64,000 bases of DNA, taken from Gordonia sihwensis NBRC 108236. GTDB lineage: Bacteria > Actinomycetota > Actinomycetes > Mycobacteriales > Mycobacteriaceae. The stretch is from the NCBI RefSeq assembly GCF_000333035.1, contig NZ_BANU01000006.1, forward strand, positions 1-64,000. Direction: 5' to 3'. A model generated the notes under the pieces. The model had not been told where the DNA came from. It made no database searches and saw only the letters and a program-made list of their open reading frames with translations. Of the stretch, positions 1-64,000 are shown in pieces. Made by a program: the position numbers and the translations under genes. Position 1 is the stretch's first letter. The number at the start of each line of letters is the position of its first letter.

Positions 1-307
1 CCTTCTCGTTGAATGGCTTGAAGGCTTTCGCGCAGCGGGAGAAGAGAGTCCTCGCTTGCACCGACGTGAACCGTGCCTCACCCTGAACCAGCCCGCTTGC
101 GACGAGCAGGTTGTGACCGTCTTCGTTCGGAACCGCGATCAACAGCGGGGACACTCGCGCAAGGGCCGCTTTCGCCAGCAACTCAAGCGCCAACGATGCC
201 CACAGCGCTCGTTCGTCGAAGTCGCGCGGTTCGTCGTCGTCCAGCGCATGGTTGATGAACAACTTGGCCTTGATCCAGAGAGCATCAGGGTTCCACGGAG
301 CTGTCAT
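1..307 (-). CDS. Partial conserved hypothetical protein, possibly HEPN-like
   Basis: The frame starts at ATG 307 and stays open to the window edge, giving about 102 residues of an N-terminus. It begins MTAPWNPDALWIKAK and contains a helix-rich stretch LWASLALELLAKAAL near residues 29-43. Alternating Glu/Leu/Lys-Ala helices of this kind occur in HEPN-type toxins and in the AbiV-like and DUF5677-like groups, so a HEPN fold is a guess. The start overlaps the stop of the TauD-like gene by four bases (ATGA), so the two are translationally coupled. No catalytic motif is visible because the C-terminus lies outside the window. Confidence 0.6.
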   Translation of the reverse strand, partial: MTAPWNPDALWIKAKLFINHALDDDEPRDFDERALWASLALELLAKAALARVSPLLIAVPNEDGHNLLVASGLVQGEARFTSVQARTLFSRCAKAFKPFNEK

Positions 308-966
308 TCGCCTCTCCCAAATCTGAACGCGACCCGGCGCAGGACACGATCTTCGTCATCCGGTGACACCTGGGCACGAGCATGCAAGGTGATCCGGTTG
401 TCGATCAGAAGCACCTCCCGATTTGAATCCCATGTGTGGGCATGGGCGTCATTCAGCACTTCCTCGAAGAAGGCCGCGAGTCGCCGTGCTCGTTGGTCGC
501 AGGGCTTCATACATCCAGGGTCGTACCGGATTTGGCCGTGGCTCGCGGCGACTGCGTGGATCCTCCGGCGGCCGGACGACATCAGGAACACGCCGTGCCG
601 CAGTGCGGACCAGGGAACTGCCCGACTGAGTCGCGCTGTGGTGTTGGCGGCTGTCCAGAGGCGGGTGGCAGTCCGGTTGGGTGTTTGGGCCTGGAGTGCC
701 ACGATCTCCGGGGGCAGAGGTAGATGCGCCCCGTCGGTGTGGAGTGGCTGAGCTCCCAGTCCGTACTGGACGCTGAGCGACCTGGGGTGCGCCTTGCGCG
801 CTGGCACGGGGTACAGCTCGGACACGGGCTCGTCGCCGAGTCGGGCAGGAACCTCGTGCCAACCCAGCGAGCGCGCAACCTGCCTCAGTTCCTGCAGGTC
901 TGCCCTCGCTGTGACCCATCCATTCACCGCGGCCTCGGCAGCCAACTCATTCAGCGCCAGGCTCAT
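304..966 (-). CDS. TauD/TfdA-like Fe(II)/2-oxoglutarate dioxygenase
   Basis: This 220-residue protein shows the jelly-roll dioxygenase facial triad: LHTDGAHL (His76, Asp78) and a distal His in ITLHARAQV (about residue 195). RVAFR near the C-terminus supplies a candidate 2-oxoglutarate-binding Arg. TauD relatives are usually about 280 residues, so this is a compact member. The family hydroxylates small molecules; the substrate cannot be read from sequence. The start overlaps the stop of an upstream methyltransferase-like remnant, and its own stop overlaps the next gene, so it belonged to a small operon. That operon now lies downstream of a type III restriction cassette, which suggests, without proving it, a role in defence or nucleic-acid modification. 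Confidence 0.75.
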   Translation of the reverse strand: MSLALNELAAEAAVNGWVTARADLQELRQVARSLGWHEVPARLGDEPVSELYPVPARKAHPRSLSVQYGLGAQPLHTDGAHLPLPPEIVALQAQTPNRTATRLWTAANTTARLSRAVPWSALRHGVFLMSSGRRRIHAVAASHGQIRYDPGCMKPCDQRARRLAAFFEEVLNDAHAHTWDSNREVLLIDNRITLHARAQVSPDDEDRVLRRVAFRFGRGE

Positions 967-1171
967 CCCCTTGCCCTGACTTTCGGGGGTATCGGAAGAT
1001 GGTCGAGGGAGGTCAGTTCGACGTATGAGGTGGAGAGGACCCGTTTTCGTTCGTCTGTACTCCCATCGGTGGTCTTCCCGCCGAATGCACGATCGGCGAT
1101 GGTGTCGAGGAGTCGTGGGCCTCGCGGAGCGCGTCCGGTATATCCGAATACTGGTAGTGCTGCTTCAACAT
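963..1171 (-). pseudogene. C-terminal remnant of a probable DNA methyltransferase, frameshifted
   Basis: From ATG 1171 one minus-strand frame reads ...IPDALREAHD. After a shift near 1112, another frame reads LDTIADRAFGGK, then DERKRVLSTSYVELTS, and stops at 963-965. An aLrkAH..LD...Y/FG...eR...lf..Y..Lt pattern is typical of the tail of large class I N6-adenine methyltransferases (MmeI/Eco57I-like). The body of the gene is missing; its 5' side is replaced by the end of the res gene. The stop overlaps the TauD-like start (ATGA), so it was probably the upstream member of that operon. Assignment rests on about 60 residues and is tentative. Confidence 0.4.
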
Positions 1172-1274
1172 CACGCCGTTCTACTCGGCCCTTGCGTCGA
1201 TGGACAACCAGGCGTTGGTCAGCTTGCCATGCGGCCTCCTCACTTCGAGGAAATGAGAAGGCCGCTCATCTCGG

Positions 1275-4200
1275 CTACGTGGTCACGAGCTGCATCAACT
1301 CCGTGTAGTCCGTGACGACGTTGTATGTGATGTCCTGCCCGTTCTTCTTGTTGAGTGAGTTGAAGAACTCGCGGGCGCACTTGATCTTGGCCTCCTCGAT
1401 CCCTTTGAGCTGGAGGGTTGAGAGGGATCCCTTGGTCTCGGCGACGAAGTACACGTGCTTGACGCTGCCTTCGGTAAAGGCGATCGCCCAGTCGGGGTTG
1501 TAGTCGCCCACCGGGGTGGGGATGAAGAATCCCCGTGGCAGCTTCGCATAGACCGCGACCTCACTGCTGGTATCGAGCTCGGTGACGAAGTCGCGTTCGA
1601 TCTTGGAGTCCGTGATGACGTACTCGTAAACGTGCTTCTTCAGCTTTTCGCCGGCACGGGCGAAATCCTGCTTGGTCTGATTCTCGGTGAAGATCGCCGA
1701 GTCGAACCGGTCTTCCAAGGCGTCGTAGGTCAGGTGGTCGACGATCGCAGTGGCCTTCTGCTCGTTGATCAACCGGGCAGTCTCGGTGATGAACTGCTCC
1801 GGGTTGAGCCGGAACTTCGCGAACGTTGCTGGGGTGATCCCTCTGAGGATGGCTGCCACGGTGCGGCGGGTGAGCTTCGTCTTCTCTGTGATCTCACCGA
1901 GAAGGTCGTACTTCACCTGTGAGCCGGCTGTCGCGGTCTCGACTTCGGTGCGTGTGTCCGAGACCGTGAACCCGGTACCTTTGGCCAGGTCGTCGGCCTC
2001 GAGGGCGCCGCGTTGTGCACCTTCGTGGATGACGTACTGCATCGCGGCGACGTTGAGGTGCGTGTCGAGCGACTGGATGCACTTGCGTATCAGCTCATTC
2101 GAGTCGAACTCGACCTGATAGACGGCCTTGTGATTGATCCGGTTCCAGAGTGCCTGGAATTCTTTTCTGGCGAAGTTGGCCTCGTTGAGGGGAATCTTCT
2201 TCGGCTTGCGGTCGTCGGCCGGGACCGGGACGTCGAGGTAGAGCATGTCCACGAGTGGCCAAACGGAGTCGATGACAGGCTGGAGCGCCTTAGAGGTCGG
2301 CGGCGCGAGGGCGCCGGCAGCCTTGTCGTCCTTGTACTTGGTGGTGACGAGTCCGTCTTCGTCGACGTAGCCGTTCTGCACCAGATGGAAGTAGATCGTG
2401 GTGGCGAGCTTCTCCTCCACCACGGACTCACCCGACTGGGTCAGGATCGTCTTGCCGGTGAAGAACGACACGCTCGCCTTGCGGGGACGGACAGTAAGCG
2501 ATTCGGCGATCTCCTTCTGAAGCCCGGTGACGAAGTCCGTGTAGGACTCGTCGGTGACGACGGTGAGTTCGTTGATGTCGTGCACGGTGACCGGGTTGTC
2601 CATTCGCTCGCCGTGCTGGTCGACCGCCAGGCGCAGTCCGCGGCCGATCTCCTGACGGCGCGAGATCGTGTTGTCGCTCTTCTTGAGCATCCCCATCACG
2701 AACACGTTGGGGTTGTCCCAGCCTTCACGCAGTGCGGAGTGGGAGAAGATGAACCGAACCGGCTCGTCGAACGACAGCAGGCGTTCCTTCTTCTTCAGAA
2801 TCAGGTCGTAGGCGACGGTGTCGGTGGACTGACCCTTGTCGTCGCCCCGGCCGCTGACCTTGCCGTCGATCTGACGCTTGGTCTTCTTGTCGATGGAGAA
2901 GTAGCCCTCGTGCACCGCGCGGACGTCGTCACGCCGCAGATATACCTGGTGTGCGGCGGTAGATTCGTCGAGTGCGAGTTCGCCGAGTACCTCGTCGCGG
3001 ATTGTCTCGTACTCTTCCTCGAACCAGCGTGCGTAGTCGCCGAGGGTGTCCTCGCGGTCGTAGTTGCGATACTTCGCGACTTCGTCGATGAAGAACAGCG
3101 AGAGCACCTTGATGCCCCGGCCGAACAGCTCGCGCTCTTTGTCGAAGTGCGCGCGGACAACCTCACGAATCTGGATGCGCCGCTTCGCTTCCTCGGTCAC
3201 GTCCTGGGTGACCTGGCCGGCCATGACGATATCGCCGTTGCTCAGTTCGATGACGTCACGGTTCGCGTCGATGTCGGTGATGAACAGACCCTTGTAGGCC
3301 TCGATACCGTTGGAGAGGTCGTGCAGGTTGGCGCCGACATCGATGCGCTTGATCTGACGTGTGATCGGTCCCCCCTTGGTCTGCACCTCCAGCTCGACGC
3401 GCGCACGAGGCTTGGCTCCCTTGGCGATCTCGATCGCATCGAGATACAGGTACGCGGTCGAGCCGGCCAACCCCTTGACGGTGATTCCACGGACCGCGAT
3501 CTTCTTGACCAACTTCTGGTTGTACGCGTCCACGGCATCGAGCCGATGCACTTTCGTGTGCTCGACCTTGTGAGTGGCCGAATAGCGCAGCATCATCAGC
3601 GCGTTGAACCGTGAGAGCGCCTCCAACGACTTTGCGGCACCGACCTTCTGCGGCTCGTCGATGATGACGATTGGACGGTTTGCGCTGATCACATCGATGG
3701 GCCGGCGGGACTGGAAGTCGTCGAGCACGTCGTAGATGCGGCGGTTGTCCTTGCCGGTGGCGTTGAACGCCTGGATGTTGATGATCATCACCTGCACGCC
3801 GGCATCGGAGCTGAATCGCTCGATCTCGTGCAGCTGCGCCGAGTTGTAGATGAACGAGCGCGGCTTTGTACCGTAGATCTGCTGGAAGTGGTCGGCGGTC
3901 ACGTCGAACGACTTCTGCACGCCCTCGCGGATCGCAATCGACGGCACGACGATGATGTACTTCGACCAGCCGTACCGCTTGTGCAGCTCCATGATCGTCT
4001 TGATGTAGACGTAGGTCTTACCGGTACCGGTCTCCATCTCGACATCGAGATTCGGCACCCCCGGCGCGGCCTTGCTGTCCGCCACCTTGGCTGACAGCGG
4101 AAGGTTCCGGAATCGCTGCACCTTGTGCACGCTCTCCAGCAGCTGGGCGCCGCTGAGGGCGATCTCGGCGTTGCGGAGACCGGAATCCGGTGCCGAGTTC

Positions 4201-4352
4201 GCCTCGAACAGTGAGGGATTCGAGACCGGATTCGCCTTGCCGGGGTCGATTCGGTAGGAGATGCCGTCGTGCTTGGGCTGCCCGGCGAACACCTCGACCA
4301 CCGAGTCGACGGCGTCGGTCTGGTACTGCTGGACCTTGAACTGAAGCTTCAT
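1275..4352 (-). CDS. res: Type III restriction enzyme Res subunit (helicase-nuclease)
   Basis: This 1025-residue protein is the motor and nuclease subunit of a type III restriction system. It has an SF2 Walker A motif ETGTGKT (107-113), a DEAD-like box IIDEPQ (about 225-235), and motif VI with QEIGRGLRLA. At the C-terminus NPDWAIAF...FVAETKG is a PD-(D/E)xK nuclease site. Res proteins complex with Mod, translocate or slide on DNA from unmethylated sites, and cut when two complexes meet. The length matches the family (about 900-1050 residues). The gene begins 4 bases after the mod stop and is the last gene of the cassette. The frame is intact with all motifs present, so it looks active. Confidence 0.93.
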   Translation of the reverse strand: MKLQFKVQQYQTDAVDSVVEVFAGQPKHDGISYRIDPGKANPVSNPSLFEANSAPDSGLRNAEIALSGAQLLESVHKVQRFRNLPLSAKVADSKAAPGVPNLDVEMETGTGKTYVYIKTIMELHKRYGWSKYIIVVPSIAIREGVQKSFDVTADHFQQIYGTKPRSFIYNSAQLHEIERFSSDAGVQVMIINIQAFNATGKDNRRIYDVLDDFQSRRPIDVISANRPIVIIDEPQKVGAAKSLEALSRFNALMMLRYSATHKVEHTKVHRLDAVDAYNQKLVKKIAVRGITVKGLAGSTAYLYLDAIEIAKGAKPRARVELEVQTKGGPITRQIKRIDVGANLHDLSNGIEAYKGLFITDIDANRDVIELSNGDIVMAGQVTQDVTEEAKRRIQIREVVRAHFDKERELFGRGIKVLSLFFIDEVAKYRNYDREDTLGDYARWFEEEYETIRDEVLGELALDESTAAHQVYLRRDDVRAVHEGYFSIDKKTKRQIDGKVSGRGDDKGQSTDTVAYDLILKKKERLLSFDEPVRFIFSHSALREGWDNPNVFVMGMLKKSDNTISRRQEIGRGLRLAVDQHGERMDNPVTVHDINELTVVTDESYTDFVTGLQKEIAESLTVRPRKASVSFFTGKTILTQSGESVVEEKLATTIYFHLVQNGYVDEDGLVTTKYKDDKAAGALAPPTSKALQPVIDSVWPLVDMLYLDVPVPADDRKPKKIPLNEANFARKEFQALWNRINHKAVYQVEFDSNELIRKCIQSLDTHLNVAAMQYVIHEGAQRGALEADDLAKGTGFTVSDTRTEVETATAGSQVKYDLLGEITEKTKLTRRTVAAILRGITPATFAKFRLNPEQFITETARLINEQKATAIVDHLTYDALEDRFDSAIFTENQTKQDFARAGEKLKKHVYEYVITDSKIERDFVTELDTSSEVAVYAKLPRGFFIPTPVGDYNPDWAIAFTEGSVKHVYFVAETKGSLSTLQLKGIEEAKIKCAREFFNSLNKKNGQDITYNVVTDYTELMQLVTT

Positions 4353-4356
4353 CCGA

Positions 4357-6279
4357 TCAGATTGCCTTCACGTCCGTGGCCGGCGAGACCTCACGGAACA
4401 CTTGCTCCGCGTTGATCCGGGCGTCGTCCGAGGAGAAACCGGAATCCCGGAACACTGCCCGCAGAGGCTCACGCTTGGCGATGACGCGAACGGCCTCGGC
4501 GCTGACCTCCGAGTCGAAGCACGCGATCAGCGCACCGTCCTCGACCACGAAGACCTCGTGCCCGTCGATCTGCTCGATAGCGATTTCCATGGTGAGTTCG
4601 AGGCCCCAGTCGAGCATCACTTGGAACAGCAGGTCTTCGCCCGATCGTCCCTGCTTCACACTGCCTTCCAGTTCCGACAGCGACAGCTGATCGGTTTCAT
4701 CTGGCGAACGCAGCACATCGGTCATGTTGGTCGTGTCTACCCTCAGCGCACGGAATCCGACGTCGTAACCATTAGCAGCCAGGCCGGCGTCCTCGATAGT
4801 CTTCTTTCCGGCGCGTCGAACACGTTCCCGGCTCAAGTCAGCAATCGTTCGGTAGCCAGCCTGGCCAGCTGGCGATGTTTCAGGTAACTCCTCATCGAGC
4901 TGAATCAAAATGAACTGGCGCTGTTTCCCGTCGGCAGCAGACGTCTCAAGTACTGCCTGCGCGGTCGTCCCGGAACCCGAGAAGAGATCAACAACCACTC
5001 CGCCATCTGGAGCGCCGAGGAGACAGATCTCTCGCATGAGGGCCACCGGCTTCGGGTAGCTCATGAAATCGCCTTCTAGTAGGGCCTTTGTCTCCTGCGT
5101 GCCGTTTTGATTATCGAAGCCCTTGGCGTCCCAGACGGTCTTGAACTTCCGTTGCCGCTCCGCCCCTTCACGAAAGAGCGCGTCCTTTACAAAGATGTCG
5201 AACTCGTTTCGTCGCTCGATCCACCTGGCAACCAAGAGGTGCGTCATCTTTGAGCATCGATCCTTGCCCCACGCCCATCGACCATCAGTTCCATCGGCCT
5301 TTCGTGGAAGAACCTGTGACCAACCCGTTTGCGGCTCAAGCGAGATCGTCTCACCGTCTGGCGAGACAAAGAATGGAAAGTACATCTCCGGTCGATCACT
5401 CCGCTTGGATGCGGTACCTCGCTGGCGAAGGCCAAGTAGTCGGTACGGTCCTAGCTCTGGATCGTTCATCTTGAACTCGCCACGTTGTTCGTCCTCAAGC
5501 GGACGACCCCCGACGACTGCCGCTGAGCGGTCGCGCGCGTATACCAACAACGTGTCGTGGACTCCAGCAAGGAAGGAATCCGACTGCCGGCCTCGGGGAC
5601 TAGCTACAACGATTGCCTCGGCGACGAAGTTGCGCTCCCCGAAGATTTCATCACAGATCTTTCGCAGATTATGCGTCTCGTGGCTATCGATGCTCGCGAC
5701 AAAGAGTCCATCGGGGCTCAGTAGGGCACGCGCCAACTTCAGACGCGGATACACCATGCTTAGCCAGTCGGAATGAAAACGGCCGTTGGATTCGAGGTTT
5801 GCCACGAGTCGAACACCCTCTGCATCGAGTTGGCTGGACCTGAGCAGGTACTCCGACGTCGACTCGGCGAAGTCGTCCGCGTAGACGAAGTCGTTGCCCG
5901 TGTTGTATGGCGGGTCGATATAGATCAGCTTGACCTTGCCCAGGTAGGACTCCTGGAGCAGCTTCAGTGCGTCGAGGTTGTCGCCCTCGATGAACAGGTT
6001 CTTGGTGGTGTCGAAGTCGACGGATTCCTCGCGGACGGGTCGGAGGGTCTTGGCGATGGGAGCATTGGCGACGAATGCGGCGGCGCGTTTGCCGGGCCAG
6101 TCGAGCTGGTAACGCTCCTGCTGCCCCTCGACGACGTGGTCGCTCAACTCCTGACGCAGCAGGTCGAAGTCGATTGCCCGCTTCGGGTTACCCGCGGCGT
6201 CGAGGGTCTCGGTGACGACTCCGGGGAACAGTGCGGCGAGCTTGTCGATGTTGCCGTCGGTCAGGTCGGGGGAGGTCAT
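4357..6279 (-). CDS. mod: Type III site-specific DNA-methyltransferase Mod
   Basis: This N6-adenine methyltransferase recognises DNA and modifies one strand. IYIDPPYNTGND (catalytic DPPY) precedes VVDLFSGSGTTAQAVLE (AdoMet-binding FxGxG), the beta-class order typical of type III Mod proteins. The region between them holds the target-recognition domain. ATG 6279 is preferred because GGAGA lies about 10 bases upstream; an in-frame GTG at 6294 would add five residues. It follows the DUF4391 gene by about 30 bases and abuts res. Base composition in the central region (about 4800-5700) is lower in GC than the flanks, consistent with a horizontally exchanged recognition domain. The recognition sequence cannot be inferred. 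Confidence 0.92.
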   Translation of the reverse strand: MTSPDLTDGNIDKLAALFPGVVTETLDAAGNPKRAIDFDLLRQELSDHVVEGQQERYQLDWPGKRAAAFVANAPIAKTLRPVREESVDFDTTKNLFIEGDNLDALKLLQESYLGKVKLIYIDPPYNTGNDFVYADDFAESTSEYLLRSSQLDAEGVRLVANLESNGRFHSDWLSMVYPRLKLARALLSPDGLFVASIDSHETHNLRKICDEIFGERNFVAEAIVVASPRGRQSDSFLAGVHDTLLVYARDRSAAVVGGRPLEDEQRGEFKMNDPELGPYRLLGLRQRGTASKRSDRPEMYFPFFVSPDGETISLEPQTGWSQVLPRKADGTDGRWAWGKDRCSKMTHLLVARWIERRNEFDIFVKDALFREGAERQRKFKTVWDAKGFDNQNGTQETKALLEGDFMSYPKPVALMREICLLGAPDGGVVVDLFSGSGTTAQAVLETSAADGKQRQFILIQLDEELPETSPAGQAGYRTIADLSRERVRRAGKKTIEDAGLAANGYDVGFRALRVDTTNMTDVLRSPDETDQLSLSELEGSVKQGRSGEDLLFQVMLDWGLELTMEIAIEQIDGHEVFVVEDGALIACFDSEVSAEAVRVIAKREPLRAVFRDSGFSSDDARINAEQVFREVSPATDVKAI

Positions 6280-6311
6280 GCGCAGTTTCTCCACTGGTCA
6301 GTTCTGCCTCT

Positions 6312-6977
6312 TCATCTCAATGAGTCCAATGTTGCTTGCTTTGTCTTCAAGGTCCGCCGCAGCTCGATCTTGCGGTTGAGTTGCGGCTCTGTGCGGAGCT
6401 TGCGCTCCAGTGCCGCGATCTCGCGTTCGAGCTTGCGCACCGTCTCCAGTCTGGCTGCGACCTCTGACACGTTTTCACCCGGTCGCGCCGCCACCGGTGT
6501 CAGCGGGTCGAGTAGGGCGGTGTACAGCGCGGGCAAGGCGATCGCGGTGGGCAGCGGTTGCCGACGCGTATTGGCGGGCAGCCAGCCGGTCGAGTAGTAG
6601 GCGCTCAGTCGTGGCGCGCCGGAGCTGAGTTGCTTGTGCGCTGCCGCCATCCGAACAAGCTCGACATCGCCCTGGCTGCGGCTGATCTCGAAGACGATCG
6701 GGGACGGGATGGCCTTGTCGATCGCGTTCAACACCGGATCGGAGACGTCGGCGCCTTTTGCCTCGATTCGGAACACCTGGATCTCCGGGACGGCGTCAGT
6801 ACCAGGCAGGTGGATGGTGGCCTCGGCGAGTTTGTACGCCCAGGTGATACGCCTCACCTCGGAGACGAATTTCTCTCGCACCGCGGTCTGGACGTTGCCG
6901 TGCTCGTAGACCTTCTCCTTCGACACCCGGGCACCGAACTCGGCTGTTGCCGGCCACCGATACAGCAGATCACTCAT
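6312..6977 (-). CDS. DUF4391 domain protein of the type III cassette
   Basis: The 221-residue protein starts MSDLLYRWPATAEF at ATG 6977, overlapping the helicase stop by 8 bases. An in-frame start further upstream would only translate helicase-gene DNA. Its N-terminal half (KEKVYEHGNVQTAVREKF) and the run of paired strands match DUF4391, a family of unknown function that recurs beside restriction-modification and helicase genes. The C-terminal 60 residues (about 160-221) form a charged coiled coil rich in Glu/Arg/Lys, probably a partner-binding region. No nuclease or nucleotide-binding motif is seen. Position between the helicase and mod suggests a structural or coupling subunit; that role is inference. 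Confidence 0.8.
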   Translation of the reverse strand: MSDLLYRWPATAEFGARVSKEKVYEHGNVQTAVREKFVSEVRRITWAYKLAEATIHLPGTDAVPEIQVFRIEAKGADVSDPVLNAIDKAIPSPIVFEISRSQGDVELVRMAAAHKQLSSGAPRLSAYYSTGWLPANTRRQPLPTAIALPALYTALLDPLTPVAARPGENVSEVAARLETVRKLEREIAALERKLRTEPQLNRKIELRRTLKTKQATLDSLR

Positions 6978-9900
6978 CGGCCGCTGCGGTGGGGTCGACG
7001 ACGGCGATGAACGCGATGAGTTCGAAGTCGTCGAGGCCGGCGATGGTCTGGGTGAGGGCGGTGGTGCCACCGCCGGTGAACAGGCTGTCGATGTCGCGTT
7101 CCTCGGTGACCTCGATCATTGAGTGGATCGCGTCGGTGAGCAGTTCGGAGTACCGGCCCATGTTCACGCCCTCGCCGGTGGCCGCGTTGAAGATGCGGAC
7201 GACGTCGGTGACGGGCTGGTCGTGGGGACGGCAGCCCGAACGGATGAGGTCGAGCAGGTGCTTGGCCTCGGTGTGGTCGGCGATCACCTCGCCGTCGTCG
7301 TCGAGGTAGACGAGGTAGTGCGGGTGAAGCCGGTTGCCGCGGTTGATGTTCTCGTCGGCGTTCACGTTCCGCAGCGCGAAGATCACACCGGGCTTGAGTC
7401 CCTTGGCAGTGTCCGCAGGGACGACCGCGTGCAGGCCCTTCGGTGCGGCTGCGACGTCACCGTACTCCTTGACGTAGCCGAGCAGGTCCATGCGGAAGTC
7501 GTTGAGCCCCAGGTCGGTGATCGAGACACCGGTGCGGACGTCTTCGAGTTCGATGACCTCGTCCTGCAGCCTGCGGAGCTGCTGCTTGCGGAACGCGGCG
7601 TCGGAGTCTTCGAGGGTGAGGACGTTGTCGTCGGCGGTGCCGGCGAGGTCGGCGATCACCATCCGGTTCTCCACCCGCTCCTTGAGGTTGATGTACTCGT
7701 CGAGGGAGATGTCGGGCCAGAAGTTCACCAGCTGAATCCGGGAGTTCGTCGAGCCGATCCGGTCGATGCGGCCGAACCGTTGGACGATCCGCACCGGGTT
7801 CCAGTGGATGTCGTAGTTGATCAGGTAGTCGCAGTCCTGCAGGTTCTGGCCCTCGCTGATCACGTCGGTGCCGATCAGCACGTCGAGATCGCGGGTCTCC
7901 TTCGGCATGATCAGGTGCCGTTGCTTCGAGCGTGGCGAGAACATCGACATGATCTGCTGGAAGTCGAATCCGGTGCCCAGGGTCGTCTTCGCGCCGTGGC
8001 CGCTTCCGGTGATCATGGCCGTTTCCAGGCCCGCGGCGGTGAGGGCCGGCGCAAGTTCGCGATAGAGGTAGTTCGCGGTGTCGGCGAACGCGGAGAACAC
8101 CAGCACCTTACGGTTACCCGGGTTGATCGGCTGCGCGGCCTTGTCCTCGATGATCCGCGTGAGGGCCTGGAGTTTGAGGTCGCGGTCCGAGGTGACCTTG
8201 CGCATCTCGCCGAGGAGCGGGCCGAGGGTTTCGTGGTCGTTCCACAGGTCGCGTCGCCAGGAGTCGAGGTCGATGTCGTCGAGGTCGATCCTGATCTTGT
8301 CGCCGAAGGTGAGTGCCTCGACGTTCGCGTCGTCCTCGTCGTCCACGTCGAGGTCCAAGCCCGACACATCGGTGCCGAGGTCGACGGTGGCTCCGTTGTG
8401 GGAGTCGATCAGGCCGAGGGTGCGATCGACGGTGGCCTCGATCTTCGCCAGGGTCAGCCGGAACGCGTCGACCGAGCTCTCCAGACGTTTGAGGAGGTTG
8501 ACGGTCATGAGCTTCTTGAGGCCCTGCTCGCGGCCCTGCTGACCGAGGTTGGATCGTGCGTTGCCCGCGGTGACGTTGTAGAGGTCCTCGTACTTGCCGA
8601 TCCGGCTCGGGAACACGTACGCGAGCGGGGTGTAGACAGCCAGGGTGAGTGCCTGGAGCTGCTCGAAGATGTCGTTGAAGCCGGGCACGTCGGGGAGGTC
8701 GGTGAGCGGTTCACGGACCGATCGGGGAGGGAGCCGGTCGGGGAACGCGCCGATCTCGGTGGTGTCGTAGAACGCCTGAATGTGCTTGCGGGAGCGGGCG
8801 ATCGTGACCGCGTCGAGCAGTTCGAAGAAGTCGAAGTCGAGCATCTGGAGGATGCGATCGGAGGTGCGATCGTCCGGGTCGAGCTTGGACCACTCGTTGA
8901 AGACGGTCTGCGCGTCCTTGAAGACCTTCTCCACCGTGCTCGACAGGTTCAGGTGCCGGGACAGAGTCTCCGACTCACCCTCGTACGCGAGCTGAAGCTG
9001 GTTCCTCAGGTCGTTGAAACGGTTGTTGACCGGCGTCGCCGACAGCATCAGCACCTTGGTCTTCACGCCCTCGCGGATGACCTTCCGCATCAGGCGCTGG
9101 TAGCGGGACTCCTTCTCCTCGGCGTAGTCGGCGTTGCGGAAGTTGTGGGACTCGTCGATGACGACCAGGTCGTAGTTGCCCCAGTTGATCCGATCGAGCC
9201 GCAGTCCCAGCGATTCCCCTCGGGTGCGGGACAGGTCGGTGTGGGCGAGCACGTCGTAGTTGAAGCGGTCGCCGGCGAAGATGTTGGTGGTCAGGTTCGC
9301 GTTGTAGTTCGTCCAGTTCTCCGCGAGCTTCTTCGGGCAGAGCACGAGTACCGACTTGTTGCGCAACTCGTAGTACTTGATCACCGCCAATGCGGTGAAC
9401 GTCTTACCGAGGCCGACGCTGTCGGCAAGGATGCAGCCGTTGTAGGTCTCGAGCTTGTTGATGATCCCCGTCGCGGCGTCCCGCTGGAAGTTGTAGAGGC
9501 TCTGCCAGACGGTGGTGTCCTGGTAGCCGGTGCGGTCGTTCGGCAGGACGTCCTCGTTGATGTCGTCGAGGAACTCAGCGAACAGGGTGTGCAGGATCAG
9601 GAAGTAGATGCGGGCCGGGGAGTTCTCGGCGTACACACTCGCGATGTGGTCGTGGACCGCCTGCGTGACGTCGTCGAGCTGGTCCGGGTTGTTCCAGATC
9701 TGGTCGAAGATGGCGAGGAACTGCCGAGTCTCGGCGGCGCCCTCGGACTTGGTGACCATGTTCGAGACCGCCGGCCCCCGCTCGTAGCCGAGGTCGGTGG
9801 TCGTGAATCCCTGGATCGGGAAGTAGACGGCCGTCTCGTCAACCGCGGCGAGCGGCTGCATCGGGCTCCCGGTGGCGTTCGACCGGAACGTCACCTTCCT

Positions 9901-10239
9901 ACGCACCCAATCGGCGCACTCCCTCGCAATCGCGCGTTGGGTCAGCTGGTTGCGCAGCCTGATCTCGAACTCGGAGCCGTACAGGCTCGACTCGGCGTGC
10001 CCGCCTGGGATGAAGAACTCGCGGCGCTCCTTGCGCAGCCTGTCGGTCACCTTCTCTGTCACGAAGGACGGGGAGGTAAAGATGAACTCCAGCTCGGAGA
10101 CCTGCTCCAACTCTTTGCGTAGGGCCTCGAACGCGAAGATCGAAAAGGTCGACGCAGCGATGCGTAGCTTCGACCCCGCGGTGATCTCGGACTTGAGGTC
10201 GTCCCCGAGCCGGTCGTTGACATTGTCGATGATCCGCAC
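6970..10239 (-). CDS. SNF2-like helicase with PLD-like N-terminal domain
   Basis: This 1089-residue protein starts at GTG 10239 behind a strong GGAGGG. Residues 1-60 (LRIAASTFSIFAFEAL) and about 130-180 (QGFTTTDLGYERG) resemble the phospholipase-D-like module fused to many defence helicases, but the HxK part of HKD is not recognisable. The SF2/SNF2 motor follows: Walker A DSVGLGKT (273-280), DESH box VVIDESHNFRN, motif V GTDVISEGQNLQDCD, and motif VI QRFGRIDRIGS. It resembles HepA/DrmD-type translocases rather than a classical Res. Lying upstream of DUF4391-mod-res in one overlapping operon, it probably serves as an additional DNA translocase or sensor of the restriction system. Confidence 0.88.
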   Translation of the reverse strand: MRIIDNVNDRLGDDLKSEITAGSKLRIAASTFSIFAFEALRKELEQVSELEFIFTSPSFVTEKVTDRLRKERREFFIPGGHAESSLYGSEFEIRLRNQLTQRAIARECADWVRRKVTFRSNATGSPMQPLAAVDETAVYFPIQGFTTTDLGYERGPAVSNMVTKSEGAAETRQFLAIFDQIWNNPDQLDDVTQAVHDHIASVYAENSPARIYFLILHTLFAEFLDDINEDVLPNDRTGYQDTTVWQSLYNFQRDAATGIINKLETYNGCILADSVGLGKTFTALAVIKYYELRNKSVLVLCPKKLAENWTNYNANLTTNIFAGDRFNYDVLAHTDLSRTRGESLGLRLDRINWGNYDLVVIDESHNFRNADYAEEKESRYQRLMRKVIREGVKTKVLMLSATPVNNRFNDLRNQLQLAYEGESETLSRHLNLSSTVEKVFKDAQTVFNEWSKLDPDDRTSDRILQMLDFDFFELLDAVTIARSRKHIQAFYDTTEIGAFPDRLPPRSVREPLTDLPDVPGFNDIFEQLQALTLAVYTPLAYVFPSRIGKYEDLYNVTAGNARSNLGQQGREQGLKKLMTVNLLKRLESSVDAFRLTLAKIEATVDRTLGLIDSHNGATVDLGTDVSGLDLDVDDEDDANVEALTFGDKIRIDLDDIDLDSWRRDLWNDHETLGPLLGEMRKVTSDRDLKLQALTRIIEDKAAQPINPGNRKVLVFSAFADTANYLYRELAPALTAAGLETAMITGSGHGAKTTLGTGFDFQQIMSMFSPRSKQRHLIMPKETRDLDVLIGTDVISEGQNLQDCDYLINYDIHWNPVRIVQRFGRIDRIGSTNSRIQLVNFWPDISLDEYINLKERVENRMVIADLAGTADDNVLTLEDSDAAFRKQQLRRLQDEVIELEDVRTGVSITDLGLNDFRMDLLGYVKEYGDVAAAPKGLHAVVPADTAKGLKPGVIFALRNVNADENINRGNRLHPHYLVYLDDDGEVIADHTEAKHLLDLIRSGCRPHDQPVTDVVRIFNAATGEGVNMGRYSELLTDAIHSMIEVTEERDIDSLFTGGGTTALTQTIAGLDDFELIAFIAVVDPTAAADE

Positions 10240-10240
10240 G

Positions 10241-10435
10241 TCAGCCCTCCACCGTGTCGTGGTCTGCTGCGGCCCCGCCTCGGACCCAGTCGTCGACCTC
10301 GCTGGCCTGAAACTTCCACAGCCGGCCGATCTTGTGGGCGGGCATACCCTTCTCGGCGATCCAGGTGTAGACGGTGTCCTTGGTGACGCCGAGGTGGGCG
10401 GCGATGTCGTCAGCGGACAGCCAAGGCTCCGTCAC
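10241..10435 (-). CDS. AlpA/excisionase-type HTH DNA-binding protein
   Basis: This 64-residue protein is almost entirely one winged/MerR-like helix-turn-helix: WLSADDIAAHLGVTKDTVY, then GRLWKFQASEVDDWVR, the canonical HTH_17 pattern. Such proteins act as excisionases, phage activators or local transcription factors. It is the first gene of the restriction cassette and is separated by one base from the helicase start, so a regulator controlling delayed expression of the cassette is the natural reading. Direct and inverted GGTTTA-like sequences lie about 50-90 bases upstream and are the obvious candidate binding sites. An excisionase role for the surrounding island is an alternative. Confidence 0.82.
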   Translation of the reverse strand: MTEPWLSADDIAAHLGVTKDTVYTWIAEKGMPAHKIGRLWKFQASEVDDWVRGGAAADHDTVEG

Positions 10436-10481
10436 TGTTGCCCCTCCGAATCGCCGACCGATCGTGTATCAGCCTCTCGGG

Positions 10482-10530
10482 ACTTTACAGGTTTAGTCTG
10501 GGTTTAACCCGGTTAGGACGGTTTCATCCG
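10482..10530 (-). promoter_or_regulatory. Candidate operator/promoter of the restriction cassette
   Basis: Upstream of the HTH gene the DNA turns A/T-richer and carries four GGTTTA-like units (GGTTTAG, GGTTTAA, GGTTAG, GGTTTCA). One is part of the 11-bp palindrome GGGTTTAACCC at 10500-10510. The spacing is roughly 10-14 bp, which suits cooperative binding on one face of the helix. The HTH protein is the likely ligand. No exact -35/-10 pair could be assigned. Confidence 0.4.
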
Positions 10531-10564
10531 AAAGGGGGCGGCTTCAGACGGGAGCGTCGCACAA

Positions 10565-10591
10565 TTAGGTGGCGGCATTGGCCTGCCCTAC
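10565..10591 (-). pseudogene. Short remnant of the type ISP methyltransferase beyond the insertion
   Basis: On the minus strand this stretch reads VGQANAAT then a stop. In type ISP enzymes the catalytic NPP(F/Y/W) is followed within one or two residues by a VGQ(A/T)-type segment. The same gene's NPPF lies at the far end of the recombinase element, so these 27 bases look like the immediate continuation of the interrupted gene. Everything downstream of it (some 500 codons) is gone and is replaced by the restriction-cassette promoter. The match is short, so this is inference. Confidence 0.4.
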
Positions 10592-10661
10592 CTGTTGGGT
10601 TTCGGTCCACAGACTGAGTGGGTTGGCGTGGCCAACGTGGCAACAATGGCGCGGCGTGTTC

Positions 10662-11075
10662 TCATCGTTGGCCTCCCCGGCCTGGTCCGATCGGTATGAC
10701 TCGTCCGGAATGCTGACCTTCTCGGAGCTGATCGTTTTCCAGCGCCAACATCTGAATGATCCGCTCGAGTTGGTGGATGGTTTCCTGCAGGGCAGTGACG
10801 TCCGCGGTGAGTTCTTCGATGCGACGCTGGGCATCGTCGCGCTCGTCGCGAAGTGCCACCAGAGCGGGTGGGGTGTCGGTATTCGCGACCCGTGCCCGGA
10901 ACTCCGCCTGCAGGTCGGTGTGGCGGTGCGTGAGAAGCCAGCGCTTGACGCGGGCCTCCTCGGCGAGCGCTTTGATGGTGAGTTTGCCGTCAGAGTAGAG
11001 CGGGTCTCCTGCGATGAGGCGATCCATCGCGTCGCGGATTGCCCGCCGTACGTCGTCGTCGGTGGTGGTCGTCAT
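10662..11075 (-). CDS. TnpC-like transposition accessory protein (DUF6262)
   Basis: The 137-residue product starts at ATG 11075, overlapping the recombinase stop (ATGA). Residues 1-60 look like a small helix-turn-helix (KLTIKALAEEARVKRWLL), and about 75-125 form a leucine-heptad coiled coil (IEELTADVTALQETIHQLER). This HTH-plus-coiled-coil layout is that of Tn554 TnpC and the DUF6262 family, which modulates the orientation and efficiency of recombination. In-frame starts further upstream would only translate the recombinase gene in another frame. The protein is intact. Confidence 0.82.
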   Translation of the reverse strand: MTTTTDDDVRRAIRDAMDRLIAGDPLYSDGKLTIKALAEEARVKRWLLTHRHTDLQAEFRARVANTDTPPALVALRDERDDAQRRIEELTADVTALQETIHQLERIIQMLALENDQLREGQHSGRVIPIGPGRGGQR

Positions 11076-13207
11076 CGGTGTCCCTCGGGGTTCCGGTGGT
11101 GGTCGATGATCCGTTGAAGGTTGCCGATGCGTTGTTCCAGGCGCGCTTTCATCGGTAGCGGGATGACCGGACTCGCGATCTCCTCGCGGAGTCGATCGAT
11201 GGCGGCTTCGGCGTTGGCGATGTTGTGGTCGGTGCGGGCGATGTTGCCGCAGTTCGGTTGGCAGTTGGTGATGTCCGGTGACGCGTCGATGCGCGCTGTT
11301 GTGGCCCGGTCGGGGTGGCACAGTGCCTTCGATTGGTCGTAGCAGCAGGTGACGAACTGCTCGCTGTTGTCGTAGATCCGCAGGCGGGGGTTCGCGTGCA
11401 GTGCTGCGGCTTGGCGGTTGGTCAGATACCGGCCCCCGAACTGCTGGTGGTAGAGGCGGACACCGTCCCGGTACCTCGGGGCGGCCGGCCCGGTGACCGT
11501 CTCACCGTCGTCCAGGCGTGTGTGGGCGGCTTCGAGGTACTCGGCGGCGGCGAGGGCTTCCTCCATGGGGAACACGTCTCGCAGTCCGCTGGCTACTCGG
11601 GAGCCGTAGCCATCGGTGGTGTGGCCTCGAAGGTGCCCGTACTGGATTCCCAGTGCGATACGTCCTCCCGGTCGGCGGTAGATGAACCAGGCGAGGGTGC
11701 GGCGGAATCGTTTGAGGACTACCGGGCCGTCGGGGTCGGCCGGGATGGACTCGTGTGCACGACCGAACTCGTCGGACTTGGCGTTGCACCAGGCGATCAG
11801 GTCCGCGGTGCGGTCGCGGATCATCCGCGGATGCACCGCCTTGTCTCGTTCGGCATGGCCGGTGAACGAGGTGTAAGCGCGGAGTGGGAACAGCAGTTGG
11901 CTGTCCGGGTACATCGCTTCCATCACCGAAACGGCCTTGGCGACGGGTGCAATCGCCTGCCAGGGCTGGTCACGTTGTGTCCCGGCCGGGATCGTGTTCC
12001 CGTTCTCGTCGAGTGCATCTTTGAACACTCGGCCGTAGATCAGATACCGGGTTTGCCCCGTGCTCTCGTCGGTGATCGTTCGGCAGCATCCGTGTTGCAG
12101 CGCCCGACACTCCTCGCCGCGCATACCGGTCAGGTAGGCCACTACGATGAAGGCCGCGGTCGCGAGCAGGTTGGAGAGCTCGTCGACCTCGTAGAAGTTG
12201 ACTCCTCGTGTCCACGGCTGTGTGTCGATCCTCCCGGTGATCGCGACCGGAAGGACGGCTTCGTCCGTGGGGTCGAGGTCGGCGAGCAGCGACGACCCGC
12301 CGGACTCTGAAACTTGCGCGGCGGTCAGGCCGAGCTGCCAACCGATGAACTGCATGGCGATGCAGCGCCGCTGTGGGCGGTTGGCCGGATAGAACCCCGG
12401 CACCGTTCCGGACGTCGCCCGTTGCTGCCGTGCGTAGTCCTTGAACCGTTCCCAGGCAGACCTGCCCTCCAGGAGGGGTGGGGTCTGTGGCGTTGACTTC
12501 GCGTGTCGTGCCGCGAGGATGTCGTCGCTGAAGTCGACGCAGAACCGAATCGCCCAGACGAGCAGGGCCGACATCGTCTGCGGGTGGATCGGCGGTGTGC
12601 GGTTCTCCGCGGACCACTTCGGGTCACCGAGGACATCTGCTCGAACGAGCGTGTCCTCCCAGTGGGGTCGGATCAAGGTGTCGCTGTCGGGCAGGTATGG
12701 CCCGTACAGCCAGCATCGGGTGATCGCGAAGAGTCGATTGGCTTGGCTTTCCCGGCTGAGGCCACTGGCGGTGACCTCGGAACAGTACCGCCGATACAAC
12801 TCGACGGTGACCTCGCTGAACTCGTGGACCGCTTGTGCCACAAGCCATTCCATCCACAACCGCATGAACCCCGCATAGACGACGATCGAGCCGACGGACA
12901 GCTGGGATCGTGTCGCGGTCGGTCTCTCCAGATCCTCGACCGGGGTGGGGACGTTCACGCAGAGCCAGACGAGCCGCTTCGCCGCCGGGCGGAAACACGG
13001 TGGGTAGGTGTCGAAGTTGACGGACTGGGTTCCTGTGACGGTGGGCTTGTGCAGCAGCGGCCCCAGGTCCCAGCGGCTGTCCCCGATCCGTGACAGCGGC
13101 TGTGTGTACGAGGGCGAGAGTCGAGTCTTGTCGAGGATGATCGGGTCGGAGTCGACCGTGGCCACCACAGTGGGTGGTGTCGAGACCGCGGCGGCGTACT
13201 GACTCAT
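11072..13207 (-). CDS. Tyrosine-type site-specific recombinase, TnpB-like (third of trio)
   Basis: This 711-residue recombinase has core motifs in its second half: GMRGEECRAL (catalytic Arg I), RRTLAWFIYRRPGGR (box II region with Arg), and YGHLRGHTTDGYGSR, where the final Tyr is the probable nucleophile. The N-terminal 250 residues form the SAM-like core-binding region. The C-terminal 100 residues carry CCYDQSKALCHP and CQPNCGN, a zinc-ribbon-like Cys cluster seen in Tn554 TnpB relatives. It overlaps both neighbours by four bases, so the trio and accessory protein are made together. It is longer than Tn554 TnpB (about 630 residues) but complete. Confidence 0.82.
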   Translation of the reverse strand: MSQYAAAVSTPPTVVATVDSDPIILDKTRLSPSYTQPLSRIGDSRWDLGPLLHKPTVTGTQSVNFDTYPPCFRPAAKRLVWLCVNVPTPVEDLERPTATRSQLSVGSIVVYAGFMRLWMEWLVAQAVHEFSEVTVELYRRYCSEVTASGLSRESQANRLFAITRCWLYGPYLPDSDTLIRPHWEDTLVRADVLGDPKWSAENRTPPIHPQTMSALLVWAIRFCVDFSDDILAARHAKSTPQTPPLLEGRSAWERFKDYARQQRATSGTVPGFYPANRPQRRCIAMQFIGWQLGLTAAQVSESGGSSLLADLDPTDEAVLPVAITGRIDTQPWTRGVNFYEVDELSNLLATAAFIVVAYLTGMRGEECRALQHGCCRTITDESTGQTRYLIYGRVFKDALDENGNTIPAGTQRDQPWQAIAPVAKAVSVMEAMYPDSQLLFPLRAYTSFTGHAERDKAVHPRMIRDRTADLIAWCNAKSDEFGRAHESIPADPDGPVVLKRFRRTLAWFIYRRPGGRIALGIQYGHLRGHTTDGYGSRVASGLRDVFPMEEALAAAEYLEAAHTRLDDGETVTGPAAPRYRDGVRLYHQQFGGRYLTNRQAAALHANPRLRIYDNSEQFVTCCYDQSKALCHPDRATTARIDASPDITNCQPNCGNIARTDHNIANAEAAIDRLREEIASPVIPLPMKARLEQRIGNLQRIIDHHRNPEGHR

Positions 13208-15018
13208 CCGTCGAGCTTCCTACTCAGAAGCCGGCTGACAACGTCGCGATCCTCGTCACCGGCGACACCACGCGCCTGAGCGATCTCGGCGGTCGTTGCA
13301 TTGGTCGTGAGCACCGTGCGCAGCCGGGCGTAGTGCTCGGCGAAGTCCCGATCCCATCGGGACGAAGTCACCACGGTGGCGACGTCGTCGAGCGCGTCGA
13401 GCAGGATGACCAGCCGTGGCAGATGCCGAGGTGTGATCACGGCATTGGCGCACCCGAAACACGCGAAGAACGAAGCCGGACACGGTTGGCCGGCATCGTC
13501 GGCGAACGGGCTCTCGAAGAAGTCCACGCAGGCTGCAGTCGGCGTATCCAGGCGGCCGGCCAGCAACAACGTGAGCACCTGAACCGACACGCCCAGCTCT
13601 GCGGCCGCTGTGTCCGGGTCCTTCCTTGCCGACTCGACCCCACGGCTATCCATCGCGCGGACATGGACCGAGGCGTGCGCGTGCGCGACGGCCTCGTTCA
13701 GTCCTTCGACGATCGTCTCCGACGATGCCTGTGCAGTCTGTGGATCCGGTCGGCGGTAGATGTCCTCGCTGTCGGTCTCGGAGTTCTGCCGTGCGGTGTG
13801 GTTCAAGACCTGTTCGGTCAACCGGAGCCGCCGGAAGCTCCACTGCGGGCCGGCTTCGGTCTGCGCCTCCTGCCCGGCTCGGCCGGCACCGAGGCACGCA
13901 GTCGCCCATTCGATCCGAAAGGGTCCGTGCTGATGAAGGTCCTTGTGACGGTGGGCGACCAGCAGCTTGCTAGTGGGGCGACCGATCGTGTCCAGCGCGT
14001 CACGGCACGGCTGGGTCAGCGTGATGACTGCGCGTTCCCACAGCTTTCCGGCCTCGCCGGCGAGGACCTCGTCCGAGTGGCGTTTGGTGCCTCGCCGCGG
14101 CTTGTCCACCCCTACGGTGTGAACTGGCCCCTCAGCATCGGGATCCGATGCCCGGAACGAGTCGACGGTCAGGTTGTTCATCACCGACAGGTTGAAGCCT
14201 CGCTCGCATACGAGCAGGACCATCAGGCAGAGCACCTCGTCGATGCTCGGGAACAGCGCCTGCGCGGGGTTGGTGACACCGCGCAGGTCGAAGCAGCCCT
14301 TCTGGCCAACCGCCCAAGCCAGGTACTGCGACGGCATCGTCCCCGTGCGGGCGAGGTGGGACAGCAGGGAACCGACCGTCCACCGAGTGCCTTGGACCTG
14401 GAACACCTGGACGTCCGCAGGTTCGTCGCCGCCGAGATACCGCTGCAGGACCGCGGTGTTCGCCTCGATGCGGCGCAGGGCTTGGTTCACCCGCTGTTTC
14501 GCGGTGTTGCGGATCGCCGTGAACTCTTCACGGGTGTAGGCGTCGTTCGCCGGCAGCCGTTTGCGTGGCTTGACGGCCTTCGCGCGCATTGCTCGTCGGG
14601 TCGAGTGCGGCAGGGTCGTCGCCTCCGACAACAACGCCCGCATCATTGTGACCTGCCCGGGCCAGCGGGTGCTCTGGTCCTTCTCCGCCCGCCATGCCCA
14701 CCACACTTCGGCGTCGAGGTCGGACAGAGAAGCGACATGCGGATGGCACTCGGTCAGGTAGCGGGCCAGGTGCTTGACTGCGCCAGCTGCCGCCTCTGCA
14801 GTCGTGATGGATTGCCAGCGGCCTCCCGGTGCGACACCGTTGGCGAACGCGCGAACAAGGTCGTCGAGGAGCGTTGGTGCTGCCGATACTTCACTAAAGT
14901 CGAAGACCTTGCCGCGGCCGTCGGGGTCGACGAAGTTCACCTGCCGCACGGAGTCGTCGACCAGGGTCGGCCGCACGTATTTGGTGGGCGGCAGTGCTGC
15001 CGACTTCGACGGGCTCAT
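13204..15018 (-). CDS. Tyrosine-type recombinase, TnpB-like (second of trio)
   Basis: The 604-residue protein is a second large recombinase-like subunit between the TnpA-like and 711-residue proteins. It has a SAM-like N-terminal region, a central VLLVCERGFNLSVMNNL (probable catalytic-core Arg region), a basic FRRLRLTEQVLNHTARQ segment, and a C-terminal CPASFFACFGCAN Cys cluster resembling the TnpB zinc region. The catalytic signature is weaker than in the other two, so it may act structurally. Start ATG 15018 overlaps the TnpA-like stop by four bases. The frame is intact. Confidence 0.75.
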   Translation of the reverse strand: MSPSKSAALPPTKYVRPTLVDDSVRQVNFVDPDGRGKVFDFSEVSAAPTLLDDLVRAFANGVAPGGRWQSITTAEAAAGAVKHLARYLTECHPHVASLSDLDAEVWWAWRAEKDQSTRWPGQVTMMRALLSEATTLPHSTRRAMRAKAVKPRKRLPANDAYTREEFTAIRNTAKQRVNQALRRIEANTAVLQRYLGGDEPADVQVFQVQGTRWTVGSLLSHLARTGTMPSQYLAWAVGQKGCFDLRGVTNPAQALFPSIDEVLCLMVLLVCERGFNLSVMNNLTVDSFRASDPDAEGPVHTVGVDKPRRGTKRHSDEVLAGEAGKLWERAVITLTQPCRDALDTIGRPTSKLLVAHRHKDLHQHGPFRIEWATACLGAGRAGQEAQTEAGPQWSFRRLRLTEQVLNHTARQNSETDSEDIYRRPDPQTAQASSETIVEGLNEAVAHAHASVHVRAMDSRGVESARKDPDTAAAELGVSVQVLTLLLAGRLDTPTAACVDFFESPFADDAGQPCPASFFACFGCANAVITPRHLPRLVILLDALDDVATVVTSSRWDRDFAEHYARLRTVLTTNATTAEIAQARGVAGDEDRDVVSRLLSRKLDG

Positions 15019-16478
15019 CGCGGCACCTCGCTGTCCTGGATCCGGGGAGAGAGTTGCGCGACTCGTGCGACGAGGTCACCAATCAGCGAATCGTCAGCCG
15101 GGTCGGAGTTGAGGAACAACTCGACCTGCAGTCCCGATACCGGCTCGAGGTAACAGTCCCGCGTCGTCGCCAGGTTCGCGTGCCCGAGCATCGTCTGCAC
15201 GAGCACCCACGGATCGCCGAACAGATGCCGGAACTCGCGGCGTTCGTCCGCAGTGATTCCCATCCTCCTGTCATGGGCGTAGATGAGCGCGACCAGCATC
15301 CGCAGCGCGAACGAGTGTCGAAGCATGTGTGGGTGGCATCGGATATCAACGCCGAGCCCGTGACAGCGCGCGTTGGCAGTCGAGAACACCGCTTCCCAGG
15401 TGCGGTACGGCAGCGGAAGGCCGGCTTCGGACAGCCACAGCATCCACGGCTCGAGCCCGTTGTCGCCGTCGACGAAGAAGCCGAGCCGATCCTTCCAGTC
15501 GAGGTTGTCCAGCGGCACGCTGCCCGGCCGGCCGTCATCATCCCGGTAGTGGACGATCCGACGGTTGTCGACCCGGTCCACGACCTTCATCGAGGTGATC
15601 GCGGCGTAGCGGCCTTCACGCTGCGCCCTGTAGACCGCTTCGCGGCGGGTCGACTCCCGATAGTTGTCGATCATCTTCAGGGTGCGGCCCGAGATCCAGA
15701 AGTCACGGCCCCGCCCACCCTTGGCCACCGATTCCCCGACCCGGCCCCGGGCATATTGCAGTTCCGAGTCGAATAAGGGCAGCTCATTGAGTACCAGGAA
15801 CCGCCCTCGCGGAGTCGTAATCCGCTGGACCACAAGGTTTCTGCCAGGGCAAGGTTCCGTCCGTCGTTGCGGCCGCGCCACCGTTCGTCACGCGTACCGT
15901 CCGCGAGGTATCCGCCGAGCCCGACATCACGCCACCGCATGTACGCACGGGGGGGTCAACCACTTCACTCGGGTGGAGCGCACGCTCTTCGGCAGCAGTT
16001 CCGGACGCAGACTCGGCGGCCCTGTCGGCCTCCGGTTGTCAATCATCGCCACCGGTGAGCGGCTCACCTTCCCTTGGTGCTGTTGCCAGCTGTAGAACTT
16101 CGAGATCGCAGCAAGCTCCCGGGAGAACTTGGCGGCACTCACCCGTCGAGGATTGCGGTCGTCGCGCCTGCGCCAGAACTCGAAGTCGACGAGGTCGTCC
16201 CGCGTGGCGTCTCGCCAATTCAACTCCTGGCCGGCGAGGAACGACAGAAACACCTTGAGATCCATGGCGTACGAGATCTGGGAGTCGGCGGCCAGGCGCT
16301 TGAACGTGTCGGGAGCGAAGAACAGTGAGACGTCGATGTCCGGTTGACCGGTCGCGGGAAGCAGGAAGGGCTGGTCGCGGCGGATTCCCACGGCGGCTTC
16401 GCGGGCATCGAGTGTGGAGGCGTACTCCGCCGCCACCGACGAGGTCAGCTGGCGGCGGCTAGGCCGCGCATAGGACAT
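15015..16478 (-). pseudogene. TnpA-like tyrosine recombinase with two compensating frameshifts
   Basis: The N-terminal part (from ATG 16478, MSYARPSRRQL) reads through a SAM-like domain to WLTP, then meets a run of seven C on the minus strand (15951-15957) and stops at 15927. Removing one C continues sensibly as YMRWRDVGLGGYLADGTRD to GLRLREGG, after which one base is missing near 15810. The original frame resumes as FLVLNELPLFD and continues to the stop. The C-terminal core is normal: HPHMLRHSFALRML (Arg-x-x-His) and LGHANLATTRDCYLEP (Tyr nucleophile). Repaired, it would be about 487 residues. Either it is inactivated, or one or both indels are sequence errors; a ribosomal shift at C7 is a remote alternative. 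Confidence 0.78.
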
Positions 16479-16546
16479 CCGCCACTCGTGCGCCCCCTCT
16501 GCGCTGCTCCACGGCAACATACGATGCCACAACACGCCGACATTTT

Positions 16547-19500
16547 ACGGAAGGGCGGGTTGCCGACGATGACGTTGATAGGGACGGCGAGTTGTCGGGT
16601 GATGCGTTCGTTGTTCTGAGGGAAGATCACCTCGTCGAAAGTGTCGCCGTCTTCGGTGATTTGGAAGGTGTCGGCTAGGACGATGCCCTCGAAGGGCTGG
16701 TAGTCGTCGGCTTCGGTGATCGCGTGGTAGGTGGTTTCGATGTTGACTGCGGCGATGTAGTACGCCAGGAGCATGATCTCGTTGGCGTGCAGTTCGTTGG
16801 CGTACTTGCGGGCCAGGTCGGCGGGGGTGATGATTCCTGATTGCAGGAGTCGGGTCATGAAGGTGCCGGTGCCGGTGAAGGGGTCGAGGATGTGGACGCC
16901 TTCGTCGGTCAAGCCTCGTCCGAAGGCGTCGCGGGAGGCGTGGTCGGCAGCGCGCAGGATGAAGTCGACGATTTCGGTGGGGGTGTAGACGATGCCGAGG
17001 GCGTCGGCTTGTTTGGCGAAGCCGAGTTTGAAGAACTTCTCGTAGAGTTCGGCGATCACTTGCTGGCTGCCGGCGGCGGTGGTGACCTCGGAAGCGCGGG
17101 TGCGGACAGAGGCGTAGAAGCCTTCGAGTTTGGTGGTTTCGGCTTCCAGTCCTGCATCTTCGAGGGTTTCGATCATATTTTGCATGGTGAACGAAACGGG
17201 GTTGCTTTCGGCGAAAGCGTGTCCGGCGAACAAGGCGTCGAAGACCGGTTTAGTGATCAGGTGCTGGGCAAGCATGCTGACCGCGTCGTCGTCGGTAATG
17301 GAGTCGTTCAGGTTGTCGCGCAGGCCAGTGACGAACTGCTCGAACCCGATTGTGGTGGTGTTGTCGGCGTCGTCGACAATGGCGCGGATACGGCTGACGA
17401 GGGCAGAGGCGATGTCGGCGACGTCTTTGGCCCAGTCTTCCCAGTAGGTACGGGTGCCGACCTTATCGACAATCCGTGCATAGATTGCCTCCTGCCACTC
17501 CGACAGGGAGAACAGGGCCATCTGCTTGGCCAGCTCACGATCGGCCTGGGCGGGATCGGTGGCGTAGGGGTCGCCGGTGCTGTCGAGGCTTTCGGCCTCG
17601 CCGGTCTCGGGTTTGGGTGGGCTGACGGGGCCGACGTGGCCAGCGAACAGTGTGTCCGAGCCTTTCCCGGTTGTCTCGGCGGTGGTGTTGAGGTTGATGG
17701 AGTTGACGAAGGCGTTGAAGCGGTCGTCGTGGTCGCGTAGGGCGTTGAGGACCTGCCAGACGGTCTTGAACCGTTGGTTGTCGTTGAGGGCCTTCGACGG
17801 TTCGACACCTGCCGGGACTGCGACCGGGAGGATGATGTAGCCGTAGTCCTTGCCGTCGGCTTTGCGCATCACGCGGCCGACAGACTGGACGACGTCGACG
17901 ACACTGTTGCGGGGATGTAGGAACAACACGGCATCGAGTGCGGGCACGTCGACGCCCTCGGACAGGCAGCGGGCGTTGGTCAGGATGCGGCACTCGTCCT
18001 CGGCGGCGGGCGCTTTGAGCCACGCCAGCTCGCGGCCGCGTTCGAGGGCATTGAATGTGCCGTCGACATGATGGACTTTGCACGCCAAGTCCAGGTTCGT
18101 CTCGTCGATACTGCGGCCGTCATCGCGTGCATCCTGCAACAGGGTGCGGTAGCCGTCGATGACGGCAGGGAACACGTCGGCGACCTGCTTGGAGGCTTTG
18201 ATGTCCTTGGCGAAGGCCACCGCTCGTCGCATCGGCGCCTCGCCGGGTGCGAACCCGGTTCCGCACGGTGTGGTTCCGGCGCGCTTGGCGAGTCCGTTCC
18301 AGCAGCCGACGATTCGGGACGCATCGTCAAGACGCAGCTCGCCGAACCCTTCCGACATGCCCTGCTGAACGGTGTCGGCGATCATTTCCTGGTCGACAGT
18401 CAGCACGAGGACCTTGTAATCGGACAGCAGACCGCGCTCGACAGCGTGACCGAATGAGAGGCGGTGGAACTCGGGGCCGTAGACATCCTCGTTGTCCATC
18501 GAGGTGACCTCCGCGGACGCCTCGTCGGCTTTGGCTTTGACCTTGTCGTCATAGATGCGCGGTGTCGCTGTCATGTAGAGGCGACGCGACGCGTGCAGGT
18601 AGTCGCCGTCGTGGATGCGGACGAAGTTCGACTCACCAGCATCGAGCAAGGTCACGCCGGTGGTGCGGTGAGCCTCATCCGCGATCACGAGATCAAACGC
18701 ATCCACGCCTAGCTTCTGCGACTCGGCCACCGTTGGCAGGGACTGGTAGGTGGTGAAAACGACTGTTAAGCCGGCCGCACGTTTGCGGTGGCCCATCTCG
18801 GCAGCGAGATGCGCGGGATCGGTTGTTACCGGGATCGCGACGTCGACGGTGGTGATGTCCTCGGCGGCGCGGGAAACCTTCTTGTCCGAGCACACGGCGA
18901 ACGCACGCAGGTCGAGCTGCCTCTGTCCGGACCACTCGCGCAGTGTCTGCGACAGTAGTGAAATCGATGGCACCGCGAATAGGATCGTGGCCTTACCGCC
19001 ATTCTCGGTGGCGGTGCGTTCGGCGATCTTCAACGCGGTGAACGTCTTTCCCGTTCCGCACGCCATGATCAATTTGCCTCGGTCATGGCCTGCGTCGAAC
19101 CCACGGAACACCGCCTCGATCGCCTCACGCTGATGCTTGCGCGGCTCGTGCTTGACCGCCGGAGCCAGGCTGATCGACGGCGTCTCACCGGGCCAGGCGA
19201 TATCCCACGCAATCGGAGACTCGGCGATTTCGGCCATCCCGATCCGCTGTACTGGGATCGTCTGTCCCTCCAGAGCCTCTTCGGCGTGCTTGCCCCACCG
19301 ATCGGTTGTGGAGATGATGACTCGGTTGGTGAACGGCTGCTTGCCCGAGGCGGTGAAGAACGAGTCAATGTCCTCTTTACGCAGGGTGTGGGTCGGCTCG
19401 TAGAACTTGCATTGGATCGCCGTGTACTCGCCCGTGTCGCGTTCACGAGCCACGAGGTCAATCCCGGTGTCCGGCTTGCCGTTGCGGCCTGGCCAGTCCA

Positions 19501-19645
19501 TCCACAGCCACACCGCGTCGTACTGCTGCGACAGCACCGGATCGAGCTCGAAGTACCGCACCATCAGCTCCTCGAACCGGGTTCCGCGTTCGGCGTTCGA
19601 GGGTGCCTGGCGGAACGCTTAGATGACTTCGTGGATCGACCCCAT
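16547..19645 (-). pseudogene. Type ISP restriction-modification enzyme, interrupted
   Basis: This single-chain enzyme (LlaGI/LlaBIII type) normally joins nuclease, helicase, methyltransferase and target-recognition domains in about 1600 residues. Reading from ATG 19645, MGSIHEVI is followed by TAA at codon 9, then AFRQAPSNAERGTRFEELM in frame, so the true N-terminus carries a nonsense codon. Mrr-like nuclease residues (GIDLVA, then IQCKFY) and the helicase (MACGTGKT, VIADEAHR, SVGRVMRKADG) follow. The AdoMet motif is DPFTGTGTF, and the sequence ends at the catalytic VIVGNPPF, where the recombinase element begins. The remaining methyltransferase part and the recognition domain are lost. From GTG 19564 a 1000-residue fragment could still be made. 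Confidence 0.85.
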
Positions 19646-19774
19646 GGAACTATGACTCCTGCCGTAGGTAGCGGACGCGATCAGCGTATCGAGCCCGGGC
19701 GACGGCCAGTCACGCAACCGAGAACTGCAGGTGAACGACCACGTTGCTTCCGCTACCCGGCGAGTCTTTGGGGC

Positions 19775-19817
19775 GCACTTACCTATAATGAGGTAATGAG
19801 CGAGGACGATCATTACC
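19775..19817 (+). promoter_or_regulatory. Leaderless promoter with overlapping inverted-repeat operator
   Basis: A perfect -10 TATAAT lies at 19784-19789, 7 bases before the ATG at 19796, so transcription should start at or next to the start codon (leaderless). Three half-sites surround it: TTACCT at 19779-19784, AGGTAATG at 19791-19798 and CATTACCT at 19811-19818. The first two form an inverted repeat across the -10 box, and the second and third form an 8-bp inverted repeat inside the first codons. This is a textbook layout for autorepression by the HTH protein encoded here. Confidence 0.7.
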
Positions 19818-20281
19818 TAGATGCTGCGATTCGCGAGATCCTCGTGCATGATCGGGATCTGCTCGACCGGCTTGGGAACGATGCGGACGTTGATCAGGAG
19901 AATCGACAACTTCTGGCAGAGCTTGCGGTCGCTCACAGGCGGTCGGAGCTGGACCTCACCCTGTCGCTCGACGAATCTGCCGACATCGCCGGGATGACAT
20001 CGGTGGAGATCCAGAATCTCCTCGCAGAGGGCGCTCTCATCGCGTATTCGGTCGACGGTATCGATCGAATACCGCGCTGGCAGTTCACCGAGGGTGGCGT
20101 CCTACCCGGCGTGGGCATCATCGCTGCCGCAGTACCCGTCGATTGCCCGATCGAGTCGCTGGTCGCATTCCTAAACATCGAAAACGAAGACTGCGACGAC
20201 CTGACCCCGCTTGCCTTCATCGAGTCCGGAGGCGATCCCGCTGCTGTTGCTGACCTCGTCAGGGAACTCGATCAACGATAG
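19796..20281 (+). CDS. HTH-containing, antitoxin-like transcriptional regulator
   Basis: This 161-residue protein has a helix-turn-helix at about residues 55-85 (LTLSLDESADIAGMTSVEIQ, then LLAEGALIAYSVDG), followed by IPRWQF and a C-terminal domain ending ESGGDPAAVADLVREL. The pattern of HTH, then P-W-x-F, then a small C-terminal helical region resembles Xre/MbcA/ParS-type (DUF2384-like) antitoxins. No RES or other toxin partner is adjacent. ATG 19796 is chosen because it sits on the predicted transcription start; upstream in-frame starts lie before the promoter. The flanking inverted repeats argue for self-regulation. Function beyond DNA binding is not assigned. Confidence 0.68.
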   Translation: MSEDDHYLDAAIREILVHDRDLLDRLGNDADVDQENRQLLAELAVAHRRSELDLTLSLDESADIAGMTSVEIQNLLAEGALIAYSVDGIDRIPRWQFTEGGVLPGVGIIAAAVPVDCPIESLVAFLNIENEDCDDLTPLAFIESGGDPAAVADLVRELDQR

Positions 20282-20400
20282 GGCCGCCGTCGACGCGTCG
20301 ATAAGAGACTATTATCAGGAGTGACCCCACAAGAATGAACAGGGCCTGTCGGCAATGTTCTTGCGGCGGTCTCAGTATCGCGCTAATCGGGAGGAAAACC

Positions 20401-20523
20401 ATGGATGACCAGCAGTTCAATCGTCTGCACCAGCTGCTGACGAAGATTTCGAATCAGCTCGACGACCTGATTGCGATCGAGAAGAAAAGCGAGGACGCGC
20501 TCGACACGATCAAGTGGAAGTAG
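20401..20523 (+). CDS. Small conserved-looking protein, 40 residues
   Basis: ATG 20401 follows a good ribosome-binding site (GGGAGGAAAACC), which favours it over an in-frame ATG at 20335 that would add 22 Cys-rich residues. The product is one amphipathic helix (FNRLHQLLTKISNQLDDLIA) with a lysine-rich tail, with no signal peptide or membrane segment. It could be a small coiled-coil protein of a mobile element. It ends just before a strong bidirectional hairpin. Function unknown. Confidence 0.55.
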   Translation: MDDQQFNRLHQLLTKISNQLDDLIAIEKKSEDALDTIKWK

Positions 20524-20630
20524 CGAAAGCTGCTACACCGATTTCAGTAGGGGTAGTTACTCGCGCGCGTGGGGCTGAATCAGTTGGCTCTTACTGATTT
20601 TCGTACTACCCGCACATGCCGAGCCGTAAC

Positions 20631-20667
20631 GACTGTGGCCTCTACCCAATCGGTAGAGGCCACAGTC
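20631..20667. terminator. Perfect 16-bp hairpin between convergent genes
   Basis: A 16-bp perfect inverted repeat (arms 20631-20646 and 20652-20667) with loop CAATC lies between the small plus-strand gene and the minus-strand exported-protein gene. Neither side has a T tract, as is common for actinobacterial terminators. It can serve both directions. Confidence 0.75.
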
Positions 20668-20676
20668 ATGTGCGCG

Positions 20677-21108
20677 TCAGAACGGCACGTACGTGTAGAA
20701 CTGGACGGCGGACAGGCTCGCACGGTGTCCAGCGGCGACAACCATCACGCCGGGACCGGTGCGGTAGGTCCGGGTGACGGACTTGCCGCCGCGTGGGCCC
20801 GAAGTGACCGGGATGCGGATCTGATCGACGCCCATCATTCCCCAGCCGAACCAGGGCCGGACGGTGCATTGACGGGTGAAGCGACTCGGCGTGAGCTTGA
20901 CAGTGACGGTGCCGGGCCGGCGAGCGTCGGTGTAGAGATTCACGCGAATGGTGCCGCTGCACTGGCCGGTCTTGACCCAGAAGCGATTGCCGCTGACTGC
21001 GATGGCCTGGGCGGGCGCGGTCCGGGCCTCTGCTGGGGCGGAAGGAGCCATCGTGACTCCGGCGATGGCAGCGATGCCGACGGCGAGCGTTGCAATGAGT
21101 TTTCTCAT
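20677..21108 (-). CDS. Small secreted protein with Sec signal peptide
   Basis: The 143-residue product starts MRKLIATLAVGIAAIAGV, a classical Sec signal peptide with a likely AEA-R cleavage near residue 28. The mature part is a small beta-rich domain (IAVSGNRFWVKTGQCSGTIRV) with two Cys that could form a disulfide. No enzyme motif is recognised. It lies 17 bases downstream of the Tat lipoprotein gene on the same strand and probably shares its transcript, so the two may act together at the cell envelope. Confidence 0.75.
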   Translation of the reverse strand: MRKLIATLAVGIAAIAGVTMAPSAPAEARTAPAQAIAVSGNRFWVKTGQCSGTIRVNLYTDARRPGTVTVKLTPSRFTRQCTVRPWFGWGMMGVDQIRIPVTSGPRGGKSVTRTYRTGPGVMVVAAGHRASLSAVQFYTYVPF

Positions 21109-21125
21109 GTGAAGCCTTACTGTTT

Positions 21126-21668
21126 CTACTGTTTCGTCGCGGTGATCGGGAACTGATTACGGTTGCCGTCAACACCCGTCAGGGTGAGCGTGCTGCTGCT
21201 GGAGTCCCACTTGGCGGGGACCTCGAATGATGCTCCAGCGGCGCGGCTGCTGTCCCACTGCCAGGTCAACGAGGCGTCGCCCATCTTCTCGGGCACATTG
21301 CTGGCCATGCCGGTCCCGTCGGCGGAGATCTGGATGAATGCGTTGCCAACCATCCAGGTTCCGGACTGGGGGAGGTTGGGGTCCCCGGAGATCGTGAACG
21401 TTGAGTCCTTGTTCACAGTCAGATCGAACTCGACCAGAGGCTTCGGGTTCGACGTGGCAGAGCTCCTGGAAGAGAGCTGATACTTGACTTTCCAGGTGCC
21501 GACGGCGAACTCCTCGACCACTGCGTCGGCCGCGCTCTTATCGCTCCCGCACGCGGTCGCGAGCGCGGCGCCAGCAGCGAGCATGCCGAACTTCAGAACC
21601 TCGCGGCGGGTGAATCCAATGCCGCGTGCGCGGCGGGCGAGGTCGCGTGATTCGGAAATAGTCATCAT
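21126..21668 (-). CDS. Tat-exported lipoprotein
   Basis: This 180-residue protein has a twin-arginine motif FTRREVLKFG (about 19-28), a hydrophobic stretch, and a lipobox LATACG with lipid-anchored Cys near residue 40. The mature domain (VGTWKVKYQL, FDLTVNKDSTFTISG, SGTWMVGNAF) looks like a lipocalin-type beta-barrel of the 'W-x-F, G-T-W' kind found in secreted copper- or ligand-binding proteins, but no ligand residues are certain. Two consecutive ATG codons begin the frame; either could be used. It forms a pair with the small secreted protein downstream. Confidence 0.75.
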   Translation of the reverse strand: MMTISESRDLARRARGIGFTRREVLKFGMLAAGAALATACGSDKSAADAVVEEFAVGTWKVKYQLSSRSSATSNPKPLVEFDLTVNKDSTFTISGDPNLPQSGTWMVGNAFIQISADGTGMASNVPEKMGDASLTWQWDSSRAAGASFEVPAKWDSSSSTLTLTGVDGNRNQFPITATKQ

Positions 21669-21825
21669 TCCCCCTCTGTCGGTAGATGCAAGGCCAAGCG
21701 GATCAGCTCGACGAATACTTACAAATCCGACACATGACTTCTAGCACAGTCGACGCTGCTACAGGAGTAGGGGGCAACGTCGGTCTCACGACATCGAAGA
21801 TTCCCTTGCGTTGTGGACGCGGTCA

Positions 21826-22773
21826 TTAGAAGTAGACGACTTCCCATTCTGGCGATCGTGGCGTTCCGCGGTGGAGAGTGTCACGCGTTTCACGACTTAG
21901 TGCATCGTCTAACTCCCAGCGGTGTTTGACGACCAGCCGACTTGACCCGTCGGGTAAAAGCCCACGTAATCCGGCCGCGATCGGCCGAAGTGTTGGATCG
22001 AAGATTGCAAACCTCGAATTGAGGAAGGCCACGAGAACGCCCAGGGCAGAGGAATTGTCGGTACGGGATAGTCCGTCTTGTACATGCGGGGTGTCCGATA
22101 TCGTGTTGCCTGGACTTTTGCGTATTGCCATTAAGACATGATCGAGGATTACGACGGCGAGTCGTGACCAGCAGGCGAGATCTGAGATACAGACGACGTC
22201 GATCCATTCTCTGGGGTTACGTGGTGGTCGATCTTCCAGAGCGCGTTCAACGTTGCCACGGGCGTCAGATCCTGGCGCGGTCCATTGGTGAGAATGAGCA
22301 AGTACTCCGAACAGGATTGGTGAAATGATATCGTCGCGGATTGTTGCATTCGGAGGTGGAAGGAGTCTTCGAAGTGCCGCTGCCTCGTCTTGTGCCTCGC
22401 GTATTCCCTGGGCGTTAAGGGTCATCTTCACGCTAAATGCTGCGACTATCCCTGACGCAAGGATGTGGGTCTGTTCCCGCAGTCTTTTTGGATAAGATGG
22501 ATGAAAAATGACGAGGTCAGTTTCCTTCGACTGCTCCGTGTTTGCACTGGAATCAGTCACGATATACTTCCTTGTTCCCACTTCATATTGAGGTGGCAGC
22601 CATCCTTCTAGGACCTGTTTCCACCCAGTCTCTCCGATGTGGCCAGATTCCTGGTTCGACGAACCTCCTGATGACTTATAGCGTTCCCGTGCGGTCGTGT
22701 AGTCCTTGGCAAGCTTCTGTGTGAATTCGTCGATCCACTGTGACTAAAATGTTCTGGGAGGCAAATCGCTCAT
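21826..22773 (-). pseudogene. DUF6602-like protein with amber codon 10
   Basis: From ATG 22773 the frame reads MSDLPPRTF, TAG at 22744-22746, then SQWIDEFTQKLAKDYTTARE and continues without interruption to the stop at 21826 (315 codons). The region TDLVIFHPSYPKR followed by VAAFSVKMTL matches the nuclease-like core of DUF6602, where a D...(E/S)VK arrangement resembles PD-(D/E)xK. Since the sequence before GTG 22581 is clearly protein-like, the stop is a nonsense mutation rather than a sign of a later start, though a 251-residue product from GTG 22581 is possible. DUF6602 proteins are common in defence islands. Confidence 0.7.
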
Positions 22774-23090
22774 AAGGACAGTATGCGGCCTATTTGTTCT
22801 TCGTGCACTGAGATCGGATAGGTGCATGTGAAATCGAAAACGATCGACTCAAGGAGGTGTCAGAAGAGCAGGGTGCGGGCATTCGTTCCGGAGCGGCCAT
22901 CGCGGACGCCGACGTAGACGGCGGTTCCGACTTGCTCGTGTCCGACTGAGCTCTCTGGCGGGCGTAGAGACTGCGCATGGAGACGCTCAGGGCTCGGTGA
23001 CGATAGTGTCTTGCGATCCTGAGAAGGGCTGCGGCCTGCGTGTTATCTGAGTATTTCAACTCTTTTGGATTCTGGTGCACGCTCTGGTGG
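22774..23090. other. Intergenic stretch without a convincing gene
   Basis: These 317 bases have lower GC than the flanks. Short open frames exist on both strands, but none has a plausible start, ribosome-binding site and protein-like composition. A plus-strand frame around 22830-22950 reads protein-like (NDRLKEVSEEQGAGIRSGAA) but lacks a start and may be the relic of a lost gene. No promoter or hairpin was identified. Confidence 0.5.
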
Positions 23091-23249
23091 TTATGGCTTG
23101 GATAAAAGCGTGTCAATAAGGAGGTCGAGTTGAGCGGCGATGGCAGGCGGTGGTCCTTCGGCCTCTACTGCGGCGCACTCAGCTTGCGCAAGCGCGTTGA
23201 TTCGATTGCCGATGCGCTGCGTGTGCCTAATTTTCTCGTCAATGTTCAT
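23091..23249 (-). CDS. Small hypothetical protein, 52 residues
   Basis: The frame begins MNIDEKIRHTQRIGNRINAL and ends DTLLSKP. It starts 33 bases after the stop of the HEPN-like gene on the same strand. It is a helical, soluble, mildly acidic peptide with no known motif. Its place immediately downstream of a possible HEPN toxin makes it a candidate partner or antidote, but this is only positional. Coding potential is moderate: composition is protein-like and the frame fits the gap. Confidence 0.45.
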   Translation of the reverse strand: MNIDEKIRHTQRIGNRINALAQAECAAVEAEGPPPAIAAQLDLLIDTLLSKP

Positions 23250-23282
23250 GGTCTTGGTGGGGTGTCACGGGGGTCAATTTGA

Positions 23283-24023
23283 TCAATCCTCATTAGGAAG
23301 TCCGGCGAGGGCTTTGGTTGAATCGTATTCGAATCCCATCTTGTTACACCAGGTATCTACAAATTTTGTAGCAGATTCGTGCGCCCAAGTCGCACATCCT
23401 GTCGCGAGGCATGCGTTCGGGTACCACGGTGAAATTCCTTCTGGAAATATTCGAGAATCCGGAAAAAGCCCTTTTAGTCGCTTTTCTAGCTTATGGTCTG
23501 TGTTGTCCATCTGCCATTCGGGTTTGAAGTGGACGAGAGAATTTCGAAGCGTGATTAGGTTATCGGCGTTCTGGTATGGTTGTGCACCTCGGTCGAAGGG
23601 ATTTTTCGCGGCTGCAATGAGAGAAACCTGGAACTTTGCAAGGAGTGACGCTCGGTCCAGCTTTGCGGGGCCCTGCCAAAGCTCCTTGAATGCGCCAATT
23701 GCCGCTGGATCGATGCCCTTGCAGCGGCTGGATATCGCAGTTTCGGACGAACTGGCGAGATCATCGATCATTTCGTTAACGAAGGCTTCCATGAATGCTA
23801 CTGAGAGTAGGACTGCATTAGTGGAAACGGCGTTCAATGCGATCGATGTCTTGCCTGTACCAGCACATTCTTCCTCGATCTTGGCACATTCTGATGCCGC
23901 ACGCTTTGCTGACCAAAGATTAATTCCCGACCGGTAGTTTCGAACTCCGACGCTCACAGTGCTGCCGAATGCCACGACTGTAGGGCTTAAATCGAGCGAC
24001 GTGCTCTCCTCTGAACTAGACAC
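23283..24023 (-). CDS. HEPN-like protein of a defence island
   Basis: This 246-residue, mostly helical protein starts at GTG 24023. It contains VLLSVAFMEAFVNEMIDDLA (about 71-90), like the first long helix of HEPN-type families, and ITLRNSLVHFKPEW, where Arg160-x4-His165 fits the R-x4-6-H catalytic motif of HEPN ribonucleases. The combination is typical of uncharacterised proteins of abortive-infection and restriction islands. GC content is clearly lower than the flanking chromosome, supporting transfer. No nucleotidyltransferase (MNT) partner is seen; a 52-residue gene follows. RNase activity is inference. Confidence 0.6.
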   Translation of the reverse strand: MSSSEESTSLDLSPTVVAFGSTVSVGVRNYRSGINLWSAKRAASECAKIEEECAGTGKTSIALNAVSTNAVLLSVAFMEAFVNEMIDDLASSSETAISSRCKGIDPAAIGAFKELWQGPAKLDRASLLAKFQVSLIAAAKNPFDRGAQPYQNADNLITLRNSLVHFKPEWQMDNTDHKLEKRLKGLFPDSRIFPEGISPWYPNACLATGCATWAHESATKFVDTWCNKMGFEYDSTKALAGLPNED

Positions 24024-24315
24024 CGATCAACTGTGTCACAAGGGAATCGACCAGTCACCCGTTCCAGGGTTGGTGCACACCAGGCCCGCGTTTGAACGCG
24101 GTGCTGGTACATCCGTCCGTACCCAGGTGTCGGGTTGGGCCGCATTCTGCCTGTCCCGGCGTTTCGTTCCGTTGGTCGCGACCGCACCGTGGTGGAGCGC
24201 ATTGTCGCCGTCAGTTCTGGTGGCAAGCGACCCAGCGCAGCGGTCGCGCGGCAGCGCATCAGGAGCGAGTATGTGCGATCGTGCGTCGTAGTCACGAGGC
24301 AGTCACAAGTCCGTG

Positions 24316-24391
24316 TCCGCTCCAGTCCGTTCCAGTCCGCTTCGTAGGAGGTCAGATAGCGTGCAGTCCGCTCCAGTCCGTTCGAGTCCGC
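24316..24391 (+). repeat. Two 25-bp direct repeats beside the attachment site
   Basis: Copies at 24316-24340 and 24367-24391 share 24 of 25 bases (single C/G difference) and are 51 bp apart. Each contains the sub-repeat TCCAGTCCG. They lie immediately inside the tRNA-like att fragment, where tyrosine integrases bind arm-type repeats, so integrase or excisionase arm sites are the most likely identity. The rest of 24024-24497 contains no recognisable gene. Confidence 0.65.
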
Positions 24392-24402
24392 CTGCATCGC
24401 CA

Positions 24403-24446
24403 GACTCATAATCAGCTGGTCGCGGGTTCGAGCCCCGCTCGCCCCA
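24403..24446 (+). other. 3' fragment of a tRNA(CAT) gene: genomic-island attachment site
   Basis: The 44 bases begin with the anticodon loop and stem (ACTCATAATCAGC, anticodon CAT). They continue through a perfect T-arm (GCGGGTTCGAGCCCCGC) to a 3' acceptor strand TCGCCCC plus discriminator A. There is no matching D-arm or 5' acceptor strand upstream, so this is not a functional tRNA. Integration at the 3' end of a tRNA gene restores the gene at one end of an island and leaves such a fragment at the other. Its plus orientation places the intact tRNA gene to the left, beyond the window. Confidence 0.8.
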
Positions 24447-24497
24447 CTGAAACATCCCTGCGTCCGTCAACATCCCTGCTCCCGCCGACCGCCCCGC

Positions 24498-25247
24498 TCA
24501 GGCCCGGGTCACCCCGATCGACGGCAGGAAGAAGTACGAGGTCCGGCCGCGTCGCACGGTGCCGTAGACGGCGCACACCACGACGCCCTGGCCGGTGTCG
24601 ACCAGACCTCCGCGAACGCCGTTCGACGGGATCACGCGCAGCGCTCGTTTGAGGCGAGAGACCGTGCCGGCGTACATCACCGGCGGAATCGGTGCGGACT
24701 TCACACGCTTGGAGACCGCGTCGATCACCGTGTCCGTGAGTCCGCCGAGAGGCGCGCCGAGCCCACCGCGCAGCGTGGTGACGTTGAACCAAGCGACGTG
24801 GACGCCGGACTTGTCGCCGAAGTCGGCGAACACGCCCACGGGCAGGAAACCGTAGAGGATCTCGCCGCCGCGCACCGCGTTCACGCTGACGTTCGCAATG
24901 GTGAGGTTGCCGATTCCCGGGGTGTACGGACCGGCGACGGCGCCGCCGACCGCGACCGGAAAGGTGAGGTCGGTGCTGAGTCCGACGGTCGGCGTGAACG
25001 TGGTGATGCCGAGTTGGCGCAGCAGCCGGTTGGCGGCTTCCACACCGTCCACCGGAACCGGGGCGGACTGTGCCTGAATCGGGCTGGTGAAGGTGCGCGC
25101 GGTCGCCAGCGCTCGGGCTCCCGGCACTGCGAGGGCGTCGGTGGCGGAGGCCGCGGCCCGGCCGACCAGTGCGGTCGACTGCTGTGCGATGCCCGTGACG
25201 CTCCGTCTCCCACGGTCTGCTAACGAAGTCACACGTGAACGGTACAA
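24498..25247 (-). CDS. Conserved hypothetical protein, possibly exported
   Basis: About 249 residues from TTG 25247, or 244 from an in-frame GTG five codons later. The N-terminal 60 residues are Ala/Arg/Thr-rich without a clear signal peptide. The rest is a Gly/Val-rich beta protein (GPYTPGIGNLTIANVSVN, YGFLPVGVFADFGDKSG). The end is FFLPSIGVTRA. It is the first gene to the right of the island boundary and resembles lineage-specific actinobacterial proteins of unknown function; no motif assigns an activity. Confidence 0.65.
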   Translation of the reverse strand: MYRSRVTSLADRGRRSVTGIAQQSTALVGRAAASATDALAVPGARALATARTFTSPIQAQSAPVPVDGVEAANRLLRQLGITTFTPTVGLSTDLTFPVAVGGAVAGPYTPGIGNLTIANVSVNAVRGGEILYGFLPVGVFADFGDKSGVHVAWFNVTTLRGGLGAPLGGLTDTVIDAVSKRVKSAPIPPVMYAGTVSRLKRALRVIPSNGVRGGLVDTGQGVVVCAVYGTVRRGRTSYFFLPSIGVTRA

Positions 25248-25343
25248 CGCTCATTGGCACAATCGGCGGATCGAGCGTCGAATGCAGCGCCGGTCACAGG
25301 GGATCGAGTCGGCCATGCGTTCCGGGCGTGGCACGGTAGTGGC

Positions 25344-26540
25344 ATGGTCATGATCGGCAGGTACCGCGTCGCCGACCCCCTCGCGTTCCCGAACCTCTCA
25401 CGACGGTCGACGATCGCCGACGCCGTCATCGGTCTGATTCTGCTGGTGTTGATGCTGGCCTTCTCGTCGGGTCTCACCACGACGGTGCAGGTGGTCAGCC
25501 TGCTGATCGGGCTGGCTCTGATGTGCCGCCGGTCCGCGCCGTCGGTGATGATGCTGCTGGCGGTCACGTCGGCGGTGATCCAGGTGGCGACCTACGACGT
25601 CGCGGTGGGACCGTGCCTGCTCTACTCGGTGCTCTACTACACGGCGGGCAATCATCCGGATCGTCGGGTCCGGGGCGCGTCGCTGGCCGTGGCAGTCGTG
25701 GGTTCGGCGATCGCGGCGTGGGTGTATCCGAGGTCGACGGCGTTCGGCACCGATGCCGAGGCGTCGACGATCGTCTCGCACACGATGACCTTCGTCGGCA
25801 TCGCGGTGCTGCTGGTGGGCAGCTGGACCTTCGGATTCATCCGGTATCAGCGCCACAGCGTGGAACAGGCGAGGATCGCCGAGCAGATCTCCGAACTCGA
25901 ACGACGGCGACTGCTCGACCTGTACGACGAGCAGGCCCAGCGGTCGAGTCTGGCCCGCGACATGCACGACGTGGTGGCGCACTCGCTCGCGGTGGTGGTG
26001 GCGCAGGCCGAAGGAGCACGCTTCGCCCTGGACGCCAGTCCCGAGGCGGCGAAGGAGGCGCTCGGCGTCATCGCCGACACGGCGCGGCAGGCGCTCGCCG
26101 ACGTCCGGGGCGTGCTGGAGGAACTGCGCAGCGCCGAGTCGACGGCCGAGCACGCGCGAACCGACCGCGACCAGCTCTACGCACGGATGCGCGCAGCCGG
26201 AATGACGTTGCAGTCCACCGAGATCGGTGACGAAGACGCGGCGTCGCCGCTGAGTGTGCGGGTCGCCTTCGCGGTCCTCACCGAGGCATTGACGAATGCG
26301 CTCAAGTACGGCGACCTGGGTGCGCCGGTGTACGTCCGGCAGGACTGGTCGGACGGATGCCGGCTCACGGTGGCGAACTCGCTGTCGGAGAAGCCGCTGG
26401 CTCCCGGTGGCGCGGGCCACGGCATCAGGGGCATGGCAGAGCGGGCCGAACTCGCCGGCGGTACGCTGACCAGCGCCGCCGTCGAAGGCGGCTGGCTCGT
26501 CGAACTCGTCATCCCCGCTCGTCCGGAAGGACCGTCATGA
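25344..26540 (+). CDS. Two-component sensor histidine kinase (HisKA_3 type)
   Basis: This 398-residue protein has four to five transmembrane segments in residues 25-165. The dimerisation/phosphoacceptor box is SLARDMHDVVAHSL with His208. A C-terminal ATP-binding domain follows with N-box LTEALTNALKYG and G-box GGAGHGIRGMAERAELAGG. It belongs to the NarL-partner (LiaS/DesK-like) class. ATG 25344 is preferred because the region before it is not membrane-protein-like. The stop overlaps the response-regulator start (ATGA). Followed by an ABC exporter pair, it probably senses envelope or antibiotic stress. Confidence 0.9.
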   Translation: MVMIGRYRVADPLAFPNLSRRSTIADAVIGLILLVLMLAFSSGLTTTVQVVSLLIGLALMCRRSAPSVMMLLAVTSAVIQVATYDVAVGPCLLYSVLYYTAGNHPDRRVRGASLAVAVVGSAIAAWVYPRSTAFGTDAEASTIVSHTMTFVGIAVLLVGSWTFGFIRYQRHSVEQARIAEQISELERRRLLDLYDEQAQRSSLARDMHDVVAHSLAVVVAQAEGARFALDASPEAAKEALGVIADTARQALADVRGVLEELRSAESTAEHARTDRDQLYARMRAAGMTLQSTEIGDEDAASPLSVRVAFAVLTEALTNALKYGDLGAPVYVRQDWSDGCRLTVANSLSEKPLAPGGAGHGIRGMAERAELAGGTLTSAAVEGGWLVELVIPARPEGPS

Positions 26541-27178
26541 TCCGCGTCGCCCTCATCGACGATCAGCCGCTGTTCCGTGGCGGGATCGCGATGATTCTCG
26601 ACAGCCAACCCGATGTGGAGGTGGTGGCGCAGGAGTCGTCGGCGCTGAACCTCTCGTCGACGGTGCGCGCGTCCGCGCCCGATGTGATCCTCATGGATGT
26701 GCGCATGCCGGGCATCGACGGGATCACCGCGACCCGTCAACTCGTGGCCGACCTCGGCGACGAGGCGCCGAAGATCCTCGTGCTCACCACATTCGACGTC
26801 GACGAGGCCGCCGCACGGGCGATCGAAGCCGGTGCGAGCGGATTCGTCCTGAAAGACGCGCAACCGGAGTTCCTGCTGGCCTCGGTGCGCGCGGTGGCCG
26901 ACGGCAGCCAGGTGGTCGCGGCATCGGCCACCCGAAGGCTCTTCGAGCGGCACGGAACCCGTACCGCCCGTCCCGGACCGGAGTACGACGCGCTCACGGT
27001 CCGCGAACGCGAAATCCTGGTGCGTGCCGCGTCCGGGCTGTCGAATGCCGAGATCGCGCAAGCCGAGTTTCTGTCGGAGGCGACGGTCAAGACGCACATC
27101 TCCCGGATTCTCGCGAAGCTGTCGCTGCGCGACCGCGTACAACTCGTGGTGTACGCGTACGAGCACGGCCTCGTCTGA
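26537..27178 (+). CDS. NarL/LuxR-family response regulator
   Basis: The 213-residue regulator has a receiver domain (acidic LIDDQ, phosphoacceptor Asp54 in ILMDVRMPG, Lys in FVLKDA). It also has a C-terminal LuxR HTH (LTVREREILVRAASGLSNAE, then EATVKTHISRILAKL). It overlaps the histidine-kinase gene by four bases, so the two form a cognate pair. The downstream ABC transporter genes, 120 bases away on the same strand, are the likely targets. Confidence 0.92.
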   Translation: MIRVALIDDQPLFRGGIAMILDSQPDVEVVAQESSALNLSSTVRASAPDVILMDVRMPGIDGITATRQLVADLGDEAPKILVLTTFDVDEAAARAIEAGASGFVLKDAQPEFLLASVRAVADGSQVVAASATRRLFERHGTRTARPGPEYDALTVREREILVRAASGLSNAEIAQAEFLSEATVKTHISRILAKLSLRDRVQLVVYAYEHGLV

Positions 27179-27297
27179 CGAGCCGGAGGACGCAGCGGTG
27201 TACATCTGCGGGATGACCCCGCACCCGCCCGTCGGAGGATGCGATTTGCGCCGGTAGGCGGACGCGAAGAGCCAGGTCAGAGCCATAACTTCGACGT

Positions 27298-28062
27298 ATG
27301 AACGCCAACGAGATCAGTACCGGACCCGCCGTCGTCATGCGCCACGTGTCGCGCACCTACGGTGATCCGGCGAACCCAGTCCACGCGCTGCGCGACGTCT
27401 CGGTCGACATCCGCCGCAGCGAGTTCACCGCCGTCATGGGCCCGTCGGGGTCGGGCAAATCGACCCTGATGAATGTGATGGCCGGACTCGACGAGGCGAC
27501 ATCCGGTCAGATCTGGCTCGGCCAGACGCCCATCGTCGGGCTCGACGACACCGCGCGGACGCTCCTGCGCCGCACCAACATCGGCTTCGTCTTCCAGTCG
27601 TTCAATCTGATCCCGACGCTGACCGCGGACGAGAACATCCGGCTGCCCTTCGTCCTGGCGGGACACAAGCCGGACGCCGTGCAGCAGGCGTGGATCGCTC
27701 ACCTGGTCGGTTCGCTCGGACTCCGTGATCGTCTGGACCATCTGCCGTCCCAGCTGTCGGGCGGACAGCAGCAGCGGGTGGCGATCGTCCGGGCCCTGGC
27801 CGGCCGCCCGACCATCATTCTCGCCGATGAGCCGACCGGCGCCCTGGACACGCGCACCAGCCGCGAGGTGCTGACCTTGCTGACGACGGCCGCTCGCGAG
27901 TACGGGCAGGGGATCGCGATGGTCACGCACGATCCGGTGGCCGCGTCGTACGCCGATCGCATCCTGGTACTGGCCGACGGCCGGATCGTCGGAGAGTACC
28001 GGGGCCTCGACCCGCATCAGATCTCCGACCTCCTGATCAATCTGCAGGGGGCGGCGGCATGA
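27298..28062 (+). CDS. ABC transporter ATP-binding protein (MacB/BceA-like)
   Basis: A 254-residue ATPase with Walker A GPSGSGKSTL, Q-loop VFQSFNL, signature LSGGQQQRVAIVRAL, Walker B IILADEPTGAL and H-loop VTHD, all intact. Sequence style matches the LolD/MacB/BceA group that powers FtsX-type permeases rather than importers. The stop overlaps the permease start by four bases. Regulation by the upstream two-component pair is inferred from position. Confidence 0.93.
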   Translation: MNANEISTGPAVVMRHVSRTYGDPANPVHALRDVSVDIRRSEFTAVMGPSGSGKSTLMNVMAGLDEATSGQIWLGQTPIVGLDDTARTLLRRTNIGFVFQSFNLIPTLTADENIRLPFVLAGHKPDAVQQAWIAHLVGSLGLRDRLDHLPSQLSGGQQQRVAIVRALAGRPTIILADEPTGALDTRTSREVLTLLTTAAREYGQGIAMVTHDPVAASYADRILVLADGRIVGEYRGLDPHQISDLLINLQGAAA

Positions 28063-29429
28063 GGGCCACGGACTACCGCCTGACGGCGGGTTCGCTGCGG
28101 GAACTGTCGACCGTGGGCGTGGTCTGCGGCCTGTCGGCGGCGTACGCCGGAATGGTGCTCACGGCCTCCGACTTCCTCGGCCGTGCCGGTGAGCACAACG
28201 GCGGCAACGTGGGAGTGGTGCTCGGCATCGTGTCGTCCGTGTTCATCCTCATCGCGCTGTTCGTGGCCGCGCTGGTGATCGGCAACGGTGTCGACACGGT
28301 GATCGCGGGCCGACGCAAGCAACTCGAGCTGCTGCGGTTGATCGGCGCCTCGTCGAGACAGCTGCGGTCGAGTCTGGTGCGCGGGGTCGCGAAGGTCGCG
28401 GCGATCGGTGCCGGGATCGGGCTGGTCGCCGGAGTGACGCTGGCCGACGCCGCACGGACCGTGATGGTGTCGCGGGACATCCTTCCGTCCATCCGGTACA
28501 GCTACCTTCCCCCGACCACCGTGCTCGCGGCGATCGTGGTGGTGGGCGTCGCGGTGGGCGCGACACTGGTGGGTTCGCGGAAGACGCTCTCCGGAACCGC
28601 CGTCGTCGCGCCGAAGGGCTCGATGCGGTGGCTTCGCGGCACCGCGGCCGTCATCGCGACCGGTGTCGGCGCGCTCCTGCTCGGAGCCGCATGTCTGTTG
28701 GGGGAGGAGGGGAGCATGAGCGGGTTCGTCGTCGCCTTCCTCGGCACCGCGACGGCCGCGGTGGGACTGCTGGTCGGTGCGCCGATCCTCGTGCCCGCGA
28801 TGGTCGCCGGTGTGGGACGGCTCCTGGGCGCGAGCCCGGCGGCGATCCTCGCGCGCAAGAACTCGGTCGCCGACCCGGGCCGCACCACACGCTCCACCGT
28901 CGGACTGTTCATCGGCGTCACCCTGATCACCACGATCGTCGCGGGTATGAGGTCGTTGCAGCAGTCCATCGACCGCTGGGATCTCACGCCCGAGCAGGTG
29001 GAGGAGAACCGGCACGTGATGTCGATGATGACCTGGGTGCTGGTGGGACTGATTCTCATCTCGGTGCTCATCGCGGCGGTGGGCTTCGTGTCGACGATGT
29101 CGTTGACAGTGATCGGGAGGACTCGTGAGATCGGCATGCTGCGCGCGATGGGCTTCACCGCCAGGCAGGTCCGCGCCACGATCACTCTCGAATCGATCGC
29201 CTTGTCCGGGACGGCGATGGTGGCGGGTCTGGCGCTGGGCGTGATCTTCGGGGCGGTCGGCAGCCAGTCGCTCATCGGTGCGATCACGCCGGGATTCCCG
29301 ATCGGACTGCCGCTGGGCGCGTTCGCGGGAATCGTTGCGGGAACGGTCGTGCTGGTGGCGATCGCCGCCCTGCCGCCCAGTCGTCGTGCGGTGTCGGTGA
29401 CGCCGGTGGACGCGCTCGCCGTCGCCTGA
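28059..29429 (+). CDS. FtsX-type ABC transporter permease
   Basis: The 456-residue membrane protein has about ten hydrophobic segments arranged as two FtsX repeats, the second containing SLTVIGRTREIGMLRAMGFT, the coupling helix typical of FtsX permeases. Topology resembles BceB-like antibiotic-stress transporters, but the large extracellular domain of BceB between TM7 and TM8 is missing. The two-component/ABC set may therefore use a different sensing mode. It ends just before a very strong hairpin. Confidence 0.88.
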   Translation: MRATDYRLTAGSLRELSTVGVVCGLSAAYAGMVLTASDFLGRAGEHNGGNVGVVLGIVSSVFILIALFVAALVIGNGVDTVIAGRRKQLELLRLIGASSRQLRSSLVRGVAKVAAIGAGIGLVAGVTLADAARTVMVSRDILPSIRYSYLPPTTVLAAIVVVGVAVGATLVGSRKTLSGTAVVAPKGSMRWLRGTAAVIATGVGALLLGAACLLGEEGSMSGFVVAFLGTATAAVGLLVGAPILVPAMVAGVGRLLGASPAAILARKNSVADPGRTTRSTVGLFIGVTLITTIVAGMRSLQQSIDRWDLTPEQVEENRHVMSMMTWVLVGLILISVLIAAVGFVSTMSLTVIGRTREIGMLRAMGFTARQVRATITLESIALSGTAMVAGLALGVIFGAVGSQSLIGAITPGFPIGLPLGAFAGIVAGTVVLVAIAALPPSRRAVSVTPVDALAVA

Positions 29430-29444
29430 GACGAGGGTACGAGA

Positions 29445-29484
29445 AAGGGGTGGAGCGCATCGGTTCCGATGCGCTCCACCCCTT
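29445..29484. terminator. 19-bp perfect hairpin between convergent genes
   Basis: Arms at 29445-29463 and 29466-29484 are perfectly complementary with only TT between them, giving a long stem with a tight loop. It lies between the permease and the convergent MFS gene and ends with CTT on either strand, which makes it an effective bidirectional terminator. Confidence 0.8.
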
Positions 29485-29518
29485 GCCGGCTGAGCGGGTG
29501 ACGGGCTCGCGCCGACGA

Positions 29519-31177
29519 CTACTCGCGGGAGCGGGTCGCCGCGGCCTTGTCGTTGCCGGCCTCCTCGGCGGCTTCGATGGTGATCATCTCGGCCTCGGTC
29601 AGCAATTCCTCCTCGGTGAGCACTTCGGCTGCCTCTCGTTGGACGGTCGTCGCGAGCGGCTTCTCCTTCACGAACAGCAGGACCACGAGTGCGATCCCGG
29701 CCAGCGGAACGAAGAACAGGAAGATCGGCAGCAACGCCTCGTTGTACGACTCGATGATCGGGATGCGCACGGCGTCGGGCAGGGCGTTCACCGCTGCCGG
29801 CGTGAGACCGTTGCGACCCGCGTCGCCGCCGGCTCCCGCACCGCTGCCCGCGAGCTTCTCGGTGAGCAGGGTGGCCAGCCGGGAGGCGAAGATCGATCCG
29901 ACGACCGCCGATCCCAGGGTGGCGCCGACCTGACGGAAGTAGTTGTTCGCGGCGGTCGCGGTGCCGACCATGGTGACCGGGAACGAGTTCTGCACGATCA
30001 GGGTCAGGATCTGCATCGACAGGCCGATGCCGATGCCGAAGACGGCCAGATACACGCACATGAGCCAGGTGGGTGTGGTGATGTGCATCGACGCGATCAG
30101 CACCAGGCCGACGCCCATGACGATGGAGCCGACGATCGGGAAGATCTTGTAGCGGCCCGTGCGTGCCACGGCCTGACCGGAGGCGATCGAGGTGATGAGC
30201 AGTCCGCCCATCATCGGGATCATCAACAGGCCTGCGACGGTCGCGTCGACTCCGGTGACCATCTGGATGTAGGTCGGCATGTAGCCCAGAGCGCCGAACA
30301 TGGCGACGCCGATCATCAGGTTCGCGACGGTCGTCAACGTGAAGTTGCGATCCGCGAACAGCTTCATCGGCATGACCGGGTTGTCGGCGCGCAGCTCGGC
30401 GACGACGAATCCCACAGCCAGGACGACGGTCGCGACCGCGAGGCCGATGATCTGCGGGCTCAGCCAGTCGTAGGTGTGCCCGCCCCAGGTGCAGATCAGC
30501 ACGAGGCTGGTAGTGGCGCCGGCGATCAGAGCCATACCCAGGTAGTCCAGTCGCGGTCGCACCTCGTGCTGCACCTTCGGCAGCTTCATGAAGGCCAGGG
30601 TGGCGGCGATCGCGAGAGCACCCAGCGGGAGGTTCAGCCAGAACGCCCAGCGCCAGCCCGGGCCCTCGGTGAGCCAGCCGCCGAGCAGCGGGCCGGCGAC
30701 CGAGGAGACGGCGAAGACCGCGCCGAGGAAGCCCATGTAGCGGCCGCGTTCCCGGGCGGGAACCACGTCGGCGATGGCCGCCTGCGACAGGATCATCAAT
30801 CCGCCGCCGCCGATGCCCTGGAGGATGCGGCCGAAGATCAGCCAGGTGATGTTCCCGGAGAGTGCGCCGACCACCGAACCGCTGAGGAAGATCAGGATCG
30901 CGGCGATCAGTACGGGCTTGCGGCCCAACAGGTCGCTGATCTTGCCGTACACGGGCATCACGATGGTGGACGCGAGGATGTAGGCGGTGATGACCCAGGT
31001 CATCTGGTCGACGCCCTGGAGCTCACCGACGATGGTCGGCAGAGCTGTCGAGAGCACGGTCTGGTTCAGCGATGCCAGCAGCATCGTGATCATCAGTCCG
31101 ATGAACAGCAGCATCACGCTGCGGCGCTCGGTATTCCCGGTAGTGCCGTCCGTTGGTTCGGCGAGGGAAGTGGTCAT
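29519..31177 (-). CDS. MFS drug efflux transporter, DHA2 (14-TM) family
   Basis: This 552-residue transporter has 14 predicted membrane segments, the DHA2 signature GKISDLLGRKPVL after TM2 (motif A), and motif C-like GPLLGGWLTEG in TM5. A 55-residue acidic cytoplasmic tail rich in Glu/Ala follows the last helix. EmrB/QacA-type proteins export drugs by proton antiport. The gene begins inside the stop of the tetR-family gene (ATGA), so regulator and pump are co-transcribed and the pump is likely inducible. Confidence 0.92.
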   Translation of the reverse strand: MTTSLAEPTDGTTGNTERRSVMLLFIGLMITMLLASLNQTVLSTALPTIVGELQGVDQMTWVITAYILASTIVMPVYGKISDLLGRKPVLIAAILIFLSGSVVGALSGNITWLIFGRILQGIGGGGLMILSQAAIADVVPARERGRYMGFLGAVFAVSSVAGPLLGGWLTEGPGWRWAFWLNLPLGALAIAATLAFMKLPKVQHEVRPRLDYLGMALIAGATTSLVLICTWGGHTYDWLSPQIIGLAVATVVLAVGFVVAELRADNPVMPMKLFADRNFTLTTVANLMIGVAMFGALGYMPTYIQMVTGVDATVAGLLMIPMMGGLLITSIASGQAVARTGRYKIFPIVGSIVMGVGLVLIASMHITTPTWLMCVYLAVFGIGIGLSMQILTLIVQNSFPVTMVGTATAANNYFRQVGATLGSAVVGSIFASRLATLLTEKLAGSGAGAGGDAGRNGLTPAAVNALPDAVRIPIIESYNEALLPIFLFFVPLAGIALVVLLFVKEKPLATTVQREAAEVLTEEELLTEAEMITIEAAEEAGNDKAAATRSRE

Positions 31178-31788
31178 AGCAGGTCCTTGATGGTTCGGCG
31201 GAAGACTGCGCCGGCGTCGGCGAGGGCGGGCGAGTCGGGGTTGTCGAGGACTTCGGGGTCCTTCTTGTAGGCGAAGCGCAGGACGGCGCCGGCGAGCATG
31301 ATGAGCGCACGGGCGTCGTCCACCGATTCCGGGCCGGCTCGCTCACCGATCTGTTCGGTGATCACCGAACTCAGCAGCTCCTGCGCGGCGGTGCCGTGCT
31401 GCTGCATCCGTTCGACGAGCTCGGGAAACCGACGGATCAGCTCGCGGTGGTGGGAATGGGGGCCGCCGCCCTGTCGGATGCTCTTGGCGACCGCCATCAC
31501 CAGATCGACGGCACGGTCGAGGCGGTCCGGGCCGGGACCGGCTTCGACGAAATCCTTGAGCGCCTGGTCGGGCACTGTCGGCGGCACGGCTCCGAGGACG
31601 GCGTCCTCTTTGCACGCGTAGTAGTTGAAGAACGTCCGTCGTGACACTCCGGCGCGGTCGGCGATCTCGGCGACCGTGGTGTCGTGGAGTCCGTTCTCAC
31701 CCACCAGTTCGACGGCGGCCGTTCGCAGTGCACGCAGCGTCTCAAGACGCTGGCGTTCCCGAAGGCCTAGTTCAGAAATATTTTGCAC
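31174..31788 (-). CDS. TetR-family repressor of the MFS pump
   Basis: The 204-residue regulator has an N-terminal HTH (TVAEIADRAGVSRRTFFNYY). GTG 31788 (start VQNISELGL) is chosen because it gives the usual spacing to the HTH and because the operator palindrome overlaps it. An ATG at 31887 would add 33 Cys/Ser-rich residues unlike the family. It is the first gene of the tetR-mfs operon and lies divergent to an FAD oxidoreductase, so it probably represses both directions. Confidence 0.85.
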   Translation of the reverse strand: MQNISELGLRERQRLETLRALRTAAVELVGENGLHDTTVAEIADRAGVSRRTFFNYYACKEDAVLGAVPPTVPDQALKDFVEAGPGPDRLDRAVDLVMAVAKSIRQGGGPHSHHRELIRRFPELVERMQQHGTAAQELLSSVITEQIGERAGPESVDDARALIMLAGAVLRFAYKKDPEVLDNPDSPALADAGAVFRRTIKDLL

Positions 31789-31810
31789 TAGTGCAGTATT
31801 GCACGAGTGA
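31784..31810. promoter_or_regulatory. TetR operator: 12-bp palindrome and 16-bp-spaced second site
   Basis: TGCACTAGTGCA at 31784-31795 is a perfect palindrome covering the tetR start codon. Exactly 16 bp on, TGCACGAGTGAA at 31800-31811 repeats the half-sites with lower symmetry. A further GTGCAC lies at 31817-31822. Closely spaced palindromes of this form in front of a tetR gene are normally its own binding sites. Leaderless transcription of tetR from this region is plausible. Confidence 0.6.
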
Positions 31811-31885
31811 AAAGTTTTGTGCACGCAACTGTGACTGACGCAACTGTCTCGGAACACCGAGGAGGTACGTGCGGTTGCCTCAGTC

Positions 31886-33085
31886 ATGAGCCGAGACCCA
31901 GAAGTGCCGACGACGCTGACTGCGGCCGCGGTCGACCGCCGGATCGTGGTGATCGGCGCCGGCCAGGCCGGACTCTCGGCCGCCTACTTCCTCCAGCGCG
32001 GCGGATTGCGTGCAGGCAGCGACTTCGAGGTGCTCGACGCAAACCCGACTCCGGGCGGAGCGTGGAGCCATCGCTGGGACGCCCTGACCTTCAGCCTGGT
32101 GAACGGCGTCCACGACCTGCCCGGCACACGGCTCACCGGTGCCGATCCTGACGAGCCCGCGCGCGAGGTGATCAAGCGCTACTACGGGCGTTACGAGGCC
32201 GAGCACGGTCTCCGGGTGGCGCGACCGTGGCGAGTGGTCGCGGTCGAACCGACGGGCGAACCGGTGTGGCGCTTCCTCGTCCGTGCCGAGGGCCGCGACG
32301 GAGCGACGCGGACCTACCGTGCGTCGGCGGTGATCAGTGGTACCGGCACGTGGGATCGCCCCTATGTGCCGTGGTACCCGGGTCGTTTCGCGGGCCGTCA
32401 ACTGACCACCCGGGACTTTCCGGAACCGGAGGACTTCGCCGGACAGCGGGTCCTGGTGGTCGGCGGAGGCATATCCGCTGTCGAGTTCGTCGTACTCCTG
32501 GACGAGGCCGGTGCCGTCCCGATCTGGTCGACGCGCACGCCGCCGCGCTGGCGCGACACCCCGTTCGACGCTCGATGGGGGCTCGCCGTCGAGAACGGTG
32601 TCGCGGCCCGGACCCGTGCGGGACTGCGACCGCTGAGCGTGGTCGCGGCCACGGGGCTGCCGCGAACCCCGCGGTTCGCGCCGGCGATCGACAGCGGTGT
32701 CCTGTCCTCGCGCGGTCCGCTCGCGCGTCTGGTGCGCAACGGTGTCGAGTTCGCCGACGGCACGAGCGAACCGGTGGACGTGATCATCTGGGCCACCGGC
32801 TTTCGGCCGTCGCTCGCACACCTGGCCCCGCTCGGGATCCGGGAGCCCTCCGGCGGCGTGCTGATGGCCGACGACGACGTCAGCGTGGTCCGGGTCCCCG
32901 GTCTGTTCCTGGTGGGCTACGGCCGCAGTGCCTCGACGCTCGGCGCGACCCGCGCGGGCCGCCGTGCGGCCCGCGCCGCGCGTCAGTCCTCGGTCGAGAG
33001 CACCTCGGCGACGAACGATCCGACGCGGTTGCGCAGTCCGGCCACCTGCTCGGCCCGAATGGCGTCGAGGTCGGTGGCCTTGTGA
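31886..33085 (+). CDS. FAD-dependent NAD(P)-binding oxidoreductase (flavin monooxygenase-like)
   Basis: The 399-residue protein has a first Rossmann motif VVIGAGQAGLSAAYFL (FAD) and a second VLVVGGGISAVEF (NAD(P)), separated by about 150 residues. FAD-shielding VIIWATGFRPSL lies near 310. This is the layout of CzcO/Baeyer-Villiger-like monooxygenases, but the FxGxxxHxxxW fingerprint is not seen. The last 30 residues overlap the convergent FBP gene and look non-homologous, so the stop may have drifted. It is divergent from tetR-mfs and probably shares its drug-responsive operator. Confidence 0.85.
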   Translation: MSRDPEVPTTLTAAAVDRRIVVIGAGQAGLSAAYFLQRGGLRAGSDFEVLDANPTPGGAWSHRWDALTFSLVNGVHDLPGTRLTGADPDEPAREVIKRYYGRYEAEHGLRVARPWRVVAVEPTGEPVWRFLVRAEGRDGATRTYRASAVISGTGTWDRPYVPWYPGRFAGRQLTTRDFPEPEDFAGQRVLVVGGGISAVEFVVLLDEAGAVPIWSTRTPPRWRDTPFDARWGLAVENGVAARTRAGLRPLSVVAATGLPRTPRFAPAIDSGVLSSRGPLARLVRNGVEFADGTSEPVDVIIWATGFRPSLAHLAPLGIREPSGGVLMADDDVSVVRVPGLFLVGYGRSASTLGATRAGRRAARAARQSSVESTSATNDPTRLRSPATCSARMASRSVAL

Positions 33086-33477
33086 TAGGCGGGCGGCAGC
33101 TTACGGGCGTGCTTCGAGCAGTGGAACCCCGAGCACACCAGCGTGCCGATGGTGTCGCCACGCCTGCCCTGCGCACCGGTGCGCCTGGTGGTGTACAGCA
33201 CCACCTCTTCGCTGAGGTCGACGTCCCGGCACCAGGTGCACATCGTGCGGCGCGACGGCGTCGCCTCGGCGCGGTTGAGGACCAACGACACGAGCCGGCC
33301 GTCGTGCTCCACCGCGATGTAGGCGCGGCGGGGCATCTTGCGGTCGCGCCAGCCGTAGTACTCGAGGCGCGAGAAGTCGACGTCGTCGAAGTCGAGGGGA
33401 AAGGTGACCTTCTTGATCTCGCTGCGGGTGGCGCCGCGGAACGAGTCGAGGATCTGCTGTTGGGTGTACTGCTTCAT
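32983..33477 (-). CDS. FBP-domain protein, probable EF-G-binding treble-clef protein
   Basis: The 164-residue protein (start MKQYTQQQILDSF, ATG 33477) has a four-helix N-terminal region. Its C-terminal treble-clef zinc finger uses Cys80/Cys83 (MCTWC) and Cys115/Cys120 (CSGFHC). The FBP/FusB family binds EF-G on stalled ribosomes; some members confer fusidic-acid resistance, and actinobacterial copies are mostly of unknown physiology. An upstream in-frame start would add 42 basic residues and is unlikely. The 3' end overlaps the oxidoreductase gene by about 100 bases, convergently. Confidence 0.85.
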   Translation of the reverse strand: MKQYTQQQILDSFRGATRSEIKKVTFPLDFDDVDFSRLEYYGWRDRKMPRRAYIAVEHDGRLVSLVLNRAEATPSRRTMCTWCRDVDLSEEVVLYTTRRTGAQGRRGDTIGTLVCSGFHCSKHARKLPPAYHKATDLDAIRAEQVAGLRNRVGSFVAEVLSTED

Positions 33478-33862
33478 CGATGACCGATCAGTCGAATGCG
33501 CGTGATCGCGCGGGAGAGATGAGGTGAGGTCGGCCCGCGGGCGCGGGTGCGACGGCAGGATCCACTGGCCGATCCATCGGAATCGGCTGCGGAGCGCGGT
33601 CATCTGTTCGCGGCGCGGAACGCGCCGGACATCTCCTGAATGCGAGTGATCATGTCGACTCCACGCTAGCGCATCGCGCGGCGGGTGTGCGGACTCGGTG
33701 ACGACGCCGTATCACCTGGGCCGATGTGCCGAGACGGGGAAGGCCGTCCGCGCTAGTATCGTCCTGCTCCGATGAATCCGGACAGAGTTCGCCTCTCGCC
33801 CGGTTCCCGGAGACGGTCCACACCGATCGTCACCCATCGAAAGAGAAAGGCCGACGAGCACT
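33478..33862. other. Divergent intergenic region
   Basis: These 385 bases separate the FBP gene from the HdeD-like gene and should hold both promoters. A TAGTAT hexamer at 33754-33759 is a possible -10 for the rightward gene, without a good -35. No further gene, repeat or hairpin was recognised. Confidence 0.4.
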
Positions 33863-34450
33863 TTGGCAATCAATGATCCGCTCAGCGCTGCGGCGCGCGA
33901 CGCCGTCAAGGACATCGCGACCCGCACATGGCAGAGCCTCCTCGGAATCGGCATCGCCTCGCTGATCCTCGGCGTCATCGTCCTGATCTGGCCGGCGGCG
34001 ACACTTCTGGTGGTCGCCATTCTTTTCGGCATCTATCTGCTGATCTCGGGCATCTTCCAGGTCGCCGCGACCTTCGGAGTGCAGCACACCCACGGTTGGT
34101 GGCGCGTTCTCTCGTTCCTCTCCGGCGCCATCTCGATCCTGCTGGCCTTCGTGGCCTTCCGGAACATCGAGACCGCGGTGATTCTCCTGGCACTGTGGGT
34201 CGGTATCGGCTGGATCTTCCGCGGAGTCACCGAACTGTCGGTCTTCATGGACTCGGCGAGCGGCCTGCCCGGCCGTGGCTGGGGCATCTTCCTGGGAATC
34301 GTGACCGTGATCGCCGGCGGCATCCTGATCATCTGGCCCATCTCGTCGGTCGCCACCCTCACCGTCGTCTCGGGCATCATGCTCGTGGTGGTCGGCGCAG
34401 TCGAGATCGTGCACGCGTTCATGCTGCGGTCGAAGGTCAAGTCCGTCTGA
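33863..34450 (+). CDS. HdeD/DUF308-family membrane protein
   Basis: This 195-residue protein has six transmembrane helices in three pairs (LLGIGIASLILGVIVLIWPA and two similar repeats), the internal triplication seen in HdeD. HdeD-like proteins are linked with acid and envelope stress, but biochemistry is lacking. The start is TTG 33863, giving MAINDPLSAAARDAVKD, a good soluble N-terminus before the first helix. A strong hairpin follows the stop. Confidence 0.85.
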   Translation: MAINDPLSAAARDAVKDIATRTWQSLLGIGIASLILGVIVLIWPAATLLVVAILFGIYLLISGIFQVAATFGVQHTHGWWRVLSFLSGAISILLAFVAFRNIETAVILLALWVGIGWIFRGVTELSVFMDSASGLPGRGWGIFLGIVTVIAGGILIIWPISSVATLTVVSGIMLVVVGAVEIVHAFMLRSKVKSV

Positions 34451-34481
34451 CACCGAACTGCGCAGGCACTGCCGGAAAACC

Positions 34482-34513
34482 TATCGCCCCCGACCCGCAG
34501 GTCGGGGGCGATA
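34482..34513 (+). terminator. 14-bp GC-rich hairpin after the HdeD-like gene
   Basis: Arms 34482-34495 and 34500-34513 are perfectly complementary around loop CGCA, beginning 32 bases after the stop. There is no T tract. Its position before the independent sigma-factor gene supports termination. Confidence 0.7.
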
Positions 34514-34704
34514 TGCGTCGGTGGGGCCGATTGCCTTCCGCGGGACGCTCGCAGCGGGTAGCGTCGAATCCACTCGGTTGAAACGGCAGCCGAACTCCTG
34601 CCCGGAAGGCGCACCGCGCCCGGGCGTTCACATCATCACCGCACAGCGGGCTCCGGTCACGTGTGACCACGCCTGGGTGCGGTCGGCGTTGAAGGAGCTC
34701 TGCC

Positions 34705-35463
34705 ATGACCGACGACGGGTACGACCACGTGCGGGACCTGCTCGCGCAGCGCGAAGCGCTTCCCGCGGGGGATCCCCGCAGAAAGTGCCTTCGAGACGAG
34801 GCGGTGGTGGCGAGCCTCCCGCTCGCTCAGCACATCGCGCAGAGGTTCGGCGGCCGAGGGGAGTTCCACGACGACCTCGTGCAAGTGGCACGACTGGGAC
34901 TGGTCCAGGCCGTCGACAGGTACGCGCCGTCTCGCGGGTCCGATTTTCTGTCATTCGCCGTCCCGACAGTGATGGGCGAGGTGCGCAGGCACTTCCGGGA
35001 CCGGACCGCGGTCCTTCGCACTCCTCGCAGCATCAAGGAACTGTCATCGAGGATCGGGACGGCTGAAGGACACCTGACGCACCGACTCCATCGGCTACCG
35101 ACGCGTGCCGAGCTGGCGGCCGAACTGGATGCCGACCTCGCCGACATCGACGAAGCGCGGATGGCGGCCGCCGCATCGGCTCCGGCCTCGCTCGATCAGC
35201 CGGCGGGCGCAGCCGACGACCGATCCGCGATCGACCGGATCGGCCGTCCCGACCCGGCTTACGATCTGGTCGACGTCGCGCAGTCTCTCCGGCCGGCGCT
35301 CGCGCGACTGCGGCCGCGGGAGCGCCGCATCCTCGGTCTCCGATTCTTCGAAGACCTCTCGCAGAGCGCGATCGCCCAACGCACGGGGATGTCGCAGATG
35401 CATGTCTCTCGGCTGTTGCGTCAGTCGATCGCCACCTTGCGGCAGGAGTTGACGGCGACGTGA
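34705..35463 (+). CDS. SigF/SigB-family sigma-70 factor
   Basis: This 252-residue group 3 sigma factor has region 2 (FHDDLVQVARLGLVQAVDRY, then FLSFAVPTVMGEVRRHFRD), region 3 (LPTRAELAAELDADL) and region 4 with HTH (ERRILGLRFFEDLSQSAIAQ, RTGMSQMHVSRLLRQ). This is the SigB/SigF lineage that directs general-stress regulons through GTTT / GGGTA-type promoters. No anti-sigma (RsbW/UsfX) gene is adjacent, which is unusual for the family. A promoter of the matching type precedes the iron-redox gene about 5 kb away. Confidence 0.88.
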   Translation: MTDDGYDHVRDLLAQREALPAGDPRRKCLRDEAVVASLPLAQHIAQRFGGRGEFHDDLVQVARLGLVQAVDRYAPSRGSDFLSFAVPTVMGEVRRHFRDRTAVLRTPRSIKELSSRIGTAEGHLTHRLHRLPTRAELAAELDADLADIDEARMAAAASAPASLDQPAGAADDRSAIDRIGRPDPAYDLVDVAQSLRPALARLRPRERRILGLRFFEDLSQSAIAQRTGMSQMHVSRLLRQSIATLRQELTAT

Positions 35464-35485
35464 TCGGCCCCGTGGTGCGCCGCGG

Positions 35486-35851
35486 TCAGTCGTCCGAGCC
35501 CACCGTCGCGGTGATCTCCACGGTGTTGCCGTCGGGATCGATGACCACAGCGTGCCCGGGAGTCGACGGATAGGGGGTCCGGGGCGACGAGGCGCCGAAC
35601 GCGATCAGCCGCTCGACAGCGGCGGCGACGTCCTGAGTATCGAAGGCCGACAATCGGATCCGAGACTGCGGCCGCGGCGGCATCACGCGTCGCACGATGA
35701 GCTGGACGCGCCGGCCGTCATCGACCAGTTCGGCGCGATCGGAGTCCGCGTCCCCGACGGCGAGGTGCAGCGCTTTCGACCAGAAGTCCGCCAGAGTGTC
35801 GACGTGATCGGTCAGCAGTACGCATGGTTCGTCCGAGTCCAGCGCCAGCAT
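35486..35851 (-). CDS. VOC-superfamily (glyoxalase-like) protein
   Basis: The 121-residue protein (ATG 35851 behind GAGGAGAAG) has two beta-alpha-beta-beta-beta repeats, with VLLTDHVDTLADFWSKAL at the start of the first and HAVVIDPDGNTVEI at the end of the second. Small VOC proteins include lyases, dioxygenases and antibiotic-binding proteins; the metal ligands here are not certain. It lies 44 bases after the alcohol dehydrogenase gene and probably shares its transcript. Confidence 0.82.
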   Translation of the reverse strand: MLALDSDEPCVLLTDHVDTLADFWSKALHLAVGDADSDRAELVDDGRRVQLIVRRVMPPRPQSRIRLSAFDTQDVAAAVERLIAFGASSPRTPYPSTPGHAVVIDPDGNTVEITATVGSDD

Positions 35852-35895
35852 GAGCTTCTCCTCTCGTTGTGAAACCCGCGACGGGCGGCGCGGCG

Positions 35896-37068
35896 TCAGG
35901 GTTCGAGGACGACCTTGACGTATCCGTCCGACTTCTCCTGGAACTTCCGGTACGCGTCTGCGGCGTCGTCTAGTGGCAGCCGATGCGAGGCGAAGCGGTC
36001 CACCCCGAGGGGATCGTCGTCGGTCAGCAGCGGCATGATCGCGTCGGTCCAGCGCTTCACATTGGCCTGTCCCATCCGGAGTTGCACCTGTTTGTCGAAG
36101 AGCTTGAACATCGGCATCGGGTCGATCGCACCGCCGTACACACCGGAGACGGAGACCGTTCCACCTCGCCGGACCACGTCGCACGCGGTGTGCAGCGCCG
36201 ACATCCGGTCGACGCCGAAGGCGGTGTCGATCCGCCGACCGACCGCGTCGGGGAGCAGGCCCACGGCGTGCTGCAGAGCCTTCGCGACGGGTGATCCGTG
36301 CGCTTCCATGCCCACCGCGTCGATCACGGAGTCGGTGCCCCGGCCCGACGTCAGGTCGCGCACCGCGGTGGCGACGTCGTCGTCGGCGGAGACCGTCTCG
36401 ACTCCGTTCGCGTCGGCTCGGGCGAGCCGCTCAGGCACTCTGTCGACGCCGATCACGCGGATCCCGCGGTGCGCGGCGATGCGTGCGGCCATATCGCCGA
36501 TCGGCCCCAGGCCGATCACGGTCAGCGACCCGCCGTCGGGAACGTCCGCGTACTCCACCGCCTGCCACGCTGTCGGCAGCACGTCGGAGAGGTAGCCGAA
36601 CCGGCTGTCGGGAGGTCCGTCCGGCACCTTGATATGGGTGAAGTGGGCTTGGGGCACGCGGAGATACTCCGCTTGACCGCCGGCGACCGAGCCGTACAGC
36701 TCCGAATAGCCGAACAACGCCGCGCCCGTTCCCTTTTCGCGGACCTGGGTGGTCTCGCATTGGGTGTAGAGCGATCTGTCGCACATGTAGCAACGACCGC
36801 AGGAGATCTGGAACGGGATGACGACGCGGTCACCGACTCGGAGGTCGCCGGTGTCGGCCCCCACCTCTTCCACGGTTCCCATCGCCTCGTGGCCGAGGAC
36901 GTCCCCGGCCTTCATGAACGGCGCGAGGACCTCGTACAGGTGTAGGTCCGATCCGCAGATGTTGGTCGAACTGACGCGGATCACGGCGTCGGTCGGTTCT
37001 TCGATCCGCGGGTCGGGGACGGTCTCCACCCGGACGTCGCGTCGGCCCTGCCATGTGACGGCACGCAT
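35896..37068 (-). CDS. Zinc-dependent alcohol/formaldehyde dehydrogenase
   Basis: This 390-residue MDR enzyme binds catalytic zinc through TNICGSDLHLYE (Cys) and GHEAMG (His-Glu). It has structural-zinc cysteines at CGRCYMCDRSLYTQC and a Rossmann motif VIGLGPIGDMAARIAAHRG. The long insertion and TDSVIDAVGMEAHG are characteristic of glutathione-independent formaldehyde dehydrogenase-like proteins of actinobacteria. The substrate is unknown. A GTTT-N16-GGGCAA sequence upstream (about 37114-37139) resembles a weak SigF-type promoter and would fit stress regulation. Confidence 0.88.
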   Translation of the reverse strand: MRAVTWQGRRDVRVETVPDPRIEEPTDAVIRVSSTNICGSDLHLYEVLAPFMKAGDVLGHEAMGTVEEVGADTGDLRVGDRVVIPFQISCGRCYMCDRSLYTQCETTQVREKGTGAALFGYSELYGSVAGGQAEYLRVPQAHFTHIKVPDGPPDSRFGYLSDVLPTAWQAVEYADVPDGGSLTVIGLGPIGDMAARIAAHRGIRVIGVDRVPERLARADANGVETVSADDDVATAVRDLTSGRGTDSVIDAVGMEAHGSPVAKALQHAVGLLPDAVGRRIDTAFGVDRMSALHTACDVVRRGGTVSVSGVYGGAIDPMPMFKLFDKQVQLRMGQANVKRWTDAIMPLLTDDDPLGVDRFASHRLPLDDAADAYRKFQEKSDGYVKVVLEP

Positions 37069-37148
37069 CGGGACTCCTCACTCGATAGACATGGTGTCCA
37101 CGGTGTGGTTGCCCGGGTGCGCCCGGATCTAAACGTGCGCGCGGCGGT

Positions 37149-37853
37149 TCAGGCGTGCTCCGACCGGTCGCGACGGACGTGCTCGTGCGCGCTGAGCACG
37201 ACTCGATCCAAGCTGGTTCGGGCGCGCGAGGGCATGTCGACGTCGACGAATCTCGACTCGATGGCGGCTGCGAGGGAGTACAGCTTCGTGTTCGACTCCT
37301 GCGAGCGCCAGACGAGTAAGTCGAAGGCCTGCTGGGCGTCGAGCCGGTAGACCAGCATCAGTGCGCCCTTGACCCGTTCGATCGTCGACCGCCGGCGGAC
37401 CATTTCGTCGATGTCCATGTGGGCCCGCCCGGACGGCACCACCGCGCTGCCGCCTGCCGCAGTCCCGCTGTGCGATGCCGCGACGTAGAAGCCGAACGTG
37501 CCTTGTCGCCGACCGTCCGGGTGTTGCAGTACGTCGGCGATGACGATAACCGGAATCACCGCGCCGCGGGTGTCGATGATGCGATGTTGACTGCTGAACG
37601 GCTCGCCGGCCCGCCGGACACGATCGATGAGGTCGGCCACTCGGTCTTTGTCGTCCGGGTGCTTGTGTCTGAGCAGCAGGTCGCTGGTCGGGACCACCGA
37701 CTCGGCCGACTCGTAGCCGTGCAGGCGGGCCAACTGATCCGACCACTCCCAGCGGTCGTCATCGCGGTAATACCAGAACCGTCCGAACTGGAAGGTTTGG
37801 TCGACCGCGAGCCTGGGGTCGACGGGATCGGCGACGCCGTCGTGTCCTTGCAC
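37149..37853 (-). CDS. PAS-ANTAR domain RNA-binding regulator
   Basis: The 234-residue protein has an N-terminal PAS fold (FGRFWYYRDDDRWEWSDQLA to VIVIADVLQHPDGR). A C-terminal ANTAR domain follows (IERVKGALMLVYRLDAQQAF, then LLVWRSQESNTKLYSLA). ANTAR proteins bind paired hairpins in mRNA to antiterminate transcription, here presumably under control of a PAS-bound signal. GTG 37853 is preferred since a GAGGA site precedes it; a longer frame from 38027 is Arg/Pro-rich and would cross the divergent promoter. Confidence 0.82.
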   Translation of the reverse strand: MQGHDGVADPVDPRLAVDQTFQFGRFWYYRDDDRWEWSDQLARLHGYESAESVVPTSDLLLRHKHPDDKDRVADLIDRVRRAGEPFSSQHRIIDTRGAVIPVIVIADVLQHPDGRRQGTFGFYVAASHSGTAAGGSAVVPSGRAHMDIDEMVRRRSTIERVKGALMLVYRLDAQQAFDLLVWRSQESNTKLYSLAAAIESRFVDVDMPSRARTSLDRVVLSAHEHVRRDRSEHA

Positions 37854-37963
37854 AGGAGTGTCCTCTTCGGAGTCGGTGCGGGCCGGGCCTGCACCTGTCG
37901 TCGGGCGGAGGGATTCGATCCGCCGTCGCGTCGACCGTAAGCGACTCGAGGGGTTAAAAGGCT

Positions 37964-37977
37964 CACCCCTAGGGGTG
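37964..37977. promoter_or_regulatory. 14-bp perfect palindrome in a divergent promoter
   Basis: CACCCCTAGGGGTG lies between the divergent PAS-ANTAR and LuxR-type genes, 25 bases before the start of the latter. The position suggests an operator for a dimeric regulator, possibly the adjacent LuxR-type protein. Two GGGTA hexamers (37988 and 37998) follow, recalling SigF-type -10 elements, but no matching -35 was found. Confidence 0.5.
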
Positions 37978-38001
37978 TACCGGAAATGGGTACGGTTGGG
38001 T

Positions 38002-38652
38002 ATGGATCCGATTCGAGTAGCCCTCATCGACGACTACGACGTGGTGGTGCGGGGGCTGGCGACGATGCTCCGGCGGTACTCCGACCGCGTGCGCGTACAG
38101 GCGCTCTCGACCTCGGGCGAGGTCGCCGAGGACGTCGACATCGCGCTGTACGACTCCTTCGCCAATCCGCCGGCCGACCGTTCGATGATCTCCGACCTGG
38201 TCGCGAACCATCGGGTGCGCAAGGTGGTCGTGTACGCATGGGAGGTCTCGGAGCCGGCTGTCACTGCGGCCCTCGACAACGGTGCGGCCGCGCTCGTATC
38301 CAAGAAACTCCCCGCAGGGGAACTCGTGGACGCCTTGGAGCAGATCCACGCGGCGAAACCGTCCTCGACCGTCTTCGCGAGCCGGCAGGAGACCGCGGTG
38401 AGCAGTGCGGGCGACTGGCCTGGCCGGGAGGAGGGTCTCACCCAGCGGGAGGCCGAGGTACTGGCCCTCATCACGCAGGGGCTGAGCAATGCCGACATCG
38501 CCGACAGCACCGGGTTGTCGATCAATTCGGTGAAGACCTATATCCGCACGTGCTATCGCCGCATCGGTGTCACCACGCGTGCGCAGGCCGTTCTCTGGGG
38601 TGTGCACCACGGTTTCGTGCCCGACCGGCCGCGCCGAGGTCGAGGTGCTTAG
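38002..38652 (+). CDS. LuxR-family response regulator, orphan
   Basis: The 216-residue protein has a receiver-like domain (VALIDDYDVVVRGL, Asp51 in DIALYDSFA, Lys in ALVSKKLP) and a C-terminal LuxR HTH (LTQREAEVLALITQGLSNAD, then SINSVKTYIRTCYRRIG). The phosphorylation site lacks the usual M-P-G loop after Asp51, so activation may be atypical. ATG 38002 gives a start right at the receiver. No kinase is adjacent. Its stop overlaps the convergent CDGSH gene by four bases. Confidence 0.85.
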   Translation: MDPIRVALIDDYDVVVRGLATMLRRYSDRVRVQALSTSGEVAEDVDIALYDSFANPPADRSMISDLVANHRVRKVVVYAWEVSEPAVTAALDNGAAALVSKKLPAGELVDALEQIHAAKPSSTVFASRQETAVSSAGDWPGREEGLTQREAEVLALITQGLSNADIADSTGLSINSVKTYIRTCYRRIGVTTRAQAVLWGVHHGFVPDRPRRGRGA

Positions 38653-38876
38653 TCTCCGTTTGCGGCCTCGGCGGTGCCGGTCGGCTTCCGCGGTCGCCGC
38701 CGACGATGGGAGGCGTCGCACAGCGGCGGCGTCGCGCTGAAGCCGCACGCGCAGACAGCCACCTGGAAACGGTCGCAGTGGAGCACCGATCCGTCCGGCC
38801 GCTGCACGTCGACCGGCCCCTCCACCAGAATCGGGCCTTTCGGCACCACTCGTACTCGGCGGCGTCCGTCGGTCAT
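38649..38876 (-). CDS. CDGSH-type iron-sulfur protein
   Basis: A 75-residue protein with the 2Fe-2S ligand set Cys42-x-Cys44, Cys53 and His57 in CACGFSATPPLCDASH, the CxCxxSxxxPxCDxxH signature. Such proteins transfer electrons or Fe-S clusters. It starts inside the stop of the methyltransferase gene (ATGA), so the two are translationally coupled, and the tail is Arg/Lys-rich. Its neighbours form a recurring actinobacterial group with an iron-containing redox enzyme. Confidence 0.9.
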   Translation of the reverse strand: MTDGRRRVRVVPKGPILVEGPVDVQRPDGSVLHCDRFQVAVCACGFSATPPLCDASHRRRRPRKPTGTAEAANGD

Positions 38877-39649
38877 GCCGGCTCCGCTCGTCCCGGGCGG
38901 TCCCCGGTCCGCTGCGCCCGGATGACGACGATCGCTTCGTCGTCCGACTCAGGGTCGAGGAATCCCGACTCCACGAGGGCGTCGTGACGCGACCTGACGA
39001 CGGGCCCGAACGGAATCCGTCGTTCGGACGTGACTTCGGTCCGCAGACCCGCGGCGCGCAGTGCGGCCACCGTGGCGTCGACGCCGGACAGTTCGGATTG
39101 CACGATTAACACCGTTCCACCGTCGGCGAGCAGCCCGGGCACGATGGCACACACCACGTCGAGCACGGCGCGGCCATCAGGGCCACCGTTCCACGCGTGC
39201 CGGGGCCCGACCGCCGACATCTCCGTGCCGGGCGGGGTCGGCACATAGGGCGGGTTGCACGTGATGACGTCGAAGCCGGTCTCGCTCACGTCCGCGAGAT
39301 CGGCACAGACGGTCCGTACCTCGACCCCGGCGTCCGCGGCTGACCGGCGCGTTCGGGCCACCGCATGGCGGCAGGAATCGACGGCGGTGACCTGGGCGCC
39401 GGCCAGAGCGGCGGCAACGGCGACCGCGCCTGAACCCGTGCACAGATCCAACACGCGGAGTCCTGAGAGGTCTGCCGAGGTCAGTTCGTCGACCAGCAGA
39501 GCGGTGTCCTCCTGAGGTCGATAGACGTCCTGGACACGGTGCAGCGCGGACACGTCCGACGTGATCAGGAGCGAGTCGGTGACGGCGCTTCGCACTCCGA
39601 GGGGTCGCTGCCTCGATACGGACTCAGCTCTCGACGCGGTCGTGCTCAT
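38873..39649 (-). CDS. HemK/PrmC-related class I methyltransferase
   Basis: The 258-residue enzyme has AdoMet motif VLDLCTGSGA (66-75) and catalytic CNPPYVP (NPPY 132-135), the pairing of glutamine-N5 methyltransferases (HemK2/MTQ2 type) and some N6 enzymes. It lacks the N-terminal helical domain of PrmC. ATG 39649 is supported by GGAGG at proper spacing. It is coupled to the CDGSH gene; a release-factor-like or small-protein substrate is possible but unproven. Confidence 0.82.
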   Translation of the reverse strand: MSTTASRAESVSRQRPLGVRSAVTDSLLITSDVSALHRVQDVYRPQEDTALLVDELTSADLSGLRVLDLCTGSGAVAVAAALAGAQVTAVDSCRHAVARTRRSAADAGVEVRTVCADLADVSETGFDVITCNPPYVPTPPGTEMSAVGPRHAWNGGPDGRAVLDVVCAIVPGLLADGGTVLIVQSELSGVDATVAALRAAGLRTEVTSERRIPFGPVVRSRHDALVESGFLDPESDDEAIVVIRAQRTGDRPGRAEPA

Positions 39650-39725
39650 GGACAAACCTCCGGCCATCTGGGTACGAGCACACGGGCTCGTCGGTCGAGT
39701 GAGGAGTACCCCGCCGTGCGGCCGA

Positions 39726-40223
39726 TCAACCGTCGGATGCGTCGGCCCGGGAATCGCGGCCCGCCTCGAACATCTCCTCGTAGACCTCAGCCGCCTCCGA
39801 CAGCACCTGCGGAGCGAGGCGGGCGATGACGTCGACCCGGCGGACCAGCGGCTCGTGGTCGGGCCCGCGGCCCACCACCTCGCCGGCCAGAAGCCAGGCG
39901 TAGCGGTCGGGGGCGTCGAGTTCGGCATACTTGCGAATGCGTCGCGCGATCCACGGCTTCGGGCTCCGTGTCCACCACGGTTCGGGAGTCAGCGATGCGA
40001 CCGACAACCCGGGCAACGTGAATGCCGCCTCGTAGTCGAGGCTCGGTCCGGCCTCCGCGTCCGTCGCCGGACCGTGTGAGTATCTGATGTACACCGGCTC
40101 GCGGTCGGCGATCTCGTCGACGACGTCGTCCAATGTCTCGAGCGTGCGCAGCCGGGGTGTCGGCGGCGGTTGACGGGTGAAAAGGGGAGCGGTGCTCCGT
40201 TGCGGGGTGTTCTCGTCGGCCAT
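39726..40223 (-). CDS. DUF6098-family protein
   Basis: This 165-residue protein has RLRTLETLDDVVDEIADREP and VYIRYSHGPATDAEAG near the N-terminus and WWTRSPKPWIARRIRKY in the middle, a layout matching DUF6098, a small actinobacterial family of unknown function. It is soluble with an acidic C-terminus and no metal-site signature. It is followed 76 bases on by the methyltransferase-CDGSH pair and lies divergent to the iron-redox gene. Confidence 0.75.
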   Translation of the reverse strand: MADENTPQRSTAPLFTRQPPPTPRLRTLETLDDVVDEIADREPVYIRYSHGPATDAEAGPSLDYEAAFTLPGLSVASLTPEPWWTRSPKPWIARRIRKYAELDAPDRYAWLLAGEVVGRGPDHEPLVRRVDVIARLAPQVLSEAAEVYEEMFEAGRDSRADASDG

Positions 40224-40307
40224 CGATCTCGCTCCGTCTCGCGTGTTTCGTTCAGTGCCTGATGAAGCATCGGGTACCCGACCGGGCGTCGGTCACGTCC
40301 TGCGATG

Positions 40308-40332
40308 GTTTGCTTTCGTTCAGGGAGGGTAC
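40308..40332 (+). promoter_or_regulatory. SigF-type promoter of the iron-redox gene
   Basis: GTTT at 40308-40311 and GGGTAC at 40327-40332 are separated by 15 bases, matching the actinobacterial SigF/SigB consensus GTTT-N15-17-GGGTA(T/C). They lie 35 bases before the start codon at 40367. A sigma factor of this family is encoded about 5 kb upstream. Confidence 0.6.
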
Positions 40333-40366
40333 TTCTGCCGTGGCGATGAAAGGCAGGTGATGCCCG

Positions 40367-41374
40367 ATGTCCCGACCGGGATCGATTCGGGAACGCGTGA
40401 TTGCGCGAATGCCGGAACCGCGCGGACCGATGTCCGAAGTCCTCATCGAAGCGATACGCGCGAAGGTCGACAGTCGTCCGTCCCGGATCGACGTGCCGGA
40501 CGGGCTCGATCCGTGGGGCGACGATCTGCAGCTGTCGTTGACCGTGTGCCACGAATTGCACTATCGCGGGTGGGCCGACGCCGGGAGGGATTGCGAGTGG
40601 GACCCGGCAGTCATCGACGCGCGCGTCCGTCTCGAGGACCGGTTCCTCGACGCCGTGGCGGATCGGCTGTCGCCGCTGAGCGACGAAGGCACCGCCGATG
40701 CCGAACTCGACGCGCTCGCACGGGCCGTTCCCGAGGGAGCGACGGCGCATCTGCGCCGTCACGGCACCGAAGACGAGTTCGCCGACTATTTCAAGGCGCG
40801 CTCCATCTACCACTTGAAGGAGGCCGATCCCCACGCGTGGGCGATTCCCCGGCTGCGTCGAGATGCCAAGGCGGCCTTCGTGGCGGTGGAGTTCGACGAG
40901 TACGGCGGCGGACGCGGTGAGCGTGTTCACCAGGAGCTGTACGCCGATCTGCTGTCGGCCACAGGGCTCGACCACAGTTATCTCGGCTATCTCAACGACG
41001 CTCCCGCCGTGGTGCTGGCGACCGTGAACCTCATGTCGTGTCTCGCGCTGCGAGGCTCACGCCGCGGAGCGACGGTCGGACACTTCGCCGCCACGGAGAT
41101 GACCTCGCCGGTGGGCTCGGCGTGGCTTCTCAAAGGACTCGAGCGGATCGACGCTCCGGAGGCGGCCCGGCATTTCTACCGTGAACACGTCGAGGCCGAC
41201 GCCGTGCACGAGCTCGTGATGCGTGATCAAGTCGTCGCGCCGCTCATCGCCGACGAGCCGGATCTCGCCGACGACGTCGTGTTCGGGATCCGGGCCCTCC
41301 AGGCAGTGGAGAGCAGGCTGGACGATGCCTTCGTCGATGCATGGAACGCCGGGCGTTCGCTGATGCGGTGTTGA
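40367..41374 (+). CDS. Iron-containing redox enzyme family (haem-oxygenase-like fold)
   Basis: The 335-residue helical protein matches the haem-oxygenase-like diiron/iron-containing redox family: CHELHYRGWADAG (His-Glu pair), DYFKARSIYHLKEADPHAW, FVAVEFDEYGGGRGERVH, HFAATEMTSP and HFYREHVEADAVHE supply candidate metal ligands. Members include oxidases and diiron enzymes with unknown substrates. It is divergent from DUF6098-methyltransferase-CDGSH and likely works with the CDGSH protein. A stress-sigma promoter precedes it. Confidence 0.82.
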   Translation: MSRPGSIRERVIARMPEPRGPMSEVLIEAIRAKVDSRPSRIDVPDGLDPWGDDLQLSLTVCHELHYRGWADAGRDCEWDPAVIDARVRLEDRFLDAVADRLSPLSDEGTADAELDALARAVPEGATAHLRRHGTEDEFADYFKARSIYHLKEADPHAWAIPRLRRDAKAAFVAVEFDEYGGGRGERVHQELYADLLSATGLDHSYLGYLNDAPAVVLATVNLMSCLALRGSRRGATVGHFAATEMTSPVGSAWLLKGLERIDAPEAARHFYREHVEADAVHELVMRDQVVAPLIADEPDLADDVVFGIRALQAVESRLDDAFVDAWNAGRSLMRC

Positions 41375-41919
41375 CCGGCTTCGCCGTGTCGCCAGACCGG
41401 TGGGAAAACGCGAAGAGAGGGTTCGCGCCGTCGTAAGCGTCGTGCCGGATCGCGATTGCGAACATCTCCGATACCTGACGACGTAAGCCCTTCGCTTTAG
41501 CTGGGCGCCCAGACGCTTCTCGATCGATCAGCCACTCGATCGTCTACGTGGTGACCTTATTGATCCGGAGTTCGCCGATCGCGTGATCGCGAGATGGTAA
41601 GGCTCGAGGTCTGGACAGATTGTTCCGAGACCGCGGACTCCTTCTGCTCCCGCCACTTATCTGCCAGTACGGTCACCAGGGTTCGGAGTAAGTTCTGCGA
41701 CTGCGGCATCAGAGACGGGACGGCCGGCGGATGCTGCACGCTCCGCTGCGCGTTTCGTGACCGCGTCGGTGGCCGCGCCTTCGGAGGGCCCGTCTGCCTG
41801 AACGGATCGGATCTTCCCGTCGCGGCATCGGACTTCTCAGCGCGCACGGTACTTATTCGAGGCGAGCGGCGTGACCGCGATTTGTCCGTGCTCGCCGACC
41901 TCGAGGCGCCGGCGCCCCA
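41375..41919. other. Intergenic region at the edge of decayed mobile DNA
   Basis: No convincing gene lies in these 545 bases. A 96-residue minus-strand frame (41557-41847) is Ser/Arg-rich with no ribosome-binding site and is not accepted. The base composition is uneven, and this is where chromosomal genes give way to the phage-like remnant. Confidence 0.45.
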
Positions 41920-42346
41920 TCAGGCTACCCGACGTTCGAGTTCGTCCTCGATCCACCGCTGTTCGGCTGGTGTGAGGTCGGCGACGCGGGCCTTGAGCAT
42001 CGGGATATCGGTCCAGAGCTCGTCGGCGATCTCGCCGACGTGCTGCGACCAGCAGAGGGCATCGAGGAGTTGGTCGAGGGTGACGAAACGGCGCGTGGCG
42101 ATGCGTTCGACAGCGGCTTCCTCGCGAGCGTGCAGAACCGGGTCAACGGGGATGAAGCAGCCGCGTTCGATGTGGCCCATCTCGTGGGACAGTGTCGAGC
42201 GTCGCTCGTCGCTGAGCGCACCGGCGCTGATCTCTATGCGGTTCCCGCAGCGCAGCTCTGGCCGCGCACCCCGGGCGGGAGGTTGTCGACGAACACGATT
42301 TCGAGTCCTTGATTCCGGATGCCTCCCGCCACGGGTGGTAGCGCAT
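41920..42346 (-). pseudogene. ImmA/IrrE-like metallopeptidase, frameshifted
   Basis: Protein-like sequence occurs in all three minus-strand frames in order: MRYHPWREASG (from ATG 42346), then GLEIVFVDNLPPGVRG, then RIEISAGALSDERRSTL followed by SHEMGHIERG and on to the stop at 41920. HEMGH is the zinc-binding HExxH of ImmA/IrrE peptidases, which cleave phage-type repressors. Two frameshifts (about 42310 and 42255) separate the pieces, so the gene is dead unless both are sequence errors. Intact versions sit next to a Xre repressor in prophages and conjugative elements. Confidence 0.7.
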
Positions 42347-42402
42347 GATGATCTCCTTCGCGCGGCACGGCTGGTGAGACTGTGCCGGGGTCGTAGTCGG
42401 GG

Positions 42403-42825
42403 CTAGCTGGCGCGACGGTCCTGATCGGGTAGGTCATGTCGCGTCAGCAGGTGAGGCTGGTACTGGCCGTACTCGGCGCCGGGCTGGCCGGAGTTCCATG
42501 CGGCGTTCTCGGCGTCAGCACGGTCCGCGAGAGCTTTCGCGTACGCGCGGTTCGCCGCTTCCACGGCGGCTCGGTTCCCCTGGCGGATCTGCCACCATTC
42601 CCAGCCCTTCCGGCCGAGCCACCAGCATCCGATCGCGAGGTACTTGTAGAACAGCCAGACGCCGTAGAGCATCCACCACGTCAGCAGCAAGAACCAGCGC
42701 ACCATCTGCCAGCAGAGGTAGAGCAGTCCGCCGGTTGCGCTGACCATGTCCTTGCCGAGGCCGCGGGGTACCAGCGGCATCGACCAGCCGACTGGCCCGA
42801 TCCCTCCTCCGACATAGAGCCCCAT
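42403..42825 (-). CDS. Phage-like small membrane protein
   Basis: The 140-residue product has two closely spaced hydrophobic segments (about 29-65, LLYLCWQMVRWFLLLTWWML and a Trp-rich partner) and a C-terminal charged coil (AAVEAANRAYAKALADRADA). It is very rich in Trp. Proteins of this form occur in actinobacterial prophages and integrative elements without known function. It precedes the frameshifted ImmA-like gene and presumably belonged to the same element. Confidence 0.6.
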   Translation of the reverse strand: MGLYVGGGIGPVGWSMPLVPRGLGKDMVSATGGLLYLCWQMVRWFLLLTWWMLYGVWLFYKYLAIGCWWLGRKGWEWWQIRQGNRAAVEAANRAYAKALADRADAENAAWNSGQPGAEYGQYQPHLLTRHDLPDQDRRAS

Positions 42826-42909
42826 CTTGATCCCCTTCGTGTGAGGCGCGCTGTCCTGTCGCGCACCGTGTGGCGTGGATCGTATCGGTCGTATCTGACA
42901 CTGGGTCTG

Positions 42910-43248
42910 CTATGCCCCGTTCTCGGGACCTTCGGGATCGGGCTCTTCGCAGCGACGAGCGGATGCCCGGTTGATGTAGTCCGACTGCGACATCTCGTCG
43001 ATGCGACGGGCCGCCCAGCATTCCTCCTCGATCGCATCGTCGGCGCTCGCGAACTTCGGCGTGATGATGACCGCGTCGCCCTCTCCACGGAACAGTCGTG
43101 CTGCTTCCGGGTCAACGCGCTGCTGAATCTCGTCGAGAAGCTGCTGATTCGTCGCATGCCCGAGCGCCTGCGGTATCCCGGCGAGTTCGAGTTCATCGGG
43201 CTCGAGATACAAGTCGGGCTCTTCGGCGCGGAGCGCCGCGGCGCGCAA
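42910..43248 (-). CDS. Hypothetical protein, possibly 5'-frameshifted
   Basis: The 112-residue frame (MRAAALRAEEPDLYLEPDEL to GPENGA) is acidic and helical. Immediately upstream, in another frame, MLDSIRNDVPTYDG and VSRTRIVNGHHVQA also look protein-like and end where this frame begins, suggesting one longer gene (start about 43352) with a frameshift near 43250. No known domain is evident. It belongs to the decayed phage-like block. Confidence 0.45.
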   Translation of the reverse strand: MRAAALRAEEPDLYLEPDELELAGIPQALGHATNQQLLDEIQQRVDPEAARLFRGEGDAVIITPKFASADDAIEEECWAARRIDEMSQSDYINRASARRCEEPDPEGPENGA

Positions 43249-43492
43249 ATAAATGCCTGGACGTGGTGCCCATTCACGATTCTCGTGCGGGACACTTGCG
43301 GTTCTCCAGCGCCGTCGTAAGTGGGGACGTCGTTACGTATCGAGTCCAGCATCGTATTGAGCGTCGCTTCTACTTCGGCCGGCTTTGGCGCATTCGGTGT
43401 AGGGCATCAACTGCATCGGGACTGTCGCCTTCTGGCTGATCTGCGCGTAGCCGCTCAGCCTTCGCCTTCCTCCGGCGAGCCTCTGGTTTCGG

Positions 43493-43658
43493 GGCTCTTC
43501 CCAGATGAGGGTGTAGGTCGGCCGGGCGCGTCGGTCCGCAGATAGACGTCGAGGTCTCCCGACGATGGAGGTTTCTACGCCATCCATCCGAAAGACCTCG
43601 ACGTGACCGACGCTACCCCGCCGGCCGGCTTCGGCCGCGCTGACCTGACCGCCTTCGC
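43493..43658 (+). mobile_element. Truncated left end of an ISL3-family IS
   Basis: These 166 bases are about 90% identical to the left end and first 20 codons of the ISL3-like copy at 45781 (GGCTCTTCCC terminal sequence, GGTGTAGGTCGG, and codons for DATPPAGFGR). Similarity stops abruptly at 43658. Just after, at 43662-43674, CTCATCCCAATCG matches the inverted right terminus of the same IS, suggesting a rearranged end. No transposase is made from it. Confidence 0.75.
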
Positions 43659-43886
43659 GTCTCATCCCAATCGACCCTGATCGAGTCTGCTGACCCCCTC
43701 GACGAGAACGCAGCGACATCACAGCCACCCGACCCCGACCGTCCGGGAAGCCGGGGCACGTCACATGGCCTGTGCTGCGGGTGTGTCGAGTGGGTCGTCC
43801 AGGGGCGACGCCGGGGCGTCGACGCGACGTGCTGAGAGGTGGTTCCAGTCGAGCGCTAGGACACCGGCTACAGGCATGGCGATAGG

Positions 43887-44828
43887 TCAGGAACGGCGTC
43901 GCTCCCTGCGCAGGAGGGAGCGCAGAGTCTCGGCGTTCGCGTAGCCGACCCGTAGCGCGATCTCGGCGGAGGTGAGGTCCGTGGTTGCTGAGAGGTGCCG
44001 AGCTCGTTCGATGCGAAGCCGTTGGACGAAGCCGAGCGGAGTGAGGTTGAGCGCCGCACGGACTCGTCGTTCGAGGGTGCGCCGGCTGGTGCCGAGCGAC
44101 TGCGCGACGAAGGCGACGTTGAACGGTTCGTCCAGGCGGGCGCGCACGAAGCGTTCGAACTCGACGACGATCGGGTCTTCGTGCCGGAGATGTTCGTAGG
44201 CGACGAAGGCCGCCTGCGACGGGCGCTCGTCGATGATGAGGAGCTTGGCGACATGTTGGGCCAGGTCGGGGCTGATCGATCGCACGAGTGAGAGCGCGAG
44301 GTCGATGTGGGCGAACGCGGCGCCGGCGGTGACGAGGTTTCCGTCGACCACGACCATGGTGTCGAGATCGAGGGCGACGGTCGGATAGCGCTTCAGGAAC
44401 TCCGGCCCCAGGAACCAGCTGGTCGTCGCCCGCCGATGATGCATCCGTCCGGTCTCGGCGACAGCGAACACGCCGGTGCACGCCGCGGCGATCCGGGTGG
44501 TCGCGTCGTCGAGGCGCCCGAGCGAGGCGATGACCGAACGAGCATCTCGGCTCTGGAGGGCGTCGTTGGTAGCGGCGGCCGTGAGGGTTCCAAGCGCAGG
44601 GACGACGACCACGTCGAACTCTGCGGACTCCGACAGCGGGTGGTCCACCGACAGGGTCATCGATGCCGTCGTGGTCACTCTCCGTTTCGGTCCGAGGATG
44701 GCGAGTTCGATCGGGTCGATCCGCGGGTCGACATCGCCGCGGGCTCCGTCGGCCACCCGCACGATGTCGATGACCGACGCGACAGCCGAACCGAAGCAGC
44801 CGTCGATCGCGATCAGTCCGATACGCAT
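43887..44828 (-). CDS. GlxA-type AraC-family regulator with DJ-1/PfpI domain
   Basis: The 313-residue regulator has an N-terminal DJ-1/PfpI-like domain (MRIGLIAIDGCFGSAVASVI, then IAAACTGVFAVAETGRM with the nucleophile-elbow Cys). It ends in two AraC HTH motifs (FNVAFVAQSLGTSRRTLERR, SAEIALRVGYANAETLRSLL). ATG 44828 starts exactly at the domain. It is divergent from a small monooxygenase gene, the usual arrangement for control of that neighbour. Confidence 0.88.
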   Translation of the reverse strand: MRIGLIAIDGCFGSAVASVIDIVRVADGARGDVDPRIDPIELAILGPKRRVTTTASMTLSVDHPLSESAEFDVVVVPALGTLTAAATNDALQSRDARSVIASLGRLDDATTRIAAACTGVFAVAETGRMHHRRATTSWFLGPEFLKRYPTVALDLDTMVVVDGNLVTAGAAFAHIDLALSLVRSISPDLAQHVAKLLIIDERPSQAAFVAYEHLRHEDPIVVEFERFVRARLDEPFNVAFVAQSLGTSRRTLERRVRAALNLTPLGFVQRLRIERARHLSATTDLTSAEIALRVGYANAETLRSLLRRERRRS

Positions 44829-44936
44829 GGCGCAAACAATAGCAATACTGCCGTATACGCCACTTCTCACATGCCCTTGCTCGTCCTACGCTGAACTTGC
44901 TTCACCGGGAAACCTCGACACCTAGGAGAACCCCTC

Positions 44937-45248
44937 ATGTCCACACCCGCATCACTTCCGTATGCCTTCGTCGCCAAGATCGTCGCGGCCGATGGACAGC
45001 ACGACGCGCTCGCCGATCTGCTCGCCGGCGCTGTCGCGCTCGCCAACGAAGAAGTAGGAACGATTGTCTGGTTCGCGGTCAGGACCCACGCCGACACTTT
45101 CTGGATCTTCGATGCATTCCCCGACGAGGCCGCTCGCGACGCCCACGCCAACGGCGCCATCGTCGCAGCCCTGACGGACAATCAGCACCTCCTCGGCGCA
45201 GCACCCGAGATCCTGGCGGCCGACGTCCTCGCGTCCAAGCTCCCGTAG
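44937..45248 (+). CDS. Antibiotic-biosynthesis-monooxygenase-like (ABM) protein
   Basis: This 103-residue ferredoxin-like protein has YAFVAKIVAADGQHDALADL, IVWFAVRTHADTFWIFDAF and an end HLLGAAPEILAADVLASKL, matching the ABM/YgiN group of cofactor-free monooxygenases that oxidise quinols or reactive aldehydes. ATG 44937 follows AGGAG. Divergence from the GlxA-type regulator implies substrate-inducible expression. Confidence 0.85.
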   Translation: MSTPASLPYAFVAKIVAADGQHDALADLLAGAVALANEEVGTIVWFAVRTHADTFWIFDAFPDEAARDAHANGAIVAALTDNQHLLGAAPEILAADVLASKLP

Positions 45249-45466
45249 TCCGCCAACGCACGAGACGATCGCGCCCCGCCGAGCCGTCGCCAGGTCGCGA
45301 CGCAACGCCACGCTGCGTTGCCGAGCGGTGCGAGGCCTATCGGCACACGGACAGGATGCCGGCCGCGAGCGCTCAGCCGGCGAGGGGTCCGTCGCAGAGG
45401 AGAGCGACGTCGGTGTCGGGCAGAGCCGTGAGGCCAGCGCATCGCGCGACCACCAGAACCGAACCG

Positions 45467-45496
45467 CCCCTGCCCTGCGTTTGCGCAGGTCAGGGG
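45467..45496 (-). terminator. 13-bp hairpin after the tRNA-Thr fragment
   Basis: Arms 45467-45479 and 45484-45496 pair with one C/T mismatch around loop TTTG. On the minus strand it follows the tRNA-Thr 3' fragment by about 10 bases, so it is probably the original terminator of that tRNA gene. This supports the fragment being at its native chromosomal position. Confidence 0.6.
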
Positions 45497-45505
45497 CTGT
45501 TCGCC

Positions 45506-45538
45506 GGAGCCGCCTGTCGGAATCGAACCGACGACCTA
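45506..45538 (-). other. 3' fragment of a tRNA-Thr gene, putative att site
   Basis: On the minus strand TAGGTC leads into a perfect T-arm (GTCGGTTCGATTCCGAC) and the acceptor 3' strand AGGCGGC followed by TCC, as in actinobacterial tRNA-Thr genes that begin GCCGCCT. The D-arm, anticodon arm and 5' acceptor strand are absent upstream. The natural terminator follows, so an element probably integrated here and moved the 5' half away; the intact gene is not in the window. Confidence 0.6.
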
Positions 45539-45650
45539 ATCACGTCGGCTTTGCGTCTATCGCTTGATGCGCCCACTGGGCGAACGAGCCGCTGACCTGC
45601 TCAAACGCCGAGCGTGGGGGACGCCGCCATCCGGTGGTGACCGACGACGA

Positions 45651-45677
45651 CCGACCAGTACCGACCAGTACCGACCG
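45651..45677 (+). repeat. 10-bp tandem repeat, 2.7 copies
   Basis: CCGACCAGTA occurs at 45651-45660 and 45661-45670, followed by a partial CCGACCG. It lies within non-coding DNA of the mobile region, a few bases before a terminator-like hairpin. Significance unknown. Confidence 0.6.
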
Positions 45678-45684
45678 TTTCACC

Positions 45685-45719
45685 GGAGCTTGCGGCGGCG
45701 TCGAAGCCGAGCAAGCTCC
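45685..45719 (+). terminator. Terminator-like hairpin before the IS
   Basis: GGAGCTTGC at 45685-45693 pairs with GCAAGCTCC at 45711-45719, followed by ATTCCTTT. The loop has a small inner GGC/GCC pairing. No gene now ends just upstream, so it may belong to a deleted gene. Confidence 0.45.
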
Positions 45720-45780
45720 ATTCCTTTAGCTCACCGCGCCCTCCTCCTCGCCGGTCCTGTCGTCGTCGAAGACGTTTCAG

Positions 45781-47220
45781 GGGTCTTCTCAGCTGACGGT
45801 GTAGGTCGGCTGGGCGCGTCGGTCCGCAGATAGACGTCGAGGTCTCCCGACGACGGAGGTTCCTACGCCATCCATCCGAAAGACCTCGACGTGTCCGACG
45901 CTACCCCGCCGGCCGGCTTCGGCCGCCCTGACCTGACCGCCTTCGCTCGACTCGACAGCCTCGGTCTGAGCGTGACCGGACAACGACTTGAACCGGATCG
46001 TGCGGTCCTCGCGTGCCGCGTGGTGGAACCAGATCAGTGGTGCCGACGGTGCGGCAGCGAAGGCGCTGCTCGTGACACCGTGATCCGGCGGTTGGCCCAC
46101 GAGCCGCTGGGCTGGCGACCGACCGTGCTGGAAGTTGTAGTGCGCCGCTACCGCTGTGCCGACTGCGGACACGTGTGGCGCCAAGACACCAGCGCCGCGG
46201 CGGAGCCACGCGCGAAGCTCTCGCGCACCGGGCTGCGGTGGGCGCTGGAAGGGATCGTGGTCGCACACCTCACCGTCGCCCGTGTCGCCGAGGGACTCGG
46301 GGTCGCGTGGGACACCGCCAACAACGCGGTCCTGGCTGAAGGCAAGCGGCTGCTGATCAACGACCCCACGCGGTTTGAGGGCGTGAAGGTCATTGGCGTC
46401 GATGAGCACGTCTGGCGCCACACCAGGCGTGGCGACAAGTACGTCACCGTGATCATCGACCTCACCCCGGTCCGCGATGGCGCCGGCCCAGCAAGGCTGC
46501 TGGACATGGTCGAGGGCCGGTCGAAGGCGGCGTTCAAGACCTGGCTCGCCGACCGCGACGACGCCTTCCGTGACGCGGTCGAGGTGGTCGCGATGGACGG
46601 CTTCACCGGGTTCAAGACCGCCGCTGCAGAGGAGATCCCGGACGCGGTCACGGTGATGGATCCCTTCCACGTCGTGCGCCTGGCCGGTGACGCCCTCGAC
46701 AGGTGCCGGCGCCGGGTCCAACTCGCGACCCACGGGCACCGTGGGTTCAGGGACGACCCGCTCTACAAGTCGCGGCGCACGCTGCACACCGGCGCGGACC
46801 TGCTCACCGACAAGCAGAGCGACAGGCTACGCGCGCTGTTCGTTGATGACGCTCACGTCGAGGTCGAGGCGACCTGGGGTGTCTACCAGCGCATGATCGC
46901 CGCCTATCGCCACGAGGACCGGCAACGTGGCCGCGAGCTCATGGAGAAGCTGATCACCGACCTCAGCGCCGGCGTCCCCAAGGTGCTCACCGAGCTCACC
47001 CCCCCTGGGCCGGACCCTGAAGAAGCGAGCCGCTGACGTGCTCGCCTACTTCGAACGACCCGGCACCAGCAACGGGCCGACCGAGGCGCTCAACGGACGG
47101 CTCGAACACCTGCGCGGCTCCGCACTCGGGTTCCGCAACCTGACCAACTACATCGCCCGAAGCCTGCTCGAGACCGGCGGCTTCAGACCCCAACTCCTAC
47201 ACCCCCGATTGGGATGAGCC
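45781..47220 (+). mobile_element. ISL3-family insertion sequence
   Basis: About 1440 bp with imperfect terminal inverted repeats: left GGGTCTTCTCAGCTGACGGT, right (inverted) GGCTCATCCCAATCGGGGGT, both then continuing GTAGG. GGCTCTT-type ends are characteristic of ISL3 elements. The flanking 8-mers are CGTTTCAG and GGTTTCGG, which differ at two positions, so no clean target duplication remains. To the right it abuts a serine-recombinase tail; to the left there is unrelated DNA, implying a deletion next to the IS. Confidence 0.82.
45891..47217 (+). pseudogene. tnp: ISL3-family transposase with a +1 frameshift at C7
   Basis: The N-terminal zinc motif (CRRCG...CADCGHVW), helix-turn-helix and DDE core (VIGVDEHVW, VVAMDGFTGFK) read from GTG 45891 to ELTPPGPD and then a stop at 47036. 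A run of seven C at 46999-47005 precedes this. With six C the frame continues LGRTLKKRAADVLAYFER to the normal ISL3 ending GPTEALNGRLEHLRGSALGF and a stop at 47217. The repaired length is about 442 residues. It is probably inactive unless the extra C is an error or is bypassed by slippage. Confidence 0.85.
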
Positions 47221-47221
47221 G

Positions 47222-47497
47222 GTTTCGGTTGAGTTGGAGGTCCTGTCCGCGGCGTTTGAGGCCGGCGTGGCGGCCGCGCGAGAAGTGCGCGCGGAGGCGG
47301 AGTCGTCGCTGGCGTTGATCGACGTCGTGGACCGGTTTCCGTCGCTGACAGACGAGGACGTCGTTCAATGGTGGGCGGACGAATCGACGCCGCTCGAGGA
47401 CCGGCGTGCACTGATCGCTTCGGTGATCGATCACGTCGACATCCTGCCGTTGCGGGAGTCGTCGGACCGGGACCGGTTCGTCGTTCACTGGCGGTAG
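47222..47497 (+). pseudogene. C-terminal remnant of a large serine recombinase
   Basis: About 91 codons continue directly from the IS end: VSVELEVLSAAFEAG, LALIDVVDRFPSLTDEDVVQ, WWADESTPLEDRRALIASVI, and HVDILPL with a final RFVVHWR. A 'reR..lia.vId.v.v..........r..i.W' ending is typical of phage-type serine integrases. The catalytic N-terminus and zinc domain are missing. It ends 93 bases from the 3' end of the tRNA-Asn gene, a common integration locus, so it may mark a lost element inserted there. Confidence 0.6.
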
Positions 47498-47550
47498 ATG
47501 GCTGGCAATTCCTGGGATATTCCTGGGATTTGTCTCCCGGACAGAGAAAA

Positions 47551-47581
47551 CCCCAGGCCAGAAAGTAGTTCTGACCTGGGG
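47551..47581 (-). terminator. Intrinsic terminator of tRNA-Asn
   Basis: On the minus strand, a 13-bp stem (CCCCAGGTCAGAA with TTCTGGCCTGGGG, one G-T pair) around a five-base loop is followed by TTTTCTC. It lies 10 bases after the tRNA 3' end, a good Rho-independent terminator. Confidence 0.75.
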
Positions 47582-47590
47582 TCTCTTACG

Positions 47591-47662
47591 CTCCCCCAAT
47601 TGGATTCGAACCAATAACCGCTCGATTAACAGTCGAGTGCTCTGCCGTTGAGCTATGGGGGA
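47591..47662 (-). tRNA. tRNA-Asn (anticodon GTT)
   Basis: The 72-nt cloverleaf is complete. The acceptor stem is TCCCCCA / TGGGGGA with discriminator G. The D-arm is GCTC...GAGC, and the anticodon arm CTCGA-CTGTTAA-TCGAG carries anticodon GTT. The variable loop is CGGTT and the T-arm ATTGG-TTCGAAT-CCAAT. CCA is not encoded. A terminator follows. Confidence 0.97.
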
Positions 47663-47726
47663 TTGCTCTCGTTGCGAACGAGAACAGACTCTATCCCATG
47701 TCTCCGGGAGAGTGCAAAACAGCAGT

Positions 47727-48416
47727 TCAGGGGGCGTTCTGCCAAATCTGAGTCTGCGACAGATGGGCGATCAGCCGCGCGGCGCCGTCGGTGAACTCCC
47801 GACGGATGCACTCGGCCGCAGCGTCCGGGTCACCGGATCGGTAGGCGGCGATCAGCTCGTCGTGCAGGTTCGCGGTCAGCTCTCCCCACTCAGGGTCCGA
47901 CGCGTACAGCGCGTGGGGTGTGTAGCGGGTCGTGTTGAGCAGCACCCAGGCCAGCTTCGTATTGCCGCTGATCTGATTGTGCGTGCGGTGGAACTCGAAT
48001 TCCGCATCGGTGAGGTCCTCGTGATCGCCTGACCTCACGGCGCTGCGGAACCGGGCGTTGGCCCAGGCGAGCTCGTCGATCTGCGCACTGGTCACCACCC
48101 GCGCCGTGCGACGGGCGATCCGTGCCGCGGCCTCGCCCTGGAGCCAGAACAGATCGTCGACGTCGGTCCGAGTGAGCGGAGCGACCTCGTAGCCGCGATG
48201 CGGGGCGAGGAGGACCATGCCCTCGCCCCGCAGGGTCAGCAGTGCCTCGCGGACCGGGGTGACGCTCACGCCCAGTTCCACGGCGGTCTCGTCGATGCGA
48301 ATCCGCGCTCCCGGCAGCACCTCGGCGGTCATGATCTTGTGCCGGAGGATCGACGCGACCTCTTCGGACAGTTGCGGGCGTCGCCGCTGACGGACCGGGG
48401 TGGCGTCAGAGGCCAT
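47727..48416 (-). CDS. GntR-family regulator, FadR/FCD type
   Basis: The 229-residue regulator has an N-terminal winged HTH (VASILRHKIMTAEVLPGARI, then ELGVSVTPVREALLTLRGEG). A C-terminal FCD helical effector domain follows, with metal-ligand-type residues (EFEFHRTHNQISGN, LHDELIAAYRSGD). FCD regulators sense acids or acyl-CoA. Its start overlaps the end of the acyl-CoA dehydrogenase gene by 11 bases, so it is co-transcribed with the enzyme it likely controls. Confidence 0.9.
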   Translation of the reverse strand: MASDATPVRQRRRPQLSEEVASILRHKIMTAEVLPGARIRIDETAVELGVSVTPVREALLTLRGEGMVLLAPHRGYEVAPLTRTDVDDLFWLQGEAAARIARRTARVVTSAQIDELAWANARFRSAVRSGDHEDLTDAEFEFHRTHNQISGNTKLAWVLLNTTRYTPHALYASDPEWGELTANLHDELIAAYRSGDPDAAAECIRREFTDGAARLIAHLSQTQIWQNAP

Positions 48417-49563
48417 AGGTCTTTCCGATGATGTCGCGCTGGATCTCGTTGGTGCCGCCGAACACGGTCGAGATGATCGCCGACCGCATGAGACGCTCGG
48501 CGTCGAATTCGGTGGCGTAGCCGTACCCGCCCATCATCTGCATCCCGTCGATGGTCATCTTCTTGCTCGTCTCGGTTGCCTTCAGCTTCACCATCGACGC
48601 CTCCCGCGGCATCAGCCGGTCCGGATGAGCATCCGCGGCCCGGGCGACGCTGTAGACGAGCTCCCGGGTGCACGCGATCTCCGTGGCGTGGTCGGCCATC
48701 CGATGGCGCAGCGCTTGGAAGGAGCCGACCGGGCGACCGAACTGCTTGCGTTCGGTGATGAAGGCGAGAGTGTCGTCGAATGAGCGTCGCGCGAGTCCCA
48801 ACTGCATCGCCGCCAGGATGAGGCGCTCGGAATTGAGCCCGGACATCAATTGGCGCCACCCGTTGCCGACCTCGCCGACGACTGCGGAATCGGGAACGAA
48901 GCAGTCGGTGAAGTAGAGGTCGTTCACCTCGCGGCCGCCGAGCGTGTCGATACCGCTGATCTTGAGCCCGGGAGTGTCGGCCGGGACGTGGAACTGGGTG
49001 AGACCCTCGTGCTTTCCGCCGGAGCGGTCGGTGCGGGCGATGAGAAGGATGCTCTTCGAGAAGTGTGCATTGGAGCACCAGGTCTTCTGCCCGTTGATCT
49101 TCCAGCCGCCCTCGACCTTCTCCGCGCGACAGGTCAGGGCGCCGACGTCCGACCCCGCCTCGGGTTCGGACATCGAGATCGATAGTGAGTCGCCCGCGAC
49201 CACGCCCGCGAGCACCTCGCGCCGCAGGTCGTCGTGCGCGAACTTGGCGTACGCGGCAGCGGTGATGAGGGTCGGGCCCACCGCGCCGATCGGAGCCTGG
49301 CCGCGGACGGCCTCCTCCAGGAAGATGCACATCTCGACGTTGCCCGCGCCGGCGCCGCCGAATTCCTCTGCCACGTTGATTCCGGCCCAGCCGAGGCCGG
49401 CCATCTTCCGATACAGCTCGTCGGAGTGGGCCTCGGTCCCGTTGTTGGTGAGTGCGTCTCGCCGCTGCCGGGTGCCGACCTCGCGCTCACAGAAGTCGGC
49501 GACCGCCTGCGCGAAAGCTGCCTGTTCGGGGGTGAATTCGACCACGGGGTGACTCCTTGACAT
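48406..49563 (-). CDS. Acyl-CoA dehydrogenase
   Basis: This 385-residue flavoprotein has the ACAD signatures SMSEPEAGSDVGALTCRAEK (FAD/substrate-binding), INGQKTWCSNA and a C-terminal MMGGYGYATEFDAERLMRSA. FGGTNEIQRDIIGK carries the Glu of the VGGTxE-type catalytic loop. It catalyses alpha,beta-dehydrogenation of an acyl-CoA. ATG 49563 is the favoured start; an ATG 12 codons upstream would add a hydrophobic, non-conserved leader. It is the first gene of a pair with the GntR regulator. Confidence 0.9.
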   Translation of the reverse strand: MSRSHPVVEFTPEQAAFAQAVADFCEREVGTRQRRDALTNNGTEAHSDELYRKMAGLGWAGINVAEEFGGAGAGNVEMCIFLEEAVRGQAPIGAVGPTLITAAAYAKFAHDDLRREVLAGVVAGDSLSISMSEPEAGSDVGALTCRAEKVEGGWKINGQKTWCSNAHFSKSILLIARTDRSGGKHEGLTQFHVPADTPGLKISGIDTLGGREVNDLYFTDCFVPDSAVVGEVGNGWRQLMSGLNSERLILAAMQLGLARRSFDDTLAFITERKQFGRPVGSFQALRHRMADHATEIACTRELVYSVARAADAHPDRLMPREASMVKLKATETSKKMTIDGMQMMGGYGYATEFDAERLMRSAIISTVFGGTNEIQRDIIGKTYGL

Positions 49564-49589
49564 CGGCTGAATGAAACAGATCCCTACAA

Positions 49590-49641
49590 GTCGTATCACA
49601 TATATCTAGCGATCGGTGAAGTGGCATGTGTCACATACGAC
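49590..49641. promoter_or_regulatory. Candidate GntR operator with repeated TCACATA
   Basis: GTCGTAT at 49590-49596 and ATACGAC at 49635-49641 are inverted. The motif TCACATA recurs at 49596-49602 and 49631-49637. The DNA here is AT-rich. This is the divergent promoter between the acyl-CoA dehydrogenase operon and the Mce-associated gene. Confidence 0.4.
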
Positions 49642-49672
49642 CATCCTTCGCGCATCATTACAGTGGGTGATC

Positions 49673-50344
49673 ATGGCCGACAGCAGCGACGACGAACGAG
49701 CGACGAAGCCGGAAGCAACGGACCCGGACCGAGCGGAGTTGTTGGCGCAGAACCGCGAACGCCGGGCCCGGATCCGTGACGAAGAGCGCGTCGAGAAGGC
49801 CGACGGCGATCAGGATCTCATCGAGATCGGTGTCGGCGGACCGGCCGATTCGCCGCGCAAGCTCGCCATCGCGTTCGCCGCGACGACGGCGCTTCTGGTG
49901 GTGGTCGTCGGGATCCTCGCCTACTTGCTCGTCTCGGAGGACTCGGCGGGTTCGGGGCGCTCAGACGAGCAGGGGGCGATCGTCGCAGCGAAGCAGTACG
50001 CGACCACCGTGCTGACGTACTCGGCGGGCGACTACGCCGATCTCGACAAGCGGATCCGATCGATCTCGACGCCTGATTTCGCCGACCGGTACATCCGATC
50101 CTCACAGCAGGCGCGGGAGGGCAACGACGCCGCGCAGGCCACCGGAACGGCCGTGGCCAGGGAAGCCGGAGTCGTGTCGATCTCCGACGACGAGGCGGTG
50201 GTCCTGGTCGCGATCGACCAGAACGTCAAGACGCCGCTGGCGCCCGATGCGTCGAAGGAGGGCATCGACTACCAGTCGCGCATCAAGATCACGATGTCGC
50301 GCGACGGTGATTCGTGGAAGCTGTCGGATCTGTCGGTGGTGTGA
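49673..50344 (+). CDS. Mce-associated membrane protein-like
   Basis: The 223-residue protein has a charged N-terminal coil (PDRAELLAQNRERRARIRDE), one transmembrane helix (about residues 63-85, LAIAFAATTALLVVVVGILA), and an external alpha/beta domain (AAKQYATTVLTYSAGDYADL, DRDGDSWKLSDLSVV-like ending). This is the layout of actinobacterial Mce-associated proteins, which accompany lipid importers. ATG 49673 is the best start. The last 56 bases overlap the convergent regulator gene. Confidence 0.78.
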   Translation: MADSSDDERATKPEATDPDRAELLAQNRERRARIRDEERVEKADGDQDLIEIGVGGPADSPRKLAIAFAATTALLVVVVGILAYLLVSEDSAGSGRSDEQGAIVAAKQYATTVLTYSAGDYADLDKRIRSISTPDFADRYIRSSQQAREGNDAAQATGTAVAREAGVVSISDDEAVVLVAIDQNVKTPLAPDASKEGIDYQSRIKITMSRDGDSWKLSDLSVV

Positions 50345-51551
50345 GCGCCCCGACGGCCTGTGCCGAAGCGGTCTCGCCGGTGAGCACCGCCGTGACGACG
50401 ACCGCGATGGTCGGTGCATCGAGGTCGCGGTCGGCGATCGTCAGGTCCGTGGCGACGTTCAGTGCCGCGTGCACCAGGAATCGGGCGACGCCGGGGGCCA
50501 CCCCGGGCCGGGCGCGCTGCAGCCACGTCGCCCATTCGTCGACGTTGACGCGCTGCTGACGCCGCAGCGCGCGCTGGTCGGCGGGATCGAGCACTCCCGT
50601 GTCGCGCAGGTAGACCGTCATGATCCCGGGGTCGCCGACGCACAGTGCGCTGTACTCGGCGGCGAGCGCGACGAGTGCCTCGCGGGGAGTGTTCGCGTGT
50701 GCCAGACCTTCGGCGATCGCGGCGGTGGTGCGTTCCGAGCCGCGCCACAGGGCCGCGGCGAGAATCGCGTTCTTCGACGGGAAATGGCGGTACACGCCGG
50801 ACGGCGGAAGACCGGCGGCGGCGCCGATCTGCTCGAGGGTCACGTCATGGAACCCGCGGTCGGCGAACAGTCGGATCGATTCGGTGAGGATCGTCTCGCG
50901 CCGACCGGCCGGGGCGAGACCCCGAGTGCCGGCCGCGGGCTGCGGCTCTGGCAGGTCCAGATCGATGAGAGTCTCCACTGCCGCGCACAGGACGTCGAGG
51001 ACGGTACGACGGGCGAGACCGATCCGGTGCGTCACCGGGCTGGCGACGACGGACAGGGTGGCGGTCACCAGAATCCGCGAGGTCCGGTCGTCGACTTCGG
51101 GGCGCATTCCGCGCAGGAGTGCGGTGAGCCGGTTCCGGGTCGTCGCCGACAGTTCCGCAAGGCGTCGGCGATCGTCTCCCCGCAACAGCCGGGGTTCGCG
51201 CCGGTAGACGTTCCCGGATTCGCGGTTGTCGAGCGCGTTGGCGGCAATCGACCGGACGACGGCGAGCAGTTCGCTGCGCGGGTCGTCCTCGGAGGGCACC
51301 GCGGCGACCGCGGCGGCCAGTTGTCCGGCCAGATGGATCAGCGAGGCAGCGAAGAGTTCGTACTTGCCCGAGAAGTGCTTGTACAGCGCGGGCGCTGAGA
51401 TTCCGGCCTCGTCGGCGATCGCCCCGAGGCGGGTGGCGTGGAATCCGGACGAAGCGAAACTGCGCGCGGCGGCAGCAAGGATCACCTCCCGCCTGTCGGC
51501 CGGGCGTCTGCGTGTGCGTTCGGCGGTGCCGCAGTCGTCTCCGGTTTCCAT
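50289..51551 (-). CDS. Tandem double TetR-family regulator
   Basis: The 420-residue protein contains two complete TetR units. The first HTH is LGAIADEAGISAPALYKHF (about residues 40-60); the second is LEQIGAAAGLPPSGVYRHF (about 245-265). Each is followed by a ligand-domain-sized helical region. Most TetR proteins are 190-230 residues and bind as dimers, so this is a pseudo-dimer in one chain. ATG 51551 is chosen as start. It is divergent from the enoyl-CoA hydratase/acyl-CoA synthetase/alcohol dehydrogenase genes and should control them. Confidence 0.85.
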   Translation of the reverse strand: METGDDCGTAERTRRRPADRREVILAAAARSFASSGFHATRLGAIADEAGISAPALYKHFSGKYELFAASLIHLAGQLAAAVAAVPSEDDPRSELLAVVRSIAANALDNRESGNVYRREPRLLRGDDRRRLAELSATTRNRLTALLRGMRPEVDDRTSRILVTATLSVVASPVTHRIGLARRTVLDVLCAAVETLIDLDLPEPQPAAGTRGLAPAGRRETILTESIRLFADRGFHDVTLEQIGAAAGLPPSGVYRHFPSKNAILAAALWRGSERTTAAIAEGLAHANTPREALVALAAEYSALCVGDPGIMTVYLRDTGVLDPADQRALRRQQRVNVDEWATWLQRARPGVAPGVARFLVHAALNVATDLTIADRDLDAPTIAVVVTAVLTGETASAQAVGALTPPTDPTASTNHRRATS

Positions 51552-51637
51552 GAGAAACGATGCTAGCGAACCTCCGTTGCGATGAATCTGGAAACCTAGA
51601 AGAGAGAACAAGCTGGTAGAGGACAATTATTAGGGTG

Positions 51638-51651
51638 GTAAGTTAATTTAC
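51638..51651. promoter_or_regulatory. Near-palindromic site in the TetR/enoyl-CoA hydratase promoter
   Basis: GTAAGTTAATTTAC is symmetric except for one base pair and lies in a short AT-rich region between the divergent double-TetR and hydratase genes. It is a plausible operator for the double-TetR protein. Confidence 0.4.
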
Positions 51652-51724
51652 ATTCGCATGATGTAGATCACTTCCGGTGCTACGGTGGGGGCGATTGCCA
51701 GGGTTCACCGAGTCGAGGAGCGCG

Positions 51725-52525
51725 ATGATCAGCGAGGCCGAGTGCCGTGACGGGGTCTGGGCGAGCATCGATGCGAACGGGATCGCGCGTCTGGAGATCG
51801 ACCGGCCCCGGCAGATGAACGCACTCGACGGGCCCGCGTCCGCGCGCGTGATCGCCCTGTGTGACGAGTGGGCGGCGAGTCCCGACGTCCGCGTGGTGAT
51901 CCTGTCCGGTCGAGGCGGATCGTTCAGCGCGGGAGCCGATGTGGCGGGGATGGCGCAGGACGCGCGGGGCTCGGGAGGCTTCGACGAGGCCGCCTCCCGG
52001 GCGATCATCGAGAACGGGTCGAATCTGGTCCGCGCGGTTCGGGGGCTGCCGATGCCGGTGATCGCCGCGCTCGACGGTGCCGCAGTCGGCATCGGCGCGT
52101 CGCTGGCTGTCGCGGCCGATCTCGTCTACGCCACCAGCCGCACCTACTTCATGCTCGCATTCGTCAATATCGGCCTGATGCCGGACGGAGGGGCGTCGGC
52201 CCTGTTCACCGCGGCGGTCGGCCGTGCTCGGGCCAACGCGATGGCGTTGCTCGGGGAGAAGCTGTCGGCCGCCGATGCGTACGACGCCGGGCTCATCACG
52301 GCGTTCTTCGATGACCCGGCCGGGCTCGCGGCGGCCGTCGACCGGGTTGCCGGACGACTGGCCCGCCGTTCCCCGCGCGCGCTCGCGCTGACCAAGTCGG
52401 CTCTCGACCGCCATTCGCTGAGCGGATTCGACGAGGCGCTCGAGCGTGAGATCTCCGGTCAGACCGAGCTCCTCCAGTCGCCGGAGTTCCAGTCCGCCTT
52501 GACGTCGTTCGTCGCCGGCCGCTGA
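51725..52525 (+). CDS. Enoyl-CoA hydratase/isomerase-family protein
   Basis: A 266-residue crotonase-fold enzyme: oxyanion-hole segments LSGRGGSFSAGADV and AALDGAAVGIGASLAVAAD, active-site region NIGLMPDGGASALF, and C-terminal helices. One catalytic Glu position of hydratases appears changed (LMPDGG, Asp instead of Glu), so isomerase or other crotonase chemistry is possible. ATG 51725 follows GAGGAG. It is the first gene of a degradation run with acyl-CoA synthetase and alcohol dehydrogenase. Confidence 0.88.
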   Translation: MISEAECRDGVWASIDANGIARLEIDRPRQMNALDGPASARVIALCDEWAASPDVRVVILSGRGGSFSAGADVAGMAQDARGSGGFDEAASRAIIENGSNLVRAVRGLPMPVIAALDGAAVGIGASLAVAADLVYATSRTYFMLAFVNIGLMPDGGASALFTAAVGRARANAMALLGEKLSAADAYDAGLITAFFDDPAGLAAAVDRVAGRLARRSPRALALTKSALDRHSLSGFDEALEREISGQTELLQSPEFQSALTSFVAGR

Positions 52526-52588
52526 CCGACCGGCGTCACCCGTGCTTCTCGCCGCGCCCGCTATTTCCGCACCTCGACAGGAGATGAC

Positions 52589-54187
52589 ATGACCGAGACC
52601 CTGGGCTTCACGCTCACCGACGAACCGCTCCGTTCGCGCCGCAACCATTGGAACAACCAGGTCCGCCGACACGCCGAGACCCGCCCGGACGGGGTGGCCT
52701 TGCGTTTCCTGGGCAAGAGCACCACATGGCGGGAGCTCGACCACCGGACGCATTCGCTGGCGGCGGCGCTGCTGCGCCGCGGTGTGCGATTCGGCGATCG
52801 AATCATGGTCCTGATGCTCAACCGGACCGAGTACGTGGAACTCACGCTCGCCGCGAATCTGATCGGGGCGATCCCGGTCCCGGTCAACATCCGGATGGCA
52901 CCCGCCGAGGTGGCCTTCCTCGTCTCCGACTCGGGTGCCCGGGTGATCGCGACCGAGACGATGCTGGCCCCGCTGGCCGACGCCGTCTCGCAGATCACCG
53001 GCTCCGTCGAGGAGATCATCACGGTCGGCGACGTCGCGAACCCCGCGCACCTGGCGTACGAGGATCTCGTGTCCGAGCAGGGTGAGCCGCTGCCCGATAT
53101 CGACGTGCCGGAGGACACCGTCGCCCTGATCATGTACACGTCCGGCACCACCGGCAAGCCGAAGGGGTCGATGCTGACGCACCAGAATCTGCAGGCGCAG
53201 GCGGTCACGTGCATTCAGGCGCTGAACACCGCATCCGACGACATCGCGTCCTGCGTCGCCCCGATGTTCCACATCGCGGCGCTCGGTGCGATGACGCCGA
53301 CCTTCTACATGGGTGCGACCACCGTGATTCATCCGCTCGGCAATTTCGATCCCGAGCAGATGCTCGACGTCCTGGAGGCGGAGGGCACGACCTCCATCTT
53401 CCTGGTGCCCGCGCAGTGGCAGGCGGTGTGCGCCGCGCAGCAGGCACGTCCCCGCGAGCTCAAGCTGCGCGTGGTCAGCTGGGGCGCTGCGCCGGCCTCG
53501 GACACGGTGCTGCGAGCCATGAACGAGACCTTCCCGGACGCGATGAACGTGGCCGTGTTCGGACAGACCGAGATGTCGCCGATCACGTGCGTGCTCGAGG
53601 GCAAGGACGCCTTGCGCAAACTCGGCTCCATCGGGAAGGTCGTCCCGTGCGTCACCGCGCGCGTGGTGGACGCCGCGATGAACGACGTGCCGCAGGGCGA
53701 GGTCGGCGAGATCGTGTACCGCGGCCCCAACCTGATGGCCGGCTACTGGCAGAACCCGCAGGGCACCGCGGACGCCTTCGCCGGAGGCTGGTTCCACTCC
53801 GGCGACCTGGTGCGTCAGGACGAGGAGGGTTTCCTCTACGTGGTCGACCGAGCGAAGGACATGATCATATCCGGGGGAGAGAACATCTACTGCGCCGAGG
53901 TGGAGAACGTGCTCTTCGGCCACCCGAAGGTCGCCGAGGCCGCGATCATCGGCCGCGCGCACGAGAAGTGGGGAGAGGTGCCGGTCGCGGTGGTCGTCCT
54001 CGCCGACGGGGTCGACGACCTGACGCTGGAGGAGATGGAACCGTTCCTGAACGAGAATCTGGCGCGGTTCAAGCACCCGAAGGATCTCGTCATCGTCGAC
54101 GAACTGCCGCGCAATGCCGGCGGAAAGGTCGTCAAGCCGCAGTTGCGAGAGGCGTACGGCAGCAAAGACGCCGGACTCAAGAATTGA
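52589..54187 (+). CDS. Acyl-CoA synthetase (AMP-binding, FadD-like)
   Basis: The 532-residue ligase has the AMP-binding signature LIMYTSGTTGKPKGSMLTH, motif FGQTEMSP, hinge region HSGDLVRQDEEGFLYVVDR with KDMIISGGENIY, and C-terminal catalytic Lys in PRNAGGKVVKPQLR. It activates a carboxylic acid, chain length unknown, to its CoA thioester via the adenylate. It sits 63 bases after the hydratase gene on the same strand and likely shares control by the double-TetR regulator. Confidence 0.92.
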   Translation: MTETLGFTLTDEPLRSRRNHWNNQVRRHAETRPDGVALRFLGKSTTWRELDHRTHSLAAALLRRGVRFGDRIMVLMLNRTEYVELTLAANLIGAIPVPVNIRMAPAEVAFLVSDSGARVIATETMLAPLADAVSQITGSVEEIITVGDVANPAHLAYEDLVSEQGEPLPDIDVPEDTVALIMYTSGTTGKPKGSMLTHQNLQAQAVTCIQALNTASDDIASCVAPMFHIAALGAMTPTFYMGATTVIHPLGNFDPEQMLDVLEAEGTTSIFLVPAQWQAVCAAQQARPRELKLRVVSWGAAPASDTVLRAMNETFPDAMNVAVFGQTEMSPITCVLEGKDALRKLGSIGKVVPCVTARVVDAAMNDVPQGEVGEIVYRGPNLMAGYWQNPQGTADAFAGGWFHSGDLVRQDEEGFLYVVDRAKDMIISGGENIYCAEVENVLFGHPKVAEAAIIGRAHEKWGEVPVAVVVLADGVDDLTLEEMEPFLNENLARFKHPKDLVIVDELPRNAGGKVVKPQLREAYGSKDAGLKN

Positions 54188-54306
54188 GAACTGTAACGTG
54201 TTTCATTTTTGTCGAGAAGTGACTACCCTCACTAGCAGATGCGGCTGAGGCCGTACGTCATCTGTGGGATGCGGCCTCGCCGCAACGGGATTCGAAATCG
54301 AGGTAA

Positions 54307-55443
54307 ATGACTGTGAAGACCAAGGGCGCCATCCTCCGGGAGCTGAACACGCCGTGGAAGATCGAAGAGATCGAGATCGGTGATCCCAAGGCGCACGAGA
54401 TCAAGATCCGCATGGAAGCAGCGGGCATGTGCCACTCGGACCATCACCTGATGACCGGCGGCATTCCGATGGGCGGGTTCCCGATCCTCGGCGGTCACGA
54501 GGGAGCGGGTGTGGTCGAGGAGATCGGTGAGGGCGTCACCGACTTCGAGGTCGGCGACCACGTGGTGCTGTCGTTCATCCCGTCGTGCGGCAAGTGCCGC
54601 TCCTGCAAGGCGGGCGTGGCCAACCTGTGCGACTTCGGTGCCATGCTGCTGCAGGGCGAAGCCGTCTCCGACCACACCTTCCGCATCCACACGGCCGCCG
54701 GTGAGCCGGTGTACCCGATGACCCTCCTCGGCACGTTCAGCCCGTACATGGTGGTGCACGAGGCGTCGGCGGTGAAGATCGACAAGGAGATCCCGTTCGA
54801 GGTCGCGGCACTGTGCGGCTGCGGCATCCCGACCGGCTACGGATCGTCCACCCGCAGCGGCGACGTCCGCCCGGGTGAGGATGTGGCGATCATCGGCGTC
54901 GGTGGCGTCGGAACAGCTGCCCTGCAGGGTGCGGTCATCGCCGGCGCGCGCAACGTCTTCGCCATCGATCCGGTGGAGTGGAAGCGTGAGCAGGCCCTGA
55001 AGTTCGGTGCGACTCATGCCTTCGCGTCCGTCGAGGAGGCCATGAACGAGATCGGTAACGCCACCGAGTGGGGGATGTGCCAGAAGGTGATCGTCACCGT
55101 CGGCGAGGTGCACGGCGAGGACGTCGACACCTGGCTGAGCATCACCGCCAAGAACGGCACGTGCGTGCTGACCGGCATGGGCAACATGATGGAGAACCAG
55201 GTCACGCTCAACCTGTCGATGCTGACGCTGCTGCAGAAGAACTTGCAGGGCAGCATCTTCGGCGGCGCCAACCCGAAGCTCGACATCCCGAATCTGCTGT
55301 CGATGTACAAGATCGGCAAGCTCAAGATCGAGGAGATGATCACCCGCCAGTACAGTCTGGACCAGATCAACGAGGGCTACCAGGACATGCTCGACGGCAA
55401 GAACATCCGCGGCGTCATCCGTTACACCGACGCCGATCGCTAG
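54307..55443 (+). CDS. NDMA-type (MNO-family) zinc alcohol dehydrogenase
   Basis: A 378-residue MDR enzyme: catalytic-zinc GMCHSDHHLMTGG and GGHEGAGVV, structural-zinc CGKCRSCKAGVANLC, Rossmann IIGVGGVGTAALQGAV, and class III-like features (GSIFGGANPKLDIPNLL). Actinobacterial members keep NAD tightly bound and react with artificial acceptors such as NDMA; a mycofactocin-linked partner is known in other genomes but not present here. ATG 54307 follows CGAGG. It probably oxidises an alcohol formed or consumed with the adjacent acyl-CoA genes. Confidence 0.9.
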   Translation: MTVKTKGAILRELNTPWKIEEIEIGDPKAHEIKIRMEAAGMCHSDHHLMTGGIPMGGFPILGGHEGAGVVEEIGEGVTDFEVGDHVVLSFIPSCGKCRSCKAGVANLCDFGAMLLQGEAVSDHTFRIHTAAGEPVYPMTLLGTFSPYMVVHEASAVKIDKEIPFEVAALCGCGIPTGYGSSTRSGDVRPGEDVAIIGVGGVGTAALQGAVIAGARNVFAIDPVEWKREQALKFGATHAFASVEEAMNEIGNATEWGMCQKVIVTVGEVHGEDVDTWLSITAKNGTCVLTGMGNMMENQVTLNLSMLTLLQKNLQGSIFGGANPKLDIPNLLSMYKIGKLKIEEMITRQYSLDQINEGYQDMLDGKNIRGVIRYTDADR

Positions 55444-55470
55444 GCCCCGCTCGCGAGATTCTGACATCCT

Positions 55471-55505
55471 GAAGATCCGCCGGCTCATCGGGCCGGCGGA
55501 TCTTC
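55471..55505 (+). terminator. 14-bp hairpin after the alcohol dehydrogenase
   Basis: Arms 55471-55484 and 55492-55505 are perfectly complementary, loop TCATCGG. It lies 28 bases after the stop and ends the run of acyl-CoA genes. No T tract. Confidence 0.72.
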
Positions 55506-55563
55506 ATATGCAGTGGGCCCGGGCAGCGGCCGGAGGTCCGACTGCCGGCGGCGAAGGGGAGAG

Positions 55564-56442
55564 ATGACCGAGAAGAGGAGCTCGCGTTCACGTGCCGAGC
55601 GGGGAGCGGAGATCGCCGAGCGCGAGACCGTCGAGGGCGGAGCCTGGGCGGCCTCGCCGGAGGCGAAGTCGACGGCTCTGACTCTGCGCATCGTCGCCGC
55701 AGTGCTGTGGACAGTTGCGATCGCGGGTGAACTCGTCACCATCTTCTGGGTGCTGCGTCAGGATCCGCTCCGGATGTGGCTGCTGATCGTGATGATCGTC
55801 GTCATCGGCGCGTTCGCGCTGGCCGGATCGCTGCTGTGGAAGAAGGCCAATCGCTACGATCCGGCGTCCGAGAAGGACCGGGTCCGATTCTTCGTTCAGA
55901 ACCAGCTCGGCGTGATCGTCACGGTGATCGCCTTCCTCCCGCTGATCGTCCTGATCTTCCTGAACAAGGACATGGACGGGAAGCAGAAGGGGATCGCGGG
56001 CGCAGTGGCGATCGTCGTCGCGGCTCTGGTCGGATTGGCCGGCGCCGACTGGGATCCGCCCTCGGTGGAGCAGTACGGCGTCGAGACCAATGTGGTCGAG
56101 CAGCTGACGGGCAAGAACCGCGTGTACTACACCAAGGGCGGTTCGGTCTTCCACGTCTGCGCCGACGTACCCGATCTCCGGCGGTCGGCGACGATCCTCG
56201 ACGGCACGGTGGACCAGGCGCATGCTGACGGCAAGGACCGGCTGACGAAGAAGTGGGTCTCCGAGGCGATCAACAACTGCGGGATCCCGGTGGAGCGGGT
56301 CGACGCCGTGCTCGGCGACGTCGACGACGTCACCTCCACGCTCGACGACGACCAGTTCACGACGGGCTCCGACGGAAAGCCCTCGGTCAACACCGATGTC
56401 GAGACGCCCGCTCCCGCAGGCACGCCGACGCCGGGCCGCTGA
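55564..56442 (+). CDS. Multi-pass membrane protein of unknown function
   Basis: The 292-residue protein has a charged N-terminus and four hydrophobic segments within residues 40-165 (LRIVAAVLWTVAIAGELVTI, WLLIVMIVVIGAFALAGSLL, LGVIVTVIAFLPLIVLIFL, a fourth Ala/Val-rich). It ends in an extracytoplasmic domain with VYYTKGGSVFHVCADVPDL and a Pro/Thr-rich tail. No transporter motif is seen. ATG 55564 follows GGGGAG. A small membrane protein and a serine hydrolase follow closely, so an envelope role is likely. Confidence 0.75.
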   Translation: MTEKRSSRSRAERGAEIAERETVEGGAWAASPEAKSTALTLRIVAAVLWTVAIAGELVTIFWVLRQDPLRMWLLIVMIVVIGAFALAGSLLWKKANRYDPASEKDRVRFFVQNQLGVIVTVIAFLPLIVLIFLNKDMDGKQKGIAGAVAIVVAALVGLAGADWDPPSVEQYGVETNVVEQLTGKNRVYYTKGGSVFHVCADVPDLRRSATILDGTVDQAHADGKDRLTKKWVSEAINNCGIPVERVDAVLGDVDDVTSTLDDDQFTTGSDGKPSVNTDVETPAPAGTPTPGR

Positions 56443-56469
56443 CCGCACCGATCGGAGACGGGGAGTGTC

Positions 56470-56850
56470 GTGCGTGAGCTGACGAGTGACGATCTCGGGC
56501 TGCTGCTGTCATTGTTCGCGGTCCTGCTGTTGGCGTTCGCGGCCAACTTCCACTTCTCGCGTACGTCGGTGCGGCGTCACCGGCGGGCCGCGTTGCTGTT
56601 CGTGGTGGTGAGCTTTCTCGGCGAACTCTCGACGGTGGTGGCGTTGATGCTGACGTGGGTCGCGCTGTGGAGTCCGGCCGCATGGGACAGGATCGACGAT
56701 CTGCTGGTCTTCGTACCGGGCACGATCGCGATCCTGTGCGCGGTGGTGCTGACAGTGGAGTCGGTCTACGCGCGGTCGGTCAACATCATCAGGGTGGAGC
56801 GGGATCCCGCCACGCCGGGACACCGAACGCGCGATCGTGCCGGTGAGTAG
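56470..56850 (+). CDS. Small three-helix membrane protein
   Basis: GTG 56470 starts a 126-residue protein with three transmembrane helices (LGLLLSLFAVLLLAFAANF, AALLFVVVSFLGELSTVVAL, LVFVPGTIAILCAVVLTVES) and a basic C-terminus. No family is recognised. It sits 27 bases after the previous gene and 11 before the serine hydrolase gene, so the three are one operon. Confidence 0.7.
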   Translation: MRELTSDDLGLLLSLFAVLLLAFAANFHFSRTSVRRHRRAALLFVVVSFLGELSTVVALMLTWVALWSPAAWDRIDDLLVFVPGTIAILCAVVLTVESVYARSVNIIRVERDPATPGHRTRDRAGE

Positions 56851-56861
56851 GGTCGGTAGGC

Positions 56862-57683
56862 GTGAGATCACTCGAGACGCTTTCGGACTGGCCTGTCGAC
56901 AACGTCTCCGCGGCCGTGCTCACCGCGGAGGGAACCGCCGGAACGTTCGGCGACCTCGCCCGCGTGTACGAGCTCGCGTCGGTCACCAAGCTCCTCGTCG
57001 CGCAGGCCGTGCTCGTCGCGGTGGAAGAGGGCGCGATCGATCTGCGGACTCCCGCCGGCCCGCCCGGAGCCACCGTCGCGCACCTGCTGGCGCATGCATC
57101 GGGCCTGGCCTTCGACAGCCGGCAGGTGGTCGCAGGCGTGGCCGAACAGCGGATCTACTCGAGCGCGGGATTCGAGGTGCTAGCCGAAGCGGTGGAAGCG
57201 GAGACCGGCATCGCCTTCGCCCACTATCTGCGCGAGGCCGTCTGCGATCCGCTCGGACTGACGGCGACGGAACTATACGGTCCGGCCGGGCACGGTGCAC
57301 GGTCGACCGTCGCGGACCTCTCCCGGTTCGCCGCCGAGCGGCTCGCACCCCGGCTGATCTCCATTGGTCTCTCAGCGGAATCGGCGTCGGTGCAGTTTCC
57401 CGGGCTCGACGGATTCGTCCCCGGCTACGGTAAGCACCGGCCGAACGATTGGGGCCTCGGCTTCGAGATCCGGGGAACCAAGAGCCCGCACTGGACGGCT
57501 CCCGCTCATTCCCCGCGGACTCACGGGCACTTCGGCCAGGCCGGGACCTTCCTGTGGGTGGACCCCGACCGGCGGGCCGCCGCGGTGGTCCTCACCGACC
57601 GGCCTTTCGGGCCGTGGGCCAAGCCCCTCTGGAGTGAGTTCAACCAGGAAATACTCGACGAACTCGACGGCTCCGGCGGGTAG
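56862..57683 (+). CDS. Serine hydrolase, beta-lactamase/class C fold
   Basis: The 273-residue protein has the SxxK nucleophile in ELASVTKLL (Ser40, Lys43), a YxN-like YSSAGFEVLAEAVE, and a late HFGQAGTFLWVDP box replacing KTG. It starts at GTG 56862 with no signal peptide, so it acts in the cytoplasm unless the start is upstream. Family members are esterases, D-aminopeptidases or transpeptidase relatives; substrate unknown. Confidence 0.85.
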   Translation: MRSLETLSDWPVDNVSAAVLTAEGTAGTFGDLARVYELASVTKLLVAQAVLVAVEEGAIDLRTPAGPPGATVAHLLAHASGLAFDSRQVVAGVAEQRIYSSAGFEVLAEAVEAETGIAFAHYLREAVCDPLGLTATELYGPAGHGARSTVADLSRFAAERLAPRLISIGLSAESASVQFPGLDGFVPGYGKHRPNDWGLGFEIRGTKSPHWTAPAHSPRTHGHFGQAGTFLWVDPDRRAAAVVLTDRPFGPWAKPLWSEFNQEILDELDGSGG

Positions 57684-57788
57684 CCTCGGAACCAGGACGC
57701 GGTCTCGCCTCACATCCGGGTGGAGTCAGTCGGGTGCGGGGGCGCGTCGTCGCCGCGTTCGCACCCGAGAACCCGAAGGAGGCGTTTC

Positions 57789-58913
57789 GTGGCACGTTAT
57801 GAACTCCCGACCACGACGGAGCTGCTCGAACTCGGGTCGCCGCGCGATCACGCGGTGACCGTCTATGCGCAGGCCAGTGCCGCGCAGTACGATCTCGCCC
57901 GAACCACGGTCAAGAGCGCGATGGACCGCGCCATCCGGTCGCTCCGCAACGGCGGCGGGAACCACGCGCTGGAGTCGGCCCTGCGCGAGAGGACCACGGC
58001 GATTCTCGCCGACGAGGGGTGGCGCAAGCTGTCGCACTCGCTGGCGGTGTTCATCACTCCGGAAGAGGCGGAGATGTTCGTCCTCCCGAACCAGTTGGAG
58101 AACCAGCTTCAGGTCGGCAGCTACTTCGACGTCGGACAGCTGGTGCGCGCGGCGGCGGCCCCGCAGGACGCCTACGCGCTGACGCTGTCGGCCGACGGGT
58201 GGAACCTGTGGCAGGCGTCCGGAACGGAGCTGGCGTCGGAGATGGAGGTGGAGGCAGACGGCATCGGCGATGTCGCGGAGGCCACCAATCGCGCGACGGT
58301 GCGCGGACGGATCCATGCCCGTCGGCTGCACGGCGACGAGGGCACCAAGCTGCTCCTCGAGACGTACGCCAAACGCGTGCACGAGGTGGTGGTGAAGGCG
58401 ATCGACGCCGATGACCCGTCCGCCGAGCGCCCGCTGTTCGTGTTCGCCGCCGATCCGCTGCTGGACATGTACCGGAACCTCGACCGCGGCTTCCGCGAAC
58501 TCGTCGCGGTGCCCGGAAGCCCCGACGAACTGACGGCGGTGCAGATCGATGCCAGGATCCGCCAGGAACTCGCGGACATCAACTCCCGCCGCGCCAACGC
58601 GACGGTTGAGAAGATCGCCGACGGCGTGGCCAAGGGCCTCGTCGCGACCGACCTCGTGGATGTGGCACGGGCGGCGGTCGCGGGCAACGTCGACACCCTG
58701 GTGTACGACTTCACCGTCGACGTCCTCGGGCGCCTGGACAACGAGACGGGCGACGTCACGTACGCCGACGACGGCTACGACCTGCTGTCACGCATCGCGG
58801 TGTGGGTGCTGCAGACGGGCGGCCGGGTGATTCCGGTTCGCGCGTCCGAGATCGTCTCCGACATCTGGAACGGCACCGTGACGGCTCGGCTGCGTTACCC
58901 GCTGAGTACCTAG
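57789..58913 (+). CDS. baeRF-like protein (eRF1-related fold)
   Basis: The 374-residue protein starts at GTG 57789 after AAGGAGG. ELPTTTELLELGSPRDHAV, MFVLPNQLENQLQVGSYFDV and PLFVFAADPLLDMYRNLD fit the bacterial archaeo-eukaryotic release-factor (baeRF) families, which share the eRF1/Pelota/Vms1 domains. They are proposed to act on ribosomes or stress responses, but few are tested. A catalytic GGQ is not present. Assignment to baeRF11 specifically is uncertain. A very long hairpin follows. Confidence 0.65.
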   Translation: MARYELPTTTELLELGSPRDHAVTVYAQASAAQYDLARTTVKSAMDRAIRSLRNGGGNHALESALRERTTAILADEGWRKLSHSLAVFITPEEAEMFVLPNQLENQLQVGSYFDVGQLVRAAAAPQDAYALTLSADGWNLWQASGTELASEMEVEADGIGDVAEATNRATVRGRIHARRLHGDEGTKLLLETYAKRVHEVVVKAIDADDPSAERPLFVFAADPLLDMYRNLDRGFRELVAVPGSPDELTAVQIDARIRQELADINSRRANATVEKIADGVAKGLVATDLVDVARAAVAGNVDTLVYDFTVDVLGRLDNETGDVTYADDGYDLLSRIAVWVLQTGGRVIPVRASEIVSDIWNGTVTARLRYPLST

Positions 58914-58924
58914 GACAGAGCTCG

Positions 58925-58977
58925 CGACAGACGACGGCCGCTCGGAGCAGAACGCTCCGAGCGGCCGTCGTCTGTCG
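58925..58977. terminator. 24-bp perfect hairpin between convergent genes
   Basis: Arms 58925-58948 and 58954-58977 are perfectly complementary, loop AGAAC. It lies between the baeRF-like gene and the convergent DUF3145 gene and is the strongest hairpin in the window. Bidirectional terminator. Confidence 0.82.
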
Positions 58978-59000
58978 AAGAACCGGGGTGCGGCGGCTGT

Positions 59001-59519
59001 TCAGCCCACCCGCTGGCGCAGCCACGTGACCTCTGCGCCGACACCGCCCATGCGGTAGTTCTCCAGGCCCTCGTCCCACGCGGTGCCGAGGATGGCATCG
59101 AGCTCTCCGGCCAGGCCGGCACTGTCGGGCTGTGCGTCCATCAGCGCGCGCAACTGCATCTCTCCGACGATCACGTCACCGTTGGCTCCGGTGGACCCAC
59201 GCCACAGACCCAGCCCCGGCAGATAGCAGAAGCGTTCGCCGTCGACACCCTCGCTGGGGTTCTCGGTCACCTCGAAGACCAGGCCGGACCATTCGCGCAG
59301 CGCATTGGTCAGCCGTGCGCCGGTACCGACCGGCCCCGTCCAGTCGACGCTCGCACGCATGCGGCCGGGCTCGGCGTCCTGTTCGGACCACTTCAGGTCG
59401 GCCCGCGCATTCAGAGTCGACGACAGCGCCCACTCCACGTGCGGGCACAGCGCGACGGGAGAGGCGTGGATGTAGACCACGCCGCTCGTCATGTCCGCAA
59501 ACTGATTCAGATTGCGCAC
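59001..59519 (-). CDS. DUF3145 family protein
   Basis: The 172-residue protein (GTG 59519 behind GGAGG) contains TSGVVYIHASPVALCPHVEW, WTGPVGTGARLTNALREW and FCYLPGLGLWRGSTGANGD, matching DUF3145, a family confined to Actinobacteria and typically encoded beside the FAS-II/accD6 locus. Function unknown; a role linked to fatty-acid or cell-envelope synthesis is suggested only by that conserved neighbourhood. Confidence 0.85.
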   Translation of the reverse strand: MRNLNQFADMTSGVVYIHASPVALCPHVEWALSSTLNARADLKWSEQDAEPGRMRASVDWTGPVGTGARLTNALREWSGLVFEVTENPSEGVDGERFCYLPGLGLWRGSTGANGDVIVGEMQLRALMDAQPDSAGLAGELDAILGTAWDEGLENYRMGGVGAEVTWLRQRVG

Positions 59520-59656
59520 CTTTTCACCTCCGGTTCGACGAGGAACGTCTTCCCCAAGCGCACCTACGCCGGAACTCGGATATCACACTGCTGATACAAA
59601 GTATGCCTTGTGATGTGCGTGTTGCGCTAGTTCTTTTTGGTGCGGATGTGTTCCTC

Positions 59657-59705
59657 GACGGACGACGGACGACGGACGACGGACGACGGGCGACGGACGA
59701 CGGGC
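59657..59705 (+). repeat. 7-bp tandem repeat, seven copies
   Basis: GACGGAC is repeated seven times without spacing; units five and seven read GACGGGC. It lies in the non-coding gap between DUF3145 and the FAS-II terminator. Such microsatellite-like tracts vary in copy number by slippage. Confidence 0.85.
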
Positions 59706-59725
59706 CGGCGCAGTCCGCCGGGAAC

Positions 59726-59767
59726 GACGATGTCCCCGGCGCCGTACAGGCGTCCGGGGACATCGTC
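59726..59767 (-). terminator. FAS-II operon terminator
   Basis: Arms 59726-59739 and 59754-59767 are perfectly complementary over 14 bp and extended by an inner CGCC/GGCG pair with one bulged base. It begins 25 bases after the accD6 stop on the minus strand, the right place to end the operon. Confidence 0.78.
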
Positions 59768-59791
59768 GAACTCATGCGCTCCAAGTGCGCG

Positions 59792-61243
59792 TCACAGCGG
59801 AATGTTCTTGTGCCGTCCGCGTCGGGCAGGCGCCGAAGCGAGGGCCTCGGCGATGATGCTGCGAGTCTTGGCCGGATCGATGATCTCGTCGACGACGCCG
59901 ATCGACTGGGCACGGCCGACGCCGCCTGCGATCTGCTCGTGCTCCTGGGCGAGGCGCTCGTGAAGCTCCTCGCGCTCCTCCTCCGGGGCCGCGGCGAGGG
60001 TCTTCTTGTGCAGAATGCCGACGGCGGCCTTGGCGCCCATGACGGCGACCTCGGAGCCCGGCCAGGCGAAGACAGCGGTGGCGCCGAGGGCGCGCGAGTT
60101 CATGGCGATGTAGGCGCCGCCGTAGATCTTGCGGGTCACGAGCGTGACACGCGGCACCGAGCACTCGGCGAACGCGTGCAGCAGCTTGGCGCCGCGGCGC
60201 ACGACGCCGTTCCACTCCTGGCCGACGCCCGGGAGGTAGCCGGGGACGTCGGTGATGACGATGATCGGCACACCGAAGGCATCGCACAGGCGCACGAAGC
60301 GGGAGGCCTTCTCGGCGGCCTCCGAGTTCAGGCAACCGCCCATCCGGAGCGGGTTGTTCGCGACGATGCCCACGCTGCGGCCCGACAAGCGGCCGAAGCC
60401 GACGGTGATGTTCGGGGCCCACTTGGCCTGGAACTCCTCGAAGGTGGTGACCTCCGACTCGCCGTCCGCCGCGAGCTGGGTGTCGAGGAGGGCCTCGACG
60501 ATCGGGTGGACGTCGTAGGCGCGCCGATTCGACTCGGGCAGCAGTGCGCGCAGGTCGGTGTCGCCGGCCTCCGCCTTCTCCCGGTTGAAGTGACCCTGCT
60601 GCGAGAACGTGCCGACCAGACGGCGGGCGCGCCAGTACGCGTCGGCCTCCGAGTCGGCGGTGATGTGGCTGACGCCGGAGCGCTTGCCGTGGGTGTGCGG
60701 TCCGCCGAGCGATTCCATGTCGACCTGCTCGCCGGTGACGCTCTTGACCACGTCGGGCCCGGTCACGAAGACCCGGCCCTCCGGAGCCATGATCACGACG
60801 TCGGTCAGGGCCGGTCCGTACGCGGCACCGCCCGCGGCGAACCCGACCACCACGGAGATCTGCGGCACGTAACCCGATGCGCGCACCATGGCCTCGAACA
60901 CGCCCCCCACAGCGTGCAGGGCCTCGACGCCCTCGGCCAGTCGAGCGCCGCCCGAGTGCCAGATGCCCACGACGGGCGCCTGCTCGGCGATCGCGGTGTC
61001 GATCGCGTTCACGATGTGAGCGCAGCCGACGATCCCCATGGCACCGCCCATCACGGTGCCATCGGTGCAATAGGAGACGGTGCGAACACCGTTGACGTCG
61101 CCGATCGCCGCCAGCACACCCGATTTGTCTCGGGGATGCAGCAGCTCGACGGTTCCGTCGTCGAAGAAGCTAGTCAACCGCAGCAACGGATCGCGCGGAT
61201 CCGTCGCCTCCTCACGGCCGGGGATGGGTGCCAGTGTGGTCAT
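59792..61243 (-). CDS. accD6: Acyl-CoA carboxylase beta (carboxyltransferase) subunit
   Basis: The 483-residue carboxyltransferase has N- and C-terminal crotonase-like halves: YCTDGTVMGGAMGIVGCAHI, IWHSGGARLAEGVEAL (oxyanion), FVTGPDVVKSVTGEQV, and ITDVPGYLPGVGQEWNGVVR in the C-half. It works with a biotinylated alpha subunit encoded elsewhere to make malonyl-CoA for chain extension. In mycobacteria accD6 is the last gene of the FAS-II operon, as here, 27 bases after kas. Confidence 0.93.
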   Translation of the reverse strand: MTTLAPIPGREEATDPRDPLLRLTSFFDDGTVELLHPRDKSGVLAAIGDVNGVRTVSYCTDGTVMGGAMGIVGCAHIVNAIDTAIAEQAPVVGIWHSGGARLAEGVEALHAVGGVFEAMVRASGYVPQISVVVGFAAGGAAYGPALTDVVIMAPEGRVFVTGPDVVKSVTGEQVDMESLGGPHTHGKRSGVSHITADSEADAYWRARRLVGTFSQQGHFNREKAEAGDTDLRALLPESNRRAYDVHPIVEALLDTQLAADGESEVTTFEEFQAKWAPNITVGFGRLSGRSVGIVANNPLRMGGCLNSEAAEKASRFVRLCDAFGVPIIVITDVPGYLPGVGQEWNGVVRRGAKLLHAFAECSVPRVTLVTRKIYGGAYIAMNSRALGATAVFAWPGSEVAVMGAKAAVGILHKKTLAAAPEEEREELHERLAQEHEQIAGGVGRAQSIGVVDEIIDPAKTRSIIAEALASAPARRGRHKNIPL

Positions 61244-61270
61244 CGGGTTCTCCTATGCGGGGGTTGGGGA

Positions 61271-62536
61271 TCAGTATCGGCCGAATGCCAAGGCCACGTT
61301 GTGCCCACCGAATCCGAAGGAGTTGCTCAGCGCGAAGTCGATCTGTCCGCGGCGAGCCTCACCGTGTACGACGTCGATGTCGCCGCACTCCGGATCCAGG
61401 TTGTCCAGATTCAGCGTCGGGGGAATGACGGAGTCCTCCACCGACTTGATGGTCAGGACCGCTTCGAGAGCGCCGACGGCGCCGATCGAATGGCCCAGGG
61501 CTGACTTGGGCGCGTAGATGGCTGCGTGGTTGCCCACGGCGGCCTGGATGCCCAGCGATTCTGCGGTGTCTCCGATGGGGGTGGACGTCGCATGCGCGTT
61601 GACGTGCGTGATGTCCGATTTCTGCAGACCGGCGGTCTGCAGGGCTCGGGCCATCGCGCGGGTGTTGCCCTGCCCCGAGGGGTCGGGGGCGACGATGTGG
61701 AACCCGTCCGAGGTGATGCCGGTGCCCATCAGCCGAGCGTGGATGTGAGCACCGCGCGCCTTGGCGTGGTCCTCCCGCTCGAGGACGAGCATGGCCGCGG
61801 CCTCGCCGAAGACGAATCCGTCGCGGTCGGAGTCGAACGGGCGCGACGCGGACGCCGGATCGTCGTTCCGGGTGCTCATCGCGCGCATCATGCTGAAGGC
61901 TGCGATCGGCACCGCGTCGATGTGTCCTTCGACGCCGCCGCACACGATCATGTCGGCGTCGCCCATGACGATGTGACGCCATGCGTGTGCGATCGCCTCC
62001 GCACCCGACGAGCATGCCGAGACCGGGGTGATGACGCCGGCGCGTGCGCCGATGTTGAGACCTGCGACGGCCGCGGGCCCGTTGGGCATCGCCATCGAGA
62101 CGGCCAGCGGCGACACCTTGCGGTAGTTGCCGGTGTCCTTCAGAGCTCGGTCGGCGTCGATCAGCGAGTCCGCGCCGCCGATGCCGGTGCCGAGAACCAC
62201 GCCGAGCCGGTCGGGGTCGACCTCCGGCTCGCCGGCCTGCGCCCACAGGCGCTTGCTCATCACATGCGACATCCGCTCGACGTACGACATGCGTCGCGCC
62301 TCGATGCGAGTCACTTCGTTGGTCGGGTCGTCGACGAGACGACCACCGATGCTGACCGGCAATTTGTACTGCTCGACGAAATCGTCGGTCAGCTCCCGAA
62401 TGCCGGTCTTACCGGCGACGAGATTTTCCCAGGTCGTGTCGAGATCAGCTCCCAGGGGCGTGGTGGCGACCATGGAGGTCACCACCACGCTGGGGAACTC
62501 TCCACCGCGAGTGGAAAAGTCACGCAGCTCGGTCAT
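61271..62536 (-). CDS. kasA: Beta-ketoacyl-ACP synthase of FAS-II (KasA/KasB-like)
   Basis: The 421-residue condensing enzyme has active-site Cys175 in [12 protein letters not shown], first His in [11 protein letters not shown] (about 316), Lys region [12 protein letters not shown] and second His in [13 protein letters not shown]. It extends meromycolate precursors on AcpM. Mycobacteria carry kasA and kasB in tandem here; this locus has a single copy, so the name kasA is by position. ATG 62536 starts one base after the acpM stop. Confidence 0.92.
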
Positions 62537-62537
62537 G

Positions 62538-62840
62538 CTACGCCTGGCCGCCCTCGATCTGGGCGGCGATGGCTGCAGCGGTCTCGGGGTTCTCGGCCTC
62601 GAGCTTCTGGACGTAGGCGACGGTGTCGCCGACGGTGCGCAGGCTGGCGAGATCCTCGTCCGGAACCTTCACGCCGTACTTGTCCTCGACCTGGACGGCG
62701 ATCTCCACCATCGACAGCGAGTCGATGTCCAGATCGTCGACGAACGACTTCTCCAGCGTCACCTCCGACGGCTCGATGCCGGTGACTTCCTCGATGATCT
62801 CGGCGATGCCTGCGACGAGCTGTTCCTGAGTGGCGGCCAC
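62538..62840 (-). CDS. acpM: Meromycolate extension acyl carrier protein
   Basis: The 100-residue carrier has the phosphopantetheine site [10 protein letters not shown] with Ser41, between acidic helices. Its C-terminal extension ([20 protein letters not shown]) beyond the normal 78-residue ACP is typical of AcpM. It lies between fabD and kas in the FAS-II operon. Confidence 0.95.
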
Positions 62841-62947
62841 GGTGTGGCTCCCTTCTTCGTTTCTGTACTGCTATCTGGTTTTCCGGAGTCAGCGTGTGCT
62901 GAGTGGACGGGCCGTGAGGCCTTCCGGGGGTCGGGTGCTGCCGACCG

Positions 62948-63874
62948 CTATCCAAGTCCTGGGAGGTCCTCCAGATCGGCGGGGACCTTGACGGCTCGCG
63001 AGGGCACGCCCTTCAATTCACGCTTGGCGATGCCCACGAGCGTCCCGCCCGGCGCGAGTTCGACGATCGCGTCGGTGCCCGCCTCGCGGAGGTAGTCCGA
63101 ACAGAGGTCCCAGCGTACGGGGCTGGTGACCTGAGTGACGAGTCGGCGCAGGGCTTCGGCGCCGGTGGGAACGGGGCGACCGTCTGCGTTCGAGAGCAGG
63201 GTCCGGGTGGGGTCGGCGGGCGTGATCTGCGCCGCTGCCTCGGCGAACGCGTCCTGCGCCGGTGCCATGAACCGAGTGTGGAACGCTCCGGCGACCGCCA
63301 GTTTGCGCGTGCGCGCCTTGGCAGGCGGCGCCGAGATCAGCTTGTCGATGGCGACGACCGAACCCGCGGCGACGATCTGTCCCCTCGCGTTGCGGTTGGC
63401 GGGCACGAGGTCGAGATCGTCGAGGAAGGCGAGCACCTCGGTCTCATCGCCGCCGAGGATCGCGGCCATGGTGGTCTCCTCCAGCGCGCAGGCCTTGGCC
63501 ATCTCGGCGCCACGCACGCCGGCCAGGATCATCGCCTCATCGGCCGTCAGGACGCCCGCGACGGCGGCGGCGGCGACCTCGCCGATCGAGTGTCCGGCGA
63601 TCACGACGTCCGCGGGCAACTCGCCGTGGCGGCGGCGGAACTCGTCGAACGAGAGCAGTGCGGAGGCGACCACGAGCGGCTGGGTGACCGCGGTATCGGT
63701 GATCTCCTCCGCCGTCGCTGTGGTTCCGAGGCGTTCGAGGTCGAGTCCGATGGCCTCGGACCACGCGGAGACGCGGTCACGAGCCCCGGGCAGCTCCAAC
63801 CATTCGGTGAGCATGCCGGGTGTCTGGGAGCCCTGGCCGGGCGCAAGCAACGAAAGCACGTGACTAGGGAACAC
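62948..63874 (-). CDS. fabD: Malonyl-CoA:ACP transacylase
   Basis: The 308-residue enzyme transfers malonyl from CoA to AcpM. LLAPGQGSQTPGM, nucleophile Ser96 in IAGHSIGEVAAA, and active-site His in VAGAFHTRFMAPA (about 202) are all present. GTG 63874 starts the frame; another GTG five codons later (63859) is equally possible. It is the first gene of the FAS-II operon, downstream of a MabR-type operator. Confidence 0.93.
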   Translation of the reverse strand: MFPSHVLSLLAPGQGSQTPGMLTEWLELPGARDRVSAWSEAIGLDLERLGTTATAEEITDTAVTQPLVVASALLSFDEFRRRHGELPADVVIAGHSIGEVAAAAVAGVLTADEAMILAGVRGAEMAKACALEETTMAAILGGDETEVLAFLDDLDLVPANRNARGQIVAAGSVVAIDKLISAPPAKARTRKLAVAGAFHTRFMAPAQDAFAEAAAQITPADPTRTLLSNADGRPVPTGAEALRRLVTQVTSPVRWDLCSDYLREAGTDAIVELAPGGTLVGIAKRELKGVPSRAVKVPADLEDLPGLG

Positions 63875-63925
63875 CTTTCAGCTGTGTCGTAGTGGTGTTG
63901 CTGGGTACGAACCTTGGCGGCGATA

Positions 63926-63944
63926 TTTGTAGGGTTCCTACAAA
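63926..63944. promoter_or_regulatory. MabR-type operator of the FAS-II operon
   Basis: TTTGT-N9-ACAAA (63926-63944) is a 19-bp inverted repeat, 52 bases before the fabD start. In mycobacteria MabR binds a TTTTGT-N9-ACAAAA repeat upstream of fabD; spacing and sequence agree here. The arms are extended inward by AGG/CCT, giving eight paired bases. Confidence 0.8.
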
Positions 63945-64000
63945 AGTGACTCTGTCGGTGTTCCCATCGTCATCGGGTTGAGATCCGTTACGCGATCGAG

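Follow-up and report, generated by a model that had tools for sequence, protein, structure and literature searches.

The window that we have analyzed, a stretch of 64,000 nucleotides of Gordonia sihwensis NBRC 108236, contains at positions 1275-10435 of the minus strand five intact, codirectional and tightly packed ORFs that suggest a form of type III restriction which is widespread and apparently without a name. From the 5' end they code for a small HTH regulator, an SNF2 helicase with a PLD-like head, a DUF4391 protein, Mod and Res (Table 1). With roughly even confidence, we propose that the cassette would be a motor-equipped type III restriction-modification (R-M) variant with a four-gene core, SNF2-DUF4391-Mod-Res, and an optional regulator, in which the motor, tethered by DUF4391, would drive cleavage by Res.

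Table 1 Features of the cassette in the window
Feature	Position	Strand	Evidence
HTH_17/excisionase-type small regulator, 64 aa	10241..10435	-	PF12728 1.2e-14
SNF2-family translocase, 1089 aa, N-terminal degenerate PLD/HKD head	6970..10239	-	PDLC01075 HKD+Snf2 1.4e-120
PLD-like head of SNF2, ~residues 1-230, limits approximate	9550..10239	-	Alignment with HKD-intact relatives
DUF4391 protein, 221 aa, alpha/beta head and C-terminal helical hairpin	6312..6977	-	PF14335 1.8e-48
Mod, beta-class N6-adenine type methyltransferase, 645 aa	4357..6294	-	PDLC03634 (PADLOC MTase_III) 661.4 bits, PF01555 6.6e-31
Res, SF2 ATPase and C-terminal PD-(D/E)XK nuclease, 1025 aa	1275..4352	-	PDLC03647 (PADLOC REase_III) 1075.7 bits, PF19778 (Pfam RE_endonuc) 4.8e-33

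Gene content and organization

A sequence-only reading of this DNA had described a five-gene cassette, and all five ORFs were indeed found intact, codirectional and overlapping or near-touching, with gaps of 1 base between HTH and SNF2, 17 bases between DUF4391 and Mod and 4 bases between Mod and Res. In the mechanical ORF list, DUF4391 begins at 7070 and has 252 aa. Translation more likely starts from the ATG at 6977, which gives 221 aa and an 8-base overlap with the SNF2 stop. Membership of the cassette stood for SNF2 and DUF4391, which accompany Mod-Res elsewhere, and failed for the HTH gene: among the 80 genome loci, of which 73 have more than 600 bases upstream of SNF2, just 43 held a relative scoring above 30 bits. 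The HTH is an optional regulator outside the universal core, which is thus of four genes. The HTH is close to MAD1 of MADS, at 75.2 bits in NCBIfam, below the curated cut-off of 80. A PADLOC/Pfam scan of 13 window ORFs in the interval 307-31022, including the five of the cassette, revealed no further MAD proteins apart from weak cross-hits to mad2 by Mod and an ISP-type fragment, and membership of MADS was rejected on both counts.

A type III Mod-Res pair with an exchangeable target domain

Type III enzymes are textbook two-subunit machines in which Mod-Res alone is a complete enzyme type, and their cleavage requires ATP and two unmodified inverted sites, takes place at a fixed distance and, in the classical enzymes, depends on passive sliding between two sites. 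Mod carries the motifs DPPYNTG and DLFSGSG, with a variable target domain at approximately residues 216-410, and by its PADLOC match is a type III Mod. Res has the SF2 ATPase, the C-terminal PD-(D/E)XK nuclease and the adjacent mod of a type III Res, matches also PF04851 and conserves the motifs METGTGKTY, DEPQ and PDWAIAF...AETKG, with its catalytic motifs conserved to 95% or more across 89 aligned proteins. Among PDB sequences, only EcoP15I Res (4zcf, 1.7e-65) matched it at E up to 0.01. Family matches and conserved motifs in all three proteins bear out the earlier statement that Res, Mod and the helicase ATPase are intact.

The target domain of Mod was only 22-38% identical in 7 of 8 relatives, the N-core of the same seven being 76-84% identical, and SNF2 and Res were 80-91% identical in the five relatives compared. 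Judging from these identities, the target domain of Mod is swapped while the remainder stays constant. The cassette shares with type III systems (EcoP1I, EcoP15I; LlaFI) the Mod and Res families, the mod-res order and the Res architecture, and differs from them in that its lineage nearly always adds an SNF2 motor and DUF4391. Characterized type III enzymes appear as R2M2 in the table of a 2013 review (PMC3874151), and the words "accessory" and "SNF2" are absent from its text.

An SNF2 protein with a degenerate PLD-like head

The SNF2 protein matches SNF2-rel_dom and Helicase_C of Pfam, and its ATPase motifs are kept across 101 aligned proteins; its Walker lysine is K279. Swi/Snf-type remodelers and RapA top the list of its solved relatives. 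Its best match in the defense library, PDLC01075 ('C3a139, HKD+Snf2', a model given there with neither partners nor function), covers profile positions 161-947 of 948, leaving the first 160, with the HKD head, unmatched. The PLD-like head noticed in the sequence-only reading is present and has lost its HKD catalytic residues: HxK is replaced by M127-Q128 (bases 9861-9856) and GSSN by IQGF. The HKD catalytic pattern was absent in 126 of 126 unique SNF2s accompanied by both Mod and Res, and neither Mod nor Res was found beside any of eight HKD-intact relatives, counts that include near-copies. In the alignment HxK is absent throughout the Mod-Res clade and present in the relatives. Its loss may represent one or two events, so the contrast is not one of many independent observations. 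The SNF2 of locus L206 has an intact HKD, and that of locus L204, which also holds DUF4391, Mod and Res, matches PDLC01075 over its full length (732.4 bits, positions 1-947). A PLD head devoid of catalytic residues likely changes the division of labor, and cutting probably belongs to Res rather than to SNF2.

Conservation across genomes

Whether DUF4391 and SNF2 accompany mod-res in other genomes had been proposed as the check on the cassette. With DUF4391 as seed, SNF2 and Mod were present in 80 of the best 80 among 361 genome loci. Seventy of these extend 5.5 kb or more downstream, and 69 of them carry Res. With SNF2 as seed in viral contigs (80 rows, of which 8 were dropped as short or identical; at least 6.5 kb downstream required), all 46 HKD-degenerate SNF2s came with Mod and/or Res (41 with both) and none of the 6 HKD-intact ones with either, some contigs being shared between the two seeds. 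A Res seed in viral contigs gave five loci, all with SNF2, too few for a test. Among 396 Actinomycetota genomes, in which at most two candidates per genome were scored for the SNF2 and Res families and absences are therefore soft, PDLC01075 was matched above 350 bits in 11, all with DUF4391, and more weakly in 18, only one of which had DUF4391 (G555, with a partial SNF2 on a short contig). SNF2 and DUF4391 accompany Mod-Res in three phyla, Actinomycetota, Pseudomonadota and Bacillota, and one locus each came from a Deinococcota and a Chloroflexota bin. The SNF2-DUF4391-Mod-Res unit was also found on plasmids of Pseudomonadota and Bacillota, among them an IncFIB plasmid of E. coli (L008), usually with the same gene order and orientation. 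Such conservation speaks against the view that the two proteins are passengers.

The dependence goes one way, since Mod-Res also exists without both proteins, for example on an S. hominis plasmid and in Thiodictyon. Of the 23 Actinomycetota genomes with this Res, 11 had no DUF4391 match, and Mod was beside Res in all eight of these that were inspected. There are few exceptions to the full set: DUF4391-Mod-Res without SNF2 (G664, L209), SNF2-DUF4391-Mod with Res 133 kb away (G632, L207/L208), and Res absent despite available space (L050, L150, L154, L163, L198). At some loci the operon contains extra genes, coding for SLFN_AlbA_2, an OLD-type ATPase, a subtilase or UvrD.

DUF4391 and the methyltransferases of sister operons

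The DUF4391 protein matches PF14335 at 165.9 bits (gathering cut-off 29.9), and its AlphaFold model (mean pLDDT 89.9) has helices at 170-196 and 200-220. No nuclease match was obtained in three family libraries. The stretch EIQVF.I..K had pointed to a PD-(D/E)XK nuclease. This was rejected because no nuclease family matched and because its lysine, K74, although kept in 90% or more of the closer set, is missing from several of the distant members (ITART, LCLTG). Foldseek against the PDB gave nothing at E 0.001 or better (best TM 0.22 among the matches listed) and the profile found nothing among PDB sequences at E up to 5. VIA-align returned mainly look-alikes of the helical hairpin, the alpha/beta head being little informed by fold searches.

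The closest HKD-intact relatives of the SNF2 are found in sister operons (L183-L186, L190) together with an Eco57I/TaqI_C methyltransferase, followed in the three examined (L183, L185, L190) by an AAA/SMC-like ATPase. These operons differ from the cassette in the intact HKD and the type IIG-like methyltransferase, and Mod and Res of the window's family were not detected in them; they resemble it in the DUF4391-like N-terminus of the methyltransferase. This domain was present in the five closest sister methyltransferases, which are kin of each other and all under the Pfam cut-off, the best at 26.9 bits (E 5.4e-6) against the required 29.9. It aligns in register with DUF4391, and the order of strands and helices is identical in the predicted models, that of the sister domain having middling confidence (mean pLDDT 69.6). 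The hhalign comparison was weak, with a probability of 0.6% and an E of 0.094. No DUF4391-like match was obtained for three methyltransferases that adjoin more distantly related SNF2s (L122, L225, L226). DUF4391 is probably akin to the N-terminal domain that the five closest sister enzymes carry.

Comparison with known defense systems

The view that the cassette is not DISARM agrees with our scan of the 13 ORFs (307-31022), in which DrmA/DrmB proper were absent, DrmA appearing only as a helicase cross-hit of SNF2 (73.7 bits). The SNF2 scores 3.3e-36 with DrmD, far behind HKD+Snf2, and with 154.9 bits against a cut-off of 610 for NCBIfam DrmD it is not of DrmD type; DISARM membership was rejected on these grounds. 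In DISARM, which is marked by DrmA and DrmB together with DrmC, an SNF2-type helicase (DrmD) adjoins a DNA methyltransferase. The same arrangement is described for ARMADA type II (ArmA) in PMC12458937, and the cassette resembles both systems in it and differs from them in the central YprA-like helicase (DrmAB/ArmC), not found among the window ORFs scanned. According to PMC12839542, type-2 BREX-related systems combine an N6 methyltransferase and a small extra protein with a Swi2/Snf2 helicase that has an N-terminal HKD, a set that the cassette resembles. They also use a DUF499 ATPase and DUF3780, and the HKD is described as their primary effector; in the window the HKD is lost and the Res nuclease is present instead. 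DUF499, DUF3780 and PglZ had no match among the 13 ORFs, and membership was rejected for lack of DUF499/DUF3780 and the replacement of HxK by MQ.

Proposed mechanism and alternatives

In the mechanism that we propose, Mod would recognize and methylate a short site through its exchangeable target domain, and Res would bind Mod, sense unmodified sites with its ATPase and cut with its PD-(D/E)XK domain. SNF2 would be a double-strand DNA motor whose decayed PLD nuclease serves as a structural or docking head, tethered to Mod by DUF4391 as an adaptor. Most likely the motor would move DNA relative to Mod-Res at an unmodified site, and the cleavage by Res would in this way be triggered or widened; it might, for instance, take the place of the passive two-site sliding of classical enzymes. 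The physical complex, the translocation and the role in phage defense are what we infer from the genes. Since Mod-Res alone is a complete enzyme type, the motor is not needed in principle. A broader, tentative version, which we consider rather less likely than not, is that DUF4391 might be a general coupling domain docking SNF2 motors on methyltransferases in two lineages. In one, cutting would be done by the motor, with the domain forming part of a type IIG-like methyltransferase; in the other, the motor nuclease is lost and cutting would fall to Res, which would amount to a type I-like kind of type III restriction, actively pumped and not bound by the two-site rule.

SNF2 and DUF4391 could instead work on the modification side, aiding methylation by Mod or stripping Res off host DNA and so preventing self-cutting. 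SNF2 proteins elsewhere remodel protein-DNA complexes, remodelers and RapA are among the relatives of this one, and the DUF4391-like domain resides in methyltransferases of the sister operons; Mod-Res pairs without the two proteins exist, however, and are presumably tolerated, and we regard this possibility as rather unlikely. It is improbable that they form a second effector or sensor answering phage inhibitors of Res rather than a cleavage aid: the extra operon genes at some loci do recall BREX backup effectors (PMC12839542), but with the HKD pattern missing from the SNF2 head and no nuclease match for DUF4391 in the three libraries, neither looks like a stand-alone effector.

An ordinary type III system with mere fellow travelers in a defense island would fit the occurrence of Mod-Res alone (S. 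hominis plasmid, Thiodictyon and the 11 Actinomycetota genomes) and the insertion of other defense genes into the same operon. Against it stand the associations from two seeds (80/80 and 46/46), the order and orientation usually kept across phyla, the overlapping or near-touching genes of the window and an HKD loss seen only in the Mod-Res context, which make it very improbable. A reduced DISARM or BREX-related system, with the DrmD-type similarity and the helicase-methyltransferase pairing described in PMC12839542 in its favor, is hardly credible given the unmatched DrmA/DrmB, DUF499, DUF3780 and PglZ among the 13 ORFs and the presence, in their place, of a nuclease-bearing type III Res.

Implications

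Text searches of the accessible portions of open papers did not find a description of the SNF2-DUF4391-Mod-Res unit. New observations are the HKD loss in the SNF2s of Mod-Res operons, the DUF4391-like domain in sister methyltransferases and the swapping of the Mod target domain. The lost HKD head beside a conserved Res nuclease provides an evolutionary test of the step from nuclease-motor to motor only, and the cassette allows a function to be hypothesized for PF14335 for the first time. Two extra proteins are retained, with few exceptions, in a lineage that occurs both on plasmids and on chromosomes in several phyla. Should the motor prove obligatory, some of the systems now annotated as simple type III restriction would work differently, which would call for a re-reading of site rules, methylation maps and phage escape.

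Conservation of the cassette

The five codirectional genes of the cassette are closely spaced: HTH and SNF2 are 1 base apart, SNF2 and DUF4391 overlap by 8 bases, and gaps of 17 and 4 bases precede Mod and Res. This agrees with the tight packing described in the sequence-only reading. The gene identities are concordant across Pfam, PADLOC and NCBIfam. That reading also took Res, Mod and the helicase ATPase to be intact, and the motifs of all three are indeed conserved in alignments: DSVGLGKT, DESHNFRN, LSATPVNN and QRFGR.DRIGS in SNF2 (101 aligned proteins), the nuclease motif PDWAIAF...AETKG and the ATPase motifs in Res, and DPPYNTG and the SAM motif in Mod. The top match of SNF2 in the defence libraries was PADLOC PDLC01075 "HKD+Snf2" (1.4e-120), confined to profile positions 161-947, with the HKD portion of this profile unmatched.

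Features of the cassette and its surroundings in the window
Feature	Position	Strand	Description
TauD/TfdA-like dioxygenase ORF	307-1164	minus	PF02668 1.9e-7; immediately downstream of Res
Res	within 10435-1275, last gene	minus	1025 aa ORF
Mod	within 10435-1275	minus	645 aa ORF
DUF4391	start ATG at 6977	minus	221 aa
SNF2	within 10435-1275	minus	1089 aa ORF
HTH	first gene within 10435-1275	minus	64 aa ORF
Four ORFs	10662-15887	minus	phage-integrase-type 290 aa, then 604, 711 and 219 aa; upstream of cassette
Type ISP-like restriction enzyme	16448-19618	minus	Mrr_cat_2, ResIII, ISP_coupler
DUF6602 protein	21829-22743	minus	Pfam; weak NucC-type nuclease similarity, PADLOC 1.2e-13

DUF4391 is a rare gene: six of 298 genomes carry it in the window's order and 13/396 in its phylum, as do 42 of 72,556 plasmid records and two of 50,697 phage records. 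A scan with one genome per species gave 361 relatives, and the loci of the best 80, nearly all from Actinomycetota, were compared. The presence of DUF4391 and SNF2 beside mod-res in other genomes, proposed earlier as a check, was borne out in these best 80 of 361: all 80 carried SNF2 and Mod and 74 carried Res, the latter figure being 69/70 when at least 5.5 kb were available downstream of DUF4391 (the exception is locus L050). Near-copies are included (e.g. L032/L033, L038/L040/L042), so these are not 80 independent observations. Among 16 viral-contig loci seeded with DUF4391, SNF2 was present in 16, Mod in 15 and Res in 13.

Gene order was read in twenty annotated regions. SNF2-DUF4391-Mod-Res appeared in Mycolicibacterium, E. 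coli, Methylotuvimicrobium, Acinetobacter, Weissella, Listeria, E. faecium, Providencia, Lactococcus and Photobacterium; in Phaeobacter and Enterobacter this order was kept with additional genes interspersed. The Listeria DUF4391, which bears the label "hypothetical", is a divergent member (PF14335 5.7e-8). Insertion sequences break the unit in a second Acinetobacter, Sphingobium and L. cremoris, and the Neotabrizicola record stops just past DUF4391-Mod. The five-gene cassette originally proposed is therefore reduced to a conserved core of four, since a relative of the HTH, which in the window is near MAD1, occurred in only 43 of the 80 genome loci (best 80 of 361). The first gene is variable, being a WYL gene in Enterobacter. 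Other genes found within the operon code for SLFN_AlbA_2 (L025), OLD-type ATPases (L207, L204), a subtilase (L101) and UvrD (L107), together with an ATP-dependent endonuclease and DUF2130 in Enterobacter.

Within the 396 genomes of the phylum, an SNF2 match above 350 bits was found in 11, all with DUF4391, and a weaker one in 18, one of them with DUF4391. Cassette-type Res was present in 23, 12 with DUF4391 and 11 without it, and Mod adjoined Res in all eight of the latter that were opened. Likewise, S. hominis has a Mod-Res pair without SNF2-DUF4391, as does Thiodictyon, with a RhuM gene between Mod and Res. Hence the SNF2-DUF4391 module depends on Mod-Res and not the reverse. The exceptions are few: genome G664 has DUF4391-Mod-Res and no SNF2, and G632 has SNF2-DUF4391-OLD-Mod with Res 133 kb distant.

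Two of those eight genomes show a second arrangement of SNF2 with type III genes (L211, 4368-18424; L210, 3188-11099), in which a different, DrmD-like SNF2 (581 and 677 bits) immediately precedes Mod and Res and DUF4391 is absent. In L211, from the same genus as the window, genes for a PDDEXK_1 protein and a UvrD/GajB-like helicase come next.

Genomic neighbourhood

The four upstream ORFs adjoin the cassette in the same order in Rhodococcus coprophilus (L095, 383-1317 bits), with distant relatives at the mycobacterial loci L007, L038, L040 and L042 (28-52 bits), and are possibly a recombinase module that carries the cassette. The ISP-like enzyme is a shortened copy, covering only profile positions 12-1035 of 1646 and ending ~560 bases from the integrase ORF, and its presence points to a defence island. 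Mycolicibacterium has an AAA ATPase after Res; none was found in the 1274 bases remaining in the window, whose base 1 is the contig start.

Variation of the Mod target domain

With the window Mod as reference against eight relatives, residues 1-215 and 501-645 showed identities of 76-88% and 70-82%. Identity fell to 22-38% at residues 216-410 and 39-49% at residues 411-500 in seven of them, the eighth (L019) keeping 90% and 82%. SNF2 and Res were 80-91% identical to those of the window in the five relatives compared. Target domains are thus swapped beneath a constant machine, as expected for a working restriction system with a sequence-specific Mod. In 12 of the 80 genome loci (best 80 of 361), full-length Mods form a tandem pair in which each member has the DPPY and FxGS motifs; a single machine may therefore work with two specificities. 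These loci, with a single Res, are L020, L025, L028, L030, L032, L033, L045, L049, L072, L073, L074 and L083; L220, L131 and L189 are additional cases. Several tandem-Mod loci have a 560-600 aa gene before Res, SLFN_AlbA_2 in L025, the one scanned.

Loss of the HKD pattern and a proposed adaptor role of DUF4391

In at least 95% of the 101 aligned SNF2 proteins the HxK position of the PLD head reads MQ, replaced by MG, IQ, PQ and others in a wider set. Scored as H[AGSC]K followed by a GSSN-like stretch, the HKD pattern was found in eight of 162 different SNF2 proteins (L122, L183-L186, L190, L205, L206) and in none of the 126 from loci with both Mod and Res. At the eight loci with the pattern, seven of which have at least 6.5 kb downstream, neither a Mod nor a Res of the cassette family was found. 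The SNF2-seeded viral loci (80 rows less 8 that were short or identical; some contigs shared with the DUF4391-seeded set) gave, where at least 6.5 kb lay downstream, Mod and/or Res at 46/46 degenerate loci (41 with both) versus 0/6 intact ones; downstream sequence was too short at 19 degenerate loci, five without a partner, and one intact locus. In a tree built on helicase columns only, five HKD-intact rows formed one clade (support 100) and the label required a minimum of two changes; the loss may have had a single origin. The contrast is clean, yet few evolutionary events lie behind it. From the motifs kept and lost we infer that cutting would have shifted to Res, SNF2 now being a motor with a docking head.

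The closest HKD-intact relatives (L183-L186, L190) adjoin a large Eco57I-type methyltransferase, truncated at the contig end in L184 and separated from SNF2 by a KilA-N gene in L185. We found no existing name for this sister operon, which lies in viral contigs; in the three cases inspected, the next gene codes for an AAA/SMC-like ATPase. The N-termini of all five methyltransferases, which are mutually related, matched DUF4391 below the Pfam cut-off (9.9e-5, 8.6e-5, 0.001, 0.0027 and 0.029) and align in register; a fragmentary copy in L228 matches the same stretch. Scanned alone, the N-terminus gave a best DUF4391 match of 5.4e-6, the sole other match having E 0.29. When the 48,971 ORFs of the collected loci were searched with an iterated DUF4391 profile, three sister methyltransferases were the top non-family hits (E 0.053, 0.48, 2.1), with that of L190 lower (7.0) and that of L183 absent. 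The hhalign comparison was weak, and the methyltransferases of L122, L225 and L226, neighbours of more distant SNF2s, gave no DUF4391 match.

The AlphaFold model of DUF4391 was good (pLDDT 89.9), with elements E41-51, H52-55, E65-73, H80-89, E94-102, E105-116, E123-129 and H148-159 and long C-terminal helices (170-196, 200-220). The predicted model of the methyltransferase N-terminus, from five sequences (pLDDT 69.6), has E70-80, H84-89, E108-116, H123-136, E141-147, E150-157 and E173-181, an additional H187-196, then H212-223, H225-245 and H258-284. Compared by element order, they agree from the first long strand onward and differ before it. Profile matches and models together make kinship of the two domains probable, with a fair share of doubt. 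That one lineage encodes the domain as part of the methyltransferase and the other as a free-standing protein is a classical sign of a physical partner.

A proposed variant of type III restriction

In the open literature consulted, DUF4391 appears in one paper, as a row of an enrichment table (PMC7784981). The four-gene unit is not described in the accessible portions of PMC10853773, PMC12839542, PMC12458937, PMC2292703, PMC9122601, PMC8565338, PMC3874151, PMC2932693 (reference-list entry only) and PMC12757443; PMC9252829 contains none of the terms sought. Our coverage was of open main texts and an earlier description elsewhere is possible; the PADLOC HKD+Snf2 model indicates that the helicase, at least, is already listed in a defence library. 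One Cronobacter element in the portion consulted of PMC12757443 combines a type III REase, Mod, helicase IV, a PD-(D/E)XK protein and an SNF2 helicase, and seems closer to the L211 arrangement than to SNF2-DUF4391-Mod-Res.

In the mechanism that we propose, Mod would do the recognition, Res would do the cutting and the SNF2 motor would dock through DUF4391. That the motor drives cleavage has roughly even chances; alternatively, it may reset Res on host DNA, or may guard against phage inhibitors. The SNF2-DUF4391-Mod-Res unit is a well conserved and testable variant of type III restriction.
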